Below are positions 1 to 64,000 of a stretch of 64,000 nt of DNA, piece after piece. Position 1 is the first letter of the stretch; each line of letters begins with the position of its first letter. The DNA lies in contig NZ_QPJY01000010.1 of NCBI RefSeq assembly GCF_003337735.1, forward strand, positions 1-64,000, given 5' to 3'. Under the pieces are notes generated by a model. The model searched no databases and was not told where the DNA came from. It was given only the letters and a program-made list of their open reading frames with translations. This stretch comes from Thioalbus denitrificans. GTDB lineage: Bacteria; Pseudomonadota; Gammaproteobacteria; DSM-26407. A program made the translations under genes and the position numbers.

Positions 1-95
1 CCGTGTTCCGTGTTCCGTGTTCCGTGTTCCGTGTTCCGTGTTCCGTGTTCCGTGTTCCGTGTTCCGTGTTCCGTGTTCCGTGTTCCGTGTTCCGT
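1..95. repeat. 7-bp tandem repeat array
   Basis: About 13.6 perfect copies of the unit ccgtgtt run from the first base of the window and stop at 95. The array may continue upstream of the window. It contains no plausible gene. Perfect copy identity suggests recent slippage expansion. Confidence 0.95.
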
Positions 96-143
96 CAAGA
101 GCGTCCCCGGAAATCCAGAATCCGTGCAACCCCTTCGCCCTTC

Positions 144-210
144 ACGCACTAACGCATTCACGCATTCACGCATTCACGCATTCACGCACTAACGCACTAA
201 CGCACTAACG
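144..210. repeat. 8-bp tandem repeat upstream of mutM
   Basis: Eight consecutive 8-bp units of two kinds, acgcacta and acgcattc, in the order 1 A, 4 B, 3 A, then a partial unit. The array ends 6 bp before the mutM start codon, so it occupies the place where the ribosome-binding site and promoter would be expected. No Shine-Dalgarno sequence is visible before mutM. Confidence 0.9.
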
Positions 211-216
211 CCAATC

Positions 217-1035
217 ATGCCCGAGCTGCCTGAGGTCGAGACCACCCGCCGCGGGATCGCCCCCTTCCTGGAGGGGCGGCGTCTGCGGGGTATCGAGGTG
301 CGCCAGCCGCGGCTGCGCTGGCCGGTGCCGGTGGAGGTCCTTGCCCGCATCCTGCCGGGCGGGACGGTGCGCACGGTGGAGCGGCGCGCCAAGTACCTGC
401 TCCTGCGCCTCGATGCGGGCACCCTGATCCTGCACCTGGGGATGTCCGGCAGCCTGCGCTGCCTGCACGAACCCACCACCCCGGGCGTGCACGATCACCT
501 GGACCTGGTGCTGGAGGACGGTGACCGCCTGCGGCTGACCGATCCCCGCCGCTTCGGCGCCCTGCTCTGGACCGAGGGCGATCCCGCCGCCCACCCGCTG
601 CTCGCCGCCCTCGGCCCCGAGCCGCTGGGGGAGGCATTCGACGGTGACTACCTCTACAGCCGCGCACGGGGTCGCCGCCAGGCGATCAAGACCCTCATCA
701 TGGACAGCCACGTGGTGGTCGGCGTCGGCAACATCTACGCCAACGAGGCCCTGTTCCGGGCCGGCATCCACCCGGCACGGCCGGCGGGGCGCATCAGCGC
801 CGCCCGCTGCGAACGACTGGTCGCGGCCATCCGCGGCGTCCTTGCCGAGGCCATCGAGCTCGGCGGGACCACCCTGCGCGATTTCCATGCCAGCGACGGC
901 CGCCCCGGCTATTTCCGCCTCCAGCTCGCGGTCTATGATCGCGGCGCCGAGCCCTGCCGGACCTGCGCCAGCCCCATCCGCGTCACCCGCCTCGGCCAGC
1001 GCTCCACCTTCTACTGCCCCCGCTGCCAGCGCTGA
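217..1035 (+). CDS. mutM: Formamidopyrimidine-DNA glycosylase (Fpg/MutM)
   Basis: Base-excision repair enzyme that removes 8-oxoguanine and ring-opened purines and cuts the abasic site. The 272-residue length is normal for the family. The N-terminus starts MPELPEVE, where Pro2 becomes the Schiff-base nucleophile after Met removal and Glu3 is catalytic. The helix-two-turn-helix region contains [14 protein letters not shown], and the C-terminus carries the zinc finger with paired CxxC (CRTCASPI...CPRC) ending in the usual RCQR. The start is fixed by the invariant MPELPE. The upstream DNA is an 8-bp tandem array, with no recognisable ribosome-binding site, so expression may be unusual. It stands alone, with a repeat-filled 340-bp gap after it. 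Confidence 0.97.
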
Positions 1036-1103
1036 TATCCCGGCCGGGGTAGCACTCCTTCACCCGTTCTGTGATAAGTTATTCAATCGACTGAAAAACG
1101 CTT

Positions 1104-1357
1104 TTGAATAGACAGGATTTACAGGATTGACGGGATTTTTGGTGGCGCCCAGCTAACGCGGTACGACGAGTCGGGTCTGAACGCTCCCGCAGTGACCACC
1201 TCCCGAAACAGTGCGTCGATCGAAACACTCCACAGGAGGACAAGACGCCAGGTAGCGCTCTTGATTTCTCCGCGACGCGCAAGCACCTGCGCGATTTGTG
1301 GACAGACCTGTTGTTACCGAATCCTGTAAATCCTGTGAATCCTGTCTATTTTTCAAG
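1104..1357. repeat. Inverted-arm intergenic element, 'acaggatt' family
   Basis: Left arm at 1104-1140 is built of acaggatt-type units (three copies spaced 9-10 bp). Right arm at 1320-1357 is its reverse complement (aatcctgt units), including the shared outer end aatagacaggatt. The arms enclose about 180 bp with no credible gene. It fills most of the 344-bp gap between mutM and the S24-like gene. The same arm family occurs at 25811-26060. Confidence 0.85.
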
Positions 1358-1379
1358 ATCCCCGGATGAGGTGGCAGTG

Positions 1380-1682
1380 ATGAGCAGTTGCGAAGGTTCC
1401 GATCCGTTTGCCCTGCAGGTGCTGGGCGACAGCATGGCCCCGGAGTTCCCCGAGGGCAGCATCGTGGTGGCCGAGCCCGACGGGGTGATCGAGAGCGGCC
1501 GCTATGTCATCGCGATGCACAACAACGAGTACATCTTCCGGCAGCTGGTGATGGAAGGTGAGCGGCAGCTGCTCAAGCCCCTCAACGAGGCCTACCCGGT
1601 TCTGGAGATGGGACCGGAGGACTCCATCCGGGCGGTGGTGGTACAGAAGGCCAACCGGCGCGACCGCAAGCGCTACTACTGA
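1380..1682 (+). CDS. S24/LexA-like peptidase-fold protein lacking the catalytic lysine
   Basis: A 100-residue protein equal to the C-terminal domain of LexA/UmuD-type S24 proteins, with no helix-turn-helix domain. Residues 14-20 read VLGDSMA, placing the expected nucleophile at Ser18. The segment at 50-56 (EYIFRQL) aligns with the LexA stretch holding the catalytic lysine, but Arg54 occupies that position. Self-cleavage is therefore doubtful and the domain may serve as a binding or dimerisation fold. The ATG is preceded by GATGAGG at a reasonable distance. The frame stays open upstream through the repeat element, but that part looks non-coding. No operon partner is evident. Confidence 0.75.
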   Translation: MSSCEGSDPFALQVLGDSMAPEFPEGSIVVAEPDGVIESGRYVIAMHNNEYIFRQLVMEGERQLLKPLNEAYPVLEMGPEDSIRAVVVQKANRRDRKRYY

Positions 1683-1893
1683 AACGCGACCCGCGGCGGG
1701 GGTTTTTTGCCGAAGCCGGGATAACTTCTCGACTTGTGGCCGTTGTCACACAACGCATCACCGCCTTGAGCAGCCTGTCACAGTCGCCTCAACGGCCTGT
1801 TGCTATTACTATTTTACAAATTTACACACGGACGCGGCGGAATGCTGCAGAACGCTGTGCCCGGCGAAGCCGGGTCATTTCGGAGGTAGAAAG

Positions 1894-2991
1894 ATGAACG
1901 CACCGGTATTCAATCGCAAAACCCTGGCTTCCTTCATCGGTGCCGCGCTTGCGTCGGCCGCCCTCGTGATCACCCCGATCACCGTGGACCTGGCGGGTGA
2001 CGACGGCATCGTGAAAGTCTCCTCCGCCTATGCAGCCAAGGGCGGCAATGGCGGCGGCAATGGCGGCGGCAATGGCGGCGGCAATGGCGGCGGCAACGGC
2101 GGCGGCAACGGCGGCGGCAACGGCGGCGGCAACGGCGGCGGCAACGGCGGCGGCAACGGCGGCGGCAACGGCGGCGGCAATGGCGGCGGCAACGGCGGCG
2201 GCAATGCGGGTGCGGCCGGTGCGGCGGGCGCGTCCGCGGCCAACAATGGCGGTGGAAACGGCAAGGCGAACGGCAAGGGGCTGGGCAACAACCACGGCGC
2301 CATCGCCAGCGCGCTCGGCGCCCTGAACGCCGCCCATGCCAACGAGAACGCCCTGCAGAACGCCGCGCCCAACTCCCGCGTGGGCCGTGTCGCGGCCTAC
2401 CGTGACGCGGTGCTGGCCACCCAGAGCGCGGTTGAAGCCGCGGCCATCGCCGACCAGGCCAACCAGGACGCCCAGGCGGCCGCCGCGACGGCCCAGGCCA
2501 CGGCTGACCAGGCCGCGGCGGATGCGGCCACGGCCCAGGCCACGGCCGACCAGGCCGCGGCGGATGCGGCAACGGCCCAGGCTGCAGCCGACCAGGCCCA
2601 GGCCGATGCCGATGCGGCCCAGGCCGCGGCTGATGCCGCTCCTGGCGACGCCGCCCTGGCCCAGGCCGCGGCCGACGCCCAGGCCGCTGCCGACCAGGCC
2701 CAGGCCGATGCCGATGCGGCCGCCGCCGCCGTGGCGACGGCCCAGGCCGATGCCGATGCGGCCGCCGCCGCCGCGGCGACGGCCCAGGCCGAGGCCGACG
2801 CGGCCCAGGCCGAGGCCGACGCGGCGCTGGCCGAGGCCACCGCGGCCCAGGACGCGGCCTTCGCCGCGGCCGAGGCGGAGGCCCAGGCCCTGGCCGACGC
2901 GGCCAACAAGGAGGTCAACGACACCGTCAAGATGGCCGTCAATGACCTCCTCGACGTGGAAAGCGCCACCCCGGTGGACTACGGCTACTAA
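1894..2991 (+). CDS. Exported low-complexity protein: Gly/Asn repeat plus Ala-rich coiled region
   Basis: A 365-residue protein of unknown function. The N-terminus resembles a signal peptide (about residues 1-48, ending AYA-A). About fourteen GGGN units follow, encoded by a 12-bp tandem repeat at 2041-2205. A conserved-looking block comes next (about 115-150, NNHGAIASALGALNAAHA, then SRVGRVAAYRDAV). Some 180 residues rich in Ala, Asp and Gln form heptad-like repeats (ATADQAAADAATAQ), and the tail ends DYGY. ATG at 1894 has a strong GGAGG 9 bp upstream, and a clear terminator follows the stop. A flexible spacer plus a long helix suggests a surface or periplasmic structural protein. That role is inference. 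Confidence 0.8.
   Translation: MNAPVFNRKTLASFIGAALASAALVITPITVDLAGDDGIVKVSSAYAAKGGNGGGNGGGNGGGNGGGNGGGNGGGNGGGNGGGNGGGNGGGNGGGNGGGNGGGNAGAAGAAGASAANNGGGNGKANGKGLGNNHGAIASALGALNAAHANENALQNAAPNSRVGRVAAYRDAVLATQSAVEAAAIADQANQDAQAAAATAQATADQAAADAATAQATADQAAADAATAQAAADQAQADADAAQAAADAAPGDAALAQAAADAQAAADQAQADADAAAAAVATAQADADAAAAAAATAQAEADAAQAEADAALAEATAAQDAAFAAAEAEAQALADAANKEVNDTVKMAVNDLLDVESATPVDYGY
2041..2205 (+). repeat. 12-bp coding tandem repeat (GGGN units)
   Basis: About 13.75 copies of a 12-bp unit ggcggcaayggc, varying mainly at one silent position (aat/aac). The unit is in frame and encodes Gly-Gly-Gly-Asn. Copy number is likely to vary between strains without breaking the frame. Confidence 0.95.
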
Positions 2992-3014
2992 GCCCGACCG
3001 ACCGGCACGGCAGC

Positions 3015-3055
3015 GAAAAAGCCCCGGTGGCGGGAACGCCACCGGGGCTTTTCTG
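3015..3055 (+). terminator. Rho-independent terminator
   Basis: Perfect 13-bp stem (agccccggtggcg / cgccaccggggct) with a 4-nt loop at 3020-3049, followed by tttt. It lies 28 bp after the Gly/Asn-rich gene. The A-run on the left side gives weak activity potential in the other direction too. Confidence 0.92.
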
Positions 3056-3183
3056 TTATTCGGCTCCTCCCCGGGTGACGGTTTCTCCCGGTGATAGCCC
3101 CGTGGAAGGTGCCCATGGACGCTGGCTGGTGGCGGGTCGGCGCCCGCGACCGATTCTTCCGGTAACGCACACTCCTCGCTGAT

Positions 3184-3288
3184 CTCGCCAGGGCGCCAAG
3201 GGATCAACCCGACTGCAAGCCTCCCAGGCGAAGCTCATGGGCAAGGATAACCGGTCACCCCCTGGCGCTCTTGGCGTCCTGGCGTGAG
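3184..3288. repeat. Inverted-arm intergenic element, 'cgccaggacgc' family
   Basis: Left arm tcgccagggcgccaaggga (3184-3202) and right arm around cttggcgtcctggcg (3269-3284) are inverted relative to each other, about 66 bp apart. It lies in the 400-bp convergent gap between the Gly/Asn-rich gene and the Sel1 lipoprotein gene. The rest of that gap (3056-3183 and 3289-3397) holds nothing I recognise. Confidence 0.75.
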
Positions 3289-3397
3289 TCGATAATTGTT
3301 CCTGCGCCCACGAGTCTGGCAGAAGCGCCTTCCGTTCCCGTGCGCCCCGGCCCGCAACCACGCAAGGGATCGCCCGCCGGGGCGCAGGACCGGGTGC

Positions 3398-4312
3398 TCA
3401 GCCCGCGGCAGCGCGGGCCCGCAGGTCCGCGCGCAGCCGCTCCACGAGATCCGGGGTAACTTCCGGCGCGCCGGACAGGCCTGCCGCCCTGCGGTAGGCG
3501 GCAATGGCCGTGCGGGTCCGCTCGCCCGGGATGCCGTCGGAGGGACCCGCCCGGTGGCCGAGCTGCCCCAGGGCGTACTGGACGAAGCGGACCGTGGGCC
3601 GGTCGGCATAGCCGCCGTCGGCGGCGGCCGGCTTCCAGTTGCGCGCCGCGGTTGCCGCGCGGGCCCGGGCACCGGCGTGCAGCCGCTCGGCCACCTTGCG
3701 CTCCACCGGCTCGGCGCCCGAGTGGCCGGCCCGCTTGGCCAGCGTCAGCCAGGTCCAGGCCTCGGCGTCATCCCGATCCAGCCCGATGCCCGCGGCCAGG
3801 GCCACGCCCAGGCTGAACTGCGCCTCCGTGTTGCCCTGGGCCGCCGCCTTGCCGAACCAGCGCACGCCCCAGGCCGGCTCCTTCTCCACCCCCCAGCCAT
3901 TGAGGTAGATGGACCCGAGCAGGTACTGGGCCCGGTCGTGACCGGCCTCGGCGGCGGGGCGCAGCCAGGCCTCGGCCTTGGCCATGTCCTGCGCCACGCC
4001 CCGGCCGGCGTAGTAGGCGCTGCCCAGCATGTACTGGGCCTCCGCGTGACCCTGCCGGGCGGCGCGTTCGAACCAGCGGTTGGACTCGGTGTAGTCCTGC
4101 GCCACCTCCAGGCCGCCGTTGTAGCGCATTCCCAGACGGTACTGGCTCTCGGCGTCTCCCGCCCGGGCCTGGGCGCGCTCCTCGGCCACCGGCGCCGGCT
4201 CGTCGCGGAAGGCGCCCATCTGGGCACAGCCGCCGAGCGCGATCGCCAGACCGAGACTCAGTGCGCTCATCGCGCGGAACAGCGGGCGGGGGGAGCGGGT
4301 TCTGTCGGGCAT
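3398..4312 (-). CDS. Sel1-repeat lipoprotein with C-terminal peptidoglycan-binding-like domain
   Basis: A 304-residue predicted lipoprotein: a short basic start, a hydrophobic stretch and the lipobox LGGC with Cys29. About four Sel1 repeats follow (residues 55-200), recognisable by AEAQYMLGSAYYAGRGV-like motifs. They are typically protein-protein interaction solenoids. Residues about 245-290 (RFVQYALGQLG...GIPGERTRTAIAAYRR) resemble a peptidoglycan-binding PG_binding_1 module. An envelope scaffold or regulator is the likely role; the substrate is unknown. The start at 4312 is supported by AGGAGG 7 bp upstream. Longer and shorter starts lack such a site. Confidence 0.85.
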   Translation of the reverse strand: MPDRTRSPRPLFRAMSALSLGLAIALGGCAQMGAFRDEPAPVAEERAQARAGDAESQYRLGMRYNGGLEVAQDYTESNRWFERAARQGHAEAQYMLGSAYYAGRGVAQDMAKAEAWLRPAAEAGHDRAQYLLGSIYLNGWGVEKEPAWGVRWFGKAAAQGNTEAQFSLGVALAAGIGLDRDDAEAWTWLTLAKRAGHSGAEPVERKVAERLHAGARARAATAARNWKPAAADGGYADRPTVRFVQYALGQLGHRAGPSDGIPGERTRTAIAAYRRAAGLSGAPEVTPDLVERLRADLRARAAAG

Positions 4313-4432
4313 TCCTTTCCTCCTGATGCATCCACAACAGCCGGGCGGCATATTGTGAAAAAAGGTGAACGTGGCCCACGATTATCCGGAACCACGGGCG
4401 GAGGGCAACCGCGGGGGTCACAACCCCGGGGA

Positions 4433-6148
4433 TCAGCGGACTTCGGCGCTGCCGATGCCCCGGGGATCGGAGGCGGCGGAGACGGCGCCCGTGGCCGCCG
4501 AGCGGAGGATGGCCTGCATGTTGCCCCACGGCCGATCGCGCGGATCCAGCACATGGCCGCGCTGCTCGAGCGCCGCGGCCTGCTCCGCGGGGAGCGCCCC
4601 GGGCTCCAGTTGCAGCCGATCCGGCAGGTACTGGTGATGGAAGCGCGGGCGCGTGACCCACGCCACCGGGTCGCGGCTGCCGTGGGCGAACTCCAGGGCC
4701 GCCAGCAGCACCATGGTGATGATGCGGCTGCCGCCCGGCGTGCCGAGGATGGCCACATCCCCGTCCTGCTCCAGGAAGGTGGGGGTCATGCTCGACAGCG
4801 GCCGGCGCCCGGCCCCCACGGCGTTCGCCTCGGCGCCCACCAGGCCGTAGACGTTGGGCACGCCCGGCTTGGCGGAGAAGTCGTCCATCTCGTCGTTGAG
4901 CAGCACGCCCGTGCCCGGCACCATGAATCCGGACCCGAAGGGATAGTTGATGCTCAGGGTGGCGGCCACCCGGTTGCCTTCCCGGTCGAGGATGGAAAAG
5001 TGGCTGGTGTGAGGCCCATCGGGCTCCGCCGCCGCCCCGGGCAGGCCGCTGCTGGGGGTGGCCCGATCCTTCCGGATGCCGGCCCGCAGGCCGGCGGCGT
5101 AGCGCGGGTCCGTGAGCAGATCCACCGGGATCGCCACCTGGTCGGGATCGCCCAGGTACTCGGCCCGGTCCCGGTAGGCGCGGCGCATGGCCTCCACCAC
5201 CAGGTGGGCCCGGGTCACGGGGTCGAGGGCCGGGAGGTCGTAGCCGGAGAGGATGTTGAGCATCTCCACCAGGGCCACGCCGCCGGAGGAGGGCGGCGCC
5301 GCGGCCGTGATCCGCATGCCCCGGTAGCGGCCGCGCACCGGCATCCGCTCCACGACCCGGTAGGCTTCGAGATCCGCCGGCGACCAGATGCCGCCCGCGG
5401 CCCGCACGCCCTCCACCAGGCGCCTGGCGAGGGGGCCGGCATAGAAGCCTTCCCGACCCCGCGCGGCGATCGTCTCCAGCGTGCGCGCCAGCTCCGGCTG
5501 GCGCAGCAGGTGGCCTTCCGGCGGCACCTCGCCGGCAACCAGGAATGCCGCCGCGGCCGCCGGCGAGGCGCGCAGTACCTCGAGGCGGAAGCCGGCGTAG
5601 CGCCGGTAGTGGGCGTCCACCGGGAAGCCCTCGCGGGCGAGGCGGACGGCCGGCGCCAGGGAGCGGGACAGGGGCAGCCGGCCGTAGCGCTCCGCCAGGT
5701 GGACCAGCGCCGCGGGCTGACCGGGAATGGCGGCGGCCAGGGGCCCGTCCACCGACGCGCCGGGGATCACCTCGCCCGCCGCGTCCTGGTAGAGCGCGCG
5801 GTGAGCGGCCAGGGGCGCCCGCTCCCGGCCATCCAGCATCACCTCGCGCCCGTCGGCGGCCCGGTGCAGCAGCCAGAACCCCCCGCCGCCCAGCCCTGAA
5901 CCGTAGGGCTCCACCACCGCCAGGGCGGCGCTGACCGCCACGGCCGCGTCGAAGGCGTTGCCACCCGCCTCCAGCACCTCGTGGCCGGCCGCCGTGGCCA
6001 GCGGGTGGGCGCTCGCCACGGCCGCCGCCGGGGCGGCCCCGGCGCCGGTCCAGCCCCACGCCAGCCCCAGCAGGAGCAGCAACGCCGCCCCGGGCCGGAA
6101 ACAAAAAAGGCTCCCGCCGCGGGAGCCCTTTCTGCCGAACACTGCCAC
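4433..6148 (-). CDS. ggt: Gamma-glutamyltranspeptidase / glutathione hydrolase
   Basis: Periplasmic Ntn-hydrolase that cleaves the gamma-glutamyl bond of glutathione. The family's proenzyme self-cleaves before a threonine; here that Thr lies in DGPHTSHFSILD, matching the conserved TTHYS-type site. Later hallmarks are present: LLNDEMDDFSAKPGVPNVYG, RPLSSMTPT and LGTPGGSRI. The N-terminus has a hydrophobic LLLLLGLAWGW segment and Ala-rich cleavage region, as for export. The start is uncertain: GTG codons at 6146-6148 and 6140-6142 are the most 5' choices that do not run into the ferredoxin gene, and neither has a good ribosome-binding site. The ferredoxin terminator lies inside this first stretch, so coupling to that gene is doubtful. 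Confidence 0.9.
   Translation of the reverse strand: MAVFGRKGSRGGSLFCFRPGAALLLLLGLAWGWTGAGAAPAAAVASAHPLATAAGHEVLEAGGNAFDAAVAVSAALAVVEPYGSGLGGGGFWLLHRAADGREVMLDGRERAPLAAHRALYQDAAGEVIPGASVDGPLAAAIPGQPAALVHLAERYGRLPLSRSLAPAVRLAREGFPVDAHYRRYAGFRLEVLRASPAAAAAFLVAGEVPPEGHLLRQPELARTLETIAARGREGFYAGPLARRLVEGVRAAGGIWSPADLEAYRVVERMPVRGRYRGMRITAAAPPSSGGVALVEMLNILSGYDLPALDPVTRAHLVVEAMRRAYRDRAEYLGDPDQVAIPVDLLTDPRYAAGLRAGIRKDRATPSSGLPGAAAEPDGPHTSHFSILDREGNRVAATLSINYPFGSGFMVPGTGVLLNDEMDDFSAKPGVPNVYGLVGAEANAVGAGRRPLSSMTPTFLEQDGDVAILGTPGGSRIITMVLLAALEFAHGSRDPVAWVTRPRFHHQYLPDRLQLEPGALPAEQAAALEQRGHVLDPRDRPWGNMQAILRSAATGAVSAASDPRGIGSAEVR
6101..6130 (-). terminator. Rho-independent terminator of the ferredoxin gene
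   Basis: On the minus strand an 8-bp GC stem (ggctcccg/cgggagcc, 6109-6127) is followed by six T. It sits 30 bp after the ferredoxin stop and overlaps the predicted beginning of ggt. Confidence 0.85.
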
Positions 6149-6159
6149 GGGAGGAGCTC

Positions 6160-6423
<264 letters not shown>

Positions 6424-6490
6424 TCAGACTATCTCTGCAAGTTGGTGGAAGGTTAGGAAAACAGTCTTGATTCCGGAAATGCTGCCCAGA

Positions 6491-7048
<558 letters not shown>

Positions 7049-7151
7049 TCATCATATACCCATACAGACCCTGCTGACAAATCCCGTCCGGGCCCGGACC
7101 GGGCGGTATTGTCCCACGATGTCAGCGCCTCTGCTAGGATGGGAACCCTGC

Positions 7152-7796
7152 ATGGACAGGAAAATGGCCGAAAAGATGAGCGAGATCAACCACAATTCCC
7201 CCGCGGAAGAAGCCGCGCCAGACGACCTGGAGCCCCTGCGCGACGCGGCCGCGGCCGGTGACGCGCGCTCCCAGTTCCAGCTCGGCATGCACTATGCCAA
7301 CGGCGAAGGCGTGCCGTTGAACTATGTGCTGGCGGCCGAGTGGATCGGCCGTGCCGCCGCGCAGGACCTGGCACAGGCGCAGTCGGTCCTGGCCTGGCTG
7401 CATGCCAACGGCTTCGGGGTGCGGCAGGATGACCAGATGGCGGGGCACTGGTACCTGCGCGCCGCGGAACTGGGGCTGGCGAGCGCCCAGTACACCGTGG
7501 CGGCGATGTATCGCTGGGGCCGCTATGGCGCCGCCCGCGACAGCACCGCCATGCTGGGGTGGTACCAGCGCGCCGCGGAACAGGGTCTGGCGCCGGCCCA
7601 GTATGCCCTGGGGCAGATACTGGCGGCGGGCCGCGAGGTGCCCCGGGATCCGGTGGCGGCCTTCCAGTGGCTGACGCTGGCCATCCTCAACGGCAGCGAG
7701 GCGGCCAAGCAGGCCCTGGCGGAGTTGAGCGAAGACATGGAACCGCGGGAGATCGAGCGGGCGAAGCGGGAGATCACCGGCCGCCTGAGCCGCTAG
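7152..7796 (+). CDS. Sel1-repeat protein, cytoplasmic
   Basis: A 214-residue protein made almost entirely of about four Sel1 repeats (for example SQFQLGMHYANGEGV and AQYTVAAMYRWGRYG), followed by a charged C-terminal helix (EPREIERAKREITGRL). No signal peptide or lipobox is visible, unlike the Sel1 lipoprotein at 3398-4312. Such solenoids usually bind other proteins; the partner is unknown. Start candidates are ATG at 7152, 7164 and 7176. 7152 has AGGATGG about 10 bp upstream and is preferred. It is divergent from coaD. Confidence 0.8.
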   Translation: MDRKMAEKMSEINHNSPAEEAAPDDLEPLRDAAAAGDARSQFQLGMHYANGEGVPLNYVLAAEWIGRAAAQDLAQAQSVLAWLHANGFGVRQDDQMAGHWYLRAAELGLASAQYTVAAMYRWGRYGAARDSTAMLGWYQRAAEQGLAPAQYALGQILAAGREVPRDPVAAFQWLTLAILNGSEAAKQALAELSEDMEPREIERAKREITGRLSR

Positions 7797-7820
7797 TAGC
7801 CCCAATATTTACTTACACTC

Positions 7821-7967
7821 TCGCCAGGACGCGAAGAACGCCGGGAAAACAAAGGATTGACGGTCCTAATGCTGCAGCGGCCCTCGCGCAAGACGATGCC
7901 CGATGCTCCATTCATGAGGTCTTGTTCTTTTTTTTGACCTTGGCGTTCTCGGCGATCCTGGCGAGAT
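7821..7967. repeat. Inverted-arm intergenic element, 'cgccaggacgc' family
   Basis: Left arm begins tctcgccaggacgcgaag (7820-7856). Right arm 7938-7967 ends gatcctggcgaga, its inverse. The arms are about 80 bp apart and fill the 199-bp gap between convergent Sel1 and EamA genes. Confidence 0.8.
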
Positions 7968-7995
7968 AAATCCAGACTGGCAGCCTGCCGCCCGT

Positions 7996-8883
7996 TCAGC
8001 GCCGCGCCGTGGTCAGGCGGATGCCCGCCACGATCAGGACGATGCCCGCCAGGTGGTAGGCATGCAGGCGCTCGTCCAGGAACACCACCGAGAGCAGGGT
8101 CCCGAAGACCGGGATCAGGTGGATGAACTGCCCCGCCCGGTTCGGCCCCACCTCCGCCACGGCCCGGTTCCAGAAGATGAAGGCGAGGATGGAGGCGAAC
8201 ACCGCCACGTAGCCCACCGTGGCCAGGGTCACCAGGCTGGGCCGCACCACCGCCCCCGTCGCGCTCTCCCACAGGTAGAACGGCGCCAGGGTCACCACGC
8301 CCGCCACGATGGTGAACACCAGGAACGCCAGCGGATCGAGACCGGCCGGCCGGCGCTGCAGCAGCACCGAGTAGAGCGCCCAGGAGACGACCGCGGCCAG
8401 CACCCAGAGATCGCCGGCGGCCAGGCTCAGCCCGGCCAGCACCTGCGGGTCGCCGCGGGCGATGATGGCGAGCACCCCGCCGAGGGAGAGGACGATGCCC
8501 AGCAGCTGCCGCGGCCGGACCGGCTCGTGGTGCAGGAGGCGCGACAGGCCCACGATGATGACCGGGGTGGTGGACAGCAGCAGCACCGCGTTGGTGGCGG
8601 TGGTGGTCTGCAGACCCAGGTAGACGAAGGTGTTGAAGTTGGTGACCCCGAGGATCCCCATGACCACCAGCAGCGGCAGGTGGGCCCGTATCACCGGCCA
8701 GTGCCGGGCCAGCAGCCGCCAGCTGAAGGGCAGCAGGATCGCCAGCGCCAGCGCCCAGCGCCAGAAGGCCAGGCCGATGGGGGGGACCTCCAGCCGCACG
8801 GCACGACCGATGACGAAGTTGCCCGACCAGAACAGGGTGGTCAGGACGAGGAGCAGGTAGGGCGAGACAGGGATGCGCCGCAT
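7996..8883 (-). CDS. EamA/DMT-family inner-membrane transporter
   Basis: A 295-residue protein with ten hydrophobic segments and an internal duplication (two EamA domains), typical of drug/metabolite exporters. The first helix has the characteristic LFWSGNFVIGRAV, and the second half contains FWNRAVAEVGPNRAG. The substrate cannot be predicted; related proteins export amino acids or metabolites. ATG at 8883 is preceded by GGAGGAC. It is a single gene, and the 145 bp before it (8884-9028) holds no feature I can name. Confidence 0.88.
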   Translation of the reverse strand: MRRIPVSPYLLLVLTTLFWSGNFVIGRAVRLEVPPIGLAFWRWALALAILLPFSWRLLARHWPVIRAHLPLLVVMGILGVTNFNTFVYLGLQTTTATNAVLLLSTTPVIIVGLSRLLHHEPVRPRQLLGIVLSLGGVLAIIARGDPQVLAGLSLAAGDLWVLAAVVSWALYSVLLQRRPAGLDPLAFLVFTIVAGVVTLAPFYLWESATGAVVRPSLVTLATVGYVAVFASILAFIFWNRAVAEVGPNRAGQFIHLIPVFGTLLSVVFLDERLHAYHLAGIVLIVAGIRLTTARR

Positions 8884-9028
8884 GTGGAGTCCTCCGCAGG
8901 TCGGTATCCCGGCCGCGTTATTATTGTTGTGGCAATGACAGGGAAGGAGCGGACTCTACCGCCGGAACGACCGGGATTGCAACCTCGTCGAGGCTGAAAG
9001 CCCCTGATTGAAATGGTTATTCAGGCGA

Positions 9029-9481
9029 TCAACGCCGGCTCCGGCGCCGCAGCTGGAAGCGGGCCACGGCCTTCATCACTTCGGCGAAGGGGACCGCATC
9101 CAGGCTTCCGAACCGCCCCATGGCGAGGGCGAGCAGCCCGCCGATGTCGGTCACCCGTGGGTCCTCCCCCACCGCCGGCTCCAGCACCGCCTGCAGCCCC
9201 TTCAGGCCGCCGCACTGGACCCGCATCTCCTTGGCGTGGGGCAGCGGCCCGTCCACTGTCACCAGCTGCAGGGCAAACTGGGCCCGCGGCCGCAGCAGGC
9301 CGAGCCATTCGGCGCAACGGCTCCAGCCCGTCTCCGAGTCGCAGGCCACGGCTTCGCGCTCAGCCAGGTTCAGGCGCCGGGCATGGGCGCAGTCGGCGCA
9401 CCGGGTCAGCAGCGCCTTTTCGAACCGGCAGGGACGCTCGTTGAGCGCCCGGTAGCCGTCACGGTATTCCGACTCCTCCAT
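9029..9481 (-). CDS. Conserved-looking cysteine-containing protein of unknown function
   Basis: A 150-residue protein I do not recognise. The first 60 residues contain five cysteines, including CADCAHARRL and CDSETGWSRC, a pattern that could bind zinc or an Fe-S cluster. The rest is a mixed alpha/beta-looking segment, and the tail is basic (RRRSRR). ATG at 9481 has GGAGGG upstream. It is the last gene of a three-gene minus-strand group with the small membrane protein (18-bp gap) and the MBL-fold gene. Confidence 0.65.
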   Translation of the reverse strand: MEESEYRDGYRALNERPCRFEKALLTRCADCAHARRLNLAEREAVACDSETGWSRCAEWLGLLRPRAQFALQLVTVDGPLPHAKEMRVQCGGLKGLQAVLEPAVGEDPRVTDIGGLLALAMGRFGSLDAVPFAEVMKAVARFQLRRRSRR

Positions 9482-9499
9482 CGGGCCCTCCGGTGATGT

Positions 9500-9760
9500 T
9501 CAACGCCGCCAGCGATAGGTGCGGTAGGGCCGCAGCGGGCCGGGGCCGGGGCCGGGGTCGGCGACGGCCCGCTCCCCTCCATTCCCGCCGCCCCGTCCAC
9601 CCTTCTCCGCCCCGGCGTCCAGCAGCATGAAGGTGGTGAAGGTGGCCACCAGCAGCAGGATGCCGCCCAGGGCCGGGTGCAGCAGCAGCCCGCCGAGCGC
9701 CGCGGCGAACAGCCCGGCCGCGATGCGGTTGCGCTGGCGGCGCGTGATGACCAGGGTCAT
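9500..9760 (-). CDS. Small membrane protein
   Basis: An 86-residue protein with a basic N-terminus (TRRQRNR), two adjacent hydrophobic stretches (about 14-28 and 32-47) separated by HPALGG, and a soluble Gly/Pro-rich tail ending TYRWRR. The ATG at 9758-9760 overlaps the stop of the upstream MBL-fold gene (ATGA), so the two are translationally coupled. Function unknown. Confidence 0.7.
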   Translation of the reverse strand: MTLVITRRQRNRIAAGLFAAALGGLLLHPALGGILLLVATFTTFMLLDAGAEKGGRGGGNGGERAVADPGPGPGPLRPYRTYRWRR

Positions 9761-10677
9761 TCGAACTCCAGCTCGGCGTAGACCTGCTGGGCGTTGCGGC
9801 CGGCAATCTGATCGGAAACGGCGAGGTAGTCGAAGCGGGACTGGTCGATGCCGCCCACCTCCTCCATACCCCCGCCCGCGTCCAGCAGCTCCCGCACCGC
9901 CGCGCGCAGGAAGCGCAGGTAGTCGTAGGTATCGGCCCGCGCCTGCGCCAGGTCCGTGGCGTGGCCATGGCCGGGGACCACGTGGGCCGGCTGCAGGGCC
10001 GCCAGCGCCTCGAAGGCCTCCAGCCAGCGGCCGCTGTGGGACTGGGCCCCGACCCCGAGCATCCGCTCCACGTAGACGATGTCGCCGGTGAAGACCACAC
10101 CCCGGTCCGGCAGCCACACGAAGCTGTCACCCGGCGTGTGGGCGGGCCCGGGATGGCGCAGCTCGAAACGGACCCCGCCGAGCTCGAGATCCAGCGCCTC
10201 GCCGAAGGTCTCGTCGGCGTACACCGGCTCGGTGCCGCGCGCCCCCGCCTCGCCCACCAGTTGCCACAGGGCGTTGATCTGGTCGCGGGCGCGGGCGTGC
10301 TGATCGGCCACCGCCGCCTCGGAGGCGACGATGCGCGCCCCCTGTGCCTTCCAGTAGCCGTTGCCCAGCCAGCGGTGATCCTGACCGCCGGTGTTGATGA
10401 CCAGAACCACCGGCAGGTCGCTCAGCGTGCGGATGAGTGCATGCAGCTGCCCGGCGCCGGCCCGGGTGCCGCCCGGGTCCACCAGCACCAGCCCCGCCGC
10501 GGTGATGACCAGGCCGAAGGTGGCGTTGTTGCCCAGGTTCTCCGGCGAGCGCTGATCCATTTCACCGACAATGGCGTACACCCCCTCGGCGACCGGCTGC
10601 ACTTCGAGCCCGGCGGCGGCCAGCGGCAGGGACGCCAGCAGCGCCAGGGCGGCGAACAGACCACGAATCCGGGACAT
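9757..10677 (-). CDS. Periplasmic MBL-fold protein with altered metal site
   Basis: A 306-residue metallo-beta-lactamase-fold protein with a signal peptide (LFAALALLASLPLAAA). The canonical HxHxDH is replaced: residues 94-101 read INTGGQDH, so both histidines of the first zinc site are Thr/Gly, while Asp100-His101 remain. Later ligands persist (RHPGPAHTPGD, FTGDIVY, VPGHGH). The general layout resembles SoxH/quinoprotein-relay hydrolases. Single-metal binding is inferred. ATG at 10677 is 8 bp from GAGAGG; ATG at 10683 is the alternative. It lies 163 bp after the SQR-like gene on the same strand and overlaps the next gene. Confidence 0.8.
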   Translation of the reverse strand: MSRIRGLFAALALLASLPLAAAGLEVQPVAEGVYAIVGEMDQRSPENLGNNATFGLVITAAGLVLVDPGGTRAGAGQLHALIRTLSDLPVVLVINTGGQDHRWLGNGYWKAQGARIVASEAAVADQHARARDQINALWQLVGEAGARGTEPVYADETFGEALDLELGGVRFELRHPGPAHTPGDSFVWLPDRGVVFTGDIVYVERMLGVGAQSHSGRWLEAFEALAALQPAHVVPGHGHATDLAQARADTYDYLRFLRAAVRELLDAGGGMEEVGGIDQSRFDYLAVSDQIAGRNAQQVYAELEFE

Positions 10678-10700
10678 CGACATCACCTCTCTCACTTGTT

Positions 10701-10817
10701 GAGCCACAGAGGGCACAGAGGACACGGAGAACCGGCTGCATCCAGTCCCGACGACGGGTGTCTGGCTGTCACCGGTGCGTTTCATGATCGCTGAACAGCG
10801 TGCCCTCTGTGGCCACG
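10701..10817. repeat. Inverted-arm element, 'ccacagagggcacagagg' family
   Basis: Left arm gccacagagggcacagag (10702-10719, continuing with gacacggag) and right arm gtgccctctgtggc (10799-10813) are inverted, about 70 bp apart. It lies between the SQR-like gene and the MBL-fold gene, immediately upstream of the latter's start region. Confidence 0.75.
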
Positions 10818-10840
10818 ACCGGTCGTCCGGCCTGCTGCGC

Positions 10841-11971
10841 TCAGCGGAACTGGCGCAGGTACCACCACTCCATGGCCCGCTTGGCCCAGTGGCCGAACCG
10901 GCTGGGCGGCAGCATCAGGTTGCGCCTCGGGGTGCGCACCACCAGCATGCCCCGATCCAGGGAATCGACGATGCAGGCCAGCTCCACCTTGAAGGTGGCC
11001 CCCGGCGCCCGGCCGTCCAGCTCCGCCTTCAGGTTGTCGGCCGCGGTGCGGGCCTGTTCGTCGGCCATGTGGGCCTGCTTGGGCATCCACTCCGGGCCGG
11101 GGAAGCTGCCCACGTCGCCGGCCACGTAGACCCGCTCGAAATCCGGCACCCGGCACTGGGCGTCGGCCTGCACCAGGCCGCCCGGGGAGCGGGGCAGCCC
11201 GGTGGCGTCGAGCCACGGGTTGCCGGTCATGCCGGGCATGAACAGGATGAGATCGGCGGGGATCTCGCCGCCCTCGGTCACTACCCGATCAGCCTCGAAG
11301 CGCACCATCTTGTGCCCCAGGTGGGTCTCGATGCCGCGCTCCTCCATGGCCCTGAGCAGGCGTTTCACCGCCTGCGGCCCGAGGCGCTTGCCGGGCTCCG
11401 GCGCCGGGCTGAAGAAGACCAGCCGGAACCGATCGCGGCGCCCCTCGCGCGTGAGCTGCCGGTGCAGCCCGAACAGGAACTCGAACATGGGCCCGCCGCG
11501 CATGGCGGAAGGCTCCTTCGGGTTGGAGGCGAAGCCCACGGCGATGGTGCCGCCCCTCTCCAGCTCCGCCAGCCGGGCGCGGATGGCCATGGCCGCGGGA
11601 ATGCCCTCGCAGGGGGTGATGGCGTGCTCGATGCCCGGCAGCTTCTTCAGGAAGCGGCCGCCGCTGGCGATGATGAGCCCGTCGTTGGCCACCTCGCCGG
11701 CGCTGGTGAGCACCATCCGACCGCCCTCGCCCAGCCCGGTGGCCTCGCCGGCATGGTAGGTGACCCGGTGGCGCGCGAAAAACCGCTCCAGGGGCAGCAC
11801 CAGGTCCTCGGGCTGACGCATGCCCGAGGGTATCCAGATGAGGCTGGGCAGGAAAACGAACTCGGGCCGTGGGGCAATCACCGTGATCTCCGCCTGCGGA
11901 TCCAGCGACCGCAGGCGGCGCACGGCGGTGAGCGCCGCGAAACCGGTACCGATGATGGTGACGCGGTTCAT
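10841..11971 (-). CDS. Sulfide:quinone oxidoreductase-like flavoprotein
   Basis: A 376-residue FAD protein of the SQR/type-II NADH dehydrogenase superfamily. It has an N-terminal dinucleotide fold (IIGTGFAALTAVRRL) and the FLPSLIWIPSG active-site loop typical of SQR. The C-terminal FAD motif is VYVAGDVGSF, and the amphipathic tail WWYLRQF suits membrane association. Of the three SQR cysteines, counterparts of the first (Cys121) and third (Cys333, ACIVD) are present. The middle one, normally before GPxYEF, is missing: the region reads NPKEPSAMRGGPMFEF. Sulfide oxidation is thus plausible but unproven. AGGAGG precedes the ATG. The 11996-12412 gene is 24 bp upstream, probably co-transcribed. Confidence 0.82.
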   Translation of the reverse strand: MNRVTIIGTGFAALTAVRRLRSLDPQAEITVIAPRPEFVFLPSLIWIPSGMRQPEDLVLPLERFFARHRVTYHAGEATGLGEGGRMVLTSAGEVANDGLIIASGGRFLKKLPGIEHAITPCEGIPAAMAIRARLAELERGGTIAVGFASNPKEPSAMRGGPMFEFLFGLHRQLTREGRRDRFRLVFFSPAPEPGKRLGPQAVKRLLRAMEERGIETHLGHKMVRFEADRVVTEGGEIPADLILFMPGMTGNPWLDATGLPRSPGGLVQADAQCRVPDFERVYVAGDVGSFPGPEWMPKQAHMADEQARTAADNLKAELDGRAPGATFKVELACIVDSLDRGMLVVRTPRRNLMLPPSRFGHWAKRAMEWWYLRQFR

Positions 11972-11995
11972 GGTCTGATTCCTCCTGGAACCGGG

Positions 11996-12412
11996 TCAGG
12001 CCTTGGACGGCGGCGTATGGCAGAGGGGCGAGTCGTCCGGGTGCTCCACGCAGTGGGCCACCTGGCGCACCAGCTGCTCCACCTCCTCGAGGCTCAGGGC
12101 CTGCAGGGTCTTGCCGAGCAGCTTCGGCTCCAGGCGGACCATGCAGGGACGGCCGTCGGTGAGCTCGATGCGGATGCCGGCGGCATTCTTCTCCAGGGCG
12201 TCGCCGGTCTCCTCGAGCAGCTCCTCCTGGGCACTCAGAATCTGGTCGTACTGCTCGTCGATGGCGTCCATGACCGCGTCGTCGAGATCCTCGGACACGG
12301 CCACCACCCCGCCCAGCTCGTCGTCCGAGCGGCTGTACTCCACGCCCCGCTCCGCAAGGAAACCCTCGAAGCGCTCACGCAGGCCATCGTCAAAAAAGAC
12401 ATACTCCAGCAT
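11996..12412 (-). CDS. Hypothetical acidic protein upstream of the SQR-like gene
   Basis: A 138-residue, strongly acidic protein (DDELGGVVAVSEDLDDAVMD) I do not recognise. Residues near the end include GKTLQALSLEEVEQLVRQVAHCVE and two further cysteines (PLCHTPP). No signal peptide or membrane segment is seen. The ATG at 12412 has GGAGGG 9 bp upstream; an in-frame ATG at 12433 lacks one. It is 24 bp from the flavoprotein gene, so a shared role is likely, but nothing in the sequence defines it. Confidence 0.7.
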   Translation of the reverse strand: MLEYVFFDDGLRERFEGFLAERGVEYSRSDDELGGVVAVSEDLDDAVMDAIDEQYDQILSAQEELLEETGDALEKNAAGIRIELTDGRPCMVRLEPKLLGKTLQALSLEEVEQLVRQVAHCVEHPDDSPLCHTPPSKA

Positions 12413-12497
12413 CGAATCAAACCCTCCATCCATGTGCGGATCACGGTAGCGGACGGGGCGGCCGCGGGCGTCGCGCCATCCCCGGCGGAATCACTGA

Positions 12498-13652
<1,155 letters not shown>

Positions 13653-13671
13653 GCGCCTCAAGCCCCCAGGC

Positions 13672-13719
13672 CCTCCCCCTGGACGGGGGAGGCTCGCCTC
13701 ACCCCTTACGCCTCACCCC
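13672..13719. terminator. Bidirectional hairpin and short tandem units between hemB and ppx
   Basis: Inverted repeat cctcccc...gggggagg (13672-13692) between convergent genes can act as a terminator, though T-runs are poor. It is followed by cctcaccccttacgcctcac (13698-13717), a short direct-repeat array like the arms of other intergenic elements, reaching the ppx stop codon at 13720. Confidence 0.5.
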
Positions 13720-15252
13720 TCACTGGTAACTCAGCCGGTACCTGGCCGCCCTGAGGTAGGCGGCCTCCTGCTCGAGGTCGGCGCGGGTGAGGGGATGGCC
13801 GTCGAGCCAGCCCTCCGGGAACACCACCTCGAGGCCGCGGCCCTCGGCGCGCAGCCGGATATCGGGCAGGGGCACCTCGGAGTGGCTGCGGTGCAGCAGG
13901 GCGGCCAGGCGCAGGAGAATGCACAGGCGCGGGGCGCAGCGGCGCTCCTCGGCGGCCAGGTGCTGGAACACGGCCACGGGGAACTTGCGCCGGTGGCCGC
14001 GCACCAGCGCCGCCAGCAGCTGCTGCTCCTGGCGCGAAAATCCGGGCAGATCGGCGTTGGCCACCAGGTAGGCGCCGTGCTTGTGGAACTGGTTGTGGGC
14101 CACCACCAGGCCCACCTCGTGCAGCCGCGCGCCCCAGCGCAGCAGATCCGCCAGCTCCGCGCAGTGCAGCTTCCAAGCCTCCCGCACCTGCTCCAGGCCG
14201 GCCAGGGCGGCGGACTCGACCCGGGCGGCCTGGCCCTCGTCGACCCCCAGGCGCCGCCCCAGGGCGCCGATGGTGCGATCGCGCACATCCTCGTGGCGGA
14301 TGCGCCCGGCCAGGTCGAACAGCAGACCCTCCCGCAGCGCCCCGTCGGAGACCCGCATGCGCTCGATGCCGAGGGACTCGAAGGCGGCGAGTAGAATGGC
14401 GAAACCGCCGGGGAAGATGCCGGCGCGGTCGGGGCGCAGCCCCTCCAGCCGGAGACGGCTCACCGCCTCCTGGGCGATGAGGGCCTTGCGCAGCTTCTTC
14501 AGCGACGCCAGGGTGATGCCGTCGTCGCTCCAGCCGTTGGCGAGCACCACCTCCTGGATGGAGCGGATGGTGCCCGAGGCGCCCGCGACGCTCTCCCAGC
14601 CCAGGCGGCGGTAGCGCTGTTCGATGGCCTGCAGCTCCTGGCGGGCGGCCAGCACGGCCCGGTCCAGGTTGGCCCGGCTGAGGGCGTCATCGGCGAAGTG
14701 GGCCAGGGTGTAGCTCACGCAACCCATGTGCAGGCTCTCGGTCTCGGCCGTCTCGAACCGCTCGCCGATGATGAACTCCGTGCTGCCGCCGCCGATGTCC
14801 ATCACCAGCCGCCGGCCGGCGTCGTCGGCCAGGGAGTGGGCCACCCCCAGGTAGATGAGGCGCGCCTCCTCGCGCCCGGCGATCACCTCGATGGGGTGAC
14901 CCAGGGCGCGCTGGGCGGCGCCGATGAACTGCGCCCCGTTGTGGGCCATGCGCAGGGTGTTGGTCCCCACCGCCCGCACCGTGCCGGGGGGCATTCCGCG
15001 CAGGCGCTGGCCGAAGCGCTCCAGGCACGCCAGGGCCCGTTCCATGGCCACGGGGGTGAGATTGCGCCGGGCGTCGAGTCCGGCGCCGAGCTGGACCATC
15101 TCGCGCAGCCGGTCGAGCACCTGCAGGGCGCCGTCGGCCTCGCGGGCGATCAGGAGGTGGAAGCTGTTGGATCCGAGGTCGATGGCGGCAAGGGTCTGCC
15201 CGGCCTCGGCCTCGGGGGCCGGCCCGCCGCGCAGCGCGGCGGGTTCGGTCAT
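13720..15252 (-). CDS. ppx: Exopolyphosphatase, Ppx/GppA family
   Basis: A 510-residue enzyme that removes terminal phosphate from polyphosphate, or hydrolyses pppGpp in GppA members. The ASKHA ATPase fold is shown by [16 protein letters not shown] near the N-terminus, [12 protein letters not shown] and [13 protein letters not shown]. The C-terminal half has the HD-like helical domain typical of the full-length family ([20 protein letters not shown]). ATG at 15250-15252 overlaps the rhlB stop by 4 bp, so ppx is coupled to the helicase gene. The two activities cannot be separated from sequence alone. Confidence 0.93.
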
Positions 15253-16682
15253 TGGGTGGGCTCCGTACCGGGCTTGGCGCCGCGCCGGCGCCGGCGCGGC
15301 GGCCGCTCCTTCCGCCCCTCCCCGCCGCCATCGGCTTTGGCCGGCCGGTCCTGGGCGGGAGCGGAAGACTCGCCGCGGCGGCTGCCGCCCCGGCTGCCTT
15401 CCCCGCGCCGACCCTCGCCCCGCCGCCCGTCCCCGCGGCGCCCCCCGCCGTCACGCCCGCGGCGGTCCAGCCGCGGCCGGCGCTCCAGCTTGATGGGGGG
15501 CTCGGGCTTGATCAGGAGATCCTCGGACAGGGCGCCCGCGGGAATGCGGTGGCCGATGTAGGCCTCGATCTCCGGCAGGGAGAAGGCGTAGTCCTCGCAG
15601 GCGAAACTCACCGCGTCGCCGCTGGCCCCGGCGCGCGCCGTGCGACCGATGCGGTGGACGTAGTCCTCGGCGTCCTGGGGCAGATCGAAGTTGAACACGT
15701 GGCTGACATCGGGAATGTGCAGGCCGCGGGCGGCCACGTCGGTGGCCACCAGCACCGGCAGCTCGCCGGCCTGGAACTCGGCCAGCAGCTTGAGGCGCTT
15801 GCGCTGGGGCACGTCGCCGGAGAGCACCGCGGCGCGGATGCCGTTGCCCTCCAGGTAGGCGTAGACCCGGTCGGCGACGCGCTTGGTGTTGACGAACACG
15901 ATGCTGCGGCGGGGGTCCATGTGCTTGAGCAGCCCCAGCAGCAGCGGGATCTTCTCGTCATTGGCGGGATGGTAGACCACCTGGGTGACCTTGTCGGCGG
16001 TCACCTTGTCCGGCTCCACCCGCACCGTCACGGCGTTGTTCATGTGCTCGTAGGCGAGCTCCAGCACCCGGAACGACAGGGTGGCGGAAAAGAGCATGTT
16101 GAGGCGCTGCTCGGGGGGCGGCATGCGGCGCATGAGATAGCGGATGTCATTGATGAACCCGAGGTCGAACATCCGGTCGGCCTCGTCCAGCACCATCACC
16201 TGGATCGCCTTCAGGTCGTAGACCTTCTGCTTGAAGTAGTCGATGAGGCGGCCCGGGGTGCCGATGAGCACGTCCACCCCCTCCACGAGCATGGCGCGCT
16301 GGGTGTCGTAGCCGGCGCCACCGTAGACCACCCCCATGCGCAGGCCGGTGTGGCCGCCCAGCTGCTCGGCGTCCTTGTGGATCTGCACCGCCAGCTCGCG
16401 GGTGGGGGCGACCATGATGGCCAGGGGCTGGTTGGGCCGGCGCTGGGGATCGGGCGGGTGGCGGAGAATACGGTTGAAGGCCGCCACCAGGAACGCGGCC
16501 GTCTTGCCGGTGCCGGTCTGGGCCTGCCCGGCCACATCCTCGCCCTTGAGCAGGTGCGGCAGGGTGGCGGCCTGGATGGGCGTGCAGTGGGTGAAACCCG
16601 CCTCGTCGAGGCCGCGGATGACCGGAGCCGGCAGGTCCAGGGAGGCGAAGGAGGTGGTGCTGGTCGATGTCTCTGCATTCAT
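15249..16682 (-). CDS. rhlB: DEAD-box ATP-dependent RNA helicase RhlB
   Basis: RNA-unwinding ATPase, in E. coli part of the RNA degradosome. Motifs in order: FxxL with GFTHCTPIQ (Q motif), AQTGTGKT (Walker A), [38 protein letters not shown] and [10 protein letters not shown]. The last 80 residues are a disordered Arg/Gly-rich tail ([19 protein letters not shown]) that would bind RNA. The ATG at 16682 is preferred; a TTG 9 bp upstream is in frame. It leads a two-gene unit with ppx and is divergent from trxA, as is common for rhlB-trxA-rho in gammaproteobacteria. Confidence 0.95.
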
Positions 16683-16863
16683 GCGCGCCAAGCATAGCAG
16701 AGCAGCCGCGGAAAACGGAGCATGGCGGGAAGGCGTGGACTTGAAAATCGACCCGTATTCAGCTCAAATGGAGCGAGTCCCGCAACTTGCCGCAGTCCCC
16801 ATTGCACACACGAACCGCCGTTGGGGGCGCTGCACGTCCATTTCCCCGGAGGCAAAGCGAACC

Positions 16864-17190
16864 ATGAGCGACAAAATCGTGCACGTAACGGACACCACCT
16901 TCGAGCAGGAGGTGCTCAAGGCCGACGGTGCCGTTATCGTGGACTTCTGGGCCGACTGGTGCGGTCCCTGCAAGATGATCGCCCCCATCCTCGACGAGAT
17001 TGCCGACGAGTACAACGGCAAGGTCAAAGTGGCCAAGCTCAACATCGACGAGAATCCGGGCACTCCGCCCAAGTACGGCATCCGCGGCATTCCCACCCTG
17101 ATGCTGTTCAAGGAGGGGAACGTGGAAGCGACGAAGGTGGGAGCGGTCTCCAAGTCCCAGCTCGCCGCCTTCCTGGACAGCAACCTGTAG
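16864..17190 (+). CDS. trxA: Thioredoxin 1
   Basis: A 108-residue cytoplasmic disulfide reductase with the classic [15 protein letters not shown] active site and the cis-Pro segment [16 protein letters not shown] lies about 13 bp before the ATG. It is followed after 273 bp by rho, the usual gammaproteobacterial order. A GC hairpin just after the stop (17205-17238) could attenuate transcription. Confidence 0.98.
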
Positions 17191-17463
17191 ACCGGAATCC
17201 CGTGCCGGGGCGGCCCCTTCTCCCAGTCGCCGCCCCGGTCGCCCGAACACCGGACCGGGTCCCGTTCCCAAAAGTCTGGACGCCACCGGGCCGACCTGCT
17301 AACTTAACCACGCTGCCGGACAACCGGCCGCTCACCGCAGAACGACCGCCACCCCCCGATCAAGCCGAGCCGACGTCCCCAAACCGTCCGCGGTACGCCC
17401 TCTGCGTATCCATCGCATCCCGCCGGTGCACACACATAATAAACGCGACACATTGACACACCC
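17191..17463 (+). promoter_or_regulatory. trxA-rho intergenic/rho leader
   Basis: 273 bp between trxA and rho. A 9-bp stem (ccggggcgg/ccgccccgg, 17205-17213 and 17230-17238) without a T-run follows trxA. CATAAT at 17435-17440 could be a -10 box, which would give a very short rho leader. No Shine-Dalgarno sequence precedes the rho ATG. rho is autoregulated through its leader in E. coli; whether that applies here is not visible. Confidence 0.4.
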
Positions 17464-18726
17464 ATGAACCTGACCGAACTGAAGAAGAAGTCCGCCACGG
17501 ACATCATTGCCATTGCCGAGTCGATGGGGCTCGAGGGGGCATCCCGTTCCCGCAAGCAGGATGTGATCTTCTCCATCCTGAAGGCCCATGCCAAGAACGG
17601 GGAGGACATCTACGGCGACGGCGTGCTGGAGATTCTCCAGGACGGCTTCGGCTTCCTCCGCTCCGCCGACGCCTCCTACCTGGCCGGCCCGGACGACATC
17701 TACGTCTCCCCCAGCCAGATCCGGCGCTTCAACCTGCGCACCGGCGACACCATCGAGGGCAAGATCCGGCCACCCAAGGAGGGCGAGCGCTACTTCGCCC
17801 TGCTGAAGGTGAACAAGATCAACTTCGAGCCGCCGGAGAACGCCAAGAACAAGGTGGTGTTCGAGAACCTGACCCCGCTGTTCGCCCGCGACCGGCTGGT
17901 CATGGAGCGCGGCAACGGCAGCACCGAGGACATCACCGCCCGGGTCATCGACCTGGTGGCGCCCATCGGCAAGGGCCAGCGCGGCCTCATCGTCTCGCCG
18001 CCCAAGGCCGGCAAGACGATGATCCTGCAGCACATCGCCCAGAGCATCGCCGCCAACCACCCCGAGTGCTACCTCATCGTGCTGCTCATCGACGAGCGCC
18101 CCGAGGAGGTGACCGAGATGCAGCGTTCGGTCCGCGGCGAGGTGGTGTCAAGCACCTTCGACGAACCCGCCGCCCGCCATGTCCAGGTGGCCGAGATGGT
18201 CATCGAGAAGGCCAAGCGGCTGGTGGAGCACAAGCGCGACGTGGTGATCCTGCTGGACTCCATCACCCGCCTGGCGCGCGCCTACAACACCGTGGTGCCC
18301 TCCTCCGGCAAGGTGCTCACCGGCGGCGTGGACGCCAACGCCCTGCAGCGGCCCAAGCGCTTCTTCGGCGCGGCGCGCAACATCGAGGAGGGCGGCTCGC
18401 TCAGCATCATCGCCACCGCCCTGGTGGACACCGGCTCCAAGATGGACGAGGTGATCTACGAGGAGTTCAAGGGCACCGGCAACAACGAGCTGCACCTGGA
18501 TCGGCGCATCTCCGAGAAGCGGGTCTTCCCGGCCATCAACATCAACCGCTCCGGCACCCGCCGCGAGGAGCTGCTCACCTCGCCAGAGGAGCTGCAGAAG
18601 ATGTGGATCCTGCGCAAGCTGCTCCACCCCATGGACGAGCTGGCGGCCATGGAGTTCCTCATCGACAAGCTCAAGCAGACCAAGACCAACTCGGAGTTCT
18701 TCGAGTCGATGAAGCGGGCCGGCTGA
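17464..18726 (+). CDS. rho: Transcription termination factor Rho
   Basis: Hexameric RNA-dependent ATPase for factor-dependent termination. The 420 residues are near-identical in layout to E. coli Rho. The N-terminal helical domain starts [10 protein letters not shown], followed by an OSB cold-shock-like RNA-binding domain ([17 protein letters not shown]). Walker A is in SPPKAGKTM, Walker B in [18 protein letters not shown], the Q-loop follows, and the R-loop lies near [20 protein letters not shown]. The start is fixed by family alignment even though no Shine-Dalgarno sequence is visible. Confidence 0.98.
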
Positions 18727-18740
18727 GGCCGCGTCCCACC

Positions 18741-18770
18741 CCGCCGCCCTCCCGCTGGGGAGGGCGGCGG
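18741..18770 (+). terminator. GC-rich hairpin after rho
   Basis: Perfect 13-bp stem (ccgccgccctccc / gggagggcggcgg) with a 4-nt loop, 14 bp after the rho stop and between convergent rho and glgP. No T-run follows, so it may need Rho or act mainly as a 3'-end stabiliser. Confidence 0.65.
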
Positions 18771-18801
18771 ATCGCTGAAGGCGCCACCGCCCGCCCCGCA
18801 T

Positions 18802-21294
18802 TCAGTCGTGGGGCGCCGGCGCCACCCCCCAGATGCGCTCGGCATATTCCCGCACGGTGCGATCGCTCGAGAAGCGCCCCATGCGGGCCACGTTGAGGAT
18901 CGCCATGCGATTCCAGCGCTGGGCCTGGCGGAACTCCACATCGGCCCGCTCCTGGGCCTCCAGGTAGGCGCGGTAGTCGGCCAGCACCAGGTAGGGATCG
19001 CCCTCCTCCAGCAGCCGCGCGAGCAGGGGCCGGAACCGTTCCGGCGCACCCGGCGAGAAGTATCCCCCCCCGATCATCTCCAGCACCTCCAGCAGCTCGC
19101 CGTCGGCCGCGGCCAGTGCGGAAGGGTCATGGCCGCCGCCGGCCAGCGCCGCGGCCCGCTCCACGTCCAGCCCGAACTCGATGAAGTTCTCCGCCCCCAC
19201 CGCCGCGCGGATCTCGATGTTCGCCCCGTCCAGCGTCCCCAGGGTCACCGCCCCGTTCAGCGCCAGCTTCATGTTCCCGGTGCCCGAGGCCTCGGTGCCG
19301 GCGGTGGAGATCTGCTCGGAGAGATCGGCCGCCGGAATGATGTCCGCGGCGGTGGTCACATCGTAGTTGGGGATGAACACCACCCGCAGGCGGTCGCTGA
19401 CCGCTGGATCGTTGTTCACCACGTCGGCCACGTCGTTGACGAGCTTGATGATGAGCTTGGCCAGGCGGTAGCCGGGCGCGGCCTTGCCGGCGATGATCAC
19501 CGTGCGCGGCACCCAGCCGGTCTCCGGGTGGCGGCGGATGCGGTTGTAGCGGGTGATGATCTGGAGCACGTTGAGCAGCTGGCGCTTGTATTCGTGGATC
19601 CGCTTCACCTGCACGTCGAACAGGCTCTCCGGGTCCACCTCCTGCCCCAGGTGCTGGCGGATGAGCCCCGCCAGCCGCTGCTTGTTGCTGTGCTTGGCGG
19701 CGGCGAAGGCGGCCTGGAAGGCATGATCGTCGGCCAGCGCCTCCAGTTCGCCCAGCCGATCGAGATCGCTCACCCAGCCGCGACCGATATAGGCGTTGAG
19801 AACCTGGGCCAGGGCCGGATTGGCCTGGTTGATCCAGCGGCGCTGGGTGATGCCGTTGGTGATGTTGGTTATCCGTCCCGGATAGAGCGCCTCGAAATCG
19901 GCGAACACCCGCTCGCGCAGCAGCTGGCTGTGCAGCTCCGCCACGCCGTTCACCGCGTGGCTGCCGACGATGGCCAGATGGGCCATGCGCACCCGCTTCG
20001 GATCCCCCTCCGCCACCAGGGAGACCCGCCGCAGCCGCTCCATGTCGCCGGGATGGCGGTGGCGCACCTGCTCAAGGAAGCGCCGGTTGATCTCGTGGAT
20101 GATGGCCAGATGGCGCGGCAGAAGCCGCTCCAGCATGGGCGCCGGCCAGGTCTCCAGGGCTTCTGGCAGCAGCGTGTGATTGGTGTAGGAGAAGGTGGCC
20201 ACCGTGATCTCCCATGCCGCCGCCCAGTCGAGCTGGTGCTGATCCAGCAGCAGCCGCATCAGCTCGGCGATGGCCAGCGCCGGGTGGGTGTCGTTGAGGT
20301 GGATGGCCACCTTCTCCGGCAGTCCGCGCAGATCGGCGTGGGCCGAGAGGTAGCGGCGCAGGATGTCCTGGACCGTGGCTGCGACGAAGAAGTACTCCTG
20401 CTTCAGCCGCAGCTCGCGCCCGCAGATGGTGGCGTCGTTGGGGTAGAGCACCCGGGAGAGGTTCTCGGAGCTGTTCTTGTCCGCCACCGCCTGGATGTAG
20501 TCCCCCTCGTTGAAGTAGCGCAGGTCCAGCTCGCGGCTGGACTTGGCCGTCCACAGGCGGAGGTTGTTCACCGTGTTGGTGCCGAAGCCGGGGATGGGGG
20601 TGTCGTAGGCCATGGCCATCACCGTCTCGGCATCCACCCAGCGGCTGGTGAAACGGCCCGCGGCGTCGGTGTACTCCACCACCCGCCCCCCGAACTGCAC
20701 CGGGTAGAGCACCTCCGGGCGGGGAAACTCCCAGGGGTTGCCGTAGCGCAGCCAGTTCTCCGGGTGCTCCACCTGCCAGCCGTCCCGGATGTGCTGGTTG
20801 AACATGCCGTACTCGTAGCGTATGCCGTAGCCGTAGCCCGGCAGGCGCAGGGTGGCCATGGAATCCAGCAGGCAGGCGGCGAGACGGCCGAGGCCGCCGT
20901 TGCCCAGCGCCGCGTCGGACTCCGTCTCGCGAATCGCCTCCAGGCTGAGCCCCAGCTCCGCCAGCACCTGGCAGCACTCGTCGTGGACCCCCATGTTCAG
21001 CGCGCTGTTGGTCAGCGCCCGCCCGAGGAGGAACTCCATGGAGAGGTAGTAGACCCGCTTCGCATCCCGCCGGTAGTAGGTGCGGGTGGTCTCCATCCAG
21101 CGCTCGATGAGGCGGTCGCGCAGGGCGTGGGCGGTGACCGTGAACCAGTCCCGCTCGGTGGCGGTCAGGGGGTCCTTGGCCACCGTGTAGGCCAGGTGGT
21201 TGGCCAGGGACTGCTTCAGGGAGGCGGGATCGAGCCCCAGGTAGTGGTGCTTGAGCTGCAGGTGGCCCGGCCCCGGCGTGGATGTCTCGCTCAT
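18802..21294 (-). CDS. glgP: Glycogen/maltodextrin phosphorylase
   Basis: PLP-dependent phosphorolysis of alpha-1,4-glucans to glucose-1-phosphate. At 830 residues it is normal for the family. The PLP-lysine signature is [19 protein letters not shown], and other hallmarks include [40 protein letters not shown] and [22 protein letters not shown] precedes the ATG. No other glycogen genes are adjacent, so it is a single transcription unit divergent from ubiD. Confidence 0.97.
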
Positions 21295-21407
21295 GGTGTG
21301 CTCACCTCCGGCCGGCGTTTACGGAAAGCATAAACCACGCCGGCGATTCACACCCGGGACGGCGGTACCGATCCGGATGCCGCCGCCCCATGTGCCGGCG
21401 GATGCGC

Positions 21408-21419
21408 TGCAGTACACTA
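21408..21419 (+). promoter_or_regulatory. Possible ubiD promoter -10 region
   Basis: The 12-mer tgcagtacacta contains TACACT, a good sigma70 -10 hexamer, 58 bp before the ubiD start. The identical 12-mer forms the right end of the inverted-repeat element at 59265-59459. No convincing -35 is visible. Confidence 0.35.
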
Positions 21420-21476
21420 CTGACCCAAACCCTGGCCAAACCACCGGCGGCGGCCGGTCAACGGGAGACCCGCCCG

Positions 21477-22943
21477 ATGCAATACAAGGATCTGCGCGAC
21501 TTCATCGCCCAGCTCGAGACCCTCGGCGAGCTCCGGCGCGTGGAGGTGGAGGTGGACCCGCGCCTGGAGATGACCGAGATCTGCGACCGCACGCTGCGAC
21601 GCGCCGGCCCCGCCCTCCTGTTCGAGCGGCCCACGGGGCACAGCGTCCCGGTACTGGGCAACCTGTTCGGCACCCCCCGCCGGGTGGCGCTGGGGATGGG
21701 GCAGGACTCGGTGGAGGCGCTGCGCGAGGTGGGCCGGCTGCTGGCCCTGCTGAAGGAGCCGGAGCCGCCGCGGGGCATGAAGGACGCCTGGGAGAAGCTG
21801 CCCATCTTCCGCCAGGTGCTGAACATGGCCCCGAAGGTGGTCGGCAAGGCCGCCTGCCAGGAGGTGGTGCTGGGGGGTGGCGAGGTGGACCTCGGCGCGC
21901 TGCCGGTGCAGACCTGCTGGCCCGGCGACGCCGGACCGCTCATCACCTGGGGCCTGGTGGTCACCCGCGGGCCCCACAAGAGCCGCCAGAACCTGGGCAT
22001 CTACCGCCAGCAGGTCATCGGCCGCAACAAGGTGATCATGCGCTGGCTCTCCCACCGCGGCGGGGCGCTCGACTTCCGCGAGTGGCGGGAGGCCCGTCCC
22101 GGCGAGCCGTTTCCCGTGGCGGTGGCCCTGGGCGCCGACCCGGCCACCATCCTGGCGGCGGTGACGCCGGTGCCCGACACCCTCTCCGAGTACGCCTTCG
22201 CCGGCCTGCTGCGCGGCAGCAAGACCGAGCTGGTCCAGTGCAAGACCTCGGAGCTGCAGGTGCCGGCCGGCGCCGAGTACGTCCTGGAGGGTTTCATCCA
22301 TCCCGGCGAGGAGGCCGACGAGGGTCCCTTCGGCGACCATACCGGCTACTACAACGAGGTGGACCGCTTCCCGGTGCTGACGGTGGAGCGCATCACCCAC
22401 CGCCGGGATCCCATCTACCACAGCACCTATACCGGCCGCCCCCCGGACGAGCCGGCGATACTCGGCGTGGCGCTCAACGAGGTGTTCGTACCCATCCTGC
22501 AGAAGCAGTTCCCGGAGATCACCGACTTCTACCTGCCGCCGGAGGGGTGCTCCTACCGCATGGCGGTGGTGACCATGAAAAAGCAGTACCCGGGCCATGC
22601 CAAGCGGGTGATGCTGGGGGTGTGGTCGTTCCTGCGCCAGTTCATGTACACCAAGTTCGTCGTCGTCACCGACGACGACATCAACGCCCGCGACTGGCAG
22701 GACGTCATCTGGGCCATGACCACCCGCATGGACCCGGCCCGCGACACCGTCATCATCGAGAACACCCCCATCGACTACCTCGACTTCGCCTCGCCGGTCT
22801 CGGGGCTGGGCTCCAAGATCGGCTTCGACGCCACCAACAAGTGGCCCGGCGAGACGAACCGCGAATGGGGCCGCCCCATCACCATGGACCCGGCGGTGAA
22901 GGTGCGGGTGGACGCCATCTGGGACAGCCTGGGGATCGGCTGA
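21477..22943 (+). CDS. ubiD: UbiD, 4-hydroxy-3-polyprenylbenzoate decarboxylase
   Basis: prFMN-dependent decarboxylase in ubiquinone synthesis. The 488 residues start [14 protein letters not shown] and carry the family's prFMN/metal region ([29 protein letters not shown]) and the catalytic Glu-Arg-Glu network around [24 protein letters not shown] lies 8 bp before the ATG. The frame is open for 65 codons upstream, but that part overlaps the glgP promoter region. In E. coli ubiD is followed by the flavin reductase fre. Here the analogous reductase gene is 800 bp downstream, with dsrC in between on the other strand. Confidence 0.96.
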
Positions 22944-23060
22944 GACTCGACCCGACGGCCGGGGTCACCCTGTCAACTCGAAGACGAGAACATGGGTTCA
23001 ACCACGCGGGGGGATGACGACAGGTTGCCAGACCGCGTCCGCACCCCTGCTTGAACCTCG

Positions 23061-23093
23061 AATTTCCTTGCGCCTTGGCGCCTTTGCGTTGGA
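23061..23093. repeat. Single repeat arm, 'ccttggcgcc' type
   Basis: aatttccttgcgccttggcg followed by cctttgcgttgg resembles one arm of the cgccaggacgc family in inverted orientation. A degenerate partner may lie near 22974-22990 (tcaactcgaagacgagaac). The rest of 22944-23150 shows nothing else. Confidence 0.45.
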
Positions 23094-23149
23094 AACCCTG
23101 CCGCGGGGTTGTGAACACTGCGCCGCGCGCTCCCATCGAAGCATTGGCC

Positions 23150-23182
23150 GCAAAAAAACGCCCCGCTGGGCGGGGCGTCGGG
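23150..23182 (-). terminator. Rho-independent terminator of dsrC
   Basis: Minus-strand stem gacgccccgc/gcggggcgt followed by seven T (aaaaaaa on the plus strand at about 23152-23158), 37 bp after the dsrC stop. Confidence 0.9.
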
Positions 23183-23218
23183 TCCTGGAAGCTCCAGGGA
23201 GTGGCGATCGTGCGCCGG

Positions 23219-23551
23219 TCAGACGCAGCCGGTGGGCTTGGGCAGGCCGCCGATGCGGCAGGCCTGCTTGGCCGGGCCGTAGGGGAACAGGCCGTAGAGG
23301 TACTTGCTGGAGCCCTTCTCCGGACCGAACGCCTTGGTGAAGGCCTTGGTGAGCTGGCGCATGTTGGGCACCGTCCCGGTGTCGTGGAAACTGGTGCGCA
23401 GGAAGTTGATCACCTCCCAGTGGGACTCGTCCAGCTGCAGGCCCTCCTTGTCGGCGATGGCCGTGGCCAGCTCCTCGGACCACTGGTTCAGGTCCGTCAG
23501 GTAACCCTCCGAATCGGTCTCGACAACCTTGCCATTGATATTGAATTCCAT
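23219..23551 (-). CDS. dsrC: DsrC-family sulfur carrier protein
   Basis: A 110-residue DsrC/TusE family protein. The flexible C-terminal arm ends QACRIGGLPKPTGCV and keeps both conserved cysteines, Cys98 and the penultimate Cys109. This is the true DsrC pattern; TusE-type relatives have only the last. DsrC carries sulfur as a trisulfide between the two cysteines, and works with DsrAB/DsrMKJOP or with sulfur-transfer proteins. No dsr genes are beside it in this window. ATG at 23551 with GGTGGAG upstream. It is flanked by convergent ubiD and divergent reductase genes and has its own terminator. Confidence 0.93.
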   Translation of the reverse strand: MEFNINGKVVETDSEGYLTDLNQWSEELATAIADKEGLQLDESHWEVINFLRTSFHDTGTVPNMRQLTKAFTKAFGPEKGSSKYLYGLFPYGPAKQACRIGGLPKPTGCV

Positions 23552-23756
23552 CTTTTCTCCACCTCTCAGCAAAAACCCAAGTAAAATTGTAAGGATTAAG
23601 ACCGAGTTTAATGATAAGTTATTTCATGTCAAGCCTCCCGGCGATGATTGAGGGTCCCGGCGGGGAGCGTTATGCTGTACGGCCCGCTGTCCCGGGAGCG
23701 CATCCGGGCCGTTGAGGGGCGGCACCGTCTATCTACATGGGAAGGGTTTTCGTTCA

Positions 23757-24800
23757 ATGAGTCACAAGGTTTCCGTACTGCCCAGCGGGCACAGCTTCAC
23801 CGTCGAGGAGGGAGAATCCATCCTGGATGCCGCCCTGCGCCAGGGCCATGCCTTCCCCTATGGTTGCCGCAGCGGCTTCTGCGGGGACTGCAAGAGCAAG
23901 GTGGTGGAGGGTGACGTCGAGTATCCCGACGGGACCCCGCCCGGGCTCAGCGAGACCGAGGCGCTCACCGGGATGGCCCTGCTGTGCCAGGCCCATCCCT
24001 GCAGCGACCTGACCCTGGAAGCCCGCGAGGTGACCGAGGCCGCCGACATTCCCGTGCGCAACCTGCCCTGCAAGGTGGCGCGCAAGGAGCAGCTGTGCCA
24101 CGACGTGGTGCGCCTGTTCCTCAAGCTGCCGGAGGGCGAGCGGCTGCAGTTCCTGGCCGGCCAGTACATCGATTTCCTGCTCAAGGACGGCCGTCACCGC
24201 GCCTTCTCCATGGCCAACCCGCCCCACGACGACGACCTCATCGAGCTGCACATCCGCCACGTGGCGGGCGGCGAGTTCACCGACTACGTGTTCAACCAGC
24301 TGGAAGAGAAGACGGTGCTGCGCATCGAGGGGCCCCACGGCGGCTTCCACCTGCGCGAGGAGTCCGACCGGCCCATCATCTTCATGGCCGGAGGGACCGG
24401 TTTCGCCCCCATCAAGAGCATCATCGAGCACGCCGTGGCCGAGGGCATCCAGCGCCCCATGCACCTCTACTGGGGCGTGCGGGCACGGGCCGATCTGTAC
24501 CTGAACGAGCTGGCCGAGGGGTGGGCCGCGCGGCTGCCCAACTTCCGCTACACCCCGGTGCTCTCGGACCCGGCCCCGGAAGACGACTGGAGCGGCGCCA
24601 CCGGCTACGTGCACGAGGTGATCGCCCGCGAGCACCCCGACCTGTCGGGCCACGAGATCTACACCGCCGGACCGCCGGTGATGGTGGAGGCGGGCCTCCA
24701 TGCCTTCACCGCCCAGGGCCTGCCCCAGGAGCGCTACTACTCCGACGCCTTCAACCTGGCCATGGACGGTAAGAAGAAGGAGGCCGGGGCCACCGGCTGA
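23757..24800 (+). CDS. 2Fe-2S ferredoxin/FAD reductase (CDP-6-deoxy-glucoseen reductase-like)
   Basis: A 347-residue two-domain reductase. Residues 1-95 are a plant-type ferredoxin with CRSGFCGDC and the distal cysteine in LLCQAHPC. The rest is a ferredoxin-NADP reductase module: RAFSMANPPHDDD for flavin, IFMAGGTGFAPIKSI for NAD(P)H and a C-terminal aromatic YYSDAFN. It belongs to the AscD/Fre group. Near ubiD it may serve quinone biosynthesis hydroxylation, as such reductases do in several proteobacteria; that is inference. ATG at 23757 chosen by alignment with the ferredoxin start. Confidence 0.9.
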   Translation: MSHKVSVLPSGHSFTVEEGESILDAALRQGHAFPYGCRSGFCGDCKSKVVEGDVEYPDGTPPGLSETEALTGMALLCQAHPCSDLTLEAREVTEAADIPVRNLPCKVARKEQLCHDVVRLFLKLPEGERLQFLAGQYIDFLLKDGRHRAFSMANPPHDDDLIELHIRHVAGGEFTDYVFNQLEEKTVLRIEGPHGGFHLREESDRPIIFMAGGTGFAPIKSIIEHAVAEGIQRPMHLYWGVRARADLYLNELAEGWAARLPNFRYTPVLSDPAPEDDWSGATGYVHEVIAREHPDLSGHEIYTAGPPVMVEAGLHAFTAQGLPQERYYSDAFNLAMDGKKKEAGATG

Positions 24801-24811
24801 CGGCCTTCCGT

Positions 24812-24990
24812 TTCAACGCGAAGAGACGAAGGCGCCAGGACGCAAGGGACTGAAGGTTCGGGCGGGGGGAATGAAGGGCGCTCGCCAACGGAGCCCCGGC
24901 TCCCGCGCGGGGCCACCATGGGCGAGGAAACCTCCCCGCCTAGTCCTGCTCCCCCTGGCGCCCTGGCGTCCTGGCGTCCTGGCGTGGAGT
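24812..24990. repeat. Inverted-arm intergenic element, 'cgccaggacgc' family, overlapping hemD
   Basis: Left arm 24812-24847 contains cgaagagacgaaggcgccag; right arm 24954-24985 contains three copies of cctggcg(c/t). About 105 bp separates them. The right arm lies inside the last codons of hemD, so the tail of HemD is element-derived. Confidence 0.8.
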
Positions 24991-25785
24991 CTTTTCGACC
25001 GTCCGCCAGGCAATGAGCGCCTCCAGCAGGGCCGCGTCGTCGGCCCCCCCCGCCACCCGGGCCGGATGCCGGAACCCCAACTGCCGGGCCCGCTCCGCGG
25101 CCCGTTCGCTCACCACCACCAGCATCGTGTCCAGCAGCGGCGCCCGTCCCGCCGCCCCCGCCAGGGCGTGGAGATTCTCGAGCCCCTCGTTGCTGGTGAC
25201 CACCGCCGCCTGGATCGCCCCATCGCGCCAGCGCGCCAGCAGCGGCGCCGGATCGGCCTCCGGCAGCGCACGCCGGTAGCTCTCCGCATAGTCCACCACC
25301 GCGCCCCGCCCGCGCAGGGCCTCCGCCAGCACCTCGCGTCCGCCCTGGCCGCGGAAGATGACCACCCGCCGGCCGGCCATCTCGCGCAGCCCCGGCAGCG
25401 CCAGCAGCCCCTCGCTGTCGGCCCGGCCCTCCGGGCAGAAATCCACCGCGACCCCGTGCCCCTCCAGCGCCCGGGCGGAGCCCCGCCCCACCACCGCCAC
25501 CCGCGGCCCCGCCGGCCACCGGGACCAGCGTGCGCGGATGCGCGGCAGGGCGCGCTCCACCGCGTTGGGGCTGACGAATATGGCCAGGTCGTAGCTGTCG
25601 AGGCGGTCGACGAGGGCCTCCAGCCGCGCCGGGTCGGCCGGATCGCGGATGGCGATCACCGGGAAGGAGAAGGCCTCGCCCCCCGCCGCGCGGATGGCCG
25701 CGCACAGCCCCTCCCCCTGCCCTTCCGGCCGGGTCACCAACACCCCGATCCCCGCCAGCGGCCGCCCGGCCCCGTGCTCGCTCAT
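24940..25785 (-). CDS. hemD: Uroporphyrinogen-III synthase
   Basis: Closes and inverts ring D of hydroxymethylbilane. At 281 residues it is slightly longer than the usual 245-265. Typical features include VLVTRPEGQGEGL near the N-terminus, FVSPNAVERAL, the AVVGRGSARAL stretch and VVTSNEGLENL. The last 15 residues (QDARTPGRQGEQD) are encoded by the repeat arm at 24954-24985 and look acquired rather than conserved. It lies downstream of hemC on the same strand but 277 bp away because of another element. Confidence 0.93.
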   Translation of the reverse strand: MSEHGAGRPLAGIGVLVTRPEGQGEGLCAAIRAAGGEAFSFPVIAIRDPADPARLEALVDRLDSYDLAIFVSPNAVERALPRIRARWSRWPAGPRVAVVGRGSARALEGHGVAVDFCPEGRADSEGLLALPGLREMAGRRVVIFRGQGGREVLAEALRGRGAVVDYAESYRRALPEADPAPLLARWRDGAIQAAVVTSNEGLENLHALAGAAGRAPLLDTMLVVVSERAAERARQLGFRHPARVAGGADDAALLEALIAWRTVEKTPRQDARTPGRQGEQD

Positions 25786-25810
25786 GATGAGTTCTGTTGC
25801 AGCGTCTGAA

Positions 25811-26060
25811 TGGACAGGATTAACAGGATTGACAGGATTTTGCTGTCGACCGATTACCCGGATACCTCAGTACAGGTCCGCGCCAGCTGCCATAACAAGC
25901 ACGACCGGCCCAACAACCGCTGCGGTTGAGTGAACCGGCCGGAGGCGCTGCTTCCCGGGCGAGCGACAGATCCGCCGCCTCGCTTAAAGAATCGGCGTAA
26001 TCGGCGGATTAGACAGTCCTTTTCAAATCCTGTTAATCCTGTAAATCCTGTCTATTAAGG
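25811..26060. repeat. Inverted-arm element, 'acaggatt' family, between hemC and hemD
   Basis: Left arm 25811-25842 has three acaggatt units; right arm 26021-26060 has three aatcctgt units. The arms are separated by about 180 bp. Inside, at about 25991-26011, lies cggcgtaatcggcggatt, which resembles the gattac arm family. The element occupies almost the whole 277-bp hemC-hemD gap, where most gammaproteobacteria have overlapping or adjacent genes. No promoter for hemD is obvious within it. Confidence 0.88.
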
Positions 26061-26062
26061 TT

Positions 26063-26986
26063 TTATTCCAGCGCCCGAAGAATCCGGTCGGCGCCGCGGG
26101 CGAGGAGTTCCTCGGCCAGGCCGGTGCCGAGGGCCTCGGCGTCGGCGGGGGCGCCGCGCACCTCGCCGCGGATGACGGTACGGCCGTCGGGGCTGCCCAC
26201 CAGGGCACGCAGCCACAGCCCGTCGCCTTCCAGCACCGCGTAGCCGGCGATGGGCACCTGGCAGCCGCCCTCCAGGCGCCGGTTCAGCGCCCGCTCGGCG
26301 GCCACCACGGTGGCCGTCTCCGGGTGGTGCAGGGGCGCGAGGAGCTCCTGGAGGCGGGTGTCGTCGGCGCGGCACTCGATGCCCACCGCCCCCTGGCCGA
26401 TGGCCGGCAGGCTGACCTCCACCGGCAGGCGGCTGGCGATGCGCTCCTCCAGCTCCAGGCGCAGCAGCCCGGCGGTGGCGAGGATGATGGCGTCGTACTC
26501 GCCGGCATCCAGCTTGCCCAGCCGGGTCTGCACGTTGCCGCGCAGGTCGCGCACCACCAGGTCCGGCCGCCGGGCCCGCACCTGGCACTGGCGGCGCAGG
26601 CTGGAGCTGCCCACCCGCGCCCCCTCCGGGAGTGCGTCCAGGTCGGCGAAGCGCGGCGAGACGAAGGCGTCCCGCGGGTCCTCCCGCGCGCAGATGACCG
26701 GCAGCGCCATCCCCGCCGGCAGCTCCACCGGGACGTCCTTCATGGAATGCACGGCGATGTCGGCGCGGCCGTCGTACATGGCCTGCTCCAGCTCCTTGAC
26801 GAACAGCCCCTTGCCGCCCACCTTGGCCAGGGGCGCATCGAGGATGCGGTCGCCCTTGGTGGTCATGCCCAGCAGCTCCACCTCGAGGCCGGGATGGTGT
26901 CGCTCGAGCTCGCGCTTGACAAATTCGGCCTGCCAGAGGGCCAGCAGGCTCTTGCGGGTGGCGATGCGGATGGTGGTTTTAGACAT
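26063..26986 (-). CDS. hemC: Porphobilinogen deaminase (hydroxymethylbilane synthase)
   Basis: Polymerises four porphobilinogens into hydroxymethylbilane. The 307-residue sequence has [16 protein letters not shown] at the start, [11 protein letters not shown], the [10 protein letters not shown] substrate loop and the dipyrromethane-cofactor cysteine in LEGGCQVPI. The start at 26986 ([13 protein letters not shown]) matches the family. TATATC at 26998-27003 on the minus strand is a possible -10. It forms a unit with hemD interrupted by a repeat element. Confidence 0.97.
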
Positions 26987-27000
26987 AGTCCAGGTCACGA

Positions 27001-27006
27001 TATAAT
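27001..27006 (+). promoter_or_regulatory. Candidate -10 box for the thioredoxin-like gene
   Basis: TATAAT on the plus strand within the 123-bp hemC/thioredoxin divergent region, about 100 bp before the start codon. A -35 is not clear. Confidence 0.4.
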
Positions 27007-27109
27007 CGGGTGGATTGTGCCCTGCACCCTGGGCGGGCAAGGGCGTAAAGCGGGTATCTTACGCCATACCCGCCACTCGATGAAAAAGCCCCCGCCGGAG
27101 GGGTCGCGA

Positions 27110-27613
27110 ATGATTGCCAGATTGCTGCTGCTGATCGCGGCCCTGCAGGCCGCCAACCTCTGCGCCGCCGAGCTGCCGGAAGTGACCGACCTGCGCGCGG
27201 AAGCACGCGCCGCGCGCGCCGGGGGCGTTCCCATCCTGCTGCTGGTCAGCTCCGAGTACTGCGGCTACTGCCGGTTGGTGAAGCAGAACTTCCTGATCCC
27301 GATGCAGGGCAACAGGGGCTACCGCGACAAGGTCCTGTTCCGGGAGCTGAACCTCGGCCGGTCCGTGGTGGTGGACTTCGACGGCGGCAATGTCAGCGCC
27401 GTTGAGCTGGCCTCCCGCTACCAGGCGACCTTCACCCCCACGGTCCTGTTCCTCGATGCCGAGGGGCGCGAGGTCGCCCCCCGCGTCCTGGGCATCACCA
27501 GCGAGGCGTTCTACGGCGGTTTCCTCGACGAGGGCATCGATACCGCCCTGGCCCGGATCAGGGCGCGGGTTGCCGAAGCAGCCGCCGCAGCCCCGGCAGG
27601 TGACGGCGGCTGA
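27110..27613 (+). CDS. Periplasmic thioredoxin-like protein
   Basis: A 167-residue secreted thioredoxin-fold protein. A signal peptide (MIARLLLLIAALQAANLCAA) precedes the mature part; the redox motif is SSEYCGYCRLV, and the cis-Pro region is ATFTPTVLFLDAEG. The CGYC motif and the long insertion after it suit the thioredoxin_7/SoxW-like group that reduces cytochrome c assembly or sulfur-oxidation partners. The specific partner is unknown. GGAGGGG 6 bp before ATG 27110 favours this start over ATG 27080. The 3' end overlaps the convergent algR gene by 56 bp. Confidence 0.85.
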   Translation: MIARLLLLIAALQAANLCAAELPEVTDLRAEARAARAGGVPILLLVSSEYCGYCRLVKQNFLIPMQGNRGYRDKVLFRELNLGRSVVVDFDGGNVSAVELASRYQATFTPTVLFLDAEGREVAPRVLGITSEAFYGGFLDEGIDTALARIRARVAEAAAAAPAGDGG

Positions 27614-28292
27614 CGCCCAGCCGCTCCTCCTGGCCCCGCAGGCGCACGCTCCAGCGCCCCAGCGCATCCTTCTCCAGCGCCTCCAGGTGCGCCGTCGACA
27701 CCAGGGCGTTGCGGTGGATGCGCACGAACTGCTCGCCGAGCTCCTCCTCCAACTGCTTCAGCGACTCCTCGATGAGGTAGCGCCGCTCGCCGCAGGCGAC
27801 CGTCACGTACTTCTGCTCGGCCTGGAAATAGGCCACGTCGGCCACCGCCACCCGCCGCACGCCGCCGCGCACCGTGACGCTCAGGTGGGTGCGCGCGCCC
27901 GCCTCCGTCGTCTGCAGGGCCTGCAGCTGGCTGCGCAGGGGCCGGCGGGCATGGCGCAGGGCCTCGGCCAGCCGCTCGATGCGCACCGGCTTGAGCAGGT
28001 AGTCCACCGCCCGGGCCCGGAAGGCCGCCAGGGCGTGCTCCTCGTGGGCGGTGGTGAAGATGACCGCCGGCGGCCGCTCCAGCTCCGCCAGCTGCTCGGC
28101 CGCCGCCAGTCCGTCCAGCACCGGCATGCGGATGTCCATCAGCACCACCTCCGGCTCCAGCCGCGCCACCGCCGCCACCGCGGCGGCGCCGTCCGCGGCC
28201 TCGCCCACCACCTGGCAGCCGTCCAGCCGCTCCACCAGGCGGCACAGCCGGGCGCGCGCCAGGGGTTCGTCATCCACCACCAGGATCCTCAT
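27558..28292 (-). CDS. algR: LytTR-type response regulator AlgR
   Basis: A 244-residue response regulator. The receiver domain (1-120) has DDE at 7-9, the phospho-acceptor in VVLMDIRMP and Lys in YLLKPV. The C-terminal LytTR DNA-binding domain (about 140-240) contains FQAEQKYVTV and EEELGEQFVRIHRNALVS. Order algZ-algR-hemC-hemD with divergent argH matches Pseudomonas, supporting the name; targets in this organism are unknown. The ATG overlaps the algZ stop by 4 bp. The 3' end overlaps the opposing thioredoxin-like gene. Confidence 0.9.
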   Translation of the reverse strand: MRILVVDDEPLARARLCRLVERLDGCQVVGEAADGAAAVAAVARLEPEVVLMDIRMPVLDGLAAAEQLAELERPPAVIFTTAHEEHALAAFRARAVDYLLKPVRIERLAEALRHARRPLRSQLQALQTTEAGARTHLSVTVRGGVRRVAVADVAYFQAEQKYVTVACGERRYLIEESLKQLEEELGEQFVRIHRNALVSTAHLEALEKDALGRWSVRLRGQEERLGVSRRHLPGLRRLLRQPAP

Positions 28293-29314
28293 GCCCCGCC
28301 GCCCAGCGGCCAGCACAGCCGCACTTCGTAGACACCCTCGCGCTCGGCGGCCTCCAGGCAGGCGGCGCCGCCGTAGAGGGCCCGGAGGCGGGCGCGGATG
28401 TTGTCCCGGGCCACCCGGTTGCCGTCGTGGTGCGGCGCCGCGGCGGGAGGCACCGGGTTGCTCACCCACAGGCAGACCCGGCCCCGCTCGAGCCCGCCGC
28501 GGATGGTCATCACACCGCCCCCGGCCAGCGGCTCGATGCCGTGGTAGACCGCGTTCTCCACCAGGGGCTGGAGGGTCAGCAGCGGTACCCGCGCCGTGTC
28601 CGGCACGCCCTCGATGCGCCACTCCACCCGCAGCCGATCCCCCAGCCGCAGCTGTTCCATCTCCAGGTAGCGGCGGCAGAGCGCCAGCTCATCGGCCAGG
28701 GGCACCACGTCCACGCCATGCTGCAGGCTGGCCCGGAACAGCTCCGCCAGGTCCTCCAGGGCGCGCTCCGCCTGGTCGGCATCGATGCGAATCAGGCTGG
28801 CGATGGTATTGAGGCTGTTGAACAGGAAATGGGGGCGGATGCGCGCCTGCAGCGCCTCGATGCGCGCCCGGGCCTCCGAACGCAGGCGCCGCCGCCACTC
28901 CTCCTGCAGGTAGAGATAGCGCAGCACCAGGATGGAGACGATGGCGGCGATGGCGAGATTGCGCCCCAGGAAGGCCAGCCGCCCCTCCCCCGCCTCGATC
29001 CACTCCGGCAGCAGCTCCACCGCCAGCAGGCTGCCCAGCCCGGTCAGCACCAGGACCAGCCCCAGGCACAGCACCACCACCCAGGCCGGGCGCAGCCGGT
29101 GCAGGGCGGGACGCGCCACGCACAGCACGGCGGCCGCGGCCAGCGCCACCCACTGCACGAACAGGGAGGTGAGCCCCAGTTCCTCCCAGCCGCCACGGGC
29201 CGGCAATCCGGCCAGGACCAGCAGGAAGGCCAGCAGCTCGGCGCTGACCACCAGCACGAAGATGCTGCGCACGGCGCAGAAGTCGGGCAGAAAGCCGGCG
29301 TCATCCACCTCCAT
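28289..29314 (-). CDS. algZ: AlgZ/FimS-type sensor histidine kinase
   Basis: About 341 residues. The N-terminal half has four to five hydrophobic segments; the C-terminal half is a LytS/YehU-type kinase with the H-box RPHFLFNSLNTIASLIR and an HATPase region (LQPLVENAVYHGIEPL, RDNIRARL). It is an unorthodox kinase family partnered by LytTR regulators, here AlgR, with which it overlaps (ATGA). ATG at 29314 has AAAGGAGA about 10 bp upstream. ATG at 29335 is an alternative with poor spacing. Confidence 0.9.
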   Translation of the reverse strand: MEVDDAGFLPDFCAVRSIFVLVVSAELLAFLLVLAGLPARGGWEELGLTSLFVQWVALAAAAVLCVARPALHRLRPAWVVVLCLGLVLVLTGLGSLLAVELLPEWIEAGEGRLAFLGRNLAIAAIVSILVLRYLYLQEEWRRRLRSEARARIEALQARIRPHFLFNSLNTIASLIRIDADQAERALEDLAELFRASLQHGVDVVPLADELALCRRYLEMEQLRLGDRLRVEWRIEGVPDTARVPLLTLQPLVENAVYHGIEPLAGGGVMTIRGGLERGRVCLWVSNPVPPAAAPHHDGNRVARDNIRARLRALYGGAACLEAAEREGVYEVRLCWPLGGGA

Positions 29315-29409
29315 CCCGGGAAGTTCTCCTTTCATGACTCCATTCTGGCCCACCCACGGGCAGGCGCAAGCCACCCCATCACAGGACCCCGCGCCTGCCG
29401 GAGTACAAC

Positions 29410-29418
29410 TGGTATAAT
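29410..29418 (+). promoter_or_regulatory. argH promoter, extended -10
   Basis: TGGTATAAT is a perfect extended -10 element (TGnTATAAT), 39 bp before the argH start. No TTGACA-like -35 is present, which fits extended -10 promoters. Confidence 0.7.
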
Positions 29419-29456
29419 TTCCATCTTTCATCCTCTGACGGCGGCAGGAATACCCG

Positions 29457-30851
29457 ATGCAAGACCAAGGCAGCACTTCCAAGCTCTGGGGGGGGCGCTT
29501 CAGCGAGTCCACCGACGCCTTCGTGCAGGCGTTCACCGCTTCGGTGGAATTCGACCGGCGCCTCTACCGCCACGACATCGCCGGCTCCATCGCCCACGCC
29601 ACCATGCTGGCCCGGGCGGGGGTGCTGACGGAGGCCGAGCGCGACCTCATCATCGAGGGGCTGGCCGCCATCCGCGAGGAGATCGAGCACGGCGAGTTCC
29701 CCTGGTCCACGGCGCTGGAGGACGTGCACATGAACATCGAGGCGCGCCTCACCGACCGCATCGGGGCCGCCGGCAAGAAGCTGCATACCGGGCGCTCGCG
29801 CAACGACCAGGTGGCCACCGACATCCGCCTCTGGCTGCGGGAGGAGATCGACGCCCTCCTGGCCGAGATCCGGCGCCTGCAGGAGGGACTGCTGGGACTC
29901 GCGGAGCGGGAGGCGGCCACGGTGATGCCCGGCTTCACCCACCTGCAGACCGCCCAGCCGGTCACCTTCGGCCACCACATGCTGGCCTGGTTCGAGATGC
30001 TGGAGCGCGACCACGGCCGGCTCACCGACGCCCGCCGGCGGGTGAACGTGATGCCGCTGGGCGCCGCCGCCCTGGCCGGCACCAGCTACCCCATCGACCG
30101 GGCCTACACCGCCGAGCTGCTGGGCTTCGACGCCCCGGCGGAGAACTCCCTCGACGCGGTCTCCGATCGCGATTTCGCCATCGAGTTCTGCGCCGCCGCG
30201 GCGCTGGTGATGACCCACCTGTCACGCTTCTCCGAGGAGCTGGTGCTGTGGGCCTCGGCCCAGTTCGACTTCATCGACCTGCCCGACCGCTTCTGCACCG
30301 GCTCCAGCATCATGCCGCAGAAGAAGAACCCCGACGTGCCCGAGCTGGTGCGCGGCAAGACCGGGCGGGTGAACGGCCACCTGGTGGGGCTGCTGACCCT
30401 GATGAAGTCCCAGCCCCTGGCCTACAACAAGGACAACCAGGAGGACAAGGAGCCGCTGTTCGACACGGTGGACACCCTGAAGGGCTCGCTGCGGGCCTAT
30501 GCCGACATGGTGCCGGCCATCCGGGTGAAGGCCGGGGCCATGCGCGAGGCGGCCCGGCGCGGCTTCTCCACCGCCACCGATCTCGCCGACTACCTGGTGC
30601 GCAGGGGCCTGCCCTTCCGCGACGCCCACGAGGTGGTGGGCAAGGCGGTGGCCCACGGGGTGGCCAGCGGCCGCGACCTGGCGGAGATGGACCTGGACAC
30701 CCTGCGCGGCTTCTCCGCCGCCATCGGCGAGGACGTCTACGCTGTCCTGACCCTGGAGGGCTCGCTGGCCGCCCGCGACCACCTCGGCGGCACCGCCCCC
30801 GACCAGGTCCGCGCCGCCATCGCCCGCGCCCGGGGGCGGATATCCCGGTAA
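29457..30851 (+). CDS. argH: Argininosuccinate lyase
   Basis: Last step of arginine synthesis: argininosuccinate to arginine and fumarate. The 464-residue protein starts with the family motif KLWGGRFSE. It carries [20 protein letters not shown] and the fumarase/aspartase signature [16 protein letters not shown] with the catalytic Ser loop. ATG at 29457 follows an extended -10 promoter. Divergent from algZ, the usual Pseudomonas-like neighbourhood. Confidence 0.98.
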
Positions 30852-30876
30852 CCAGCCTCAGGGCGCAAACCCTTTG

Positions 30877-31009
30877 ATATCCGCAGATTACACAGATTAC
30901 ACAGATGATCGATTCCAGCAGGATTGACAGGCGCTCGCATCAGTGGCCCGGGAGAACCGGGATGGAGTATCACAGTCGTATCTGCGTAATCTGCGTAATC
31001 TGCGGATAC
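30877..31009. repeat. Inverted-arm element, 'gattacacag' family
   Basis: Left arm 30877-30908 (atccgcagattacacagatt plus one more unit) and right arm 30979-31009 (units of aatctgcgt ending ctgcggatac) are inverted and about 70 bp apart. A single acaggatt-like unit (agcaggattgacaggc) lies between them. It fills the argH-mazG gap. Confidence 0.85.
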
Positions 31010-31026
31010 ATACAGACTGACCAGCC

Positions 31027-31386
31027 ATGACCAGAGACAGCCTCGAGAACCTGCGCCGGCAGCTGGCGGAATTCGCCCTGGAGCGGGACTGGGACCAGTT
31101 CCACTCGCCCAAGAACCTCTCCATGGCCCTCATCGCCGAGGCCGCCGAGCTGGTGGAGCACTTCCAGTGGCTGACCCAGGCCCAGAGCAAGACCCTGCCG
31201 GCGGAGAAGCTGGAGGCGGTGAGCCTGGAGCTGGCGGACATCCTGCTCTACACCATCCGCGCCGCCGACATGCTGGGCGTGGACCTCATCAAGGCCGCCG
31301 AGCGCAAGATCGCCATCAACCACCAGCGCTACCCCGCCCACCGGGTGCGCGGCGACGCCCGCCGGGCCTCCGAGTACGAGGACTGA
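31027..31386 (+). CDS. MazG-like nucleotide pyrophosphohydrolase
   Basis: A 119-residue all-alpha NTP-PPase of the MazG/RS21-C6 (dCTP pyrophosphatase-like) group. Metal-binding motifs are EAAELVEHFQW (about 38-48) and LELADILLYTIRAAD (about 69-83). It probably cleaves non-canonical or excess (d)NTPs to NMP and pyrophosphate; substrate is not predictable. ATG at 31027. It is downstream of argH but separated by a repeat element. Confidence 0.88.
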   Translation: MTRDSLENLRRQLAEFALERDWDQFHSPKNLSMALIAEAAELVEHFQWLTQAQSKTLPAEKLEAVSLELADILLYTIRAADMLGVDLIKAAERKIAINHQRYPAHRVRGDARRASEYED

Positions 31387-31464
31387 CCGCCGACACCTTC
31401 CTGACATCCGCACCCCCGCGGGCTAAGCTATCGGGACCGGCGATCGTTACCGGTGGAGGTGCAG

Positions 31465-31815
31465 ATGACCCGGCTCACCCTCGGCGCTACGGCACTGGAG
31501 CCCGCCGAACCCCTGTGGAAGCGGGCCCCGACCCGGGGCGACGACGGCCGCCCCCTCAGCGATTTCATGATGATCATCCCGGGGCTCTCCCGGCGGCCGG
31601 CCGAGCACCAGCAGCGCACCGTCGAGGCCCTGCGCGAGGTGCTGGAGGCCTATCACCGGGCGGTGGTGTTCGCCGATCTCAATCTCCGTCTCAATCTCCT
31701 GTGGGTCACCGTGCGGCCGATTCCCGGCATCTGCCTGGAACTGCCCGCCGCCCTGCACGCACGGGTGCCGGAGGCCAAGCTGGTGGCCGATCGCGGCCGC
31801 CATGCCCGGCGCTGA
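31465..31815 (+). CDS. Hypothetical 116-residue protein
   Basis: I do not recognise this protein. It contains SDFMMIIPGLSRRPAEHQ, a helix (RTVEALREVLEAYHRAVVFADLNLRL) and a strand-rich segment (NLLWVTVRPIPGICLELPAAL), and has no signal peptide. The ATG is preceded by GGAGG 6 bp upstream, strong support for translation. It follows mazG by 78 bp on the same strand. Confidence 0.7.
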   Translation: MTRLTLGATALEPAEPLWKRAPTRGDDGRPLSDFMMIIPGLSRRPAEHQQRTVEALREVLEAYHRAVVFADLNLRLNLLWVTVRPIPGICLELPAALHARVPEAKLVADRGRHARR

Positions 31816-31886
31816 CACCCGGGCGCGCGGTATGCCATGATTAGGTTGAAGGTCACCCATCCGGCTGCTTTCCAGGAGACAACGAG

Positions 31887-32135
31887 ATGACCGAACGCAT
31901 TCACGCACCCCAGGTCGGCGCCCCGGATCCCGAGCGGCGCAACTCTCTGATCGTGGAGGAGACGGACGAGGAGTTCGACTTCGCCGGGATGGAGATGCCG
32001 GAGACGGGAGCCTGCTACTTCAACGACACGGCCTACATGGAAGGCCAGTTCATCTGCAGCGGCTCGGAGCTCCTGGTCTGCACCCGTGGCGGCTGGCTCA
32101 GGGAGGGTTCCTGCGATCCCGACAACCCGGATTGA
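31887..32135 (+). CDS. Small acidic protein with DUF1496-like cysteine region
   Basis: An 82-residue protein. After an acidic N-terminal half (VEETDEEFDFAGMEMPE) it has GACYFNDTAYMEGQFIC and LLVCTRGGWLREGSC: four cysteines, and an aromatic/Gly pattern reminiscent of DUF1496-type domains. That resemblance is by eye. AGGAG lies 9 bp before the ATG. Function unknown. Confidence 0.65.
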   Translation: MTERIHAPQVGAPDPERRNSLIVEETDEEFDFAGMEMPETGACYFNDTAYMEGQFICSGSELLVCTRGGWLREGSCDPDNPD

Positions 32136-32248
32136 ACCCCGCGGCCAATCCGTTATCGAATAGGGGGATATCCGGCTCCGGCTCGCAGGGCCGCCGACAG
32201 CACCACCACAACCCGCTCAACATGACCTCTAAGGGAATGGAACTGACG

Positions 32249-32713
32249 ATGTACAAGACCAAGATCCTGGCCACCTCGGTGGCCCTCAGCATGGCCATCG
32301 GCCTGGGCGGCTGCGCCTATCCGCCCACCAAGGAACAGACCGGCACCGTCGTCGGCGGCGCCCTGGGCGGGGTGCTCGGCGCCCAGGTGGGCAAGGGCTC
32401 CGGCCGCACCGCCGCCATCATCGTGGGCACCCTCGCCGGCGCCATGATCGGCGGCAGCGTGGGCCGCACCATGGACGAGCAGGACCGCCGCAACGCGGCC
32501 TACGCCCTGGAGAGCCAGCGCACCAACCAGCCCTACAGCTGGCGCAACCCCGACTCGGGCAACGAGTACACGGTCACCCCCACCCGGACCTACGAGACGG
32601 CGGGCACCCCGTGCCGCGAGTTCACCACCGAGGCCTACATCGACGGCCGGCGCGATACCGTCTACGGCACCGCCTGCCGCCAGCCCGACGGCACCTGGCA
32701 GATGCGTAACTGA
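32249..32713 (+). CDS. Glycine-zipper 2TM outer-membrane lipoprotein
   Basis: A 154-residue lipoprotein of the 17-kDa surface antigen/SlyB-like type. A lipobox LGGCAYP ends the signal peptide. Two Gly-zipper segments follow (GTVVGGALGGVLGAQVGKG and AIIVGTLAGAMIGGSVG). The C-terminal soluble domain is TPCREFTTEAYIDGRR...GTACRQPDGTWQ, with a likely disulfide. Such proteins sit in the outer membrane and support envelope integrity. ATG 32249 is chosen because the lipoprotein signal begins there; in-frame ATGs at 32222 and 32237 exist. Confidence 0.85.
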   Translation: MYKTKILATSVALSMAIGLGGCAYPPTKEQTGTVVGGALGGVLGAQVGKGSGRTAAIIVGTLAGAMIGGSVGRTMDEQDRRNAAYALESQRTNQPYSWRNPDSGNEYTVTPTRTYETAGTPCREFTTEAYIDGRRDTVYGTACRQPDGTWQMRN

Positions 32714-32719
32714 CCGGAC

Positions 32720-32805
32720 TACGGGGGACAGTTTACTTAATTGCCCTGAGGATCAATTCAGCCTTGATACTGAATCACTGGAAATTAAGTAAACTGTCCC
32801 CCGTA
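32720..32805. mobile_element. Miniature inverted-repeat element with perfect 23-bp ends
   Basis: tacgggggacagtttactta plus att (32720-32742) is repeated exactly in inverse at 32783-32805, with a 40-bp interior. The interior itself has an inverted pair (attcag...ctgaat). It encodes nothing. It resembles non-autonomous elements mobilised in trans, possibly by an IS200/REP-type transposase; no transposase is in the window. Confidence 0.75.
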
Positions 32806-32816
32806 ATTCCATAAAA

Positions 32817-32852
32817 AACGGGGCCGCGGATCGAAATCCGCGGCCCCGTCCA
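32817..32852 (-). terminator. Rho-independent terminator of soxYZ
   Basis: Minus-strand stem acggggccgcggat/atccgcggccccgt with a 4-nt loop, followed by a T-run (aaaaaa on the plus strand at about 32813-32818). It lies 23 bp after the soxZ stop. Confidence 0.92.
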
Positions 32853-32874
32853 TCTGGCAGGCAGTCGCGAAACC

Positions 32875-33189
32875 CTACTTGATGGCTTCTTCGGCCGAAT
32901 CGCTCTCGCCCTTGTTGTCGGTCCAACTCAGCTTCAGGGTATCGCCGGCCTTGGCGCCCTTGAACATGAAGGAGATGTAGGGGTTCTGGGAGATGGAGCC
33001 GCCCCACTCGGCCAGCATCACCTGCTTGCCGTTGTGCTCGCACACCACTTCCTGGATGAAGTGGGCCGGAATGGCCTCGCCGGTCTTCTTGTCCTTGCGC
33101 AGACCGGTCTCCATGGGGTGCTTCATCAGCGCCTTCACCGTGGTCACGTCGCCGCTCAGGCTGGCGCGCATTTTGATCGTGTTCGCCAT
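32875..33189 (-). CDS. soxZ: Thiosulfate oxidation carrier subunit SoxZ
   Basis: A 104-residue partner of SoxY. The SoxYZ heterodimer carries thiosulfate-derived sulfur through the periplasmic Sox cycle. Sequence hallmarks: IKMRASLSGDVTTVKALMKHPMETG, PAHFIQEV, and LKLSWTDNKGES near the end. As in other SoxZ there is no own signal peptide; it is exported with SoxY. It follows soxY by 58 bp and ends at a terminator. Confidence 0.96.
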   Translation of the reverse strand: MANTIKMRASLSGDVTTVKALMKHPMETGLRKDKKTGEAIPAHFIQEVVCEHNGKQVMLAEWGGSISQNPYISFMFKGAKAGDTLKLSWTDNKGESDSAEEAIK

Positions 33190-33247
33190 TGTCTTCGTTC
33201 CTCGTGTCGTGTTCGTATCAGCGGATTGCCGGGTTCGGTTCGGGTGA

Positions 33248-33718
33248 TCAGCCGCCGCAGCCGCCGATGGTCACCTTCACTTCCTTGCCCGCCTGGAAGG
33301 TCTTGCCGTTGGCCTGCACCACGGCGATGACGTTGGAGGTCTTGGCCATCTTGATACGGGTGGACACGTAGGGCTCCGCGCCCGCACCCAGCTTCCAGCT
33401 GGAGGTCAGGGGGGTGTTGTTGCCTTCCGCGAAGATGCTGATGCTCTCCACGCCGGACATCTTGGCGGTGACGCTCACCGGCACCACGGCGCCGTTCTCG
33501 GCGATGTCCGGGGCCTTGATCTCGATGTCACCGCTGGCGGCGGCGTCGCCCGCGCCGTAGAGGGCGCCCAGGGCGTCGGCGACGCTCTTGGCCTCGAAGG
33601 CGGACTGGGGCCACGCGGCCAGCACGGCGCGGGGAGTGAGGATGCCTGCGCCCAGGGCCAGAGCGACGGATCCGCTGGCCAGGGCACCTTTCAGGAATAC
33701 ACGGCGCTTCATGTTCAC
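33248..33718 (-). CDS. soxY: Thiosulfate oxidation carrier subunit SoxY
   Basis: A 156-residue periplasmic sulfur carrier. The N-terminus has a Tat signal (KRRVFLKGALASG), and the C-terminus ends with the swinging-arm motif GGCGG, whose cysteine carries the sulfur chain. GTG at 33718 sits 9 bp from GAGGAG; ATG at 33712 is the alternative. A near-consensus sigma54 promoter lies 60 bp upstream with two inverted repeats further up, next to a sigma54 activator gene. Other sox genes (soxA, soxX, soxB) are not in the window. Confidence 0.96.
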   Translation of the reverse strand: MNMKRRVFLKGALASGSVALALGAGILTPRAVLAAWPQSAFEAKSVADALGALYGAGDAAASGDIEIKAPDIAENGAVVPVSVTAKMSGVESISIFAEGNNTPLTSSWKLGAGAEPYVSTRIKMAKTSNVIAVVQANGKTFQAGKEVKVTIGGCGG

Positions 33719-33776
33719 AGTGACAATCTCCTCGGCAGTCTTGATTGTTATGTGGGTGAATGGTCACCGCTTACAG

Positions 33777-33792
33777 AGCAAACCTGATGCCA
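33777..33792 (-). promoter_or_regulatory. Sigma54 (-24/-12) promoter upstream of soxY
   Basis: Minus-strand TGGCATCAGGTTTGCT matches the sigma54 consensus TGGCACG-N4-TTGCW at the invariant GG and GC with exact spacing; only two positions differ. Predicted transcription start is near 33766, giving a leader of about 48 nt before the soxY start. Confidence 0.8.
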
Positions 33793-33855
33793 GGTTTTCT
33801 ACCTGTTCAGAATCAATCGGTTGCGAGCTTCCGACACCTGCGGGCGGCACCAGGG

Positions 33856-33893
33856 ATTGCAGATTGCAATGGCCGGTTATTGCAAATCGCGAT
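33856..33893. promoter_or_regulatory. Paired inverted repeats, candidate enhancer sites for soxYZ
   Basis: attgcagattgcaat (33856-33870) is a perfect 6-bp-arm inverted repeat. attgcaaatcgcgat (33879-33893) is a degenerate copy. Centres are 23 bp apart, about two helical turns, roughly 80-110 bp upstream of the sigma54 promoter. This is where an NtrC-family activator would bind. Confidence 0.6.
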
Positions 33894-33930
33894 GGACACG
33901 CCGGGCCGGGCGACCCGGCGCAGGCCGGGG

Positions 33931-35268
<1,338 letters not shown>

Positions 35269-35298
35269 GGTTATGAATCGGTTGATGGATTGGTTGAT

Positions 35299-35464
35299 GG
35301 ACAAGGGATAAAGGATAAAGGTTCTGGATCCAGGAATCAGGGCTCAGACGCAAAGCCCGAAGCGCGTTGGGCCGGATTCATCCGGCCGGCCAGGGCGACA
35401 AGGCCGGCGCCGTTGTGCGGATGAATCCGCACCTGATGTCTACAATCCTTGTCCCTTGTCCAAA
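35299..35464. repeat. Inverted-arm element, 'acaagggataaagg' family
   Basis: Left arm ggacaagggataaaggataa (35299-35318, plus agg) and right arm aatccttgtcccttgtcc (35444-35461) are inverted, about 120 bp apart. Two small hairpins between them share ggattcatcc / ggatgaatcc. It fills the gap between kinase and regulator genes. Confidence 0.65.
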
Positions 35465-35470
35465 TCCCGT

Positions 35471-37399
35471 CTATTCGGAACCGTCCGCGTCCGGCGGCAG
35501 CCGGATCGTCGCCACGGCGCCGCCGCCGGCGCGGTTCTCCAGGGTCAGGGTGCCGCCGTGGTGCTCCACGATGCCGAGCCCGATGGAGAGCCCCAGACCG
35601 GTGCCCTGCCCCACCGGCTTGGTGGTGTAGAAGGGGTCGAAGAGGCGGTCCCGGTCCGTCTCCGGCAGCCCCGGTCCGCGATCGGCCACGCTGATTACCA
35701 GCGCCCCGTCCCCGGCCCGCGCCGCCACCTCCACCATGCTCTCCGCGGGACTCGCCTGTACCGCGTTGAGCAGCAGGTTCACCAGCACCTGCTGCAGCTG
35801 GCCGCGATCCCCCACCAGTTCGAGGCCGGGCGCCGACCCGGCCTGCAGCCGCACCCGGGCACGGGCAGCCACCTGGCGGGCCAGGTCGAGGGTCTCCTCC
35901 AGCCACGGCCCCACCTCGAAGCGCTCGCGCCGCGGCGGCACCTGGCGGGCGAAGTTGAGGATGTCGCGCACGATGCGCGAGGCGCGCAGGGTCTCCTCAC
36001 GGAGATCGCGCAGGTCCTGGCGTGCCCGCTCGGCCCCCTCCGGCAGGCCGCGCTCGGCCAGCTTGGCCAGCTGCAGGATATTGTTCAGGGGATTGTTGAT
36101 CTCGTGGCCGATGCCGGCGGCCAGCTGTCCGACGCTGGCGAGCTTGGCGCTCTGCGTGGCCATCCGCTCGGCATGGTCCCGCTCCTGGCGCGCCCGCTCC
36201 AGGGTGTCGGCCATGTAGTTGAAGGACTCCTCCAGCTCCCGCACCTCGTCCATCCCCCCCACCGCGACCCGCCGCCGGCGGTCGCCGTCGGCGAACGCCT
36301 TGAGCCCGGCGGCGAGGCGCACCACCGGCGCGGCCACCGTGCGCGCCGCGGCGGTGCTGAACAGCAGCGCCAGCAGCACCGCCAGCCCGGCGAAGGCCCA
36401 GATGGCCAGGCGGATGCCGGCGAAGGGCGCCCCCAGGGCCTGCAGGTCCACTCCCATGGCCACCACCCAGCTCACCAGCTGATCCGGGTAGGGCAGGAAC
36501 TCGGTGTAGTAGACCGCGCGGCCGGCGCCGCGGTCCTCCACCAGGCCGAAGGGCCGTTCCGCCACCGCCCGCGACAGTCGCCCGCCGAGCACGCCGTCCA
36601 TGTGCTCCGCGGGGGTCTTGGGATCGGAGAAGCGGCTCCCGCCGGCGTCGTCGAACAGCAGCACCCCGTCCCGGGCCGGGTCGTCGGGGTTGAGCTCGGC
36701 GATGAGCAGCTGGCCCTGGTAGACCCGCGGGGCGAAGTCGAGAATGTGGTCGATGTGCTCGCCGCGGATGTTCACCGCCAGGTAGCCCAGCCGCTCCCCC
36801 TCCGCCTCCAGCGGCAGGATGTAGTCCAGCAGCGGGAGACTCTGCCCCGCCTCCCGGCGCGCGATCCGGCTCTGGGGCAGCAGCGTCACCGTGACCTCCC
36901 CCGCCGGCAGCGCCTCCAGCCCGGCCACGAACTCGGCGTTGTTGAGCTCCACTTCGGCGTAGGGATAGCTCTCGATGCCGTCGAAGACGTTGGGGCTGCG
37001 GCGGCGGTTCTCCACCTTGACCAGGGTGTTGGCGCTGCGGTCCAGCACCCGGATGATGGCGAAGCCGGGAACGATGCCCTGGAAGGTGCCCAGGAACCCG
37101 GCCAGCCGCGCCGTGCGCTCGAAGAAGTCGGGGTGCAGGTCGCCGCGGGCGGCGGTGGCCATCACCGGCAGGTAGTCCTGCAGGGCCGGAACGGTGGCCA
37201 GCCCGCGCAGGATCTCCTGGTCGCTCTGCAGCCGGCGGCTGATCTCGCCCACCACGGTGTTGAGGGTGGCGCCGATGTCCTCGGCCACCCCCTCGCGGTA
37301 GACCACCTCGCTGTAGCGGGTCGCACCGAGGGTGAGTGCCGTCAGCGGCACCACGGTGGCGAGCAGGATCCAGAGCAGCAGATGGGTCTTCAGGCGCAC
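35471..37399 (-). CDS. Membrane sensor histidine kinase
   Basis: A 642-residue kinase. TM1 is about 7-26; a large periplasmic dCache-like sensor follows (30-325). TM2 is about 328-352. HAMP is about 350-405 (LKAFADGDRRRRVAVGGMDEV), and HisKA has the H-box GIGHEINNPLNNILQL. HATPase has NAVQA (N box), DRGPGLPE and GTGLGLSIG. It probably phosphorylates the adjacent sigma54 activator. The ligand is unknown; a sulfur compound is a guess from the soxYZ context. Confidence 0.92.
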   Translation of the reverse strand: MRLKTHLLLWILLATVVPLTALTLGATRYSEVVYREGVAEDIGATLNTVVGEISRRLQSDQEILRGLATVPALQDYLPVMATAARGDLHPDFFERTARLAGFLGTFQGIVPGFAIIRVLDRSANTLVKVENRRRSPNVFDGIESYPYAEVELNNAEFVAGLEALPAGEVTVTLLPQSRIARREAGQSLPLLDYILPLEAEGERLGYLAVNIRGEHIDHILDFAPRVYQGQLLIAELNPDDPARDGVLLFDDAGGSRFSDPKTPAEHMDGVLGGRLSRAVAERPFGLVEDRGAGRAVYYTEFLPYPDQLVSWVVAMGVDLQALGAPFAGIRLAIWAFAGLAVLLALLFSTAAARTVAAPVVRLAAGLKAFADGDRRRRVAVGGMDEVRELEESFNYMADTLERARQERDHAERMATQSAKLASVGQLAAGIGHEINNPLNNILQLAKLAERGLPEGAERARQDLRDLREETLRASRIVRDILNFARQVPPRRERFEVGPWLEETLDLARQVAARARVRLQAGSAPGLELVGDRGQLQQVLVNLLLNAVQASPAESMVEVAARAGDGALVISVADRGPGLPETDRDRLFDPFYTTKPVGQGTGLGLSIGLGIVEHHGGTLTLENRAGGGAVATIRLPPDADGSE

Positions 37400-37492
37400 G
37401 GCCCGGCCTCGCGGGATGGGGGTCTACCCGCGAGGATAGGCCAAGGGCGGCCGCGGCGGCCAGCACCCCGGCCCCCGATGGTGTCCCGCGCC

Positions 37493-38812
37493 TCAGCGCC
37501 CGATGCGGTAGTGGGTGTCGAGGTACTCCAGCAGGGTGGTGCGCTCGGCCTCGGTGAGCGGCACCACGTGGCGGATGCCCATGTAGGTGTCCATCAGCCC
37601 CAGGCTCGGGCGCCAGTCGCTCTTGCGCGCCAGCAGGATGCGCTTGGCGTCGTGGCAGGCGAGGCAGCGCTCGCGCAGCAGCCGCGCGCCCTCGCTCTCG
37701 GCCGCCGCCAGCTTGCCGCTGGCGAGCGCCGCGGCGCGCTCGGCGTCCACCTCCGCCTTGCGGCGGATGATGCTGGCGAAGCGCAGGTAGCAGACCTCGC
37801 CCCGCTCCACCCGCTCCACCCCGCGCCGGGCGTCCACGTTCACCAGCTGCTCGGTGAACACGCCCGCGGGGCTCAGGCGGTTGATGTTGTAATTGTAGGT
37901 CTCGGAGAAGAGCACTCCCCCGGCGCGGCTGAGCGCCATGGCGAAGGGTCCGCCGGTGTCGCCCGGCAGGGGATACTCCCGGAGCGTGCCCTCCGCGTCG
38001 AGGCGGCCGATGAGGTTGCGGGTGTTGTCGATGAACCAGAGCACCCCCTCCTCGTCCAGGGCCATCTGCTGGACGAAGGACTCGGCGGGAAGGGGGAAGC
38101 GGGTGAGGGTGCCGTCGGGATCGAGGCGCTCGATGCCCTGGCGGCAGCGGTCCGAGAACCAGAGCCGGCCGGCGGGATCGGGGGTGATGTTCATGGGGCA
38201 GCTGCCGGCGCGGCGCAGCAGCTCGCGGCGGGTCCCGTCGCGGCCGAGATGGACGATGCGCCCGGCCGCCTGGTCCATGCCGCCCTCCTCCACGGCCGGC
38301 TCCAGGACGGTGAGCCACACCCCGCCGTCGGCGGCCGGCGCCATGGCGGTGGGCCAGCCCCGCTCGATGATGTAGTTGCGGATGGCGCCGTCCGGGTCGA
38401 GGCGCCCCACCCGTGCCGGGTCGTTGCCCTCCAGGAACCAGACGCCCTGCTCGCCGTCCACCCAGATGCGCCAGGGGTGGGGATGGTGGCCCGCCAGCGG
38501 GTACTCGGTGATGCGCCCGTCGGGCGCGAGGCGGCCGAGCTTGCCGCCGTACATCTCCACGAACCAGAGGTTGCCCGCCCCGTCCAGGGCGAGGTCCGCC
38601 GGCTCCGCCGCCGCCGTGGGCAGGGGGTAGGCGGTCACCGTGCCGTCGGGGGCGAGGCGCGAGACGGCGTTGTTGTCCCCCTCGGTGAACCAGACCCCGC
38701 CCTCGGCGTCCTCCACGAAGGCGTAGGAGCCGAAGGGCCGGCACGCCTCGGCGTTCGCCGCCGCCAGCAGCAGGGCCCCCAGCAGCAGCCATCCCGCAAA
38801 TCTTCCGTTCAT
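37493..38812 (-). CDS. Vgb/NHL-type beta-propeller fused to a c-type cytochrome domain
   Basis: A 439-residue exported protein: signal peptide (GWLLLGALLLAAANAEA), then about seven propeller blades with repeating GVWF/NLWFVE/GRLDPDG motifs as in virginiamycin B lyase-like proteins. A helical linker follows, then a C-terminal heme site ERCLACHD (Cys383, Cys386, His387) with Met candidates downstream (GLMDTYMG). The heme places it in the periplasm with a redox role. Its substrate is unknown, and streptogramin lyase activity is unlikely. AGGAGG precedes the ATG. It is 93 bp upstream of the sensor kinase on the same strand. Confidence 0.85.
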   Translation of the reverse strand: MNGRFAGWLLLGALLLAAANAEACRPFGSYAFVEDAEGGVWFTEGDNNAVSRLAPDGTVTAYPLPTAAAEPADLALDGAGNLWFVEMYGGKLGRLAPDGRITEYPLAGHHPHPWRIWVDGEQGVWFLEGNDPARVGRLDPDGAIRNYIIERGWPTAMAPAADGGVWLTVLEPAVEEGGMDQAAGRIVHLGRDGTRRELLRRAGSCPMNITPDPAGRLWFSDRCRQGIERLDPDGTLTRFPLPAESFVQQMALDEEGVLWFIDNTRNLIGRLDAEGTLREYPLPGDTGGPFAMALSRAGGVLFSETYNYNINRLSPAGVFTEQLVNVDARRGVERVERGEVCYLRFASIIRRKAEVDAERAAALASGKLAAAESEGARLLRERCLACHDAKRILLARKSDWRPSLGLMDTYMGIRHVVPLTEAERTTLLEYLDTHYRIGR

Positions 38813-38872
38813 GGTCCTGCCTCCTCATATGGATTGCATCGACTTCGGCCCACGCCGCTGTCAGGAAAAGCC

Positions 38873-39021
38873 TTGACCACGAAGGACACGAAGAGCGCGA
38901 AGAAGCCGAAAGGCCGCGCTGTCGTCCCCCGCCAAGGCCCGCGGGAACCACGGCCCGTCTTTACCTCCGGGACCAGGCATCATGCCCGTCCCGCTTGCCT
39001 TCGTGTCCTTCGTGGTGAACT
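38873..39021. repeat. Inverted-arm element, 'cacgaaggacacgaag' family
   Basis: Left arm accacgaaggacacgaag (38877-38894, continuing agcgcgaag) and right arm cttcgtgtccttcgtggt (38999-39016) are inverted with 100 bp between. It lies in the 250-bp gap before the TonB receptor 3' end; nothing else is seen there. Confidence 0.85.
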
Positions 39022-39062
39022 GCTTTCACGGGTTGCGATGCAACCCATGGGGTCTGCACGGT

Positions 39063-40955
39063 TCAGAAGTTCCAGTTGAGCTCCGCCCGCAGCAGACGCC
39101 CCTCGTCGCGCCAGAAGAAGCCGCTGCGGTAGCGGCGGTCGAAGAGGTTGTCGCCGGCCAGGGTCAGCTCGAAGTCCCCGAGGCGCCCCACCAGGGTGGC
39201 GTCGAGGGTGGCGTAGGCCTCCTTGCGCCAGTCGTGGCCCGCCGCGTCGGTCCCGGTGTTGGCCTCGTCGGTCCAGCTGGCCGCGACAAAGCGGGCCAGC
39301 AGCCGTCCCGACCAGCGCCCGGCGCCGCTCCATTCCAGCCCCAGGTTGAGCTTGTGGCGGGGCATGTCCGGCAGTTCGTTGCCCACGTAGGCGGGGTGCG
39401 CCGCGTCACGGGTGATGCGGGTGCGGTTGAAGGTGTAATTGAGCGTGGCGTCCCAACCCGGGCCCAGCGCCCGGCGCGCCTCCAGCTCCAGGCCGTTGGA
39501 CTCGGCCGCGCCGATGTTCTGGTACTGGCGCACCACCGGGGTGCCGTAGTCCACGATGAGGGGACCGATCTTGTCGCGCCAGCGGGTGTGGAAGGCGGTC
39601 GCCTTGAGGGTCGCGCCGGCGGCGGTCTCGTGGGCCAGGGTGAGATCGACCGTCAGCGAGTGCTGCGGCGAGAGCTCCGGGTTGGGCAGGAACCAGCTCG
39701 CCTCGTTCAGCTCCGTGTAGTAGAGCTGGCCGGGGGTGGGGGGCAGGAAGCCGGTGCCCACGGAGGCGCCCAGGCCGGTGCGCGGGGAGAGGCGCCAGTC
39801 GAGGGCGGCCTTGCCGTTGAGCGCCCGGAGGTTGACCGCGTCGCCGCTGAAGGCGGCCGGCTCGGAGGCGGCGTTGTAGACCTCGATGCCGTGGTAGCGG
39901 TAACGATCGTGGCGCAGTCCCAGGGTGAGCCGCACCGGCTCCGCCAGCGCGCCCTCCCAGCCGGCGGCCAGGGCCAGATTGTCGGTGGTGGCGCGCAGCC
40001 GGAAGGACTCGCTGCCGCCGGGCTCGTCGAGAATGCGATCCTCGCCCCGCTCGCGGCTCGCCGAGAGCGTGGCGGTCAGCGTGCCCCGGGCCAGATCGAG
40101 ATCCGCCCCCAGCTCCCCCTCGCCGGTCCGGCTGTCGGTGAAGAAGCGCAGCGCCGGCTCCAGTCCCGCCCCGGCGAGACCGGTGCCGGCATCCTTCAGC
40201 GCCTCGTCGGCATAATCGCGCCAGCCGAGGCGCCCGTCGATGCGCAGTCCCGGATGCGGCTCCCAGCGCCCGCTGGCCCGCAGCGCCGTCTCGCGATCGT
40301 CCCACCACCAGTGGGGACGCCCCAGGTTGGCCAGGTTGTTGCGGTGCTTGAGGTTCAGCTCCAGCGCCGCGCCCGCGCCGCGCCAGCCGGCGGTGGCGTC
40401 GATCAGGGTCTTCTCGTAGCGCTCCTCCTCCACCGTCACGTTGTAGGCGTAGGGGGAGTCGGTCACCCGCCGGAAGCCGTCCACCAGCCGGTACTCGGCC
40501 AGGCCGCTGAAGGAGAGGGCCCCCGCGGCGCGGCTGCCGGCCAGGCGCCCGAAGCGGCTGCCCGAGGAATCGACCCCGGCGGTGAGGCTGCGGCGGCCCT
40601 CGGCGCCCGCCCGCCGGGTGGTCACCACCACCGCGCCGCCCATGGCGTCGGCGCCGAAGCGGGCGGAGGCCGCCCCGCGCCGGATCTCCACCCGCTCCAC
40701 CTGCTCCGGGCGCACCTGGCCCATCTCCTCCACGGTGACCGTGAAGCCGTCCAGCACGAACACCACCCCGCGCACCCCGCGCATGGTGACGTTGCCGCCG
40801 GTCACGTCGAGCCCCACCCGCGAGCGCAGCAGGGTGACGAGATCCGCCGGCCGCTCGCGGGCGATCTCCGCGGCGGTGATGACCGTCACCGCCCCGTTCT
40901 CCGCCACCGCCAGCGGCGCGGCCAGCAGCAGCCACAACCCCAGCCAGCGTCTCAC
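39063..40955 (-). CDS. TonB-dependent outer-membrane receptor (RiPP cluster)
   Basis: A 630-residue TonB-dependent receptor: signal peptide (WLGLWLLLAAPLAVA), plug domain (about 25-125, RGVRGVVFVLDGFTV, RIEIRRGAASARFGADAMGG-like), and a beta-barrel ending in the aromatic LRAELNWNF. There is no STN signalling domain. GTG at 40955 overlaps the stop of the ABC permease gene (GTGA), so it is the last gene of the cluster and translationally coupled to the exporter. Likely substrate is the mature cluster peptide or its metal complex (inference). Confidence 0.88.
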   Translation of the reverse strand: MRRWLGLWLLLAAPLAVAENGAVTVITAAEIARERPADLVTLLRSRVGLDVTGGNVTMRGVRGVVFVLDGFTVTVEEMGQVRPEQVERVEIRRGAASARFGADAMGGAVVVTTRRAGAEGRRSLTAGVDSSGSRFGRLAGSRAAGALSFSGLAEYRLVDGFRRVTDSPYAYNVTVEEERYEKTLIDATAGWRGAGAALELNLKHRNNLANLGRPHWWWDDRETALRASGRWEPHPGLRIDGRLGWRDYADEALKDAGTGLAGAGLEPALRFFTDSRTGEGELGADLDLARGTLTATLSASRERGEDRILDEPGGSESFRLRATTDNLALAAGWEGALAEPVRLTLGLRHDRYRYHGIEVYNAASEPAAFSGDAVNLRALNGKAALDWRLSPRTGLGASVGTGFLPPTPGQLYYTELNEASWFLPNPELSPQHSLTVDLTLAHETAAGATLKATAFHTRWRDKIGPLIVDYGTPVVRQYQNIGAAESNGLELEARRALGPGWDATLNYTFNRTRITRDAAHPAYVGNELPDMPRHKLNLGLEWSGAGRWSGRLLARFVAASWTDEANTGTDAAGHDWRKEAYATLDATLVGRLGDFELTLAGDNLFDRRYRSGFFWRDEGRLLRAELNWNF

Positions 40956-41713
40956 CAGAGGTAGTCCCCCAGGCGGCGGCGGAAGCTCCAGGCGGCGAGC
41001 GGCGCCAGCAGGACCACCGCCGCCGCCAGCCCCAGCAGGATGGCGCCCGTGGCCAGGTGCGGCTGGGACGGGTCGTAGGCGCCGCGCAGCCCCTCGGCGA
41101 GGTAGGTGGTGGGAAGCAGCAGGGCCAGCTGGCTGAAGGGAGGGCCGAGCATGGCGTGGGAGTAGAAAGTGCAGCCGAAGAAGGTCATGGGCATGAGCAG
41201 GAAGGAGAACAGCTCCTGGCCGCGGTCGGGGGTGGCCGGCAGCAGCAGCACCACCAGGCTGAGCAGGGAGAAGAACGCGGAGCCGCCCACCGCCAGGGCC
41301 AGGGGCAGCAGCAGCCCCTCCGGACGCAGCCCCAGGATGGCCCACACCAGCAACGCCACGATGGTGGCGCTCAGGGTGCCGTAGAGGACGCCGCTGACCA
41401 CCTTGGCCACCAGCAGCTGGCGCAGGGAGACAGGCGCCAGCAGCCACCCCTCCAGGGTGCGGAAGTAGTAGCCGGAGACCAGGGTGCCGCCCACGGCGCC
41501 GAAGGGAGCGGTCATGATGGCGATGGCCACGATCCCCGGTCCCATCACCGCCGCGTAGCCGGGACCGTTGCCGCCGGCGAGCATGCCGCCCACCACGTAG
41601 CCGAAGACGTAGAGGTAGACCGCCGGCTGCACCACCAGCCGCGCCAGGGTCAGGCGCAGGGAACCGAGGTCCGCCAGCAGGTGGCGATGGAGCAGGGCCA
41701 GGGTGAAGTGCAT
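40952..41713 (-). CDS. ABC-2 type exporter permease (RiPP cluster)
   Basis: A 253-residue inner-membrane protein with six hydrophobic segments and the ABC-2 signature region (LLPTTYLAEGLRGAYDPSQP). It follows its ATPase by 2 bp and overlaps the TonB receptor start. NodJ/DrrB-type permeases like this export lipids, drugs or peptides. Here the cluster peptide is the likely cargo. Confidence 0.9.
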   Translation of the reverse strand: MHFTLALLHRHLLADLGSLRLTLARLVVQPAVYLYVFGYVVGGMLAGGNGPGYAAVMGPGIVAIAIMTAPFGAVGGTLVSGYYFRTLEGWLLAPVSLRQLLVAKVVSGVLYGTLSATIVALLVWAILGLRPEGLLLPLALAVGGSAFFSLLSLVVLLLPATPDRGQELFSFLLMPMTFFGCTFYSHAMLGPPFSQLALLLPTTYLAEGLRGAYDPSQPHLATGAILLGLAAAVVLLAPLAAWSFRRRLGDYLW

Positions 41714-41715
41714 GA

Positions 41716-42441
41716 TCAGCCCTCCCCCACGGCGCGGCGGAAGGCCGCCTCCACCACCCGGTCGGTGCGCACCCCGGCCGGCCGCGCCACTTCCTGCAGC
41801 CGCCCGTCATGGAGCACCGCGGTGCGATCGCAGAGACGTTCCACCTCGTCGAGATCGTGGCTGGAGAGGAACACCGTGCCGCCTCCGGCGCGGAATTCGG
41901 TGATGGCCCGCCACACCCGCGTGCGCACCGCCGGGTCGAGGCCGCTGGTGGGCTCGTCCAGCACCAGCAGCCGTGGCGCGGTGAGGAACGCCTTGGCCAG
42001 CATCACCTTGCGCCGGGTGCCGCCCGAGAGCTGCATGATGCGCGCGTCGGCCTTTGCTGCCAGTTCCAGGGTCTCCAGCCACCGCTCCACCCGTGGGGCG
42101 AAATCCCGCCGCGGCAGGCCGGCGTAGCGGCAGTGGAACTCGAGGTTGCGGCGCACGGTGAGCTCGTTGTCGAGGTTGTTCTCCTGGGGCACCACGCCGA
42201 GCCGGCGCTTCACCGCCACCGCCTCGCGGCGCGGATCGCGGCCCAGCACCCGCACCCGCCCGGCCGTGGGGCGCAGCAGGGTGGTGATCACCTTGATGAG
42301 GGTGCTCTTGCCGGCGCCGTTGACCCCCAGCAGGCCGAAGATCTCCCCCTCCGCCACCGTGAGGCTCACCCCGTCCAGGGCGCGCAGCCCGCCCGGGTAG
42401 TCGCGCACCAGCCCCTCGATGTCGATGGCCGCCACCGTCAC
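41716..42441 (-). CDS. ABC-2 exporter ATPase (RiPP cluster)
   Basis: A DrrA/NodI-type ATPase of about 241 residues: Walker A GVNGAGKST, Q-loop VVPQENNL, signature LSGGTRRK (Thr in place of the usual Glu/Gln), Walker B LLVLDEPTSGLDP and H-switch SSHD. GTG at 42441 overlaps the preceding stop (GTGA). GTG at 42435 with GGAGGGG 5 bp upstream is an alternative. It pairs with the permease at 40952-41713. Confidence 0.92.
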   Translation of the reverse strand: MTVAAIDIEGLVRDYPGGLRALDGVSLTVAEGEIFGLLGVNGAGKSTLIKVITTLLRPTAGRVRVLGRDPRREAVAVKRRLGVVPQENNLDNELTVRRNLEFHCRYAGLPRRDFAPRVERWLETLELAAKADARIMQLSGGTRRKVMLAKAFLTAPRLLVLDEPTSGLDPAVRTRVWRAITEFRAGGGTVFLSSHDLDEVERLCDRTAVLHDGRLQEVARPAGVRTDRVVEAAFRRAVGEG

Positions 42442-43586
42442 CCCTCCACCAGGGCGCACAGGGGCGCCGGCAGCTCCCCGACCGGCGCCACCTCATCCAG
42501 CAGCGCCTGCAGCCGGGCCGTGGTCTCGCGCTTGAAGCGGCAGAAGGCGCCGTCGGCGCCCGCGATGCCGCCACCGCCCGCCGCCGCCACCGCCGGGCAC
42601 TCGCCGCCGCAAAGATGGCTCGCCTCGCAGGCCCGGCAGGCGGGGCGGGCCGCCACGGTGTTGGCCGCCAGGCGCGCCTGCACCCGGGCGAATTCGGGTC
42701 CCGGAAAGTCCCCATCGTGGACGCAGCCCATGCGGAACGCCGCGTTGCCCACGAAATGGTCGCAGGGGTAGACGGCGCCGTCGGCGGCCACCGCCACCAC
42801 CGCCTCGCCGGCGGCGCAGGGGCGCTCGCGCACCGTGCCCTGCACGCGATGGGCCAGCAGCGGGTAGAGGGCCTCGCCTCCCAGGGGGACATGACCGGTG
42901 AGGGCGCGGGCCAGGGCCTCGCGGTGGAGGGTGTCGAAACCCGCCACCAGGGCGGCCAGGGCCGGTTCCGGCCAGGGGGTGGCGCCGAAGTCGGGCACCA
43001 GGCGCAGGGAGACCGGCCCCAGGCCCGCCAGGTGTCCGGCGCTATCGGCCAGCCGTGGGGCGCTCTCCGGGGTCACCGTGGCGCGCAGCCCGAAGGGGAC
43101 GCCGGCGGCCCGCAGCCGCTCCAGCCCGGCGCACACCCGGGCGTGGACGCTCCCCCGGCCGCGGCGAAAGCGCCGGGCACGGTCGGTGACCGCCGCCTCG
43201 CCGTCCAGGCTCACCGCCAGGAAGTCCACGTGGCGGGTGACGAACTCCAGCGCCCGCCCCTCCAGCAGGGTGCCGTTGGTGGTCAGGGCGAAACGGACCT
43301 CCACCCCGGCCGTCTCCCCGAGGCGCCGCCCCAGCAGCACCGCCGCCTCCAGCAGCGGCAGGTTGAGCAGCGGCTCGCCGCCGAAGAAGGAGAGGGTGAG
43401 GCGCGGACCGGCCAGGGGCAGCAGCCGCTCCAGGGCGCGCTTCAGGGTCGTTGCCGCCATGCGTTGGGCGGGAGCGCCATAGCTGCCGCCGTCCGCATAG
43501 CAGTAGCCGCAGCGCAGGTTGCAGGCCTGGGCCACCAGCAGGGTGACGTTGGCGAGGCGGGCGGGCCTGGTGGCGGTGCCGGACAC
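42438..43586 (-). CDS. Radical SAM/SPASM peptide-modifying enzyme 1
   Basis: A 382-residue radical SAM protein without an N-terminal extension. The [4Fe-4S]-SAM motif is CNLRCGYCY (Cys22, 26, 29). FFGGEPLLN is the GGE SAM-amine motif, and SLDGEAAVTDR is typical of SPASM enzymes. The C-terminal SPASM domain has the cysteine series C-AAGE...VYPC and CRACEASHLCGGEC plus a last Cys, enough for two auxiliary clusters. GTG start with GGGGAGGG 6 bp upstream, directly after the second enzyme gene. Role: probably installs thioether or other crosslinks in the 46-residue peptide. Confidence 0.9.
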   Translation of the reverse strand: MSGTATRPARLANVTLLVAQACNLRCGYCYADGGSYGAPAQRMAATTLKRALERLLPLAGPRLTLSFFGGEPLLNLPLLEAAVLLGRRLGETAGVEVRFALTTNGTLLEGRALEFVTRHVDFLAVSLDGEAAVTDRARRFRRGRGSVHARVCAGLERLRAAGVPFGLRATVTPESAPRLADSAGHLAGLGPVSLRLVPDFGATPWPEPALAALVAGFDTLHREALARALTGHVPLGGEALYPLLAHRVQGTVRERPCAAGEAVVAVAADGAVYPCDHFVGNAAFRMGCVHDGDFPGPEFARVQARLAANTVAARPACRACEASHLCGGECPAVAAAGGGGIAGADGAFCRFKRETTARLQALLDEVAPVGELPAPLCALVEG

Positions 43587-43588
43587 GT

Positions 43589-44908
43589 TCAGCCCTCCCC
43601 GGCGATCAGTGACTTGAGCCGGGTCCGGCGCCCCGGGTCCCGCAGGATGGCGGCAAGGCCCCGGAGCACGTGCTCCAGCCGCCGGCGCTCCAGGTCGCAG
43701 TGGCGGGGATCGGGCTGCGCCGGGTCGCCGTGGAGGAAGTGACCGTGGGCATAGCAGCCGCCGCCGCAGAGGTAGCGGGCGAAGCAGCCGCGGCAGGGTT
43801 CGGCCGCGTCCACCCCCAGCACGGCGAAACGCGCCGCCACCCCGCCGAACTCGGCCGACGGCGCGGCCTCTTCCACGTGGCCCATGCGGAAGGCACCCAC
43901 GCCGGCCAGGCCGTGGCAGGCATAGAGGCTGCCGTCGGCGGCCACGGCGAGATCGCGCCCGGCGTGGCAGTGGCGGTGGACCCGCTGGCGGCGCAGGATG
44001 CGCCCCATCAGCCCCAGCGCCTCGCCGTGCTGCAGCGGCGCCTCCAGGGCCCGCTCCGGGTCGCAGTGGATGGCGAGGTAGTCGGCCACGTAGCGCTCGT
44101 GCGCCGCATCGCTCAGGCGTGCCGGATGGCCCGGCGGGGCGAAGACCGGCGTCAGCCCCACCGCGTCGGCGCCGAGGGCGTTGAGGTAGGCGGCGGTTTC
44201 CCCGTAGCGTTCCGCGCCGGCCACGGTGAGGGTCCCCTTCACCGTGACCCGCGGCCCCTTGAGCGTGCGCAGGGCGCGCAGGGCAGCCACCGCCCGCCGG
44301 TGGCTGCCGGTGCCACGGCGGCTGCGGCGGTGGCGGTCGTGCACCGCCGGCGGACCGTCGAGGCTGACGGTGACGGTGGCGAAACGCGCCAGCAGCGCCA
44401 GCGCCCTGGCGTCCACCAGGGTGCCGTTGGTGGTCATGTGGAAGGCGATGCGGAAGCCGCGCTCGGCGGCCAGCCGCTCGCCGAAGGCCACCGTCCGCTC
44501 CACCACCGCGCGGTTGAGCAGCGGCTCGCCGCCGTAGAAGCTCACCGCGTAGTGCTCGCCCGGCTCGGTGAAGAAGCGGCGCAGGGCCGCCTCCGCCACT
44601 GCCGGGCTCATGCGCTGCACACTCCCCGCCGCCCTGCCGCCGTCGTTGTAGCAGTAGCTGCAGGCGAGGTTGCAGTCCTGGGCCACGTACAGGCACAGGC
44701 TGGTGGGTGCCGCGGGCAGCGGCGGCGCCGGGCGCAGCCGCTCGTGACGTTCCGCCTCCGCCGCCAGCAGCGCCGCGCCCCCGGGGCCGAGATCGGAGAC
44801 GCTCAACGGCGACCGCAGCCCGGGCGGGAGCCGGTAGAGGGAGAAGGTGGCGGGGAAGAAGAGGATGTCCTCCCCCTCACCGCGGATGATGTGCGTCTGA
44901 CTCAGCAC
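43589..44908 (-). CDS. Radical SAM/SPASM peptide-modifying enzyme 2
   Basis: A 439-residue radical SAM/SPASM enzyme. A 70-residue N-terminal extension (IIRGEGEDILFFPATFSLYR) resembles the one in enzyme 3 and may bind the precursor leader. The cluster motif is CNLACSYCY (Cys79, 83, 86); YGGEPLLN and SLDGPPAVHDR follow. SPASM cysteines are HCHAGRD...YAC and CRGCFARYLCGGGC with a final Cys. GTG at 44908 has GGAGG 6 bp upstream; the gene overlaps enzyme 3 by 32 bp, so the two are coupled. Confidence 0.9.
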   Translation of the reverse strand: MLSQTHIIRGEGEDILFFPATFSLYRLPPGLRSPLSVSDLGPGGAALLAAEAERHERLRPAPPLPAAPTSLCLYVAQDCNLACSYCYNDGGRAAGSVQRMSPAVAEAALRRFFTEPGEHYAVSFYGGEPLLNRAVVERTVAFGERLAAERGFRIAFHMTTNGTLVDARALALLARFATVTVSLDGPPAVHDRHRRSRRGTGSHRRAVAALRALRTLKGPRVTVKGTLTVAGAERYGETAAYLNALGADAVGLTPVFAPPGHPARLSDAAHERYVADYLAIHCDPERALEAPLQHGEALGLMGRILRRQRVHRHCHAGRDLAVAADGSLYACHGLAGVGAFRMGHVEEAAPSAEFGGVAARFAVLGVDAAEPCRGCFARYLCGGGCYAHGHFLHGDPAQPDPRHCDLERRRLEHVLRGLAAILRDPGRRTRLKSLIAGEG

Positions 44909-46346
44909 CGCTCGCCTCCGGCCAGGTGGTGGTTCCGTAGCGGTGGGAGATGGCCCCCGCCAGCCGCTCCTTCAGGGCGTCGCGCCGGGCCGGGTCGGCC
45001 ATCACGGCGGCCAGCTCCGGCAACAGCGCCTCCACCACCGTCCTGATGTAGAGGCAGTGACGCTCCACGGGCGCGGCCAGGTCGCCGTGCTGCGACCAGG
45101 CATGCTTCACGCAGGCGCCGCCGCAGAGGTAGCGGGCCCAGCAGTCGCGGCAGGCGGGCCGATCGTCCACGGTCAGGTCGATGAAGCGCTGGCGCAGCTG
45201 CTGGTACCGCGGCCTCCGGGTGAGCTCCGGGTCGGCCACGCTGCCCATGCGGAAGGACTCCTCCCCCACGAAGCGGTGGCAGGGGTAGACGTCGCCCTCG
45301 GCGGTCACCGCCAGCAGGTTGCTGCCGGCGTTGCAGTGGTAGAGGGCGTGGCTGCGGGAGATGAGGTAGAACAGGATGTAGAAGGGGTATTCGAAGGCCA
45401 CCGCCTGGTCGCCCTCCAGGAAGCTCTTCAGTCCCTTGCGGTTGACCTCCACGATCTGGGCGAGGAATTCGCGGTACTGGGCGTCGTCCACGTGCAGGGG
45501 GTGCCCGGGGGGCACGTCCACGTCCACCAGGCCGATGCCCCCGGAGCCGAAGGCGTCCAGGTGGTCGAATATTTCCTCCACCCGGTCGTAGCTGCGGCTG
45601 GTGACGATGCTGCGGAAGGCCCAGTTGAAGCGCCCGTCTCCGGTGAGGCGGCGGATGTTGCGCTCGGCGGCGGCGTGGACGCTGTGGCCGGACTTGCTCA
45701 GGCGCTGGGCGTCGTTGATCTCCGGCGGGCCGTCGAGGCTGAAGGTGACGTTGTCGATGTGGTCGCGGAAGAACTCGCGGATCTTCTCGTTGTAGATGGT
45801 GCCGTTGGTGACAATGCCCAGCGACACGTCGGCGCGGCCCCGCTCCCGGTGCTCGCCGCAGAGCTCGGCGGTGCGGCGCATGAGGGGGAAGTTCATCAGC
45901 GGCTCGCCGCCGAAGAAGGTGAGGAAGTGCTTGCCGTCGCGCTCGCCGTAGAAGGTGGCGAAGGTCTGCTCCAGGGTCTCCTCGCTCATGTTGCAGCGGT
46001 TGCCGTACTCCCCCTCGTCACCGTAACAGTAGCTGCAGCGCAGGTTGCAGTCCTGGCAGACGAACAGGTAGAGGCCGGCCACCTTGTCGGTGATGTCCGC
46101 CGGTGCGCGCAGGGGCTTGGCCGGCGGGGCGCGGCGGATGTACTCGGCGATGAAGCGTCCGGCCGCGGCCAGCCGCTCCCGCTCCGCTTCGTCCGCCGGC
46201 TCGATGCCGGCCTCCCGCCGCGCCAGCACCTTGCCGGTGCCGGCGTCGATGGCGAACACCGCCACCGGGAGGGTGAGAAAGAGGTACCAGCGGCCCTCGT
46301 GTTCGAAAGCGTGGAAATCCCCGGCGCGGGGCAGTGTCTCTTGCAT
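44877..46346 (-). CDS. Radical SAM/SPASM peptide-modifying enzyme 3
   Basis: A 489-residue radical SAM/SPASM enzyme, first enzyme after the precursor. The N-terminal 90 residues (FEHEGRWYLFLTLPVAVFAI) look like a peptide-recognition extension. Cluster motif: CNLRCSYCY (Cys100, 104, 107), with an additional Cys97 and Cys118 nearby. FFGGEPLMN and SLDGPPEINDAQR follow, and the SPASM domain has HCNAGSN...VYPC and CRDCWARYLCGGAC. The YCYGDEGEYG stretch recalls maturases of selenobiotic/geopeptide-type systems; that comparison is from memory. It begins 80 bp after the precursor stop. Confidence 0.9.
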   Translation of the reverse strand: MQETLPRAGDFHAFEHEGRWYLFLTLPVAVFAIDAGTGKVLARREAGIEPADEAERERLAAAGRFIAEYIRRAPPAKPLRAPADITDKVAGLYLFVCQDCNLRCSYCYGDEGEYGNRCNMSEETLEQTFATFYGERDGKHFLTFFGGEPLMNFPLMRRTAELCGEHRERGRADVSLGIVTNGTIYNEKIREFFRDHIDNVTFSLDGPPEINDAQRLSKSGHSVHAAAERNIRRLTGDGRFNWAFRSIVTSRSYDRVEEIFDHLDAFGSGGIGLVDVDVPPGHPLHVDDAQYREFLAQIVEVNRKGLKSFLEGDQAVAFEYPFYILFYLISRSHALYHCNAGSNLLAVTAEGDVYPCHRFVGEESFRMGSVADPELTRRPRYQQLRQRFIDLTVDDRPACRDCWARYLCGGACVKHAWSQHGDLAAPVERHCLYIRTVVEALLPELAAVMADPARRDALKERLAGAISHRYGTTTWPEASGAESDAHHPR

Positions 46347-46426
46347 GGTCGATTCCCTTCGTTGCAGTCGGCTCGCCCGGCCACGGGGCGCAGACTCTAA
46401 CGGATTGTCAGTTCAGAAACGGTGGA

Positions 46427-46567
46427 TCAGAAGCGGGGGCCGCAGCCGCACTTCATGCCACCCTGGGTGCCGCAGCAGGCACAGGCGGTCATCTCGTGGA
46501 ACTCATCCTCGAATCCTTCCAGGGGCTCGAACTCGATCTCGACGATCTTCATTTCGCTCAGTTCCAT
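46427..46567 (-). CDS. Candidate RiPP precursor peptide, cysteine-rich
   Basis: A 46-residue peptide. Residues 1-26 form an acidic leader (MKIVEIEFEPLEGFEDEFHE). The core is TACACCGTQGGMKCGCGPRF with cysteines 29, 31, 32, 40 and 42. Five cysteines in a CxCC-x7-CxC layout next to three radical SAM/SPASM genes is the classic sign of a modified peptide. AAGGAG lies 6 bp before ATG 46567, strong support for translation; the longer open frame to 46651 has no ribosome site. The core has no close family I can name. Thioether formation and metal binding are inferences. Confidence 0.75.
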   Translation of the reverse strand: MELSEMKIVEIEFEPLEGFEDEFHEMTACACCGTQGGMKCGCGPRF

Positions 46568-46665
46568 AGTGTTCTCCTTAACGGTTGGGTGCCCTGTGGC
46601 CGGGCGAAAACGGTCGGTGCCGCCGCCGGGGCGGCGCCTCGAATCGGTCAATCACGGATCAGCCT

Positions 46666-48957
46666 TCAGAACCGGGCCGCCAACTCCAGCCACCAGCTGC
46701 GGCCGTCCAGGCGCTCGTACCAGAAGCCGTAGCCGGTCCCGTCGAAGACGTTGTCGACGGCGAGCGAGGCGACCCACTCGGGCCCGGCGCCGACCCGGAA
46801 GCTCCGCGACAGCTTCACGTCGGCCAGGAAGTGGCTGTCGGCCCGGGAGTACCCGGCGTTGCTGTCCTCGAAATAGCGCTCGCCCACGTAGCGGCCGATG
46901 ACCTGGGCGGTGAGCAGTTCCGGGTTGTCGTAGGCGAGCCCGATGTTGAACTTGTGCCTGGGCGTGTTCGCGGTCCGGTTGCCCTCCAGGGCGGGATCGG
47001 AGGGGTTCTCGGTGATCTCCGAGTCGGTGTAGGTGTAGTTGAAGAAGGGCTGCCAGTACCGGCCGAGGCGGGTGTTCAACTCCAGCTCGAAACCGAGCAC
47101 CCGCGTCTCCCCGAGGTTCTGGAACTGGGACTTGGTCCCCGTGCCGGTCTCCACTTCACCCCGGGCGATCTTGTCCTTGAAGGTGGTGTGGTAGAGCGCG
47201 GCGCTGCCGTCGAGGAAGCCGGCCAGCGACTCGAACTTGAGTCCCGTCTCGTAGGAGACGGCGGTCTCGGGCTCGAGGTCCGGGTTGTCGGCCCACATGC
47301 CGCCGCTGCGGTACTTGAGGCTGTTGGGGGCGGGGATGTAGGCGGTACCCGCGGAGGCATACAGGGCGAGCCCGTCGCGGAGCCGATAGCTGAGGCCCGC
47401 ACGGGGCGTGAAGACCGCATCGTCCGCGTCGGGCTTGGCGGTTCCGTAGGCCTCGTAGTCGTAGTGCTCGTAGATGTCATAGCGGCCGCCGAGGGTCAGG
47501 GTGAGGCGGTCGAAGCGGTGCTCATCCTGAGCGAAGAGGCCATAGGTCCTGCTCCTGTGGCTCATCTCGCCCCACAGCTCGCCGTCGGGCCCGTACTCGC
47601 TGCTCGACCAGCGGCCATCCCACCAGACGCCGCCCAGGGTCAGGGTGTTGCCCTCTAGCGGGTGGAAATCGAGCTGGAGCTCGGCGCTGAAGGATTCCTC
47701 GTCCTCCCGGTCGTGGTAGAACTCCTCCAGCGTGCCCAGGTACTCGTAGTAGTCGTAGGTTCGCCTGGGCGCGGAGACATCGGAGTAGGCCAGCTTCGCC
47801 TTGAGCAGCTGCCCGCCGGCGAAGTGGTGGTTCAGCGCGGCGTCGAGCAGGGTGCCCTCCTGCTCGATCCGGTAGTTGGGGTGGCCTCCCAGCACCGCGC
47901 CCTCGTTCTCGAAATGGTGCACCCCCAGGGCGAGATCCGTGGCCTCGCCGGGCCACCAGGTCAGCCGGGCACTGACCTTCCGCTCGCGGGAGTCCCGGCC
48001 GTCCAGATCCCGGTAGTCGTAGTCGAACCAGTCGCGCCAGGGGGGCGGCGTCCCGGTGAGCTGAACGAAGCCGTCCGACTCATGCGCGCTGGCGGCCAGG
48101 AACAGGTCGAAATCCCCGGCCGTTCCGCCGGCCGACAGGGACAGCCCCCGGGCGGCGTGGGAGCCCGCCCCCGCACTGATGCGGGCGAAGGGTTCCCCGG
48201 CGCCCCGCTTGGTGATGACGTTGATCACCCCGCCCATGGCGCTCGGGCCGTAGAGCACCGAACCGGGGCCGCGGACCACCTCGATGCGATCGATGCTCTC
48301 CGGGCTCACCGCGTACCACAGGTAGCGACGGGTGATGGCCAGCGGCTCCACGGGCATGCCGTTGAGCAGCGACTGGGTGGTCGTCCCCGCGAAGCTCTGC
48401 CCCAGGCCGCGCAGGACGGGAATGCCAGCGGCCGCCGAGCCGGACATGTAGGTGAGATCCACCCCCGGCAGGCTGCGCAGCAGATCCTCGGGCTTGGCCG
48501 CGTGTTGCCGCGCTATCTCCTCGGCGGTGACCACCGACACGCTGGCGGGCACATCGATGACCTCGCGTTCCGTGCGGGTGGCCGTCACGGTGATCAGCCG
48601 CTGGGCGCCGGGAGCCGCCCCGGGGGCAGCCGCCGCGCTCTCCAGCCCCGGCCCCACCGCATAGCTCCCGGCGGCGGTGGCGCGGAATCCCAGGCCGGTG
48701 CCCGCCAGCAGGCGCCGCAGGGCCTGCTCCGGGGTGTAGCGTCCCTCCAGCCCCGGCGTCTCCAGCCCCGCCACCGCCTCGGCCGGGAACAGGATCTGGA
48801 TCCCCGCCTGGGCGGCCAGTGACTGCAGGGCGCTGCCGAGCGGCTGCGGGCCGATGCGCAAGGCCTCGCCATCGGCGGCCAGGGCCACGACCGGCTGCAG
48901 CATCCACAGGCAGAGCGCCAACAGCACACCCGCTGCCGTCCTCATTCTTTTTCTCAT
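46666..48957 (-). CDS. FecA-type TonB-dependent receptor with STN signalling domain
   Basis: A 763-residue outer-membrane receptor. After the signal peptide comes an STN domain (about 40-105, IGPQPLGSALQSLAAQAG and YTPEQALRRLLAGTGLGF) that signals to FecR-type proteins. Next are a TonB-box region (RLITVTATRTEREV), a plug (RIEVVRGPGSVLYGPSAMGG) and a barrel ending WWLELAARF. ATG 48957 has GAGGG 5 bp upstream. It is divergent from fecI/fecR-like genes and 98 bp upstream of the precursor on the same strand, so it may be the first gene of the peptide operon. Confidence 0.93.
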   Translation of the reverse strand: MRKRMRTAAGVLLALCLWMLQPVVALAADGEALRIGPQPLGSALQSLAAQAGIQILFPAEAVAGLETPGLEGRYTPEQALRRLLAGTGLGFRATAAGSYAVGPGLESAAAAPGAAPGAQRLITVTATRTEREVIDVPASVSVVTAEEIARQHAAKPEDLLRSLPGVDLTYMSGSAAAGIPVLRGLGQSFAGTTTQSLLNGMPVEPLAITRRYLWYAVSPESIDRIEVVRGPGSVLYGPSAMGGVINVITKRGAGEPFARISAGAGSHAARGLSLSAGGTAGDFDLFLAASAHESDGFVQLTGTPPPWRDWFDYDYRDLDGRDSRERKVSARLTWWPGEATDLALGVHHFENEGAVLGGHPNYRIEQEGTLLDAALNHHFAGGQLLKAKLAYSDVSAPRRTYDYYEYLGTLEEFYHDREDEESFSAELQLDFHPLEGNTLTLGGVWWDGRWSSSEYGPDGELWGEMSHRSRTYGLFAQDEHRFDRLTLTLGGRYDIYEHYDYEAYGTAKPDADDAVFTPRAGLSYRLRDGLALYASAGTAYIPAPNSLKYRSGGMWADNPDLEPETAVSYETGLKFESLAGFLDGSAALYHTTFKDKIARGEVETGTGTKSQFQNLGETRVLGFELELNTRLGRYWQPFFNYTYTDSEITENPSDPALEGNRTANTPRHKFNIGLAYDNPELLTAQVIGRYVGERYFEDSNAGYSRADSHFLADVKLSRSFRVGAGPEWVASLAVDNVFDGTGYGFWYERLDGRSWWLELAARF

Positions 48958-49242
48958 GGTTTCCCTCGCGTCAATCACAGGCCGAACTGTCCGGTCTCAA
49001 ACACGTACGACGAATAGGGCTATCAACCCCTGACCTGATCGCGGGAAATTTTTTTCGGGCTCGGGGTTATGCCCCGGCGACTGAGTTATTTGGCGCAGCG
49101 ACGCACGGCCGGCGCCGGCCGGCGGCGGTTTCATCGCGCATTTTTTCTGGCACCGGCCTTGCATCAGTCATGGGCCGGTGCGGACACCGCGACGCCGGGA
49201 AGCGCGGGTTGTCCGTGGCAAAGGAGCTGACCAGACGCCGCC
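48958..49242. promoter_or_regulatory. Divergent control region, STN receptor / fecI-like gene
   Basis: 285 bp between divergent genes. A candidate ECF-type -10 (minus strand attcgtcgta, 49006-49015) with ggttgat about 16 bp further upstream could drive the receptor-peptide operon. An A/T-rich gggaaatttttttcggg at 49042-49058 is the most AT-rich point. No clear Fur box. Both assignments are tentative. Confidence 0.35.
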
Positions 49243-49761
49243 GTGAACCAGGACCGCAACCACACCCAGCGACTGCTGGCGCTCTATCGCGAGGCGCAGC
49301 GGGAGCTGCACGCCTTCCTCGCCGCCCGGTTGCACAACCGGGAGCAGGCGGCGGATGTGGCCCAGGAGGCCTTCGCCCAGGTGCTGGCGGCGGGTGCGGA
49401 GGGAAGCGTGGCCGATCTGCGCGGCTACCTGTTCCGCACCGCGGCAAACCTCAGCGTGGACGAGCTGCGGCGCCGGGAGGTGCGCAACCGCCATGCCGCC
49501 ACCGCCGCCACGCTCGAGAACCCGGGCGGCCCGGACCCGGCCCGCACCCTCGCCGGCCGGGAACAGCTGGCGCTGCTCCGGCAGGCCATCGACGAACTGC
49601 CCCCACGTTGCCGCGAGGTGTTCCTGCTGCACCGCTTCAGGGAGCTGAGCTACCCGGAAATCGCCGCCCAGCTGGGGATCTCCCGCAACATGGTCGAGAA
49701 GCACATCGTGCGGGCACTCGCCCACTGCCGGGCCCGGCTGGAGGGCGGTGGCAGCGGGTGA
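49243..49761 (+). CDS. FecI-like ECF sigma factor
   Basis: A 172-residue ECF sigma factor: region 2 (LHAFLAARLHNREQAADVAQ, then EAFAQVLA) binds the -10, and region 4 (IDELPPRCREVFLLHRFREL followed by SYPEIAAQLGISRNMVEKHI) binds the -35. The region 4 wording is typical of the iron-starvation FecI group. GTG start at 49243 with AGGAG upstream. The fecR-like gene follows by 33 bp. Likely targets are the divergent STN receptor and peptide genes. Confidence 0.92.
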   Translation: MNQDRNHTQRLLALYREAQRELHAFLAARLHNREQAADVAQEAFAQVLAAGAEGSVADLRGYLFRTAANLSVDELRRREVRNRHAATAATLENPGGPDPARTLAGREQLALLRQAIDELPPRCREVFLLHRFRELSYPEIAAQLGISRNMVEKHIVRALAHCRARLEGGGSG

Positions 49762-49794
49762 ATCCCATGGGCCATCCGGGCTAGACTCCTCTCC

Positions 49795-50781
49795 ATGCCC
49801 TGCACACCCGCCCCCCATACCCGAAGCGACCCTGGCGCCGCGGCAATCCGCTGGTTCGCCCGCCTGCGTGCCCCGGATCTGCGCCCGGCGGAGCGGGAAG
49901 CGTTCAGAAGCTGGCTCGCGGCGGCGCCCGAGCACGGGGAGGCATACCGCTCCGTGGAAGCGATGTGGCGGGACCTGGGCGCGCTGGAAGCGCAGCACCC
50001 GGCCCCCGCGGCCCGGCCCGGCGTGCCTGACCGGGTCCGGCGCAGACGCTGGATGGCCGCCCTCGCGGCGGGGCTCGCCGCGGCGGGGCTCGCCGGCGGC
50101 TGGCTGCTGCCCGGCCTGATGGGTGATCCCGCCCGGCTGCACACGGCCCGGGGGGCGCAGGAGGTGGTGCGGCTGGCCGACGCCACGGTGGTTCACCTCA
50201 ACACCGCCACCGAGCTGCGCCTCGACTACACCCCGGCCCGGCGGCGCCTGGTCCTGGAACAGGGCGAGATCTTCCTCGAGGTGGGACGGGATCCGCGCCC
50301 CCTGGTGGTGGAGGCCGCCGGCGGCCGGATCCGGGACATCGGCACCCGCTTCGGCGTGCGCATCGGCGCCGGCGGCACTACGGTCACCGTCACCGAGGGC
50401 GCCGTCGCGGTCCGCCTGGCCGGCGCGGAGGCGAGCGCCGGCGCCGGGGAACGGCTCGACTACTCCGCCGACGGGGGGCTGGGAACGCCCCGCCCGGCCG
50501 CCCTGGAGCGGGCCACGGCCTGGCTGCGGGGGCTGCTCCTGTTCGAGGCCACCCCCCTGGCGGAGGTGGTGGAGGAGCTGAACCGCTATCGCGCCGCCCC
50601 GGTGCGGCTGGGGGATCCCGCCCTCGCCGGGCTGCGGGTCAGCGGAAGATTCTCCATCGGGGATTCGGACGGGCTGCTGCGGACCCTGGAGGCAGTCCTG
50701 CCGCTGACGGTCGTCCAGCGTGCCGACGGCTCCGTGGCGCTGCTGGCGCGGGCCGCCCCCGGCAGCGGCGACGGGACGTGA
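49795..50781 (+). CDS. FecR-like anti-sigma/sigma regulator
   Basis: A 328-residue FecR family protein. The N-terminal cytoplasmic DUF4880 region (AIRWFARLRAPDLRPAEREA) contacts the sigma factor. One membrane segment follows (about 86-110, WMAALAAGLAAAGLAGGWLL). The FecR domain is about 115-205 (DIGTRFGVRIG, VTVTEGAVAVRL). A C-terminal secretin/STN-like part (LLLFEATPLAEVVEELNRYR) completes it. It relays receptor occupancy across the inner membrane to the FecI-like factor. Confidence 0.92.
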   Translation: MPCTPAPHTRSDPGAAAIRWFARLRAPDLRPAEREAFRSWLAAAPEHGEAYRSVEAMWRDLGALEAQHPAPAARPGVPDRVRRRRWMAALAAGLAAAGLAGGWLLPGLMGDPARLHTARGAQEVVRLADATVVHLNTATELRLDYTPARRRLVLEQGEIFLEVGRDPRPLVVEAAGGRIRDIGTRFGVRIGAGGTTVTVTEGAVAVRLAGAEASAGAGERLDYSADGGLGTPRPAALERATAWLRGLLLFEATPLAEVVEELNRYRAAPVRLGDPALAGLRVSGRFSIGDSDGLLRTLEAVLPLTVVQRADGSVALLARAAPGSGDGT

Positions 50782-50834
50782 AACCGGGCGCCCGGCGGGA
50801 GTAACATACGCTTTTTTGCACCGGGGAGTTTCCC

Positions 50835-50987
50835 ATGAAGACCTGCTGGGCCCAGTACCTGCTCTGGGGCGTCATCGCCGCCCTGGGGCTCCTGAGCATC
50901 CTCGCCACCGCCGGCTGCGGTCAGAAGGGCGATCTCTACCTGCCCGACCGGGAGCCGCCCGCCCAGTCGCAGCCCGCCGACCGCTGA
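50835..50987 (+). CDS. lptM: LPS-translocon maturation lipoprotein LptM (YifL)
   Basis: A 50-residue lipoprotein: hydrophobic signal, lipobox TAGCGQ (Cys28), and the conserved GQKGDLYLPD that defines the family. It helps LptD acquire correct disulfides during outer-membrane assembly. It lies 3 bp upstream of lysA, the standard lptM-lysA-dapF order. GGGGAG precedes the ATG. The length agrees with other members. Confidence 0.93.
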   Translation: MKTCWAQYLLWGVIAALGLLSILATAGCGQKGDLYLPDREPPAQSQPADR

Positions 50988-50990
50988 GCG

Positions 50991-52250
50991 ATGGACCACT
51001 TCCACTACCAGGACGGCGAGCTGTTCGCCGAGGAGGTGCCGCTGGCGGCCATCGCCGCCGAGCACGGCACTCCCCTCTACGTCTACTCCCGCGCCACCCT
51101 GGAGCGTCACTGGCACGCCTTCGACCGGGCGCTGGAGGGCCATCCGCACCGCATCTGCTACGCGGTGAAGGCCAACGGCAACCTGGGCGTCCTCAGCGTG
51201 CTGGCCCGGCTTGGCTCCGGCTTCGACATCGTCTCGGTGGGCGAGCTGGAGCGGGTGCTGGCCGCGGGCGGCGACCCGGCGAAGGTGGTCTTCTCCGGCG
51301 TGGGCAAGCGCGAGGAGGAGATGCGCCGGGCCCTGGAGGTGGGCATCCACTGCTTCAACGTGGAGTCGGAGGCGGAGCTGGAGCGGCTCGACCGGGTGGC
51401 CGGCGAGATCGGCACCCGGGCCCGGATCTCCCTGCGGGTGAATCCGGACGTGGACGCCCGCACCCACCCCTACATCTCCACCGGGCTGAAGGAGAACAAG
51501 TTCGGCATCAGCATGGAGCGGGCCCCGGAGGCCTATGCCCGCGCCGCCGACCTGGCCCACCTCGAGGTGGTGGGCGTGGACTGCCATATCGGCTCCCAGC
51601 TTACCGACGTGACCCCGTTCGTGGACGCCCTGGAGCGGGTCATCGGCCTGGTGGACCGGCTCAAGTCCGACGGCATCCGCCTGCGCCACCTGGACATGGG
51701 CGGCGGGCTCGGCGTGCGCTACCGGGACGAGACGCCGCCCGAGCCCATCGTGCACGCCGCGGCCCTGCGCAACCTGCTGGAGGACCGCGCGCACCGGGAC
51801 CTCGAGATCATCCTCGAGCCAGGCCGCGCCATCGTCGCCAACGCCGGGGTGCTGCTGACCCGGGTGGAGTATCTCAAGCACACCGACCACAAGAACTTCG
51901 CCATCGTGGACGCGGCCATGAACGACCTGCTGCGGCCCTCGCTCTACGGCGCCTGGCAGGCGATCCTGCCCCTCAGGCCCCGCACCGACCTGCCGCTCAC
52001 CCTCTACGACGTGGTGGGCCCGGTGTGCGAGACGGGCGACTTCCTGGGCAAGGAGCGGGAACTGGCGCTCGCGGAGGGCGATCTGCTGGCGGTGCGCTCG
52101 GCCGGCGCCTACGGCTTCACCATGAGCTCCAACTACAACGCCCGCCCCCGCGCCGCGGAGGTGCTGGTGGACGGCACCGCGACCCACCTGGTGCGGCGGC
52201 GCGAGCGCGTCGCGGAGCTCTTCGCCGGCGAATCGCTGCCGCCGGCGTGA
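50991..52250 (+). CDS. lysA: Diaminopimelate decarboxylase
   Basis: PLP enzyme that makes L-lysine from meso-diaminopimelate. The 419 residues include the PLP lysine in YAVKANGNLGVL and the Gly-rich LDMGGGLGVRY. The family's EPGRAIVANAG and the substrate-binding GPVCETGDFLGKER are also present. The start is 3 bp after the lptM stop, implying one transcript. dapF follows downstream. Confidence 0.98.
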   Translation: MDHFHYQDGELFAEEVPLAAIAAEHGTPLYVYSRATLERHWHAFDRALEGHPHRICYAVKANGNLGVLSVLARLGSGFDIVSVGELERVLAAGGDPAKVVFSGVGKREEEMRRALEVGIHCFNVESEAELERLDRVAGEIGTRARISLRVNPDVDARTHPYISTGLKENKFGISMERAPEAYARAADLAHLEVVGVDCHIGSQLTDVTPFVDALERVIGLVDRLKSDGIRLRHLDMGGGLGVRYRDETPPEPIVHAAALRNLLEDRAHRDLEIILEPGRAIVANAGVLLTRVEYLKHTDHKNFAIVDAAMNDLLRPSLYGAWQAILPLRPRTDLPLTLYDVVGPVCETGDFLGKERELALAEGDLLAVRSAGAYGFTMSSNYNARPRAAEVLVDGTATHLVRRRERVAELFAGESLPPA

Positions 52251-52259
52251 GCGCATCCC

Positions 52260-52568
52260 TCATTGCCAGGCGGGGGTGCGCTCCAGGCGGATGACCACCC
52301 CGTTGTGGTTGAAGATGACGCGGGTGAGCCAGTCGCCCGAGTAGCTGCCGTCGGGGATGTAGTACCAGGTGCGGCGCTCCACGCCCCAGGGACTGCCGCT
52401 GACGCTGACCCAGTCCGGCGGCCCCACCCGCATCAGGATCTCCGCCTCGTTCATGCCCTCGCGGAGCAGGCGGTACTCGCCGAAGGGGATGGCCTCCGCC
52501 GGCGCCAGCGCCGGCAGGCCCAGCAGGATGGCGGCCAGCGCCGCCCGCAGACAACCGTTCACGTTCAC
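52260..52568 (-). CDS. Small periplasmic BamE/SmpA-like protein
   Basis: A 102-residue exported protein with a signal peptide (LRAALAAILLGLPALAPAEA). The mature part has YRLLREGMNEAEILMRVGPP, then WYYIPD and a final VIFNHNGVVIRLERTP. The pattern 'G(M)xxxEVLxxlGxPd ... W.Y' is that of the BamE/SmpA fold (DUF2845-like). GTG 52568 is chosen for the signal peptide; GTG 52562 is equally possible. Convergent with lysA, divergent from dapF. Function unknown. Confidence 0.7.
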   Translation of the reverse strand: MNVNGCLRAALAAILLGLPALAPAEAIPFGEYRLLREGMNEAEILMRVGPPDWVSVSGSPWGVERRTWYYIPDGSYSGDWLTRVIFNHNGVVIRLERTPAWQ

Positions 52569-52803
52569 CCCCCGGGACAATGCCCGATGGCCGGTCCGGC
52601 GGAACCGCCCGGCGCCCCGGCAGCGGGCGCACCCGATCAGACGGCGGTTCCCTATCCGGTTTGATGCCGCCGCCGCGGTGAAGTTTAATGTGCCGCACCC
52701 GGAGACACCCGCAGGCGTACCGCGCAGCGGCCTGCGGCGCTCGCGGCGGGACTCCACCAGGGCCGGGCTTTGCATTGACCGGCACTGCCGGTAATCTTGG
52801 CCG

Positions 52804-53637
52804 ATGACAGTGAAATTCACCAAGATGCATGGCCTCGGCAACGACTTCGTCGTCATCGACGCCGTCACCCAGCGCGTCCGGATGAGCCCGGAACTGGCGC
52901 GGCAGCTGGCCGACCGCCACTTCGGCGTCGGCTGCGACCAGGTGCTGGTGGTGGAACCGCCCCACAGCCCGGAAACCGATTTCTGTTACCGTATCTTCAA
53001 CGCCGACGGCAGCGAGGTGGAGCAGTGCGGCAACGGCGCGCGCTGTTTCGCCCGCTTCGTGCGCGACCACGGCCTGACCATGAAGCGGCGCATCAGCGTG
53101 GAGACCAAGGGCGGGGCAATCACCCTGCGGGTGGAGCCCGACGGCCAGGTGACGGTGAACATGGGCCGGCCGCGGTTCGAGCCCACCGCCCTGCCCTTCC
53201 AGGCCGACCGCGCCCGTAAGCGCTATACGCTCGAACTGGAGGACGGCCCGGTCAGCTTCGCTGCGGTGTCCATGGGCAACCCCCACGCGGTCATCCGCGT
53301 CGACAGCGTGGACAGCGCCCCGGTGGCGCGGCTCGGGCCCGCCCTGCAGGCCCACCCGGCATTCCCGAAGAGCGTCAACGTGGGATTCATGGAGGTGGTG
53401 CGCCGGGATCACATCCGCCTGCGGGTCTTCGAGCGGGGCGCGGGCGAGACCCTCGCCTGCGGCACCGGCGCCTGCGCCGCGGTGGCGGCCGGCCGCCAGC
53501 TGGGCTGGCTGGCGGAACGGGTGCGGGTGGATCTTCCGGGCGGGCGGCTGAGCATCCGCTGGCAGGGCGGGCGCAAGCACCCCGTCTGGATGACCGGACC
53601 CGCAACCCGGGTCTTCGAGGGACAACTGGAACTATGA
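52804..53637 (+). CDS. dapF: Diaminopimelate epimerase
   Basis: PLP-independent racemisation of LL- to meso-diaminopimelate. The 277 residues start [16 protein letters not shown]. The two catalytic cysteines lie in [14 protein letters not shown] and [11 protein letters not shown]. The stop overlaps the DUF484 start by 4 bp. dapF-DUF484-xerC is the conserved gammaproteobacterial order. Confidence 0.98.
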
Positions 53638-54335
53638 GCAAGAACAAACCGGCAGCCAGCGACCAGGCCGGCTGCGACGAAAAGGGGGTTGCGGCCTACC
53701 TGCGCGCCCACCCCGACTTCTTCACCTACCACAGCGATCTCCTGGCCGAGATCAACGTCCCCCACGTGACCGGCAGCGCGGTCTCCCTGGTGGAGCGCCA
53801 GGTGACCATCCTGCGCGACCAGAACCGCCAGCTGCGCCGGCGCATCATGGAGATGGTGGAGGCGGCGCGGGAGAACGACCGCCTGCTGGAGCGGCTGCAG
53901 CGCTTCACCCTCGGACTGATGGAACTGGAGCGACTGGAGGACCTGCCCGCCCGGGTCCTGCGCGATCTGCGCGAGGAGTTCGACGCCGACCGGGCGGTCC
54001 TGCGCCTGTTCCTGGAACCGGACGCCGGCGGGGAATCCCCGGAGTTCACCCGGCGGGAGACGGCCGAGCCGTCGCTGGGCAACGTCCTGCGCGCCGGCAA
54101 GCCGGTCTGCGGGCGGCCCAAGCCCTCCCAGCTCCTCTACCTGTTCGGCGAACAGGCCGATCTCATCTGCTCCGCCGCCCTCATCCCCCTGGGCGAGCAC
54201 GGTGAGACCGGGATCCTGGCGGTGGGCAGCTACGACGAACAGCGCTTCCATCCCGAGATGGGCAAGCTGTTCCTCGGCCACATCGGCGCGGCGGTGGCGG
54301 CGGCGGCCGAACGGCTGGCCGAACGGAGCGGCTGA
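53634..54335 (+). CDS. DUF484 family protein (GAF-like)
   Basis: A 233-residue protein. The N-terminal [19 protein letters not shown] and [20 protein letters not shown] (coiled coil) are typical of DUF484. The C-terminal part is GAF-like ([31 protein letters not shown]). Always found between dapF and xerC; biochemical role not established. It overlaps both neighbours by 1-4 bp. Confidence 0.93.
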
Positions 54336-55246
54336 TGCCCTCCCCCCTGGACGCGGACATCGAACGCTTCCTCGGGCACCTGCGCGACGAGCGCAACCTC
54401 TCCCCCCACACCCGCGCCGGCTACGGCCGGGACCTGCGCGCCGCCGCCGCCTTCTTCGCCGCGCGCGGCGCCGGCGCCTGGGACCGGCTCAGCGTCCACG
54501 ATGTCCGCGCCCTGGTGGCCGAGCGCCACCGCGCCGGGCTCTCCGGGCGCAGCCTGCAGCGGCTGCTGGCCGCCCTGCGCGCCCTCTACAACTGGCTGGC
54601 CCGCGAGGGACGCGCGCCGCAGAACCCCGCCCTCGGCGTACGCGCCCCCAAGGTCCGGCGCAAGCTGCCCGAGACCCTCGACGTGGACCAGGCCGCCCGC
54701 CTGCTCGACTTCGACGGCAAGGATCCCCTCGTGGTGCGGGACCGGGCGCTGCTGGAGCTGCTCTACTCCTCCGGTCTGCGCCTGGCCGAGGTGACGGGAC
54801 TCGATCTCCAGGATCTGGACCTGCGCGACGGCACCGTCAGGGTGATCGGCAAGGGGCGCAAGACCCGCGTGGTGCCGGTGGGGCGCCTGGCCCGGGAGGC
54901 CCTCGGCGCCTGGCTCCAGCTCCGTGCCGGGCTCGCCGCGGCGGAGGAGACCGCCGTGTTCACCGGCCGCGGCGGCCGCCGCCTCGGCCCGCGGGCGGTG
55001 CAGCAGCGGGTGCGCCGCCGGGCCCTGCAGCAGGGGCTGGAGGTCCCCCTGCACCCGCACATGCTGCGCCACTCCTTCGCCAGCCACCTCCTGGAGTCCA
55101 GCGGCGATCTCCGCGCCGTGCAGGAGCTGCTCGGCCACGCCGACATCGGCACCACCCAGATCTACACCCACCTCGACTTCCAGCACCTCGCCCGGGTCTA
55201 CGACCAGGCCCACCCCCGCGCCCGGCGCAAGAAAAGCCGCGATTGA
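54335..55246 (+). CDS. xerC: Tyrosine recombinase XerC
   Basis: With XerD it resolves chromosome dimers at dif. The 303-residue protein has an N-terminal SAM-like core-binding domain ([19 protein letters not shown]) and the catalytic residues Arg (SSGLRLAEV), Lys (GKGRKTR), His-Arg ([11 protein letters not shown]), His ([15 protein letters not shown]) and the nucleophile Tyr in IYTH. The start overlaps the DUF484 stop by 1 bp. It ends the lptM-lysA-dapF-DUF484-xerC run, followed by a repeat element. Confidence 0.97.
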
Positions 55247-55256
55247 AAACCCGAAC

Positions 55257-55421
55257 TATCCACAGATTACACAGATGACGCAGATTACCGCACCGAGCCG
55301 GCATGGGGTCTTCGCGACAACCCCGTCGCCATGCAGGATGAAGGGCTGACGCAGCTGCACTCCGTCCGCGAACCGCACAGTCCATGGACGTCATCCGTGT
55401 AATCTGCGCAATCTACGGATA
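55257..55421. repeat. Inverted-arm element, 'gattacacag' family
   Basis: Left arm tatccacagattacacagat (55257-55276, continuing gacgcagatta) and right arm gtgtaatctgcgcaatctac (55398-55417, continuing ggata) are inverted with about 110 bp between. It lies between convergent xerC and tesA and shares the arm family of 30877-31009. Confidence 0.85.
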
Positions 55422-55434
55422 AACAGAAGATCCC

Positions 55435-56061
55435 TCACAGCAGCGGGGCGAGGGCGGGCCAGACGTTCTCCAGCAGGCGGGGCTGGGCCTCGGCGGTGGG
55501 GTGGATGCCGTCCTCCTGCATCAGCCCGTCGTCGCCGCCGACGCCGTCGAGGAAGCGGGGCACCAGGGGCACGCCGCGGGTCCGGGCCACCTCCCGGAAC
55601 ACGGCGGCGAAGGCGTCGATGTAGAGCGGGCCGTAGTTGGGCGGCAGGCGCACGCCCACCAGCAGGACCCGGGCTTCCCGCTCCAGGGCCAGGTCCACCA
55701 TCGCCTCCAGGTTGGCGCGCATCTCCTCCAGGGAGATGCCGCGCAGCCCGTCGTTGCCGCCCAGCTCGATCACCACCAGGGCCGGCCGCCAGCGCTCCAG
55801 CAGCTCCGGCAGCCGGGCCCGGCCGCCGCGGGTGGTGTCGCCGCTGATGCTGGCGTTCACCACCCGCCACGGGCGGCCGTCGCCGTTGAGCCGCTGCTCC
55901 AGCCGCGCCACCCAGCCCCGGGCGGGATCGATGCCATAGCCGGCGCTGAGGCTGTCACCCAGCACCAGCAGCACCGGCGCGGCGGGGGCGGCCACGGCCG
56001 GCAGCCCCCAGACGCCCAGGATGAGCAGCAGGATGGCCGGGCCGTGGCGCAGTCGGGGCAT
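55435..56061 (-). CDS. tesA: Acyl-CoA thioesterase I / lysophospholipase L1 (GDSL)
   Basis: A 208-residue periplasmic SGNH hydrolase. A signal peptide precedes block I VLGDSLSAGYG (catalytic Ser). Block II Gly is near ISGDTT, block III is ELGGNDGLRG and block V is DGIHPTAEAQ (Asp-His). It hydrolyses thioesters and lysophospholipids. In E. coli tesA is divergent from ybbA-ybbP. Here the corresponding ABC genes are at 59556-62821, with a two-component system and mscS between. Confidence 0.95.
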   Translation of the reverse strand: MPRLRHGPAILLLILGVWGLPAVAAPAAPVLLVLGDSLSAGYGIDPARGWVARLEQRLNGDGRPWRVVNASISGDTTRGGRARLPELLERWRPALVVIELGGNDGLRGISLEEMRANLEAMVDLALEREARVLLVGVRLPPNYGPLYIDAFAAVFREVARTRGVPLVPRFLDGVGGDDGLMQEDGIHPTAEAQPRLLENVWPALAPLL

Positions 56062-56104
56062 GGGCGGGATACTCGGGCTGTCGGGGGTCGGGATGACCGC
56101 CAGG

Positions 56105-56121
56105 ATTAAGACGGACTTAAG
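56105..56121 (+). promoter_or_regulatory. PmrA/QseB-type direct-repeat box
   Basis: attaag-acgga-cttaag matches the PmrA box YTTAAG-N5-YTTAAG, with one mismatch at the first base. It lies 134 bp upstream of the OmpR-family regulator gene start and 44 bp upstream of its candidate -10. Confidence 0.65.
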
Positions 56122-56164
56122 CTAGTCCCGTTAGGGTGCTCGCCAATGTCGATGATTGTGAGGC

Positions 56165-56201
56165 TACACTATGGAACACGGACAGTGTAAGACGCTGTCC
56201 G
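56165..56201 (+). promoter_or_regulatory. Candidate -10 and leader palindrome of the response-regulator operon
   Basis: TACACT at 56165-56170 is a good -10. It is followed at 56179-56201 by cggacag-N9-ctgtccg, a perfect 7-bp inverted repeat that could be an operator or a hairpin in the 5' leader. Confidence 0.45.
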
Positions 56202-56254
56202 TTCCCCTGCCGGCCACGGAACCGGTCCGGGGGGAGCGTGCGGGAGAGGAGTCG

Positions 56255-56920
56255 ATGCGGCTGCTGCTGGTGGAGGACGATTCGCTGCTGGGCGACGGCA
56301 TTCGCGCCGGCCTCGAACAGGGCGGGAACACGGTGGACTGGGTCCGTGACGGCGTGGCCGCCGACCTGGCCCTGCGCGACGGCGCCTATGACGCCGCCAT
56401 CCTGGACCTGAACCTGCCGCGACGCGACGGACTGCGGGTGCTGCGCGACCTGCGCGAGCGCGGCGACGAGGTTCCCGTGCTGATCCTCACCGCCCGCGAC
56501 ACCGTCTCCGACCGCGTGACCGGGCTCGACACGGGCGCCGACGACTACCTGGTCAAGCCCTTCGATCTGGACGAGCTATCCGCCCGCCTGCGGGCCCTGG
56601 TGCGCCGGCGCGCCGGCCGCGCCACCCCCCTGCTGACCCACGGCAGCCTGGTGCTGGATCCCGCCGCGCGGACCGTCACCGCGGCGGGCCAGGCGGTGGA
56701 TCTGGCCCCGAAGGAGTTCGCCATCCTGCTCACCCTGCTGGAGAACGCCGGGCGGGTCGTCTCCCGCGGCCGGCTCGAGGAGAGCCTCTACGGCTGGGAC
56801 GAGGGGGTGGAGAGCAACGCCATCGAGGTCCACATCCACCACCTGCGGCGCAAGCTCGGCCGGGATCTCATCCGCACCGTCCGCGGGGTGGGCTACCTCG
56901 TGGATCGTCGCGACGGCTGA
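56255..56920 (+). CDS. OmpR-family response regulator (QseB/PmrA-like)
   Basis: A 221-residue regulator. Receiver: EDD at the N-terminus, phospho-Asp in AAILDLNLPRRDG, Thr in ILTAR, Lys in YLVKPFD. A winged-helix domain at the C-terminus has LAPKEFAILLTLLENAG and IEVHIHHLRRKLGRDLIRTV. The 'GADDYLVKPFDLDEL' wording and the box upstream suit the QseB/PmrA group. ATG at 56255 has GGGAGAGGAG upstream. The kinase gene follows by 6 bp. Confidence 0.94.
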   Translation: MRLLLVEDDSLLGDGIRAGLEQGGNTVDWVRDGVAADLALRDGAYDAAILDLNLPRRDGLRVLRDLRERGDEVPVLILTARDTVSDRVTGLDTGADDYLVKPFDLDELSARLRALVRRRAGRATPLLTHGSLVLDPAARTVTAAGQAVDLAPKEFAILLTLLENAGRVVSRGRLEESLYGWDEGVESNAIEVHIHHLRRKLGRDLIRTVRGVGYLVDRRDG

Positions 56921-56926
56921 TCCGGC

Positions 56927-58297
56927 ATGCCCTTCATTCCCTCCATCCGCCGCCGGCTGCTGCTGGTGCTGATGCCGGTGCTGCTGCTCGGCTGGACCGG
57001 GATGGCGGCCTGGACCTGGTACGACACCGCCCACGAGATCGAGGAGGTCTACGACGCCACCCTGGCGCAGACGGCGCGGCTGCTCCTGGCCCAGGTCCGC
57101 TACCTCCTGCACGAGAAGTCCGAGCAGGAAGCCGACCGCCACGACATGGAGATCTCGGCGGAGGGACCCGGGCACAAGTACGAATCGAAGATCGCCTTCA
57201 GCGTCCGCACCACCGCCGGCGCCCGGCTGCTCCATACCCCCGGCGCACCGGACTTCGCCACCGCGGCAGCGGACGGCTACCGGGACGAGGTGCTCGACGA
57301 CGCGCCCTGGCGGGTCTTCAGCCTGCAGGATCGCGAACGCGGCATCCTGGTGCAGACGGGGCAGAAGTACGAGGTGCGCCACGAGCTCGTACTCTACATC
57401 ACCCTCAACACCCTGGGTCCCATGCTGCTGGCCCTGCCGCTGCTGGCCCTGCTCACCTGGTTCAGCGTCGGCCGCAGCCTGCGGCCGCTGAACCAGCTGG
57501 CGGCGGCCGTGGCACGGCGCCGGCCCGACGCCCTGGAGCCGGTGGCCGAGAGCCGGGTGCCCAGCGAGGCGCGCCCCCTGGTCGCCGCCATCAACCAGCT
57601 GATCAAACGGATGGCCCAGGCCTTCGACCGCGAACGGCGCTTCACCGCCGATGCCGCCCACGAGCTGCGCACTCCGCTGGCCGCCCTCAAGACCCAGGCC
57701 CAGGTGGCGCTGCGGGCCGGGGACGACACGGTGCGGGCCAACGCCCTGCGCCAGATCAACCACGGCGTGGACCGTTCGACCCGGCTGCTGGAGCAGCTCC
57801 TGACCCTGGCGCGGATGGATGCGCACCACGCGACGACCGGGGCGGAGTCGGTGGATCTCGGCAGGCTGGTCGCGGAGTGCGTGGCCGAGGCGGCGCCGGA
57901 GGCGCTCGCCCGCGACGTGGAGGTGGGGCTCGACGCGCCCGCCGGGGACTACGTGATCCATGGCAGCGCGGGCGCCCTCGGCGTGCTGCTGCGCAACCTG
58001 CTGGACAACGCCCTCCGCTACACGCCGGCGGGGGGCGAGGTCAGCGTCGGCCTCCAGGAGCAGGCCCGGGGCGTCACGCTCTGCGTCACCGACACCGGGC
58101 CGGGTATTCCCCCGGAGGAGCGCGAGGCGGTGTTCGAACGCTTCCGCCGCGGCGCCGATGCCGCGGCGCCGGGCAGCGGCCTGGGGCTGTCCATCGTCAA
58201 GCGCATCGCCGAGCTGCACGGCAGCCGGGTCCGCCTGGAGGCGGGCCCCGGCGGCGCGGGGCTGCGGGTCTGCGTGACCCTGCCCCGCGACCGCTGA
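56927..58297 (+). CDS. QseC/PmrB-like sensor histidine kinase
   Basis: A 456-residue kinase. TM1 is about 10-30, a periplasmic 2CSK_N-like sensor about 31-155, and TM2 about 158-182. HAMP follows (PLNQLAAAVARRRPD). HisKA has the H-box FTADAAHELRTPLAALK, and HATPase has NLLDNALRYTPAGG, DTGPGIPPEE and GSGLGLSIVKRI. Together with the preceding regulator it forms a complete pair; the signal is unknown (QseC relatives respond to envelope or metal conditions). Confidence 0.93.
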   Translation: MPFIPSIRRRLLLVLMPVLLLGWTGMAAWTWYDTAHEIEEVYDATLAQTARLLLAQVRYLLHEKSEQEADRHDMEISAEGPGHKYESKIAFSVRTTAGARLLHTPGAPDFATAAADGYRDEVLDDAPWRVFSLQDRERGILVQTGQKYEVRHELVLYITLNTLGPMLLALPLLALLTWFSVGRSLRPLNQLAAAVARRRPDALEPVAESRVPSEARPLVAAINQLIKRMAQAFDRERRFTADAAHELRTPLAALKTQAQVALRAGDDTVRANALRQINHGVDRSTRLLEQLLTLARMDAHHATTGAESVDLGRLVAECVAEAAPEALARDVEVGLDAPAGDYVIHGSAGALGVLLRNLLDNALRYTPAGGEVSVGLQEQARGVTLCVTDTGPGIPPEEREAVFERFRRGADAAAPGSGLGLSIVKRIAELHGSRVRLEAGPGGAGLRVCVTLPRDR

Positions 58298-58302
58298 GCG
58301 CC

Positions 58303-59124
58303 TCAGGCGGCCTGCTGCCCCTTGAGGTGCACATCCCGCTGCGGATAGGGGATGGAGATGCCGGCGGCATCGAAGCGGCGCTTCACCGTCTCGTTGAGAT
58401 CGAAGTAGACGCTCCAGTAGTCGGCCGTCGCCACCCAGGGGCGCACGGCGAAGTTGACGCTGCTGTCCGCCAGCGCCAGCACCCCGATGGTGGGCGCGGG
58501 ATCCTTCAGCACCCGTTCATCGGCGGCGAGAATCTCCTGCAGGAGCGACTTCACCTGCTGCAGGTCGTCCCCGTAGCCCACGCCGAACACCAGGTCGATG
58601 CGGCGGGTCTCCTTGGCCGAGTAGTTGGTGATGCTGTCGCCCATGATCTTGTTGTTGGGGACGTAGACGGTCTTGTTGTCGCCCGTGCGCAGCTTGGTGG
58701 TGACGATCTGGATCTCCTCCACCACGCCGGCCACCCCCCCGGCCTCGATGAAGTCACCCACCCTGAAGGGGCGGAACATGATCATCAGCGCGCCGGCGGC
58801 GAAGTTGGCCAGCGAGCCCTGGAAAGCGAGGCCGACGGCCAGGCCGGCGGCGCCGATGACCGCGATGAAGGAGGTGGTCTGCATGCCCAGCTGGCCGAGG
58901 GCGGAAATGACCACGAACACCAGCAGCGCCACGTAGGCCACGTTGACGATGAAGCTGGTGAGGGTCGCGTCCACTTTCGCCCGGACCAGGCCCCTGCGCA
59001 GCAGGTTCGCGAGCATCCTGGCCACCCAGCGGCCGAGGATCAGTACCACCAGTGCGCCGAGCACCTTCAGCCCGTAGAGCGCCAGGAGCTCCTGGCCGCT
59101 GGCGAGAATGTTCTGGAAGTCCAT
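58303..59124 (-). CDS. mscS: Small-conductance mechanosensitive channel MscS
   Basis: A 273-residue MscS-family channel. Three N-terminal membrane helices; the pore helix TM3 reads GLAVGLAFQGSLANFAAGAL, rich in Gly/Ala as required for gating. The C-terminal beta/vestibule domain has FRVGDFIEAGGVAGVVEEIQ and VYVPNNKIMGDSITNYS. It releases solutes on hypo-osmotic shock. ATG at 59124 with GGAGAGAGA upstream. Its stop is 5 bp from the convergent kinase stop. Confidence 0.95.
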   Translation of the reverse strand: MDFQNILASGQELLALYGLKVLGALVVLILGRWVARMLANLLRRGLVRAKVDATLTSFIVNVAYVALLVFVVISALGQLGMQTTSFIAVIGAAGLAVGLAFQGSLANFAAGALMIMFRPFRVGDFIEAGGVAGVVEEIQIVTTKLRTGDNKTVYVPNNKIMGDSITNYSAKETRRIDLVFGVGYGDDLQQVKSLLQEILAADERVLKDPAPTIGVLALADSSVNFAVRPWVATADYWSVYFDLNETVKRRFDAAGISIPYPQRDVHLKGQQAA

Positions 59125-59264
59125 GTTGTCTCTCTCCGTCCGGAAACCGCGTGGGAACCAATCAACCCGGCACTTGCCCAACAGGCAGGAGCCCCGCCCC
59201 GGAAATCATGTTCAGCGGCGCTTCCCCGGGGCTCTGCATGTACCTTCCGGGTCAAGGCACTACA

Positions 59265-59459
59265 CTAGTGTACTGCGCCGCTCTTGGAGGTACTTTCAGA
59301 GCCCCCCGAAAGTGCCAGGACAAGGCGCAGTGCGCAGGCAATGGTTGTTCCCTTGCCAAGCGCTGCAACGCCGTCATGGCGCTTTCGGGGGGCTCCCTGC
59401 GGGCGCGCCGCTGGCCGGCGACTCGCTGAATGTGCCTCCAAGAGTGGTGCAGTACACTA
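59265..59459. mobile_element. 195-bp non-coding element with 28-bp imperfect terminal inverted repeats
   Basis: Left end tagtgtactgcgccgctctt (59265-59284, continuing to 59292) and right end 59432-59459 agree at about 24 of 28 positions in inverted orientation. A second inverted pair inside (gagccccccgaaagtgcc at 59300-59317; ggcgctttcggggggctc at 59379-59396) extends the hairpin. A third small hairpin is at 59337-59357 (ggcaatggttgttcccttgcc). No gene. MITE-like. It fills the 430-bp gap between mscS and the ybbA-like gene. Confidence 0.75.
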
Positions 59460-59555
59460 ACCCGAATGACCGGCGACCGCGGCCATCACTTTGTAAACTT
59501 TTGCGGCCCGCCGGCCCGGCGCCCGCAACCGCCCGCAGACAGGAAATCCACCACC

Positions 59556-60269
59556 ATGACGTCGAACCGGGGTTCCACTCCCATGGTCCATGCCGAGGCG
59601 CTCGGCAAGCAGGTCACCACCACCGCCGGTGAACTGACCATCCTGGAGGACGTGCGCCTCAGCGTCGCGGCCGGCGAGTCGGTCGCGGTGGTGGGCGCCT
59701 CCGGTTCCGGCAAGTCCACCCTGCTGGGGCTGCTGGCGGGGCTGGACACCCCCAGCCACGGCCGGGTCCTCCTCGACGGGGTGGAGCTGGGCGCCCTGGA
59801 CGAGGACGGCCGCGCGGCCGTGCGCGCCGGCCGCGTGGGCTTCGTGTTCCAGGCCTTCCAGCTGCTGCCGAGCCTCACCGCCCTGGAGAACGTGATGCTG
59901 CCCCTGGAGCTGGAGGGGCAGGCCAGCGCCCGCGGGCGGGCCCGCGAGCTGCTGGAGCTGGCCGGGCTCGGCAGCCGGCTCGACCACTATCCCAGCCAGC
60001 TCTCCGGCGGCGAGCAGCAGCGGGTGGCCATCGCGCGGGCCTTCGCCAACGAGCCCCGGGTGCTGTTCGCGGACGAACCCACCGGCAACCTGGACCGCGG
60101 CACCGGCGCCCGGGTGATGGAGCTGCTGTTCAACCTCAACCGCGATCACCACACCACCCTGGTGCTGGTAACCCACGACGAGGCCCTGGCCGGACGCTGC
60201 GACCGCCGCCTGCTGCTCGACGCCGGGCGCATCGTCGGCGAGCAAGCCGGCGCCCTGCGGGCGGGATAA
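59556..60269 (+). CDS. ybbA: ABC transporter ATPase, YbbA/LolD type
   Basis: A 237-residue ATPase: Walker [11 protein letters not shown]-loop VFQAFQLLP, signature [14 protein letters not shown], Walker [13 protein letters not shown] and H-switch VTHD. The MacB/LolD group works with FtsX-type permeases; the next gene encodes one 32 bp downstream. ATG 59556 follows AGGAA; ATG 59583 is possible. In E. coli ybbA-ybbP sits beside tesA; function is not firmly known. Confidence 0.93.
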
Positions 60270-60301
60270 GGGACAAAATCCCCCCCACCCGGCAGGCGAC
60301 C

Positions 60302-62821
60302 ATGCTCATGCAGACACCACGCCCCTCACTCACCCGCCAGGCCCTGCGCCTCTCCCTGCGGCTGCTCAAGCGCGAGTGGCGCTCGGGTGAGCTGCGGGTG
60401 CTGGCGCTGGCGCTGGTGGTGGCGGTGGCGGGCATCACCTCGGTGGGCTTCTTCACCGACCGCATCGCCCGGCTGCTGGAGGACCAGGCCGGGGAGCTGC
60501 TGGCCGCGGACCTGGTGGTGCGCGGCTCCCGGCCGCTGGAGTCCGGGCTCTCCGACCAGGCCACGGCCGCCGGGCTCGAGCAGACGCGGACGGTGAGCTT
60601 CGCCAGCGTGGTGAGCAGCAACGGCCGGCTGCAGCTCGCGGAGGTGAAGGCGGTGGCCCCGGGCTATCCCCTGCGCGGGCAGCTGCGCACCGCGCCGGCG
60701 CCCTATGCCGCGGATGCTCCCACCGACGCCATTCCCGCCCCCGGCGAGGCCTGGCTCGATCCGCGCCTGCTGGCCCAGCTCGGGGTGGGCGTGGGAGACC
60801 CCGTCACCGTGGGCGCGGCCGAGCTGCGGGTGGGAGCGGTGCTCGCCTTCGAACCCGACGCCGGCTCGGTGTTCTTCTTCAACTTCGCCCCGCGCATGCT
60901 CATGAACGCCGCGGACCTCCCCGCCACCCAGGTCATCCAGCCCGGCAGCCGGGTCTCCTACCGCCTGCTGGTGGCCGGTCCGCGGGACGCCCAGCAGCGC
61001 TTCCGCGACTGGCTCGAGCCGCGCCTGCAGGCGGGCCAGCGCCTGATCACGCCCCGCGACGCCCGCCCGCAGCTGCGCACCGCGCTCGATCGCGGCGGGC
61101 GCTTTCTCACCCTGTCGGCGCTGGTGAGCGTCATCCTGGCCGGGGTCGCCATCGCCACCGCGGCCCGCCGCTACACCCAGCGCCACTACGACACCGCCGC
61201 GGTGCTGCGCTGCCTCGGCGCCACCCAGCCCCTCATCAGCCGTGTCTTCACCCTGCAGCTGCTGTGGCTGGGACTGGCCGCCTCGCTGGCCGGCTGCCTG
61301 CTGGGCTACCTGGCCCAGGCCGGGCTGGCGCAGTTCCTCGGCGACCTGGTGGCCGGCCAGCTGCCGCCGCCGTCGTTCGCCCCGGTGCCCCTCGGGTTCG
61401 CCACCGGGCTGGTGATTCTGCTCGGCTTCGCCCTGCCGCCCCTGCTGCGCCTGCGCCGGGTCCCGCCGGTGCGGGTGCTGCGCCGCGATCTCGGCCCCGC
61501 CGGCACCGGCAACCGGCTGCTCTACCTGCTCGCCACCGCCGCCGTCGCGGCGCTGGTGGTCTGGCATACCCGCGACCCGCGCCTCTCGGGCATGGTGCTG
61601 GGCGGCGGCGCCGTCACCCTGGCCGCCCTCTACGGCCTGGCGCTGCTGCTGGTGCGCGCCACCGGCGGACTGCGCGGCCGGGTGGGCGTCGCCTGGCGCT
61701 TCGGCCTGGCCAACATCGCCCGCCGCTCCCGCGGCAGCGTGGCCCAGGTGCTGGCCTTCGGCGTCGGCATCATGGCCATGCTCCTGCTCACCCTGGTGCG
61801 CGCCGACCTGCTGGCCGGCTGGCGCGACACCATCCCGCCGGACGCCCCCAACCAGTTCCTCATCAACATCCAGCCCGACGAGGTGGCGCCCCTGCGCGCC
61901 TTCCTCGCCGGGCGCGGCCACGGCGATCCCGGGCTCCACCCGATGGTGCGCGGGCGGCTGGTGGGCATCAACGGCCGCGCCGTGACGCCGGGGGACTACG
62001 AGGAGACCCGCGCCCAGCGGCTGGTGGCGCGGGAGTTCAACCTTTCCTGGACGGGGCGGCTGGCCCCGGACAACCGCATCAGCGCCGGCAGCTGGGCCGA
62101 CACCGAGCGCCGCGGCGGACTGTCGGTGGAGGAGGGGCTGGCCGAGACCCTCGGCATCGGGCTGGGGGACACCCTGCTCTTCCGGGTCGCCGAGCAGACC
62201 TTCAGCGCCCCGGTCACCAGCCTGCGCACGGTGGAATGGGACTCGTTCCGGGTGAACTTCTTCGTGCTGTTTCCGCCCGGGGTGCTGGACGGGATGCCGG
62301 CCACCTGGATCACCAGCTTCCACCTGGCGGAGAAGGATCGCGCGCTGCTCGGCGCGCTGGTGCAGCGCTTCCCCAGCGTCACCATCATCGACGTGGAGGC
62401 GGTGATGACCCAGGTCCGCTCCATCATCGAGCGGGTGAGCCTGGCGGTGGAGTATGTCTTCCTGTTCACCCTGCTGGCCGGGCTGGTGGTGCTCTACGCC
62501 GCCATCCAGTCCACCCAGGACGAGCGCCTCTACGAGGGGGCGGTGCTGCGCACGCTGGGCGCGCGCCGGCGCGTTCTGCTGCAGGGACTGGCGGCGGAGT
62601 TCCTCACCCTCGGCCTGCTGGCCGGTCTGCTGGCGGCGCTGGCCGCGAGCGCGGTGGGCTACGTGCTGGCGGCCCACGTGTTCCACCTCGCCTACCACTT
62701 CAATCCCTGGCTGTGGCTCGCCGGGGCGCTGGGCGGTACCCTGGGGGTGGGCATCGCCGGGGTGGCCGGCACCCGCGCCGTGCTGCGCCAGCCCCCCCTG
62801 CGGGTCCTGCGGGGACTGTGA
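60302..62821 (+). CDS. ybbP: FtsX-family ABC permease YbbP
   Basis: An 839-residue permease with about ten membrane segments in the YbbP layout (two FtsX domains). The first helix is ALALVVAVAGITSVGFF, followed by a large periplasmic domain. The FtsX-type region has SVILAGVAIATAARRYTQRH, the central membrane cluster follows, and the second FtsX domain ends with AGTRAVLRQPPLRVLRGL. It probably moves or remodels lipids or lipoproteins with the YbbA-like ATPase. Start ATG 60302. Confidence 0.92.
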   Translation: MLMQTPRPSLTRQALRLSLRLLKREWRSGELRVLALALVVAVAGITSVGFFTDRIARLLEDQAGELLAADLVVRGSRPLESGLSDQATAAGLEQTRTVSFASVVSSNGRLQLAEVKAVAPGYPLRGQLRTAPAPYAADAPTDAIPAPGEAWLDPRLLAQLGVGVGDPVTVGAAELRVGAVLAFEPDAGSVFFFNFAPRMLMNAADLPATQVIQPGSRVSYRLLVAGPRDAQQRFRDWLEPRLQAGQRLITPRDARPQLRTALDRGGRFLTLSALVSVILAGVAIATAARRYTQRHYDTAAVLRCLGATQPLISRVFTLQLLWLGLAASLAGCLLGYLAQAGLAQFLGDLVAGQLPPPSFAPVPLGFATGLVILLGFALPPLLRLRRVPPVRVLRRDLGPAGTGNRLLYLLATAAVAALVVWHTRDPRLSGMVLGGGAVTLAALYGLALLLVRATGGLRGRVGVAWRFGLANIARRSRGSVAQVLAFGVGIMAMLLLTLVRADLLAGWRDTIPPDAPNQFLINIQPDEVAPLRAFLAGRGHGDPGLHPMVRGRLVGINGRAVTPGDYEETRAQRLVAREFNLSWTGRLAPDNRISAGSWADTERRGGLSVEEGLAETLGIGLGDTLLFRVAEQTFSAPVTSLRTVEWDSFRVNFFVLFPPGVLDGMPATWITSFHLAEKDRALLGALVQRFPSVTIIDVEAVMTQVRSIIERVSLAVEYVFLFTLLAGLVVLYAAIQSTQDERLYEGAVLRTLGARRRVLLQGLAAEFLTLGLLAGLLAALAASAVGYVLAAHVFHLAYHFNPWLWLAGALGGTLGVGIAGVAGTRAVLRQPPLRVLRGL

Positions 62822-62850
62822 GAGTTCGGGAGACCATCCAGCCGCTACCC

Positions 62851-63543
62851 ATGGACACCGTTCGCGCCATCACCTTCGACCTCGACGACACCCTGTGGGA
62901 CAACCGCCCGGTGCTGCTGGCTGCCGAGGCGGCGCTCCACGCCTGGCTGGAGGAGCACTACCCGCGCATCACCGCCCGCCACTCGGTGGAGTCGCTGCGG
63001 GCCGAACGGCTGGCCCTGGCCGAGCGGGAGCCGCGGCTGCGCCACCACATGACAGCCCTGCGCAAGGCCTCGCTGGCCGCGGCGGCAACCGCCGCCGGCT
63101 ACCCGGCGGAACCGACGGCGGAGGCCGCCTTCGAGGTGTTCCTGGCGGCCCGCCAGCGGGTCACCCCCTACCCCGACGTGGTGCCGGCCATCCGCCGGCT
63201 GCAGGCGGCGGGCTTCGTGGTGGGCGCGCTCACCAACGGCAATGCCGACGTGCGGCGCATCGGCCTGGGAGACCTGTTCGCCTTCGCCCTCCAGGCCGAG
63301 GAGGTGGGTGCGCCGAAGCCCCATCCCCGGCTGTTCGAGGCCGCCTGCGAGCGGGCGGGCGTCGACCCCGGGGCCCTGCTGCACGTGGGCGACGAGCCGG
63401 AGACCGACATCGCCGGGGCCCGCGCCGCCGGCGTCCGCGCGGTGTGGATGAACCGCCTCGGCCACCCGCCCCCGGCGGAGCACCGCCCGGACGCGGAGGT
63501 CCGCGACATGGACGGGCTGCTGGAGCTGCTCGGCCTCCGCTGA
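62851..63543 (+). CDS. yigB: HAD-family phosphatase YigB
   Basis: A 230-residue HAD hydrolase: motif I FDLDDTLWDN (nucleophile Asp), motif II ALTNGN, motif III Lys in GAPKPHPRLF, motif IV HVGDEPETDIAGARAAG. It matches YigB, a phosphatase acting on FMN and the riboflavin intermediate 5-amino-6-(5-phospho-D-ribitylamino)uracil. In E. coli yigB follows xerC; here it is 7.6 kb away. A GTG at 62818 overlapping the ybbP stop is an alternative start. Confidence 0.9.
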   Translation: MDTVRAITFDLDDTLWDNRPVLLAAEAALHAWLEEHYPRITARHSVESLRAERLALAEREPRLRHHMTALRKASLAAAATAAGYPAEPTAEAAFEVFLAARQRVTPYPDVVPAIRRLQAAGFVVGALTNGNADVRRIGLGDLFAFALQAEEVGAPKPHPRLFEAACERAGVDPGALLHVGDEPETDIAGARAAGVRAVWMNRLGHPPPAEHRPDAEVRDMDGLLELLGLR

Positions 63544-63560
63544 CCCGACCGGCTGCCGGG

Positions 63561-64000
<440 letters not shown>

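Follow-up and report, generated by a model that had tools for sequence, protein, structure and literature searches.

A 46-codon open reading frame on the minus strand of the window (the whole 64,000-nucleotide stretch of Thioalbus denitrificans DNA that we analysed) almost certainly encodes the precursor of a RiPP system built by radical-SAM enzymes: a short conserved precursor gene stands beside its maturase, and the sequences suggest that the maturase and two further radical-SAM enzymes modify the peptide core. By analogy with the methanobactin operon, we see about an even chance that the product is a RiPP, made by radical-SAM enzymes, that acts as a secreted metallophore for a soft metal, most likely Cu(I). 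The precursor belongs to no family modelled in NCBIfam or Pfam, where it drew only meaningless weak matches, and no published description of it was found in the open-access literature, although a prior description elsewhere is possible. The peptide family is thus apparently undescribed, and it adds to the RiPPs a family whose core is short and almost invariant, which has three dedicated radical-SAM enzymes and which is unnamed in the models and open-access literature searched.

The precursor gene and its conservation

The open reading frame (46427–46567, minus strand; 46 codons plus stop) translates as MELSEMKIVEIEFEPLEGFEDEFHEMTACACCGTQGGMKCGCGPRF, with an acidic leader at residues 1–26, a core at residues 27–46 (TACACCGTQGGMKCGCGPRF) and cysteines at positions 29, 31, 32, 40 and 42. 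A Shine–Dalgarno sequence, AAGGAG (46574–46579, minus strand), ends 7 nt 5′ of the ATG, and an A/G-rich equivalent occupies the same place in all precursor homologues. An earlier, sequence-only reading of this DNA had proposed just such a gene, a 46-residue precursor with these five cysteines, an acidic leader and a strong ribosome-binding site, and we recovered each of these features, with the conserved precursor adjoining radical-SAM genes. This is the sole ATG-started open reading frame of at most 80 residues in the window that carries at least five cysteines in its last 20 residues. Random first-order Markov sequence of the same composition yielded 0.13 such cysteine-rich frames per 64 kb, and none was preceded by a strong Shine–Dalgarno sequence in 60 trials. 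The precursor is present in one copy in the window's own genome, and differs from that of a same-genus twin by two synonymous and no nonsynonymous codon changes. Distant pairs mostly had more synonymous than nonsynonymous differences (for example, 17 versus 6 between loci L003 and L006), with pairs involving the window or L007 closer to balance. These counts indicate that the precursor is under purifying selection, and from this codon-level selection we infer that it is translated. Selection and the Markov control together rule out a chance open reading frame, and the precursor is a real gene because its homologues are conserved before the same enzyme gene.

The sequence-only reading had staked its case on conservation of the peptide beside the same enzyme genes, which we found in seven distinct genomes besides the window's (including Sulfuricella, Gallionellaceae, Rhodocyclaceae and another gammaproteobacterium) and in a same-genus near-twin, G001. 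Relatives of the first enzyme, rSAM1, with 60–63% identity, occurred in two Sulfuricella genomes, a Gallionellaceae genome, Accumulibacter 66-26, HGW-Gammaproteobacteria-1 and CTSoil_122, and a peptide homologue lay directly before rSAM1 in all six. A further carrier, G1170 (locus L073), is from the family to which the Accumulibacter genome belongs; the MAG STE_91 (L002/L050) has a peptide identical to that of G001 and may be the same genome. Within the family of carrier G751, the peptide and rSAM1 (E below 1e-200) were found in exactly the same three of 200 genomes. Outside the carriers, there was no convincing precursor match in 369 genomes sampled from the class and 398 from the phylum, in 399 genomes of the order of G752 or in 250 genomes of the family of G749. 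The precursor family is rare. Four weak precursor matches outside it (E 0.004–0.009), three of them with an internal stop, were taken as chance. We also rejected a plasmid- or phage-borne family, the precursor being absent from plasmids, and plasmids and phages showing only distant radical-SAM proteins.

Homologues of 41–47 residues, each with five or six cysteines, lie directly upstream of the same radical-SAM gene in loci L003–L008 and L073. In the numbering of the window's peptide, M6, I8, E10, F13, L16, E17, G18 and F23 are invariant, as are T27, A30, C31, C32, T34, Q35, G36, G37, C40, G41, C42 and G43 in the core. No homologue has a tryptophan, a tyrosine or an acidic residue in its core. 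Outside the window's genus, all homologues carry an extra leader cysteine (LEGC) where the window's peptide has Phe19. An alignment of homologues had been suggested as a check on the cysteines, and it upholds C31, C32, C40 and C42 as invariant but not C29, which is lost or moved, its equivalent being methionine in L005 and alanine in L007. The argument that an odd number of cysteines must leave a thiol free or bound to a partner therefore falls, because C29 is not conserved and the conserved core cysteines number four.

The enzymes and the conserved gene cluster

Three radical SAM/SPASM enzymes are encoded on the minus strand: rSAM1 (44877–46346), rSAM2 (43589–44908) and rSAM3 (42438–43586). 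Their CxxxCxxC motifs and all seven SPASM cysteines are invariant (in alignments covering seven loci for rSAM1 and six for rSAM3), and by these residues the enzymes look intact. They form three orthologous clades (support 100/99–100) apart from firmicute relatives, so the three enzymes are long established and are not interchangeable copies. rSAM1, 58–63% identical in its homologues, changes most slowly. It has a probable RRE-like domain at its N terminus (residues about 1–72), where three strands followed by helices are predicted over residues 11–72, an arrangement compatible with an RRE; rSAM3 lacks the N-terminal extension of rSAM1 and rSAM2. Sequence and fold searches both gave CteB (5wgg/5why) as the nearest solved structure to rSAM1, the full-length model of which (mean pLDDT 52 from 7 sequences) was used for fold class only. 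Among the matches listed, all three enzymes scored below the curated cut-offs of the maturase families.

The same gene order is kept in eight distinct loci: the ECF sigma factor and FecR, TonB receptor 1, the precursor and rSAM1–3, followed by an ABC ATPase, an ABC-2 permease, TonB receptor 2 and a protein combining a Vgb-like propeller with a heme domain (Vgb-heme protein). This order extends over up to eleven genes in eight distinct genomes. In four loci (the window, L005, L007 and L073) the regulators are divergent; elsewhere they are co-directional. Flanking genes are common only to L003, L004 and L008 and differ elsewhere, which indicates that the cluster travels or is passed on as one block. 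Most of what the cluster says about function comes from the regulators, the two receptors, the exporter and the Vgb-heme protein, none of which the sequence-only reading had mentioned.

The ECF sigma factor gene (49243–49761, plus strand) lies in a FecI-like position, divergent from receptor 1, and is followed by a FecR-type anti-sigma factor (49795–50781, plus strand; FecR plus DUF4880); the pair is present in every cluster locus. Receptor 1, of the FecA type (46666–48978, minus strand), has an N-terminal STN signalling domain in each of the seven loci scanned (the window and six homologues), and the cluster thus holds the three elements of FecIRA-type cell-surface signalling: ECF sigma factor, FecR anti-sigma factor and STN-domain receptor. 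Upstream of receptor 1, conservation points to a promoter-like element of the ECF type (49007–49033, minus strand; TCAGG...CGTCGT), as a CGTCTT-like box occurs there in every locus (CGTCTC in L006, CGTCGT in the window), with TCAGG ahead of it in five. Self-induction of the cluster is probable. Nearer the precursor, a conserved element, GCCCGGCCA (46597–46605, minus strand), lies 38 nt upstream of the ATG, a distance of 38–52 nt in homologous loci; it matches at nine of nine positions in five of the eight loci, at eight in two and at seven in one, and is a possible promoter or mRNA element. A search for structured RNA upstream gave no Rfam match, and no convincing Fur-like box was found there as evidence for iron.

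On the export side, the ABC transporter ATPase (41716–42459, minus strand) is of the drug/lipid-exporter type and closest to drug-exporter models (drrA), and the adjoining ABC-2 permease (40952–41713, minus strand) is 53–62% identical in homologues. Receptor 2 (39063–40955, minus strand) lacks an STN domain in the loci scanned and is found in seven of the eight loci. It is missing from L005 (14406–14700), where all other cluster genes are kept, which suggests that it is dispensable or located elsewhere. In L073 of G1170, the region ahead of the cluster (139–4463) contains several partial matches to TonB receptors, possibly remnants of receptor genes or a receptor array.

The last conserved gene (37493–38812, minus strand) encodes a secreted protein in which a VgbB-like seven-bladed propeller (TM 0.84 to 2z2n, by target length) precedes a C-terminal c-type heme domain with invariant C383xxC386H387 and M407. 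Its likeness to VgbB, virginiamycin B lyase, lies in the propeller fold; it differs from that enzyme in being secreted and fused to a heme-c domain. A His-rich loop of three to five histidines is present in seven of the eight loci and absent in the window; such loops often occur in metal-handling proteins. An NtrC-type sigma-54 response regulator (33931–35304, minus strand) and a histidine kinase (35471–37399, minus strand) adjoin the Vgb-heme gene. L008 likewise has a regulator and kinase downstream of its Vgb gene (37% and 34% identical), and stretches of a similar regulator occur in L003 and L004. SoxZ and SoxY genes (32875–33718, minus strand) near the cluster indicate that the host is probably a sulfur oxidiser.

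Possible functions of the product

The presence of an exporter, receptors and a sensor suggests a ligand that is released from the cell and later recovered, and the CC and CxC spacing together with the His-rich loop points to a soft metal. In the pathway that we propose, the acidic leader would be recognised by the RRE-like domain of rSAM1, and rSAM1–3 would modify the core A-C-C-x-T-Q-G-G-x-x-C-G-C-G, probably by forming thioether crosslinks from cysteine to nearby Thr, Gln, Gly or Ala carbons. The ABC pair would export the modified peptide, a protease would remove its leader and the TonB receptors would take up the metal-loaded form, with the STN domain of receptor 1 relaying a signal via FecR to the ECF sigma factor, which would switch on the cluster. 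The periplasmic propeller/heme-c protein would release the metal or process the peptide. Thioether crosslinking and soft-metal binding of the core are both plausible, but thioether formation would use up thiols expected to bind the metal. Also against this proposal, the His-rich loop is missing from the accessory protein of the window itself, heme, citrate and peptides are further ligands that FecIRA systems sense, and the conserved cluster contained no dedicated leader protease. C39-type double-glycine leader cleavage after TQGG was rejected, as there is no C39 protease in the cluster and the residues around GG fit poorly; tyramine excision of the spliceotide type was rejected because the peptide has no tyrosine.

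The heme domain allows an unlikely alternative, in which the peptide, once crosslinked, would serve as a small subunit or carry the cofactor of a periplasmic redox enzyme formed with the Vgb-heme protein, as in quinohemoprotein amine dehydrogenase (QHNDH). That domain weakly matches the heme domain of QHNDH alpha, QhpD (TIGR03906) is among the closest families to the radical-SAM enzymes, and QHNDH itself pairs a propeller and heme c with a thioether-crosslinked peptide. Yet no homologue has the tryptophan required for a CTQ cofactor, the radical-SAM score of 178 bits falls far short of the QhpD cut-off of 453, the precursor is about half the size of the QHNDH gamma subunit, and qhp operons are not known to include ECF, FecR and TonB genes. 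Another candidate product is a signalling or density-sensing peptide with no function beyond its detection by receptor 1, FecR and the sigma factor. Constant linkage of the regulators, the STN domain of receptor 1 and probable self-induction agree with such a role, which we nevertheless rate as quite unlikely, since a pure signal would make superfluous both the non-signalling receptor 2 (in seven of eight loci) and the periplasmic heme/propeller protein (in all eight).

The resemblance of the ATPase to drug-exporter models, and the antibacterial activity of several radical-SAM RiPPs, would fit a bacteriocin-like product exported by an ABC pair that also gives self-protection, with the TonB receptors as the entry route. 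We regard this as distinctly improbable: the core is nearly invariant across distant hosts, unlike those of bacteriocins, which typically diversify, no immunity gene is evident, and the uptake and induction genes are linked to the producer. An intracellular or periplasmic metal buffer of the metallothionein or bufferin kind, never re-imported, would share the CC and CxC spacing and the His-rich partner loop but is very improbable given two TonB receptors and a FecIRA-type sensor, which argue for uptake of an extracellular ligand, and a precursor with no Sec signal by inspection.

For the secreted metallophore, we hold copper specifically to be less likely than not, and the conserved cluster contains no copper-specific gene. 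Genes for nitrous-oxide reductase, a copper-dependent enzyme with a heavy demand for the metal, were found in all nine carrier genomes; in G001, G751 and G752 the matches that fall short of the model cut-off are TAT-type NosZ (936–1033 bits), and that in G749 is a contig-end fragment. Because the carriers are not independent, this pattern is only a hint of copper. Nitrous-oxide reductases of the TAT type and of the Sec type are both encoded in the window's genome (G000:C2:760785-762506 and G000:C4:208630-210435). Tentatively, the product could be a radical-SAM-made chalkophore that supplies copper to N2O reductase in denitrifying and sulfur-oxidising bacteria, and we would be equally tentative in calling it independent of the methanobactin enzymes while following the same logic of secretion, uptake and cell-surface signalling. 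If the metallophore proposal is true, copper carriers resembling methanobactin would have a second biosynthetic route, unrelated to the first, and copper acquisition would be tied to N2O-reducing groundwater and wastewater bacteria, in which copper supply can limit greenhouse-gas removal. The order of action of the three radical-SAM enzymes and their acceptor residues are directly testable.

Comparison with known systems

In QHNDH, which has a propeller and heme c, the gamma subunit is crosslinked by the radical-SAM enzyme QhpD and exported by an ABC transporter, and the crosslinked peptide contains thioethers. Maturation by QhpC–QhpD thus resembles our cluster in its QhpD-related radical-SAM enzyme, ABC exporter and heme-c and propeller partner, whereas our peptide is smaller, the cluster has TonB/FecIRA genes, and the missing tryptophan and sub-cut-off QhpD score set the precursor apart from QHNDH gamma. 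SCIFF/ranthipeptides (CteA–CteB, thermocellin) share a Cys-rich precursor and a full SPASM domain, with CteB, a SCIFF maturase that makes Cys–Thr thioethers, as the match nearest to our maturase in sequence and fold. They differ in that our cluster has three enzymes, proteobacterial hosts and a TonB/FecIRA setting; rSAM1 scored 180 bits against the TIGR03974 cut-off of 425, and SCIFF models did not match any member of the precursor family at E up to 1. Freyrasin-type ranthipeptides (PapA–PapB) likewise have rSAM/SPASM relatives and a Cys-rich core, but PapB requires a Cys-x3-Asp/Glu motif (PMC8172795), which our precursors lack along with any acidic core residue, and rSAM1–3 scored 205, 174 and 201 bits against the NF047865 cut-off of 340.

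The methanobactin operon combines a FecIRA-like triad, an exporter, a TonB receptor and a di-heme cytochrome partner (PMC3621798). Our cluster resembles it (Group I, Methylosinus; MbnIRT-A-B-C-M-H-P) in its small Cys-containing precursor and periplasmic heme protein (PMC3621798), in its exporter and TonB receptor, and in the ECF sigma/FecR/STN-receptor triad found in some methanobactin groups. The core sequences are unrelated, an ABC-2 exporter stands in place of a MATE exporter, and a single-heme Vgb propeller protein in place of the di-heme MbnH/MbnP. The MbnB/MbnC enzyme pair is absent from the conserved cluster, which instead has three radical-SAM enzymes, and this places it outside the methanobactins. 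Although the cluster lies beyond the defining features of SCIFF, PapB-type ranthipeptides and methanobactin alike, it may well work as they do.

Follow-up and report, generated by a model that had tools for sequence, protein, structure and literature searches.

A candidate FecI/FecR/STN-receptor operon for a radical-SAM-modified, cysteine-rich peptide in Thioalbus denitrificans

In the methanobactin group I operons described in PMC3621798, MbnI-MbnR-MbnT lies upstream of mbnA. In the account given for Methylosinus, the FecIR-linked receptor MbnT2 is ligand-induced and MbnT1, which has its own fecIR homologues adjacent, is constitutive, so that the layout of FecIR and a receptor alone is no proof of auto-induction (PMC9601215). 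Isopeptidase-type lasso peptide clusters, such as that of rubrinodin, are described as combining a ribosomal peptide with a TonB receptor, a FecI/FecR pair, and a propeller-containing protein that acts on the lasso peptide, with an ABC transporter in the case of rubrinodin (PMC9266682). In the FecIRA and FpvA/PvdS systems, as presented in the cited work, an STN receptor, a FecR, and a FecI respond to ferric citrate or to the siderophore pyoverdine, and the promoter lies before the receptor gene and not before fecI, as appears to be the case here; these systems are under Fur-box control, which is not evident here (PMC9249621, PMC2235872).

Here, we describe a gene block in the window, the 64,000-nucleotide stretch of T. 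denitrificans DNA that was analysed (Table 1). The initial annotation had placed a FecI-like sigma factor and a FecR-like protein divergent from an STN-domain receptor located 98 bp before a peptide gene. All three genes lie where they had been placed and their domains were confirmed, with the receptor stop codon ending at position 46666 and the peptide ATG, at 46567, following after exactly 98 bp. The genes 3' of the peptide overlap or almost abut their neighbours. As in the methanobactin group I operons, FecI and FecR homologues are followed by an STN-type TonB receptor, a short Cys precursor, modifying enzymes, and an exporter; the haem-protein partners described for some methanobactin operons and the second TonB receptor of M. 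trichosporium also have counterparts here (PMC3621798, PMC9601215). The position of the MbnIRT-like genes before the precursor is a likeness of layout, not of ancestry. In contrast to the methanobactin operons as described, the block has three radical-SAM enzymes unrelated to MbnB/MbnC, an ABC instead of a MATE exporter, a propeller/c-haem protein instead of MbnPH, a different precursor, a second receptor that lacks STN and is encoded within the block, and an inverted repeat that covaries and flanks the precursor gene (PMC3621798, PMC9601215). The rubrinodin-type clusters are likewise distinct, with lasso chemistry, an isopeptidase with a hydrolase domain, and a sigma pair downstream of the isopeptidase, whereas the present locus has radical-SAM chemistry and a haem-linked propeller (PMC9266682).

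Table 1. Features of the block in the window
Feature	Position	Strand	Remarks
Secreted Vgb-like beta-propeller with C-terminal CxxCH c-haem motif	37493..38812	-	Last conserved gene of the block
Second TonB-dependent receptor, without STN	39063..40955	-	Pfam
ABC-2 type permease	40952..41713	-	Pfam/NCBIfam
ABC exporter ATPase, DrrA/NodI-like	41716..42459	-	Pfam/NCBIfam
Radical SAM maturase R3	42438..43535	-	True start maybe further upstream; Pfam/NCBIfam
Radical SAM maturase R2	43589..44806	-	Start uncertain; Pfam/NCBIfam
Radical SAM/SPASM peptide maturase R1	44877..46346	-	489 aa; Pfam/NCBIfam
3' arm of closing stem	46373..46389	-	Between peptide stop and R1
Precursor peptide gene	46427..46567	-	46 aa, Cys-rich; conserved core ACC-x-TQGG-xx-CGCG
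5' arm of closing stem	46591..46607	-	Upstream of peptide ribosome site
STN-domain TonB-dependent receptor, putative sensor and transporter	46666..48957	-	763 aa; Pfam STN, Plug, barrel
Candidate FecI-dependent promoter GTCAGG-N16-CGTC	49009..49034	-	51 nt before STN receptor ATG; equivalent in 9/9 loci
Exact sigma-54 (-24/-12) consensus	49148..49163	+	Upstream of FecI; in window and sister genome
FecI-like ECF sigma factor	49243..49761	+	172 aa, GTG start uncertain; Pfam/NCBIfam; 9/9 clusters
FecR-like anti-sigma/regulator	49795..50781	+	328 aa; Pfam FecR, DUF4880, weak FecR_C; 9/9 clusters

The block was found in eight further genomes, giving nine loci (the window, L055, L008 to L013, and L070) from seven independent lineages; 49 of 57 candidate loci (at most 33% identity) were left out of this synteny count. 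Trio and peptide stand in identical order in all nine clusters, and the orientation of the peptide gene is constant. The FecI-FecR pair adjoins the STN receptor throughout, co-directional with it in four loci and divergent in five. Because the order is the same in 9/9 clusters and the flanking genes outside the block differ where they were scanned, the linkage of trio and peptide is beyond chance. Relatives of R1 were absent from plasmids at E <= 1e-60, and no viral contigs were found. The trio might still sense a foreign or unrelated ligand, for instance a xenosiderophore or some other complexed metal, and be a chance neighbour of a peptide that is transcribed apart and has another role, for example in competition. 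FecIRA trios are described as frequent near TonB receptors in general (PMC9249621). Moreover, the STN receptors diverge fast (mean identity, 43%) and show little parallel with the maturases (r = 0.37 between their pairwise identities and those of R1), and receptor-peptide gaps of 161, 185, and 327 bp in L070, L009, and L011 leave room for a separate peptide promoter. However, the linkage persists despite changes in orientation and FecI type, and a conserved motif stands before the receptor with none before the peptide; together with the differing flanks, this makes a foreign-ligand sensor unlikely.

The FecI protein matched Pfam Sigma70_r2/r4_2, with PRK12527 as its top NCBIfam match (144 bits). 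The top NCBIfam model for FecR was FecR at 150 bits, under its 385-bit equivalog cut-off, and Pfam identified FecR and DUF4880. In line with FecIRA-type surface signalling, the window has a FecI-type ECF sigma factor and a FecR with DUF4880 and FecR domains, and an STN receptor occurs in all nine loci, as does an ECF-type promoter-like motif before the receptor. This motif, [GA]T[CAG][AG]GG-N16-CGT[CT], which was derived from the same sequences in which it was counted and had one letter widened to take in L070, was present before the STN receptor in 9/9 loci and before 0/83 other cluster genes, among them FecI and the peptide (0/9 each). When the nine regions were dinucleotide-shuffled in 1000 trials, the motif turned up in 0.05 loci on average and never in more than 1. 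Furthermore, the FecI proteins fall into two types (31-39% identity between types, 44-77% within), and the -35 form tracks the type, being GT[AG]GGG in 3/3 loci for one and [GA]TCAGG in 6/6 for the other. The iron-starvation box of PvdS is given as TAAAT-N16-CGT, its spacing between element and CGT identical to that found here (PMC2235872). By its sequence, the motif has the geometry of an iron-starvation-sigma promoter and is a candidate FecI target. A wide FecI regulon was not supported, as the strict motif gave 11 hits across eight genomes against 11 for a reversed control.

The stretch of the window linking receptor, peptide, and R1 contained neither a sigma-70-like promoter nor a terminator-like site. 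Since the block is conserved and the motif lies upstream of the STN receptor only, the peptide is most likely part of a receptor operon under FecI control, resembling mbnIRT-mbnA of methanobactin. The earlier proposal that the operon may include the peptide thus gains from the placement of the trio in a conserved module, from the single co-directional block of receptor and peptide, and from the sole conserved motif before the receptor, but it is weakened by the wider gap in three of nine loci. We infer co-transcription across the 98-bp gap and action of FecI at the candidate motif.

Two further modes of control were considered. The sigma-54 consensus before FecI is exact in two of the nine loci, with a weaker form in L011 (14/16 positions). 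Control of fecIR by sigma-54 via a kinase/regulator pair is noted as an observation and not adopted, given the two exact sites and a regulator in L008 that is just 37% identical. The kinase/regulator pair sits immediately outside the block. Fur iron control was not supported as a common feature, the best 19-mer matches reaching 8-13/19; matches before fecI exceeded shuffles only in L011 (13/19) and marginally in L008 and L009 (12/19). With matches before fecI that are weak except perhaps in L011, the Fur boxes point to no metal.

The STN domain of the first receptor in the window was detected at E=1.7e-11 (Pfam), and the nearest solved proteins of this receptor include CirA, CntO, FoxA, and FecA. 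STN domains were present in 9/9 first receptors versus 0/7 second receptors, and a second receptor was present in seven of the eight loci long enough to reveal one. In L010, an Accumulibacter member, it is absent anywhere in the draft genome. The split between a sensing and an uptake receptor is therefore not obligatory; the suggested division of labour agrees with the presence of STN in one receptor and its lack in the other, but it is not essential. The correlation of second receptors with R1 was 0.15, a value distorted by a wrong L010 row; the rows labelled 'TBDR2' for L010 and L055 were actually the STN receptor, there being no true second receptor to pick. These receptors bear on another explanation, in which FecI co-regulates receptor and peptide but a related peptide from neighbours is the inducer, the STN receptor acting as a scout and the second receptor importing the cell's own peptide. 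The common occurrence of a second receptor and the greater variability of the STN receptors than of the peptides are consistent with such scouting, and the inducible MbnT2 of Methylosinus is described as serving foreign methanobactin (PMC9601215). Yet the STN receptor of L010 must suffice for uptake, if uptake occurs, and we regard scouting as distinctly improbable.

The peptides of the window and of L008 matched no Pfam or NCBIfam model and belong to no known precursor family. R1 scored 227 bits against the nif11 model (cut-off, 518.7) and 205 bits against the PapB model (cut-off, 340), placing the maturase under the cut-offs of PapB- and nif11-type radical-SAM RiPP families. No MbnB or MbnC model was among the hits listed for ten scanned proteins, the maturases being radical-SAM enzymes. 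In quinohemoprotein amine dehydrogenase, the gamma subunit is radical-SAM-modified and accompanied by propeller and c-haem subunits. Correspondingly, the peptide might not be diffusible but serve a periplasmic enzyme as a processed subunit or peptide cofactor, with the receptors importing the substrate of that enzyme. R1 matches the quinohemoprotein-maturase model across its length (178 bits; cut-off, 453), and the c-haem segment that follows the propeller in the last gene is weakly alpha-subunit-like (E, 0.0024-0.0044). However, these matches fall far under curated cut-offs, the nif11- and PapB-type models score R1 higher, the peptide has no Trp, and two TonB receptors with FecIR better suit import of a product, leaving an enzyme subunit very remote as an explanation. 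A structure model of the propeller/c-haem protein (mean pLDDT, 70.8; haem part, <50) confirms the predicted propeller and nothing beyond; any role of the propeller in cargo release is an inference.

Collectively, these findings are best explained, with somewhat better than even confidence, by a surface-signalling operon that encodes a ribosomal, Cys-rich peptide modified by radical-SAM enzymes; the peptide is probably a metallophore, and its return would induce the operon. The 46-aa precursor would be modified by the three radical-SAM enzymes and exported via the ABC pair. Outside the cell it would be loaded, presumably with a metal, and bound by the STN receptor. On ligand binding, the STN domain would become accessible to FecR on the periplasmic side, which in turn would let FecI guide RNA polymerase to the GTCAGG-N16-CGTC motif, 51 nt ahead of the receptor ATG. 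A single transcript would then cover the genes for the receptor and the peptide, those for the enzymes and the exporter, and those for the second receptor and the propeller/haem protein, and through it the peptide would report its own successful return. It is plausible that the ligand and inducer is the mature peptide itself.

The inverted repeat around the peptide gene, new in this analysis, covaries, with 10 of 16 pairs altered on both sides, and would enclose the gene in a long-range mRNA stem. Intrinsic termination was rejected as its general role, since only in L008, L009, and L013 is the 3' arm followed by a T-run, and inversion of the peptide cassette in DNA is not supported, as the peptide has the same orientation in 9/9 loci. 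Pairing of the 5' and 3' UTRs of icaR in S. aureus likewise joins the flanks of a coding sequence over a long range, but is described as covering the Shine-Dalgarno sequence and repressing, whereas in the present block the 5' arm sits ahead of the ribosome site, and the stem is internal to an operon (PMC3868564). A tentative extension of the self-inducing metallophore operon, which we hold to be possible rather than probable, is that the 13-18 bp flank stem is cut or protected, for example by RNase III. A single transcript driven by FecI would in this way supply plentiful, stable mRNA for the peptide and modest receptor and enzyme levels. The conserved stem would then be a concrete answer to how the operon could yield far more precursor than enzyme.

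A rare bacterial group seems to produce and export a small, Cys-rich, modified peptide and to take it up again, in a design reminiscent of the copper-scavenging methanobactin but with other enzymes. To our knowledge, no radical-SAM peptide class on a FecI/FecR/STN relay has been reported, and none was listed by the literature searches. If our interpretation is right, this would be the third ribosomal-peptide class on such a relay, after methanobactin and isopeptidase-type lasso peptides, and would provide a direct test case for relays that sense the cell's own product.

A species-level genome collection was searched with R1, the first of three radical SAM maturases, yielding 57 loci. Eight records reached at least 60% identity (L008-L013, plus L007 and L055, which come from the same sister genome), the remaining 49 loci (<=33%) were left out of the comparison, and one further locus (G811/L070) was added by separate searches. 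The relevant stretch was present in nine loci: the window, L055, L008-L013, and L070. In the window, the arrangement described in the initial annotation, with FecI and FecR divergent from an STN receptor that precedes the peptide gene, was seen directly (see table). In all nine loci, the STN receptor lies next to FecI and FecR and is followed by the peptide and R1; the fecIR pair runs in the same direction as the receptor in L008, L009, L011, and L013 and diverges from it in the remaining five. Downstream, R2, R3, the two ABC genes, and the propeller gene are present in 8/8 loci of sufficient length. Neighbors outside the block vary among the scanned loci (endonuclease, ribonucleotide reductase, HipA, MFS, and others), placing FecIR inside the conserved module.

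Features of the gene block and its flanks in the window
Feature	Position	Strand	Remark
HAMP histidine kinase	35471-37399	minus	just past propeller gene, same strand
NtrC-type sigma-54 response regulator	33931-35304	minus	just past propeller gene, same strand
Propeller/c-haem gene	38812-37493	minus	
STN-less TonB receptor	ends 39063	minus	
ABC ATPase and permease	after R3	minus	
R2 and R3, radical SAM enzymes	after R1, down to 42438	minus	
R1, radical SAM enzyme	46346-44877	minus	
Closing-stem arms	46591-46607 and 46373-46389		flanking peptide gene, both outside it
Peptide gene	46567-46427	minus	
STN receptor	48957-46666	minus	
Promoter-like motif	49009-49034		
Exact sigma-54 consensus	49148-49163		before fecI; 15/16 positions also in L055
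FecI and FecR	49243-50781		divergent from minus-strand block

The R1 family is rare. R1 was found in 2/369 genomes of the class at E<=1e-70 (the window's own and its sister); at E<=1e-100 in 2/399 genomes in the order of L013, 1/4 in its family, and 1/20 in the order of L011; and at E<=1e-90 in 2/249 and 3/199 genomes (overlapping samples) of the family common to L010, L012, and L070. The peptide, MELSEMKIVEIEFEPLEGFEDEFHEMTACACCGTQGGMKCGCGPRF, occurs once in its own genome and matched no Pfam or NCBIfam family, while R1, R2, and R3 match nif11/PapB/SCIFF-type maturases, every score being below the curated cut-off. No paper joining radical SAM, TonB-dependent receptor, FecI, and RiPP was found in a literature covered partly as titles and abstract openings; excerpts of the MNIO metallophore papers (PMC13097082, PMC12538549) matched search terms without TonB or FecI.

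The motif [GA]T[CAG][AG]GG-N16-CGT[CT] lies 51-134 nt before the ATG of the STN receptor in 9/9 loci and in 0/83 upstream regions of other cluster genes (fecI, 0/9; peptide, 0/9). The nine sequences hold 20 matches per 434,190 strand-bases (0.012 expected per region), and shuffled regions carried it in at most 1/9 loci; since the pattern was derived from the very regions counted, these controls bound chance without amounting to an independent test. In the window alone the motif would mean little, as its 64 kb contain a single [GA]TCAGG form where 0.44 would be expected. The motif shares its spacing with the PvdS box, TAAAT-N16-CGT (excerpt of PMC2235872). FecI falls into two types with 31-39% identity between them, and the -35 element is GT[AG]GGG in 3/3 loci of type A (L010, L012, and L070) versus [GA]TCAGG in 6/6 others. 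Type A is confined to one taxonomic family, indicating at least one change, not three. Across eight genomes, the strict motif and its reversed control were equally common (11 matches each, four of the motif's matches being the STN-receptor sites themselves), so that it gives no basis for a further regulon.

A closing stem flanks the peptide gene; no other inverted repeat of >=12 bases occurs in the receptor-peptide-R1 interval of the window. Equivalents were detected in L013, L011, and L070 (the last with one further hairpin), and the stem is present in 8/8 loci compared, for example L011 (GCCCAGCCACAGGG/CCCTGTGGCTGGGC) and L013 (GCCCGGTCGTTTCG/CGAAACGACCGGGC). The stem beats all of 60 shuffles in 6/8 loci; those of L008 and L012 do not. 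On eight distinct rows (L009, with arms identical to those of L008, was omitted), 89.1% of 128 cells were paired, falling to 30-45% when the partner arm was slid, and 10/16 pairs (19 cells) showed changes in both partners. The covariation score was 0.440 versus 0.177 in shuffles, with 0/500 as high. Whole-interval folding gave a stem probability near 1 in 7/8 loci and 0.78 in L010; three loci showed internal mismatches and L012 a shorter helix. As exact words, the arm cores occur once each in the loci, at this place, except for a short 9-base core that recurs by chance in GC-rich sequence. The position of the 5' arm, upstream of the peptide ribosome site, makes a simple translation block unlikely; the 3' arm is located just before R1. 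We read the stem as a putative mRNA device that would keep the peptide segment distinct from the remainder of the operon; another possibility is that the arms are paired DNA operator sites. Separately, a T-run follows the 3' arm in L008, L009, and L013, resembling an intrinsic terminator whose loop would contain the whole peptide gene.

STN occurs in 9/9 first receptors and in 0/7 second receptors. The second receptor is present in 7/8 loci of sufficient length; when the draft genome of the exception, L010, was searched with a second receptor, its own STN receptor was the sole match. The first-receptor profile reaches structures of isolated signaling domains, from a pseudobactin receptor and from HasR (2a02, 2m5j), as well as complete receptors, among them CirA, CntO, FoxA, and FecA. 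The STN receptors of the window and L011 (7168-9459) are 65% identical, other pairs among the seven lineages compared showing 32-55%. R1 of this pair (59%) is no closer than usual, and the contrast hints at receptor exchange between lineages. The last gene of the block, kept in 8/8 full-length loci, encodes a secreted protein in which a Vgb-like propeller is joined to a CxxCH haem segment, possibly a cargo-release or peptide-opening protein.

The kinase/regulator pair beyond the propeller gene, together with the sigma-54 consensus before fecI, suggests that fecIR receives a two-component input in the window's genus. Type A loci share a palindrome, TGCGGCA-AC[AG]-TGCCGCA, between fecI and the STN receptor, ~52-54 bp before fecI, and L013 carries GTGCCAATTGGCAC before fecI; both are possible operators of regulators.

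Collectively, the trio, the promoter-like motif, and the position before the peptide are conserved; we infer co-transcription, the ligand, and the cargo. Excerpts of the methanobactin literature caution against certainty, as MbnT1 is constitutive despite adjacent MbnI1R1, while MbnT2 induction requires MbnI2R2 and the signaling domain (PMC9601215). Lasso-peptide clusters with a TonB receptor and FecI/FecR offer a second precedent (excerpt of PMC9266682). The preferred model is a methanobactin-like loop, in which the modified peptide would leave the cell and return loaded to the STN receptor, whereupon FecR would release FecI to transcribe the receptor-peptide-enzyme-exporter operon.
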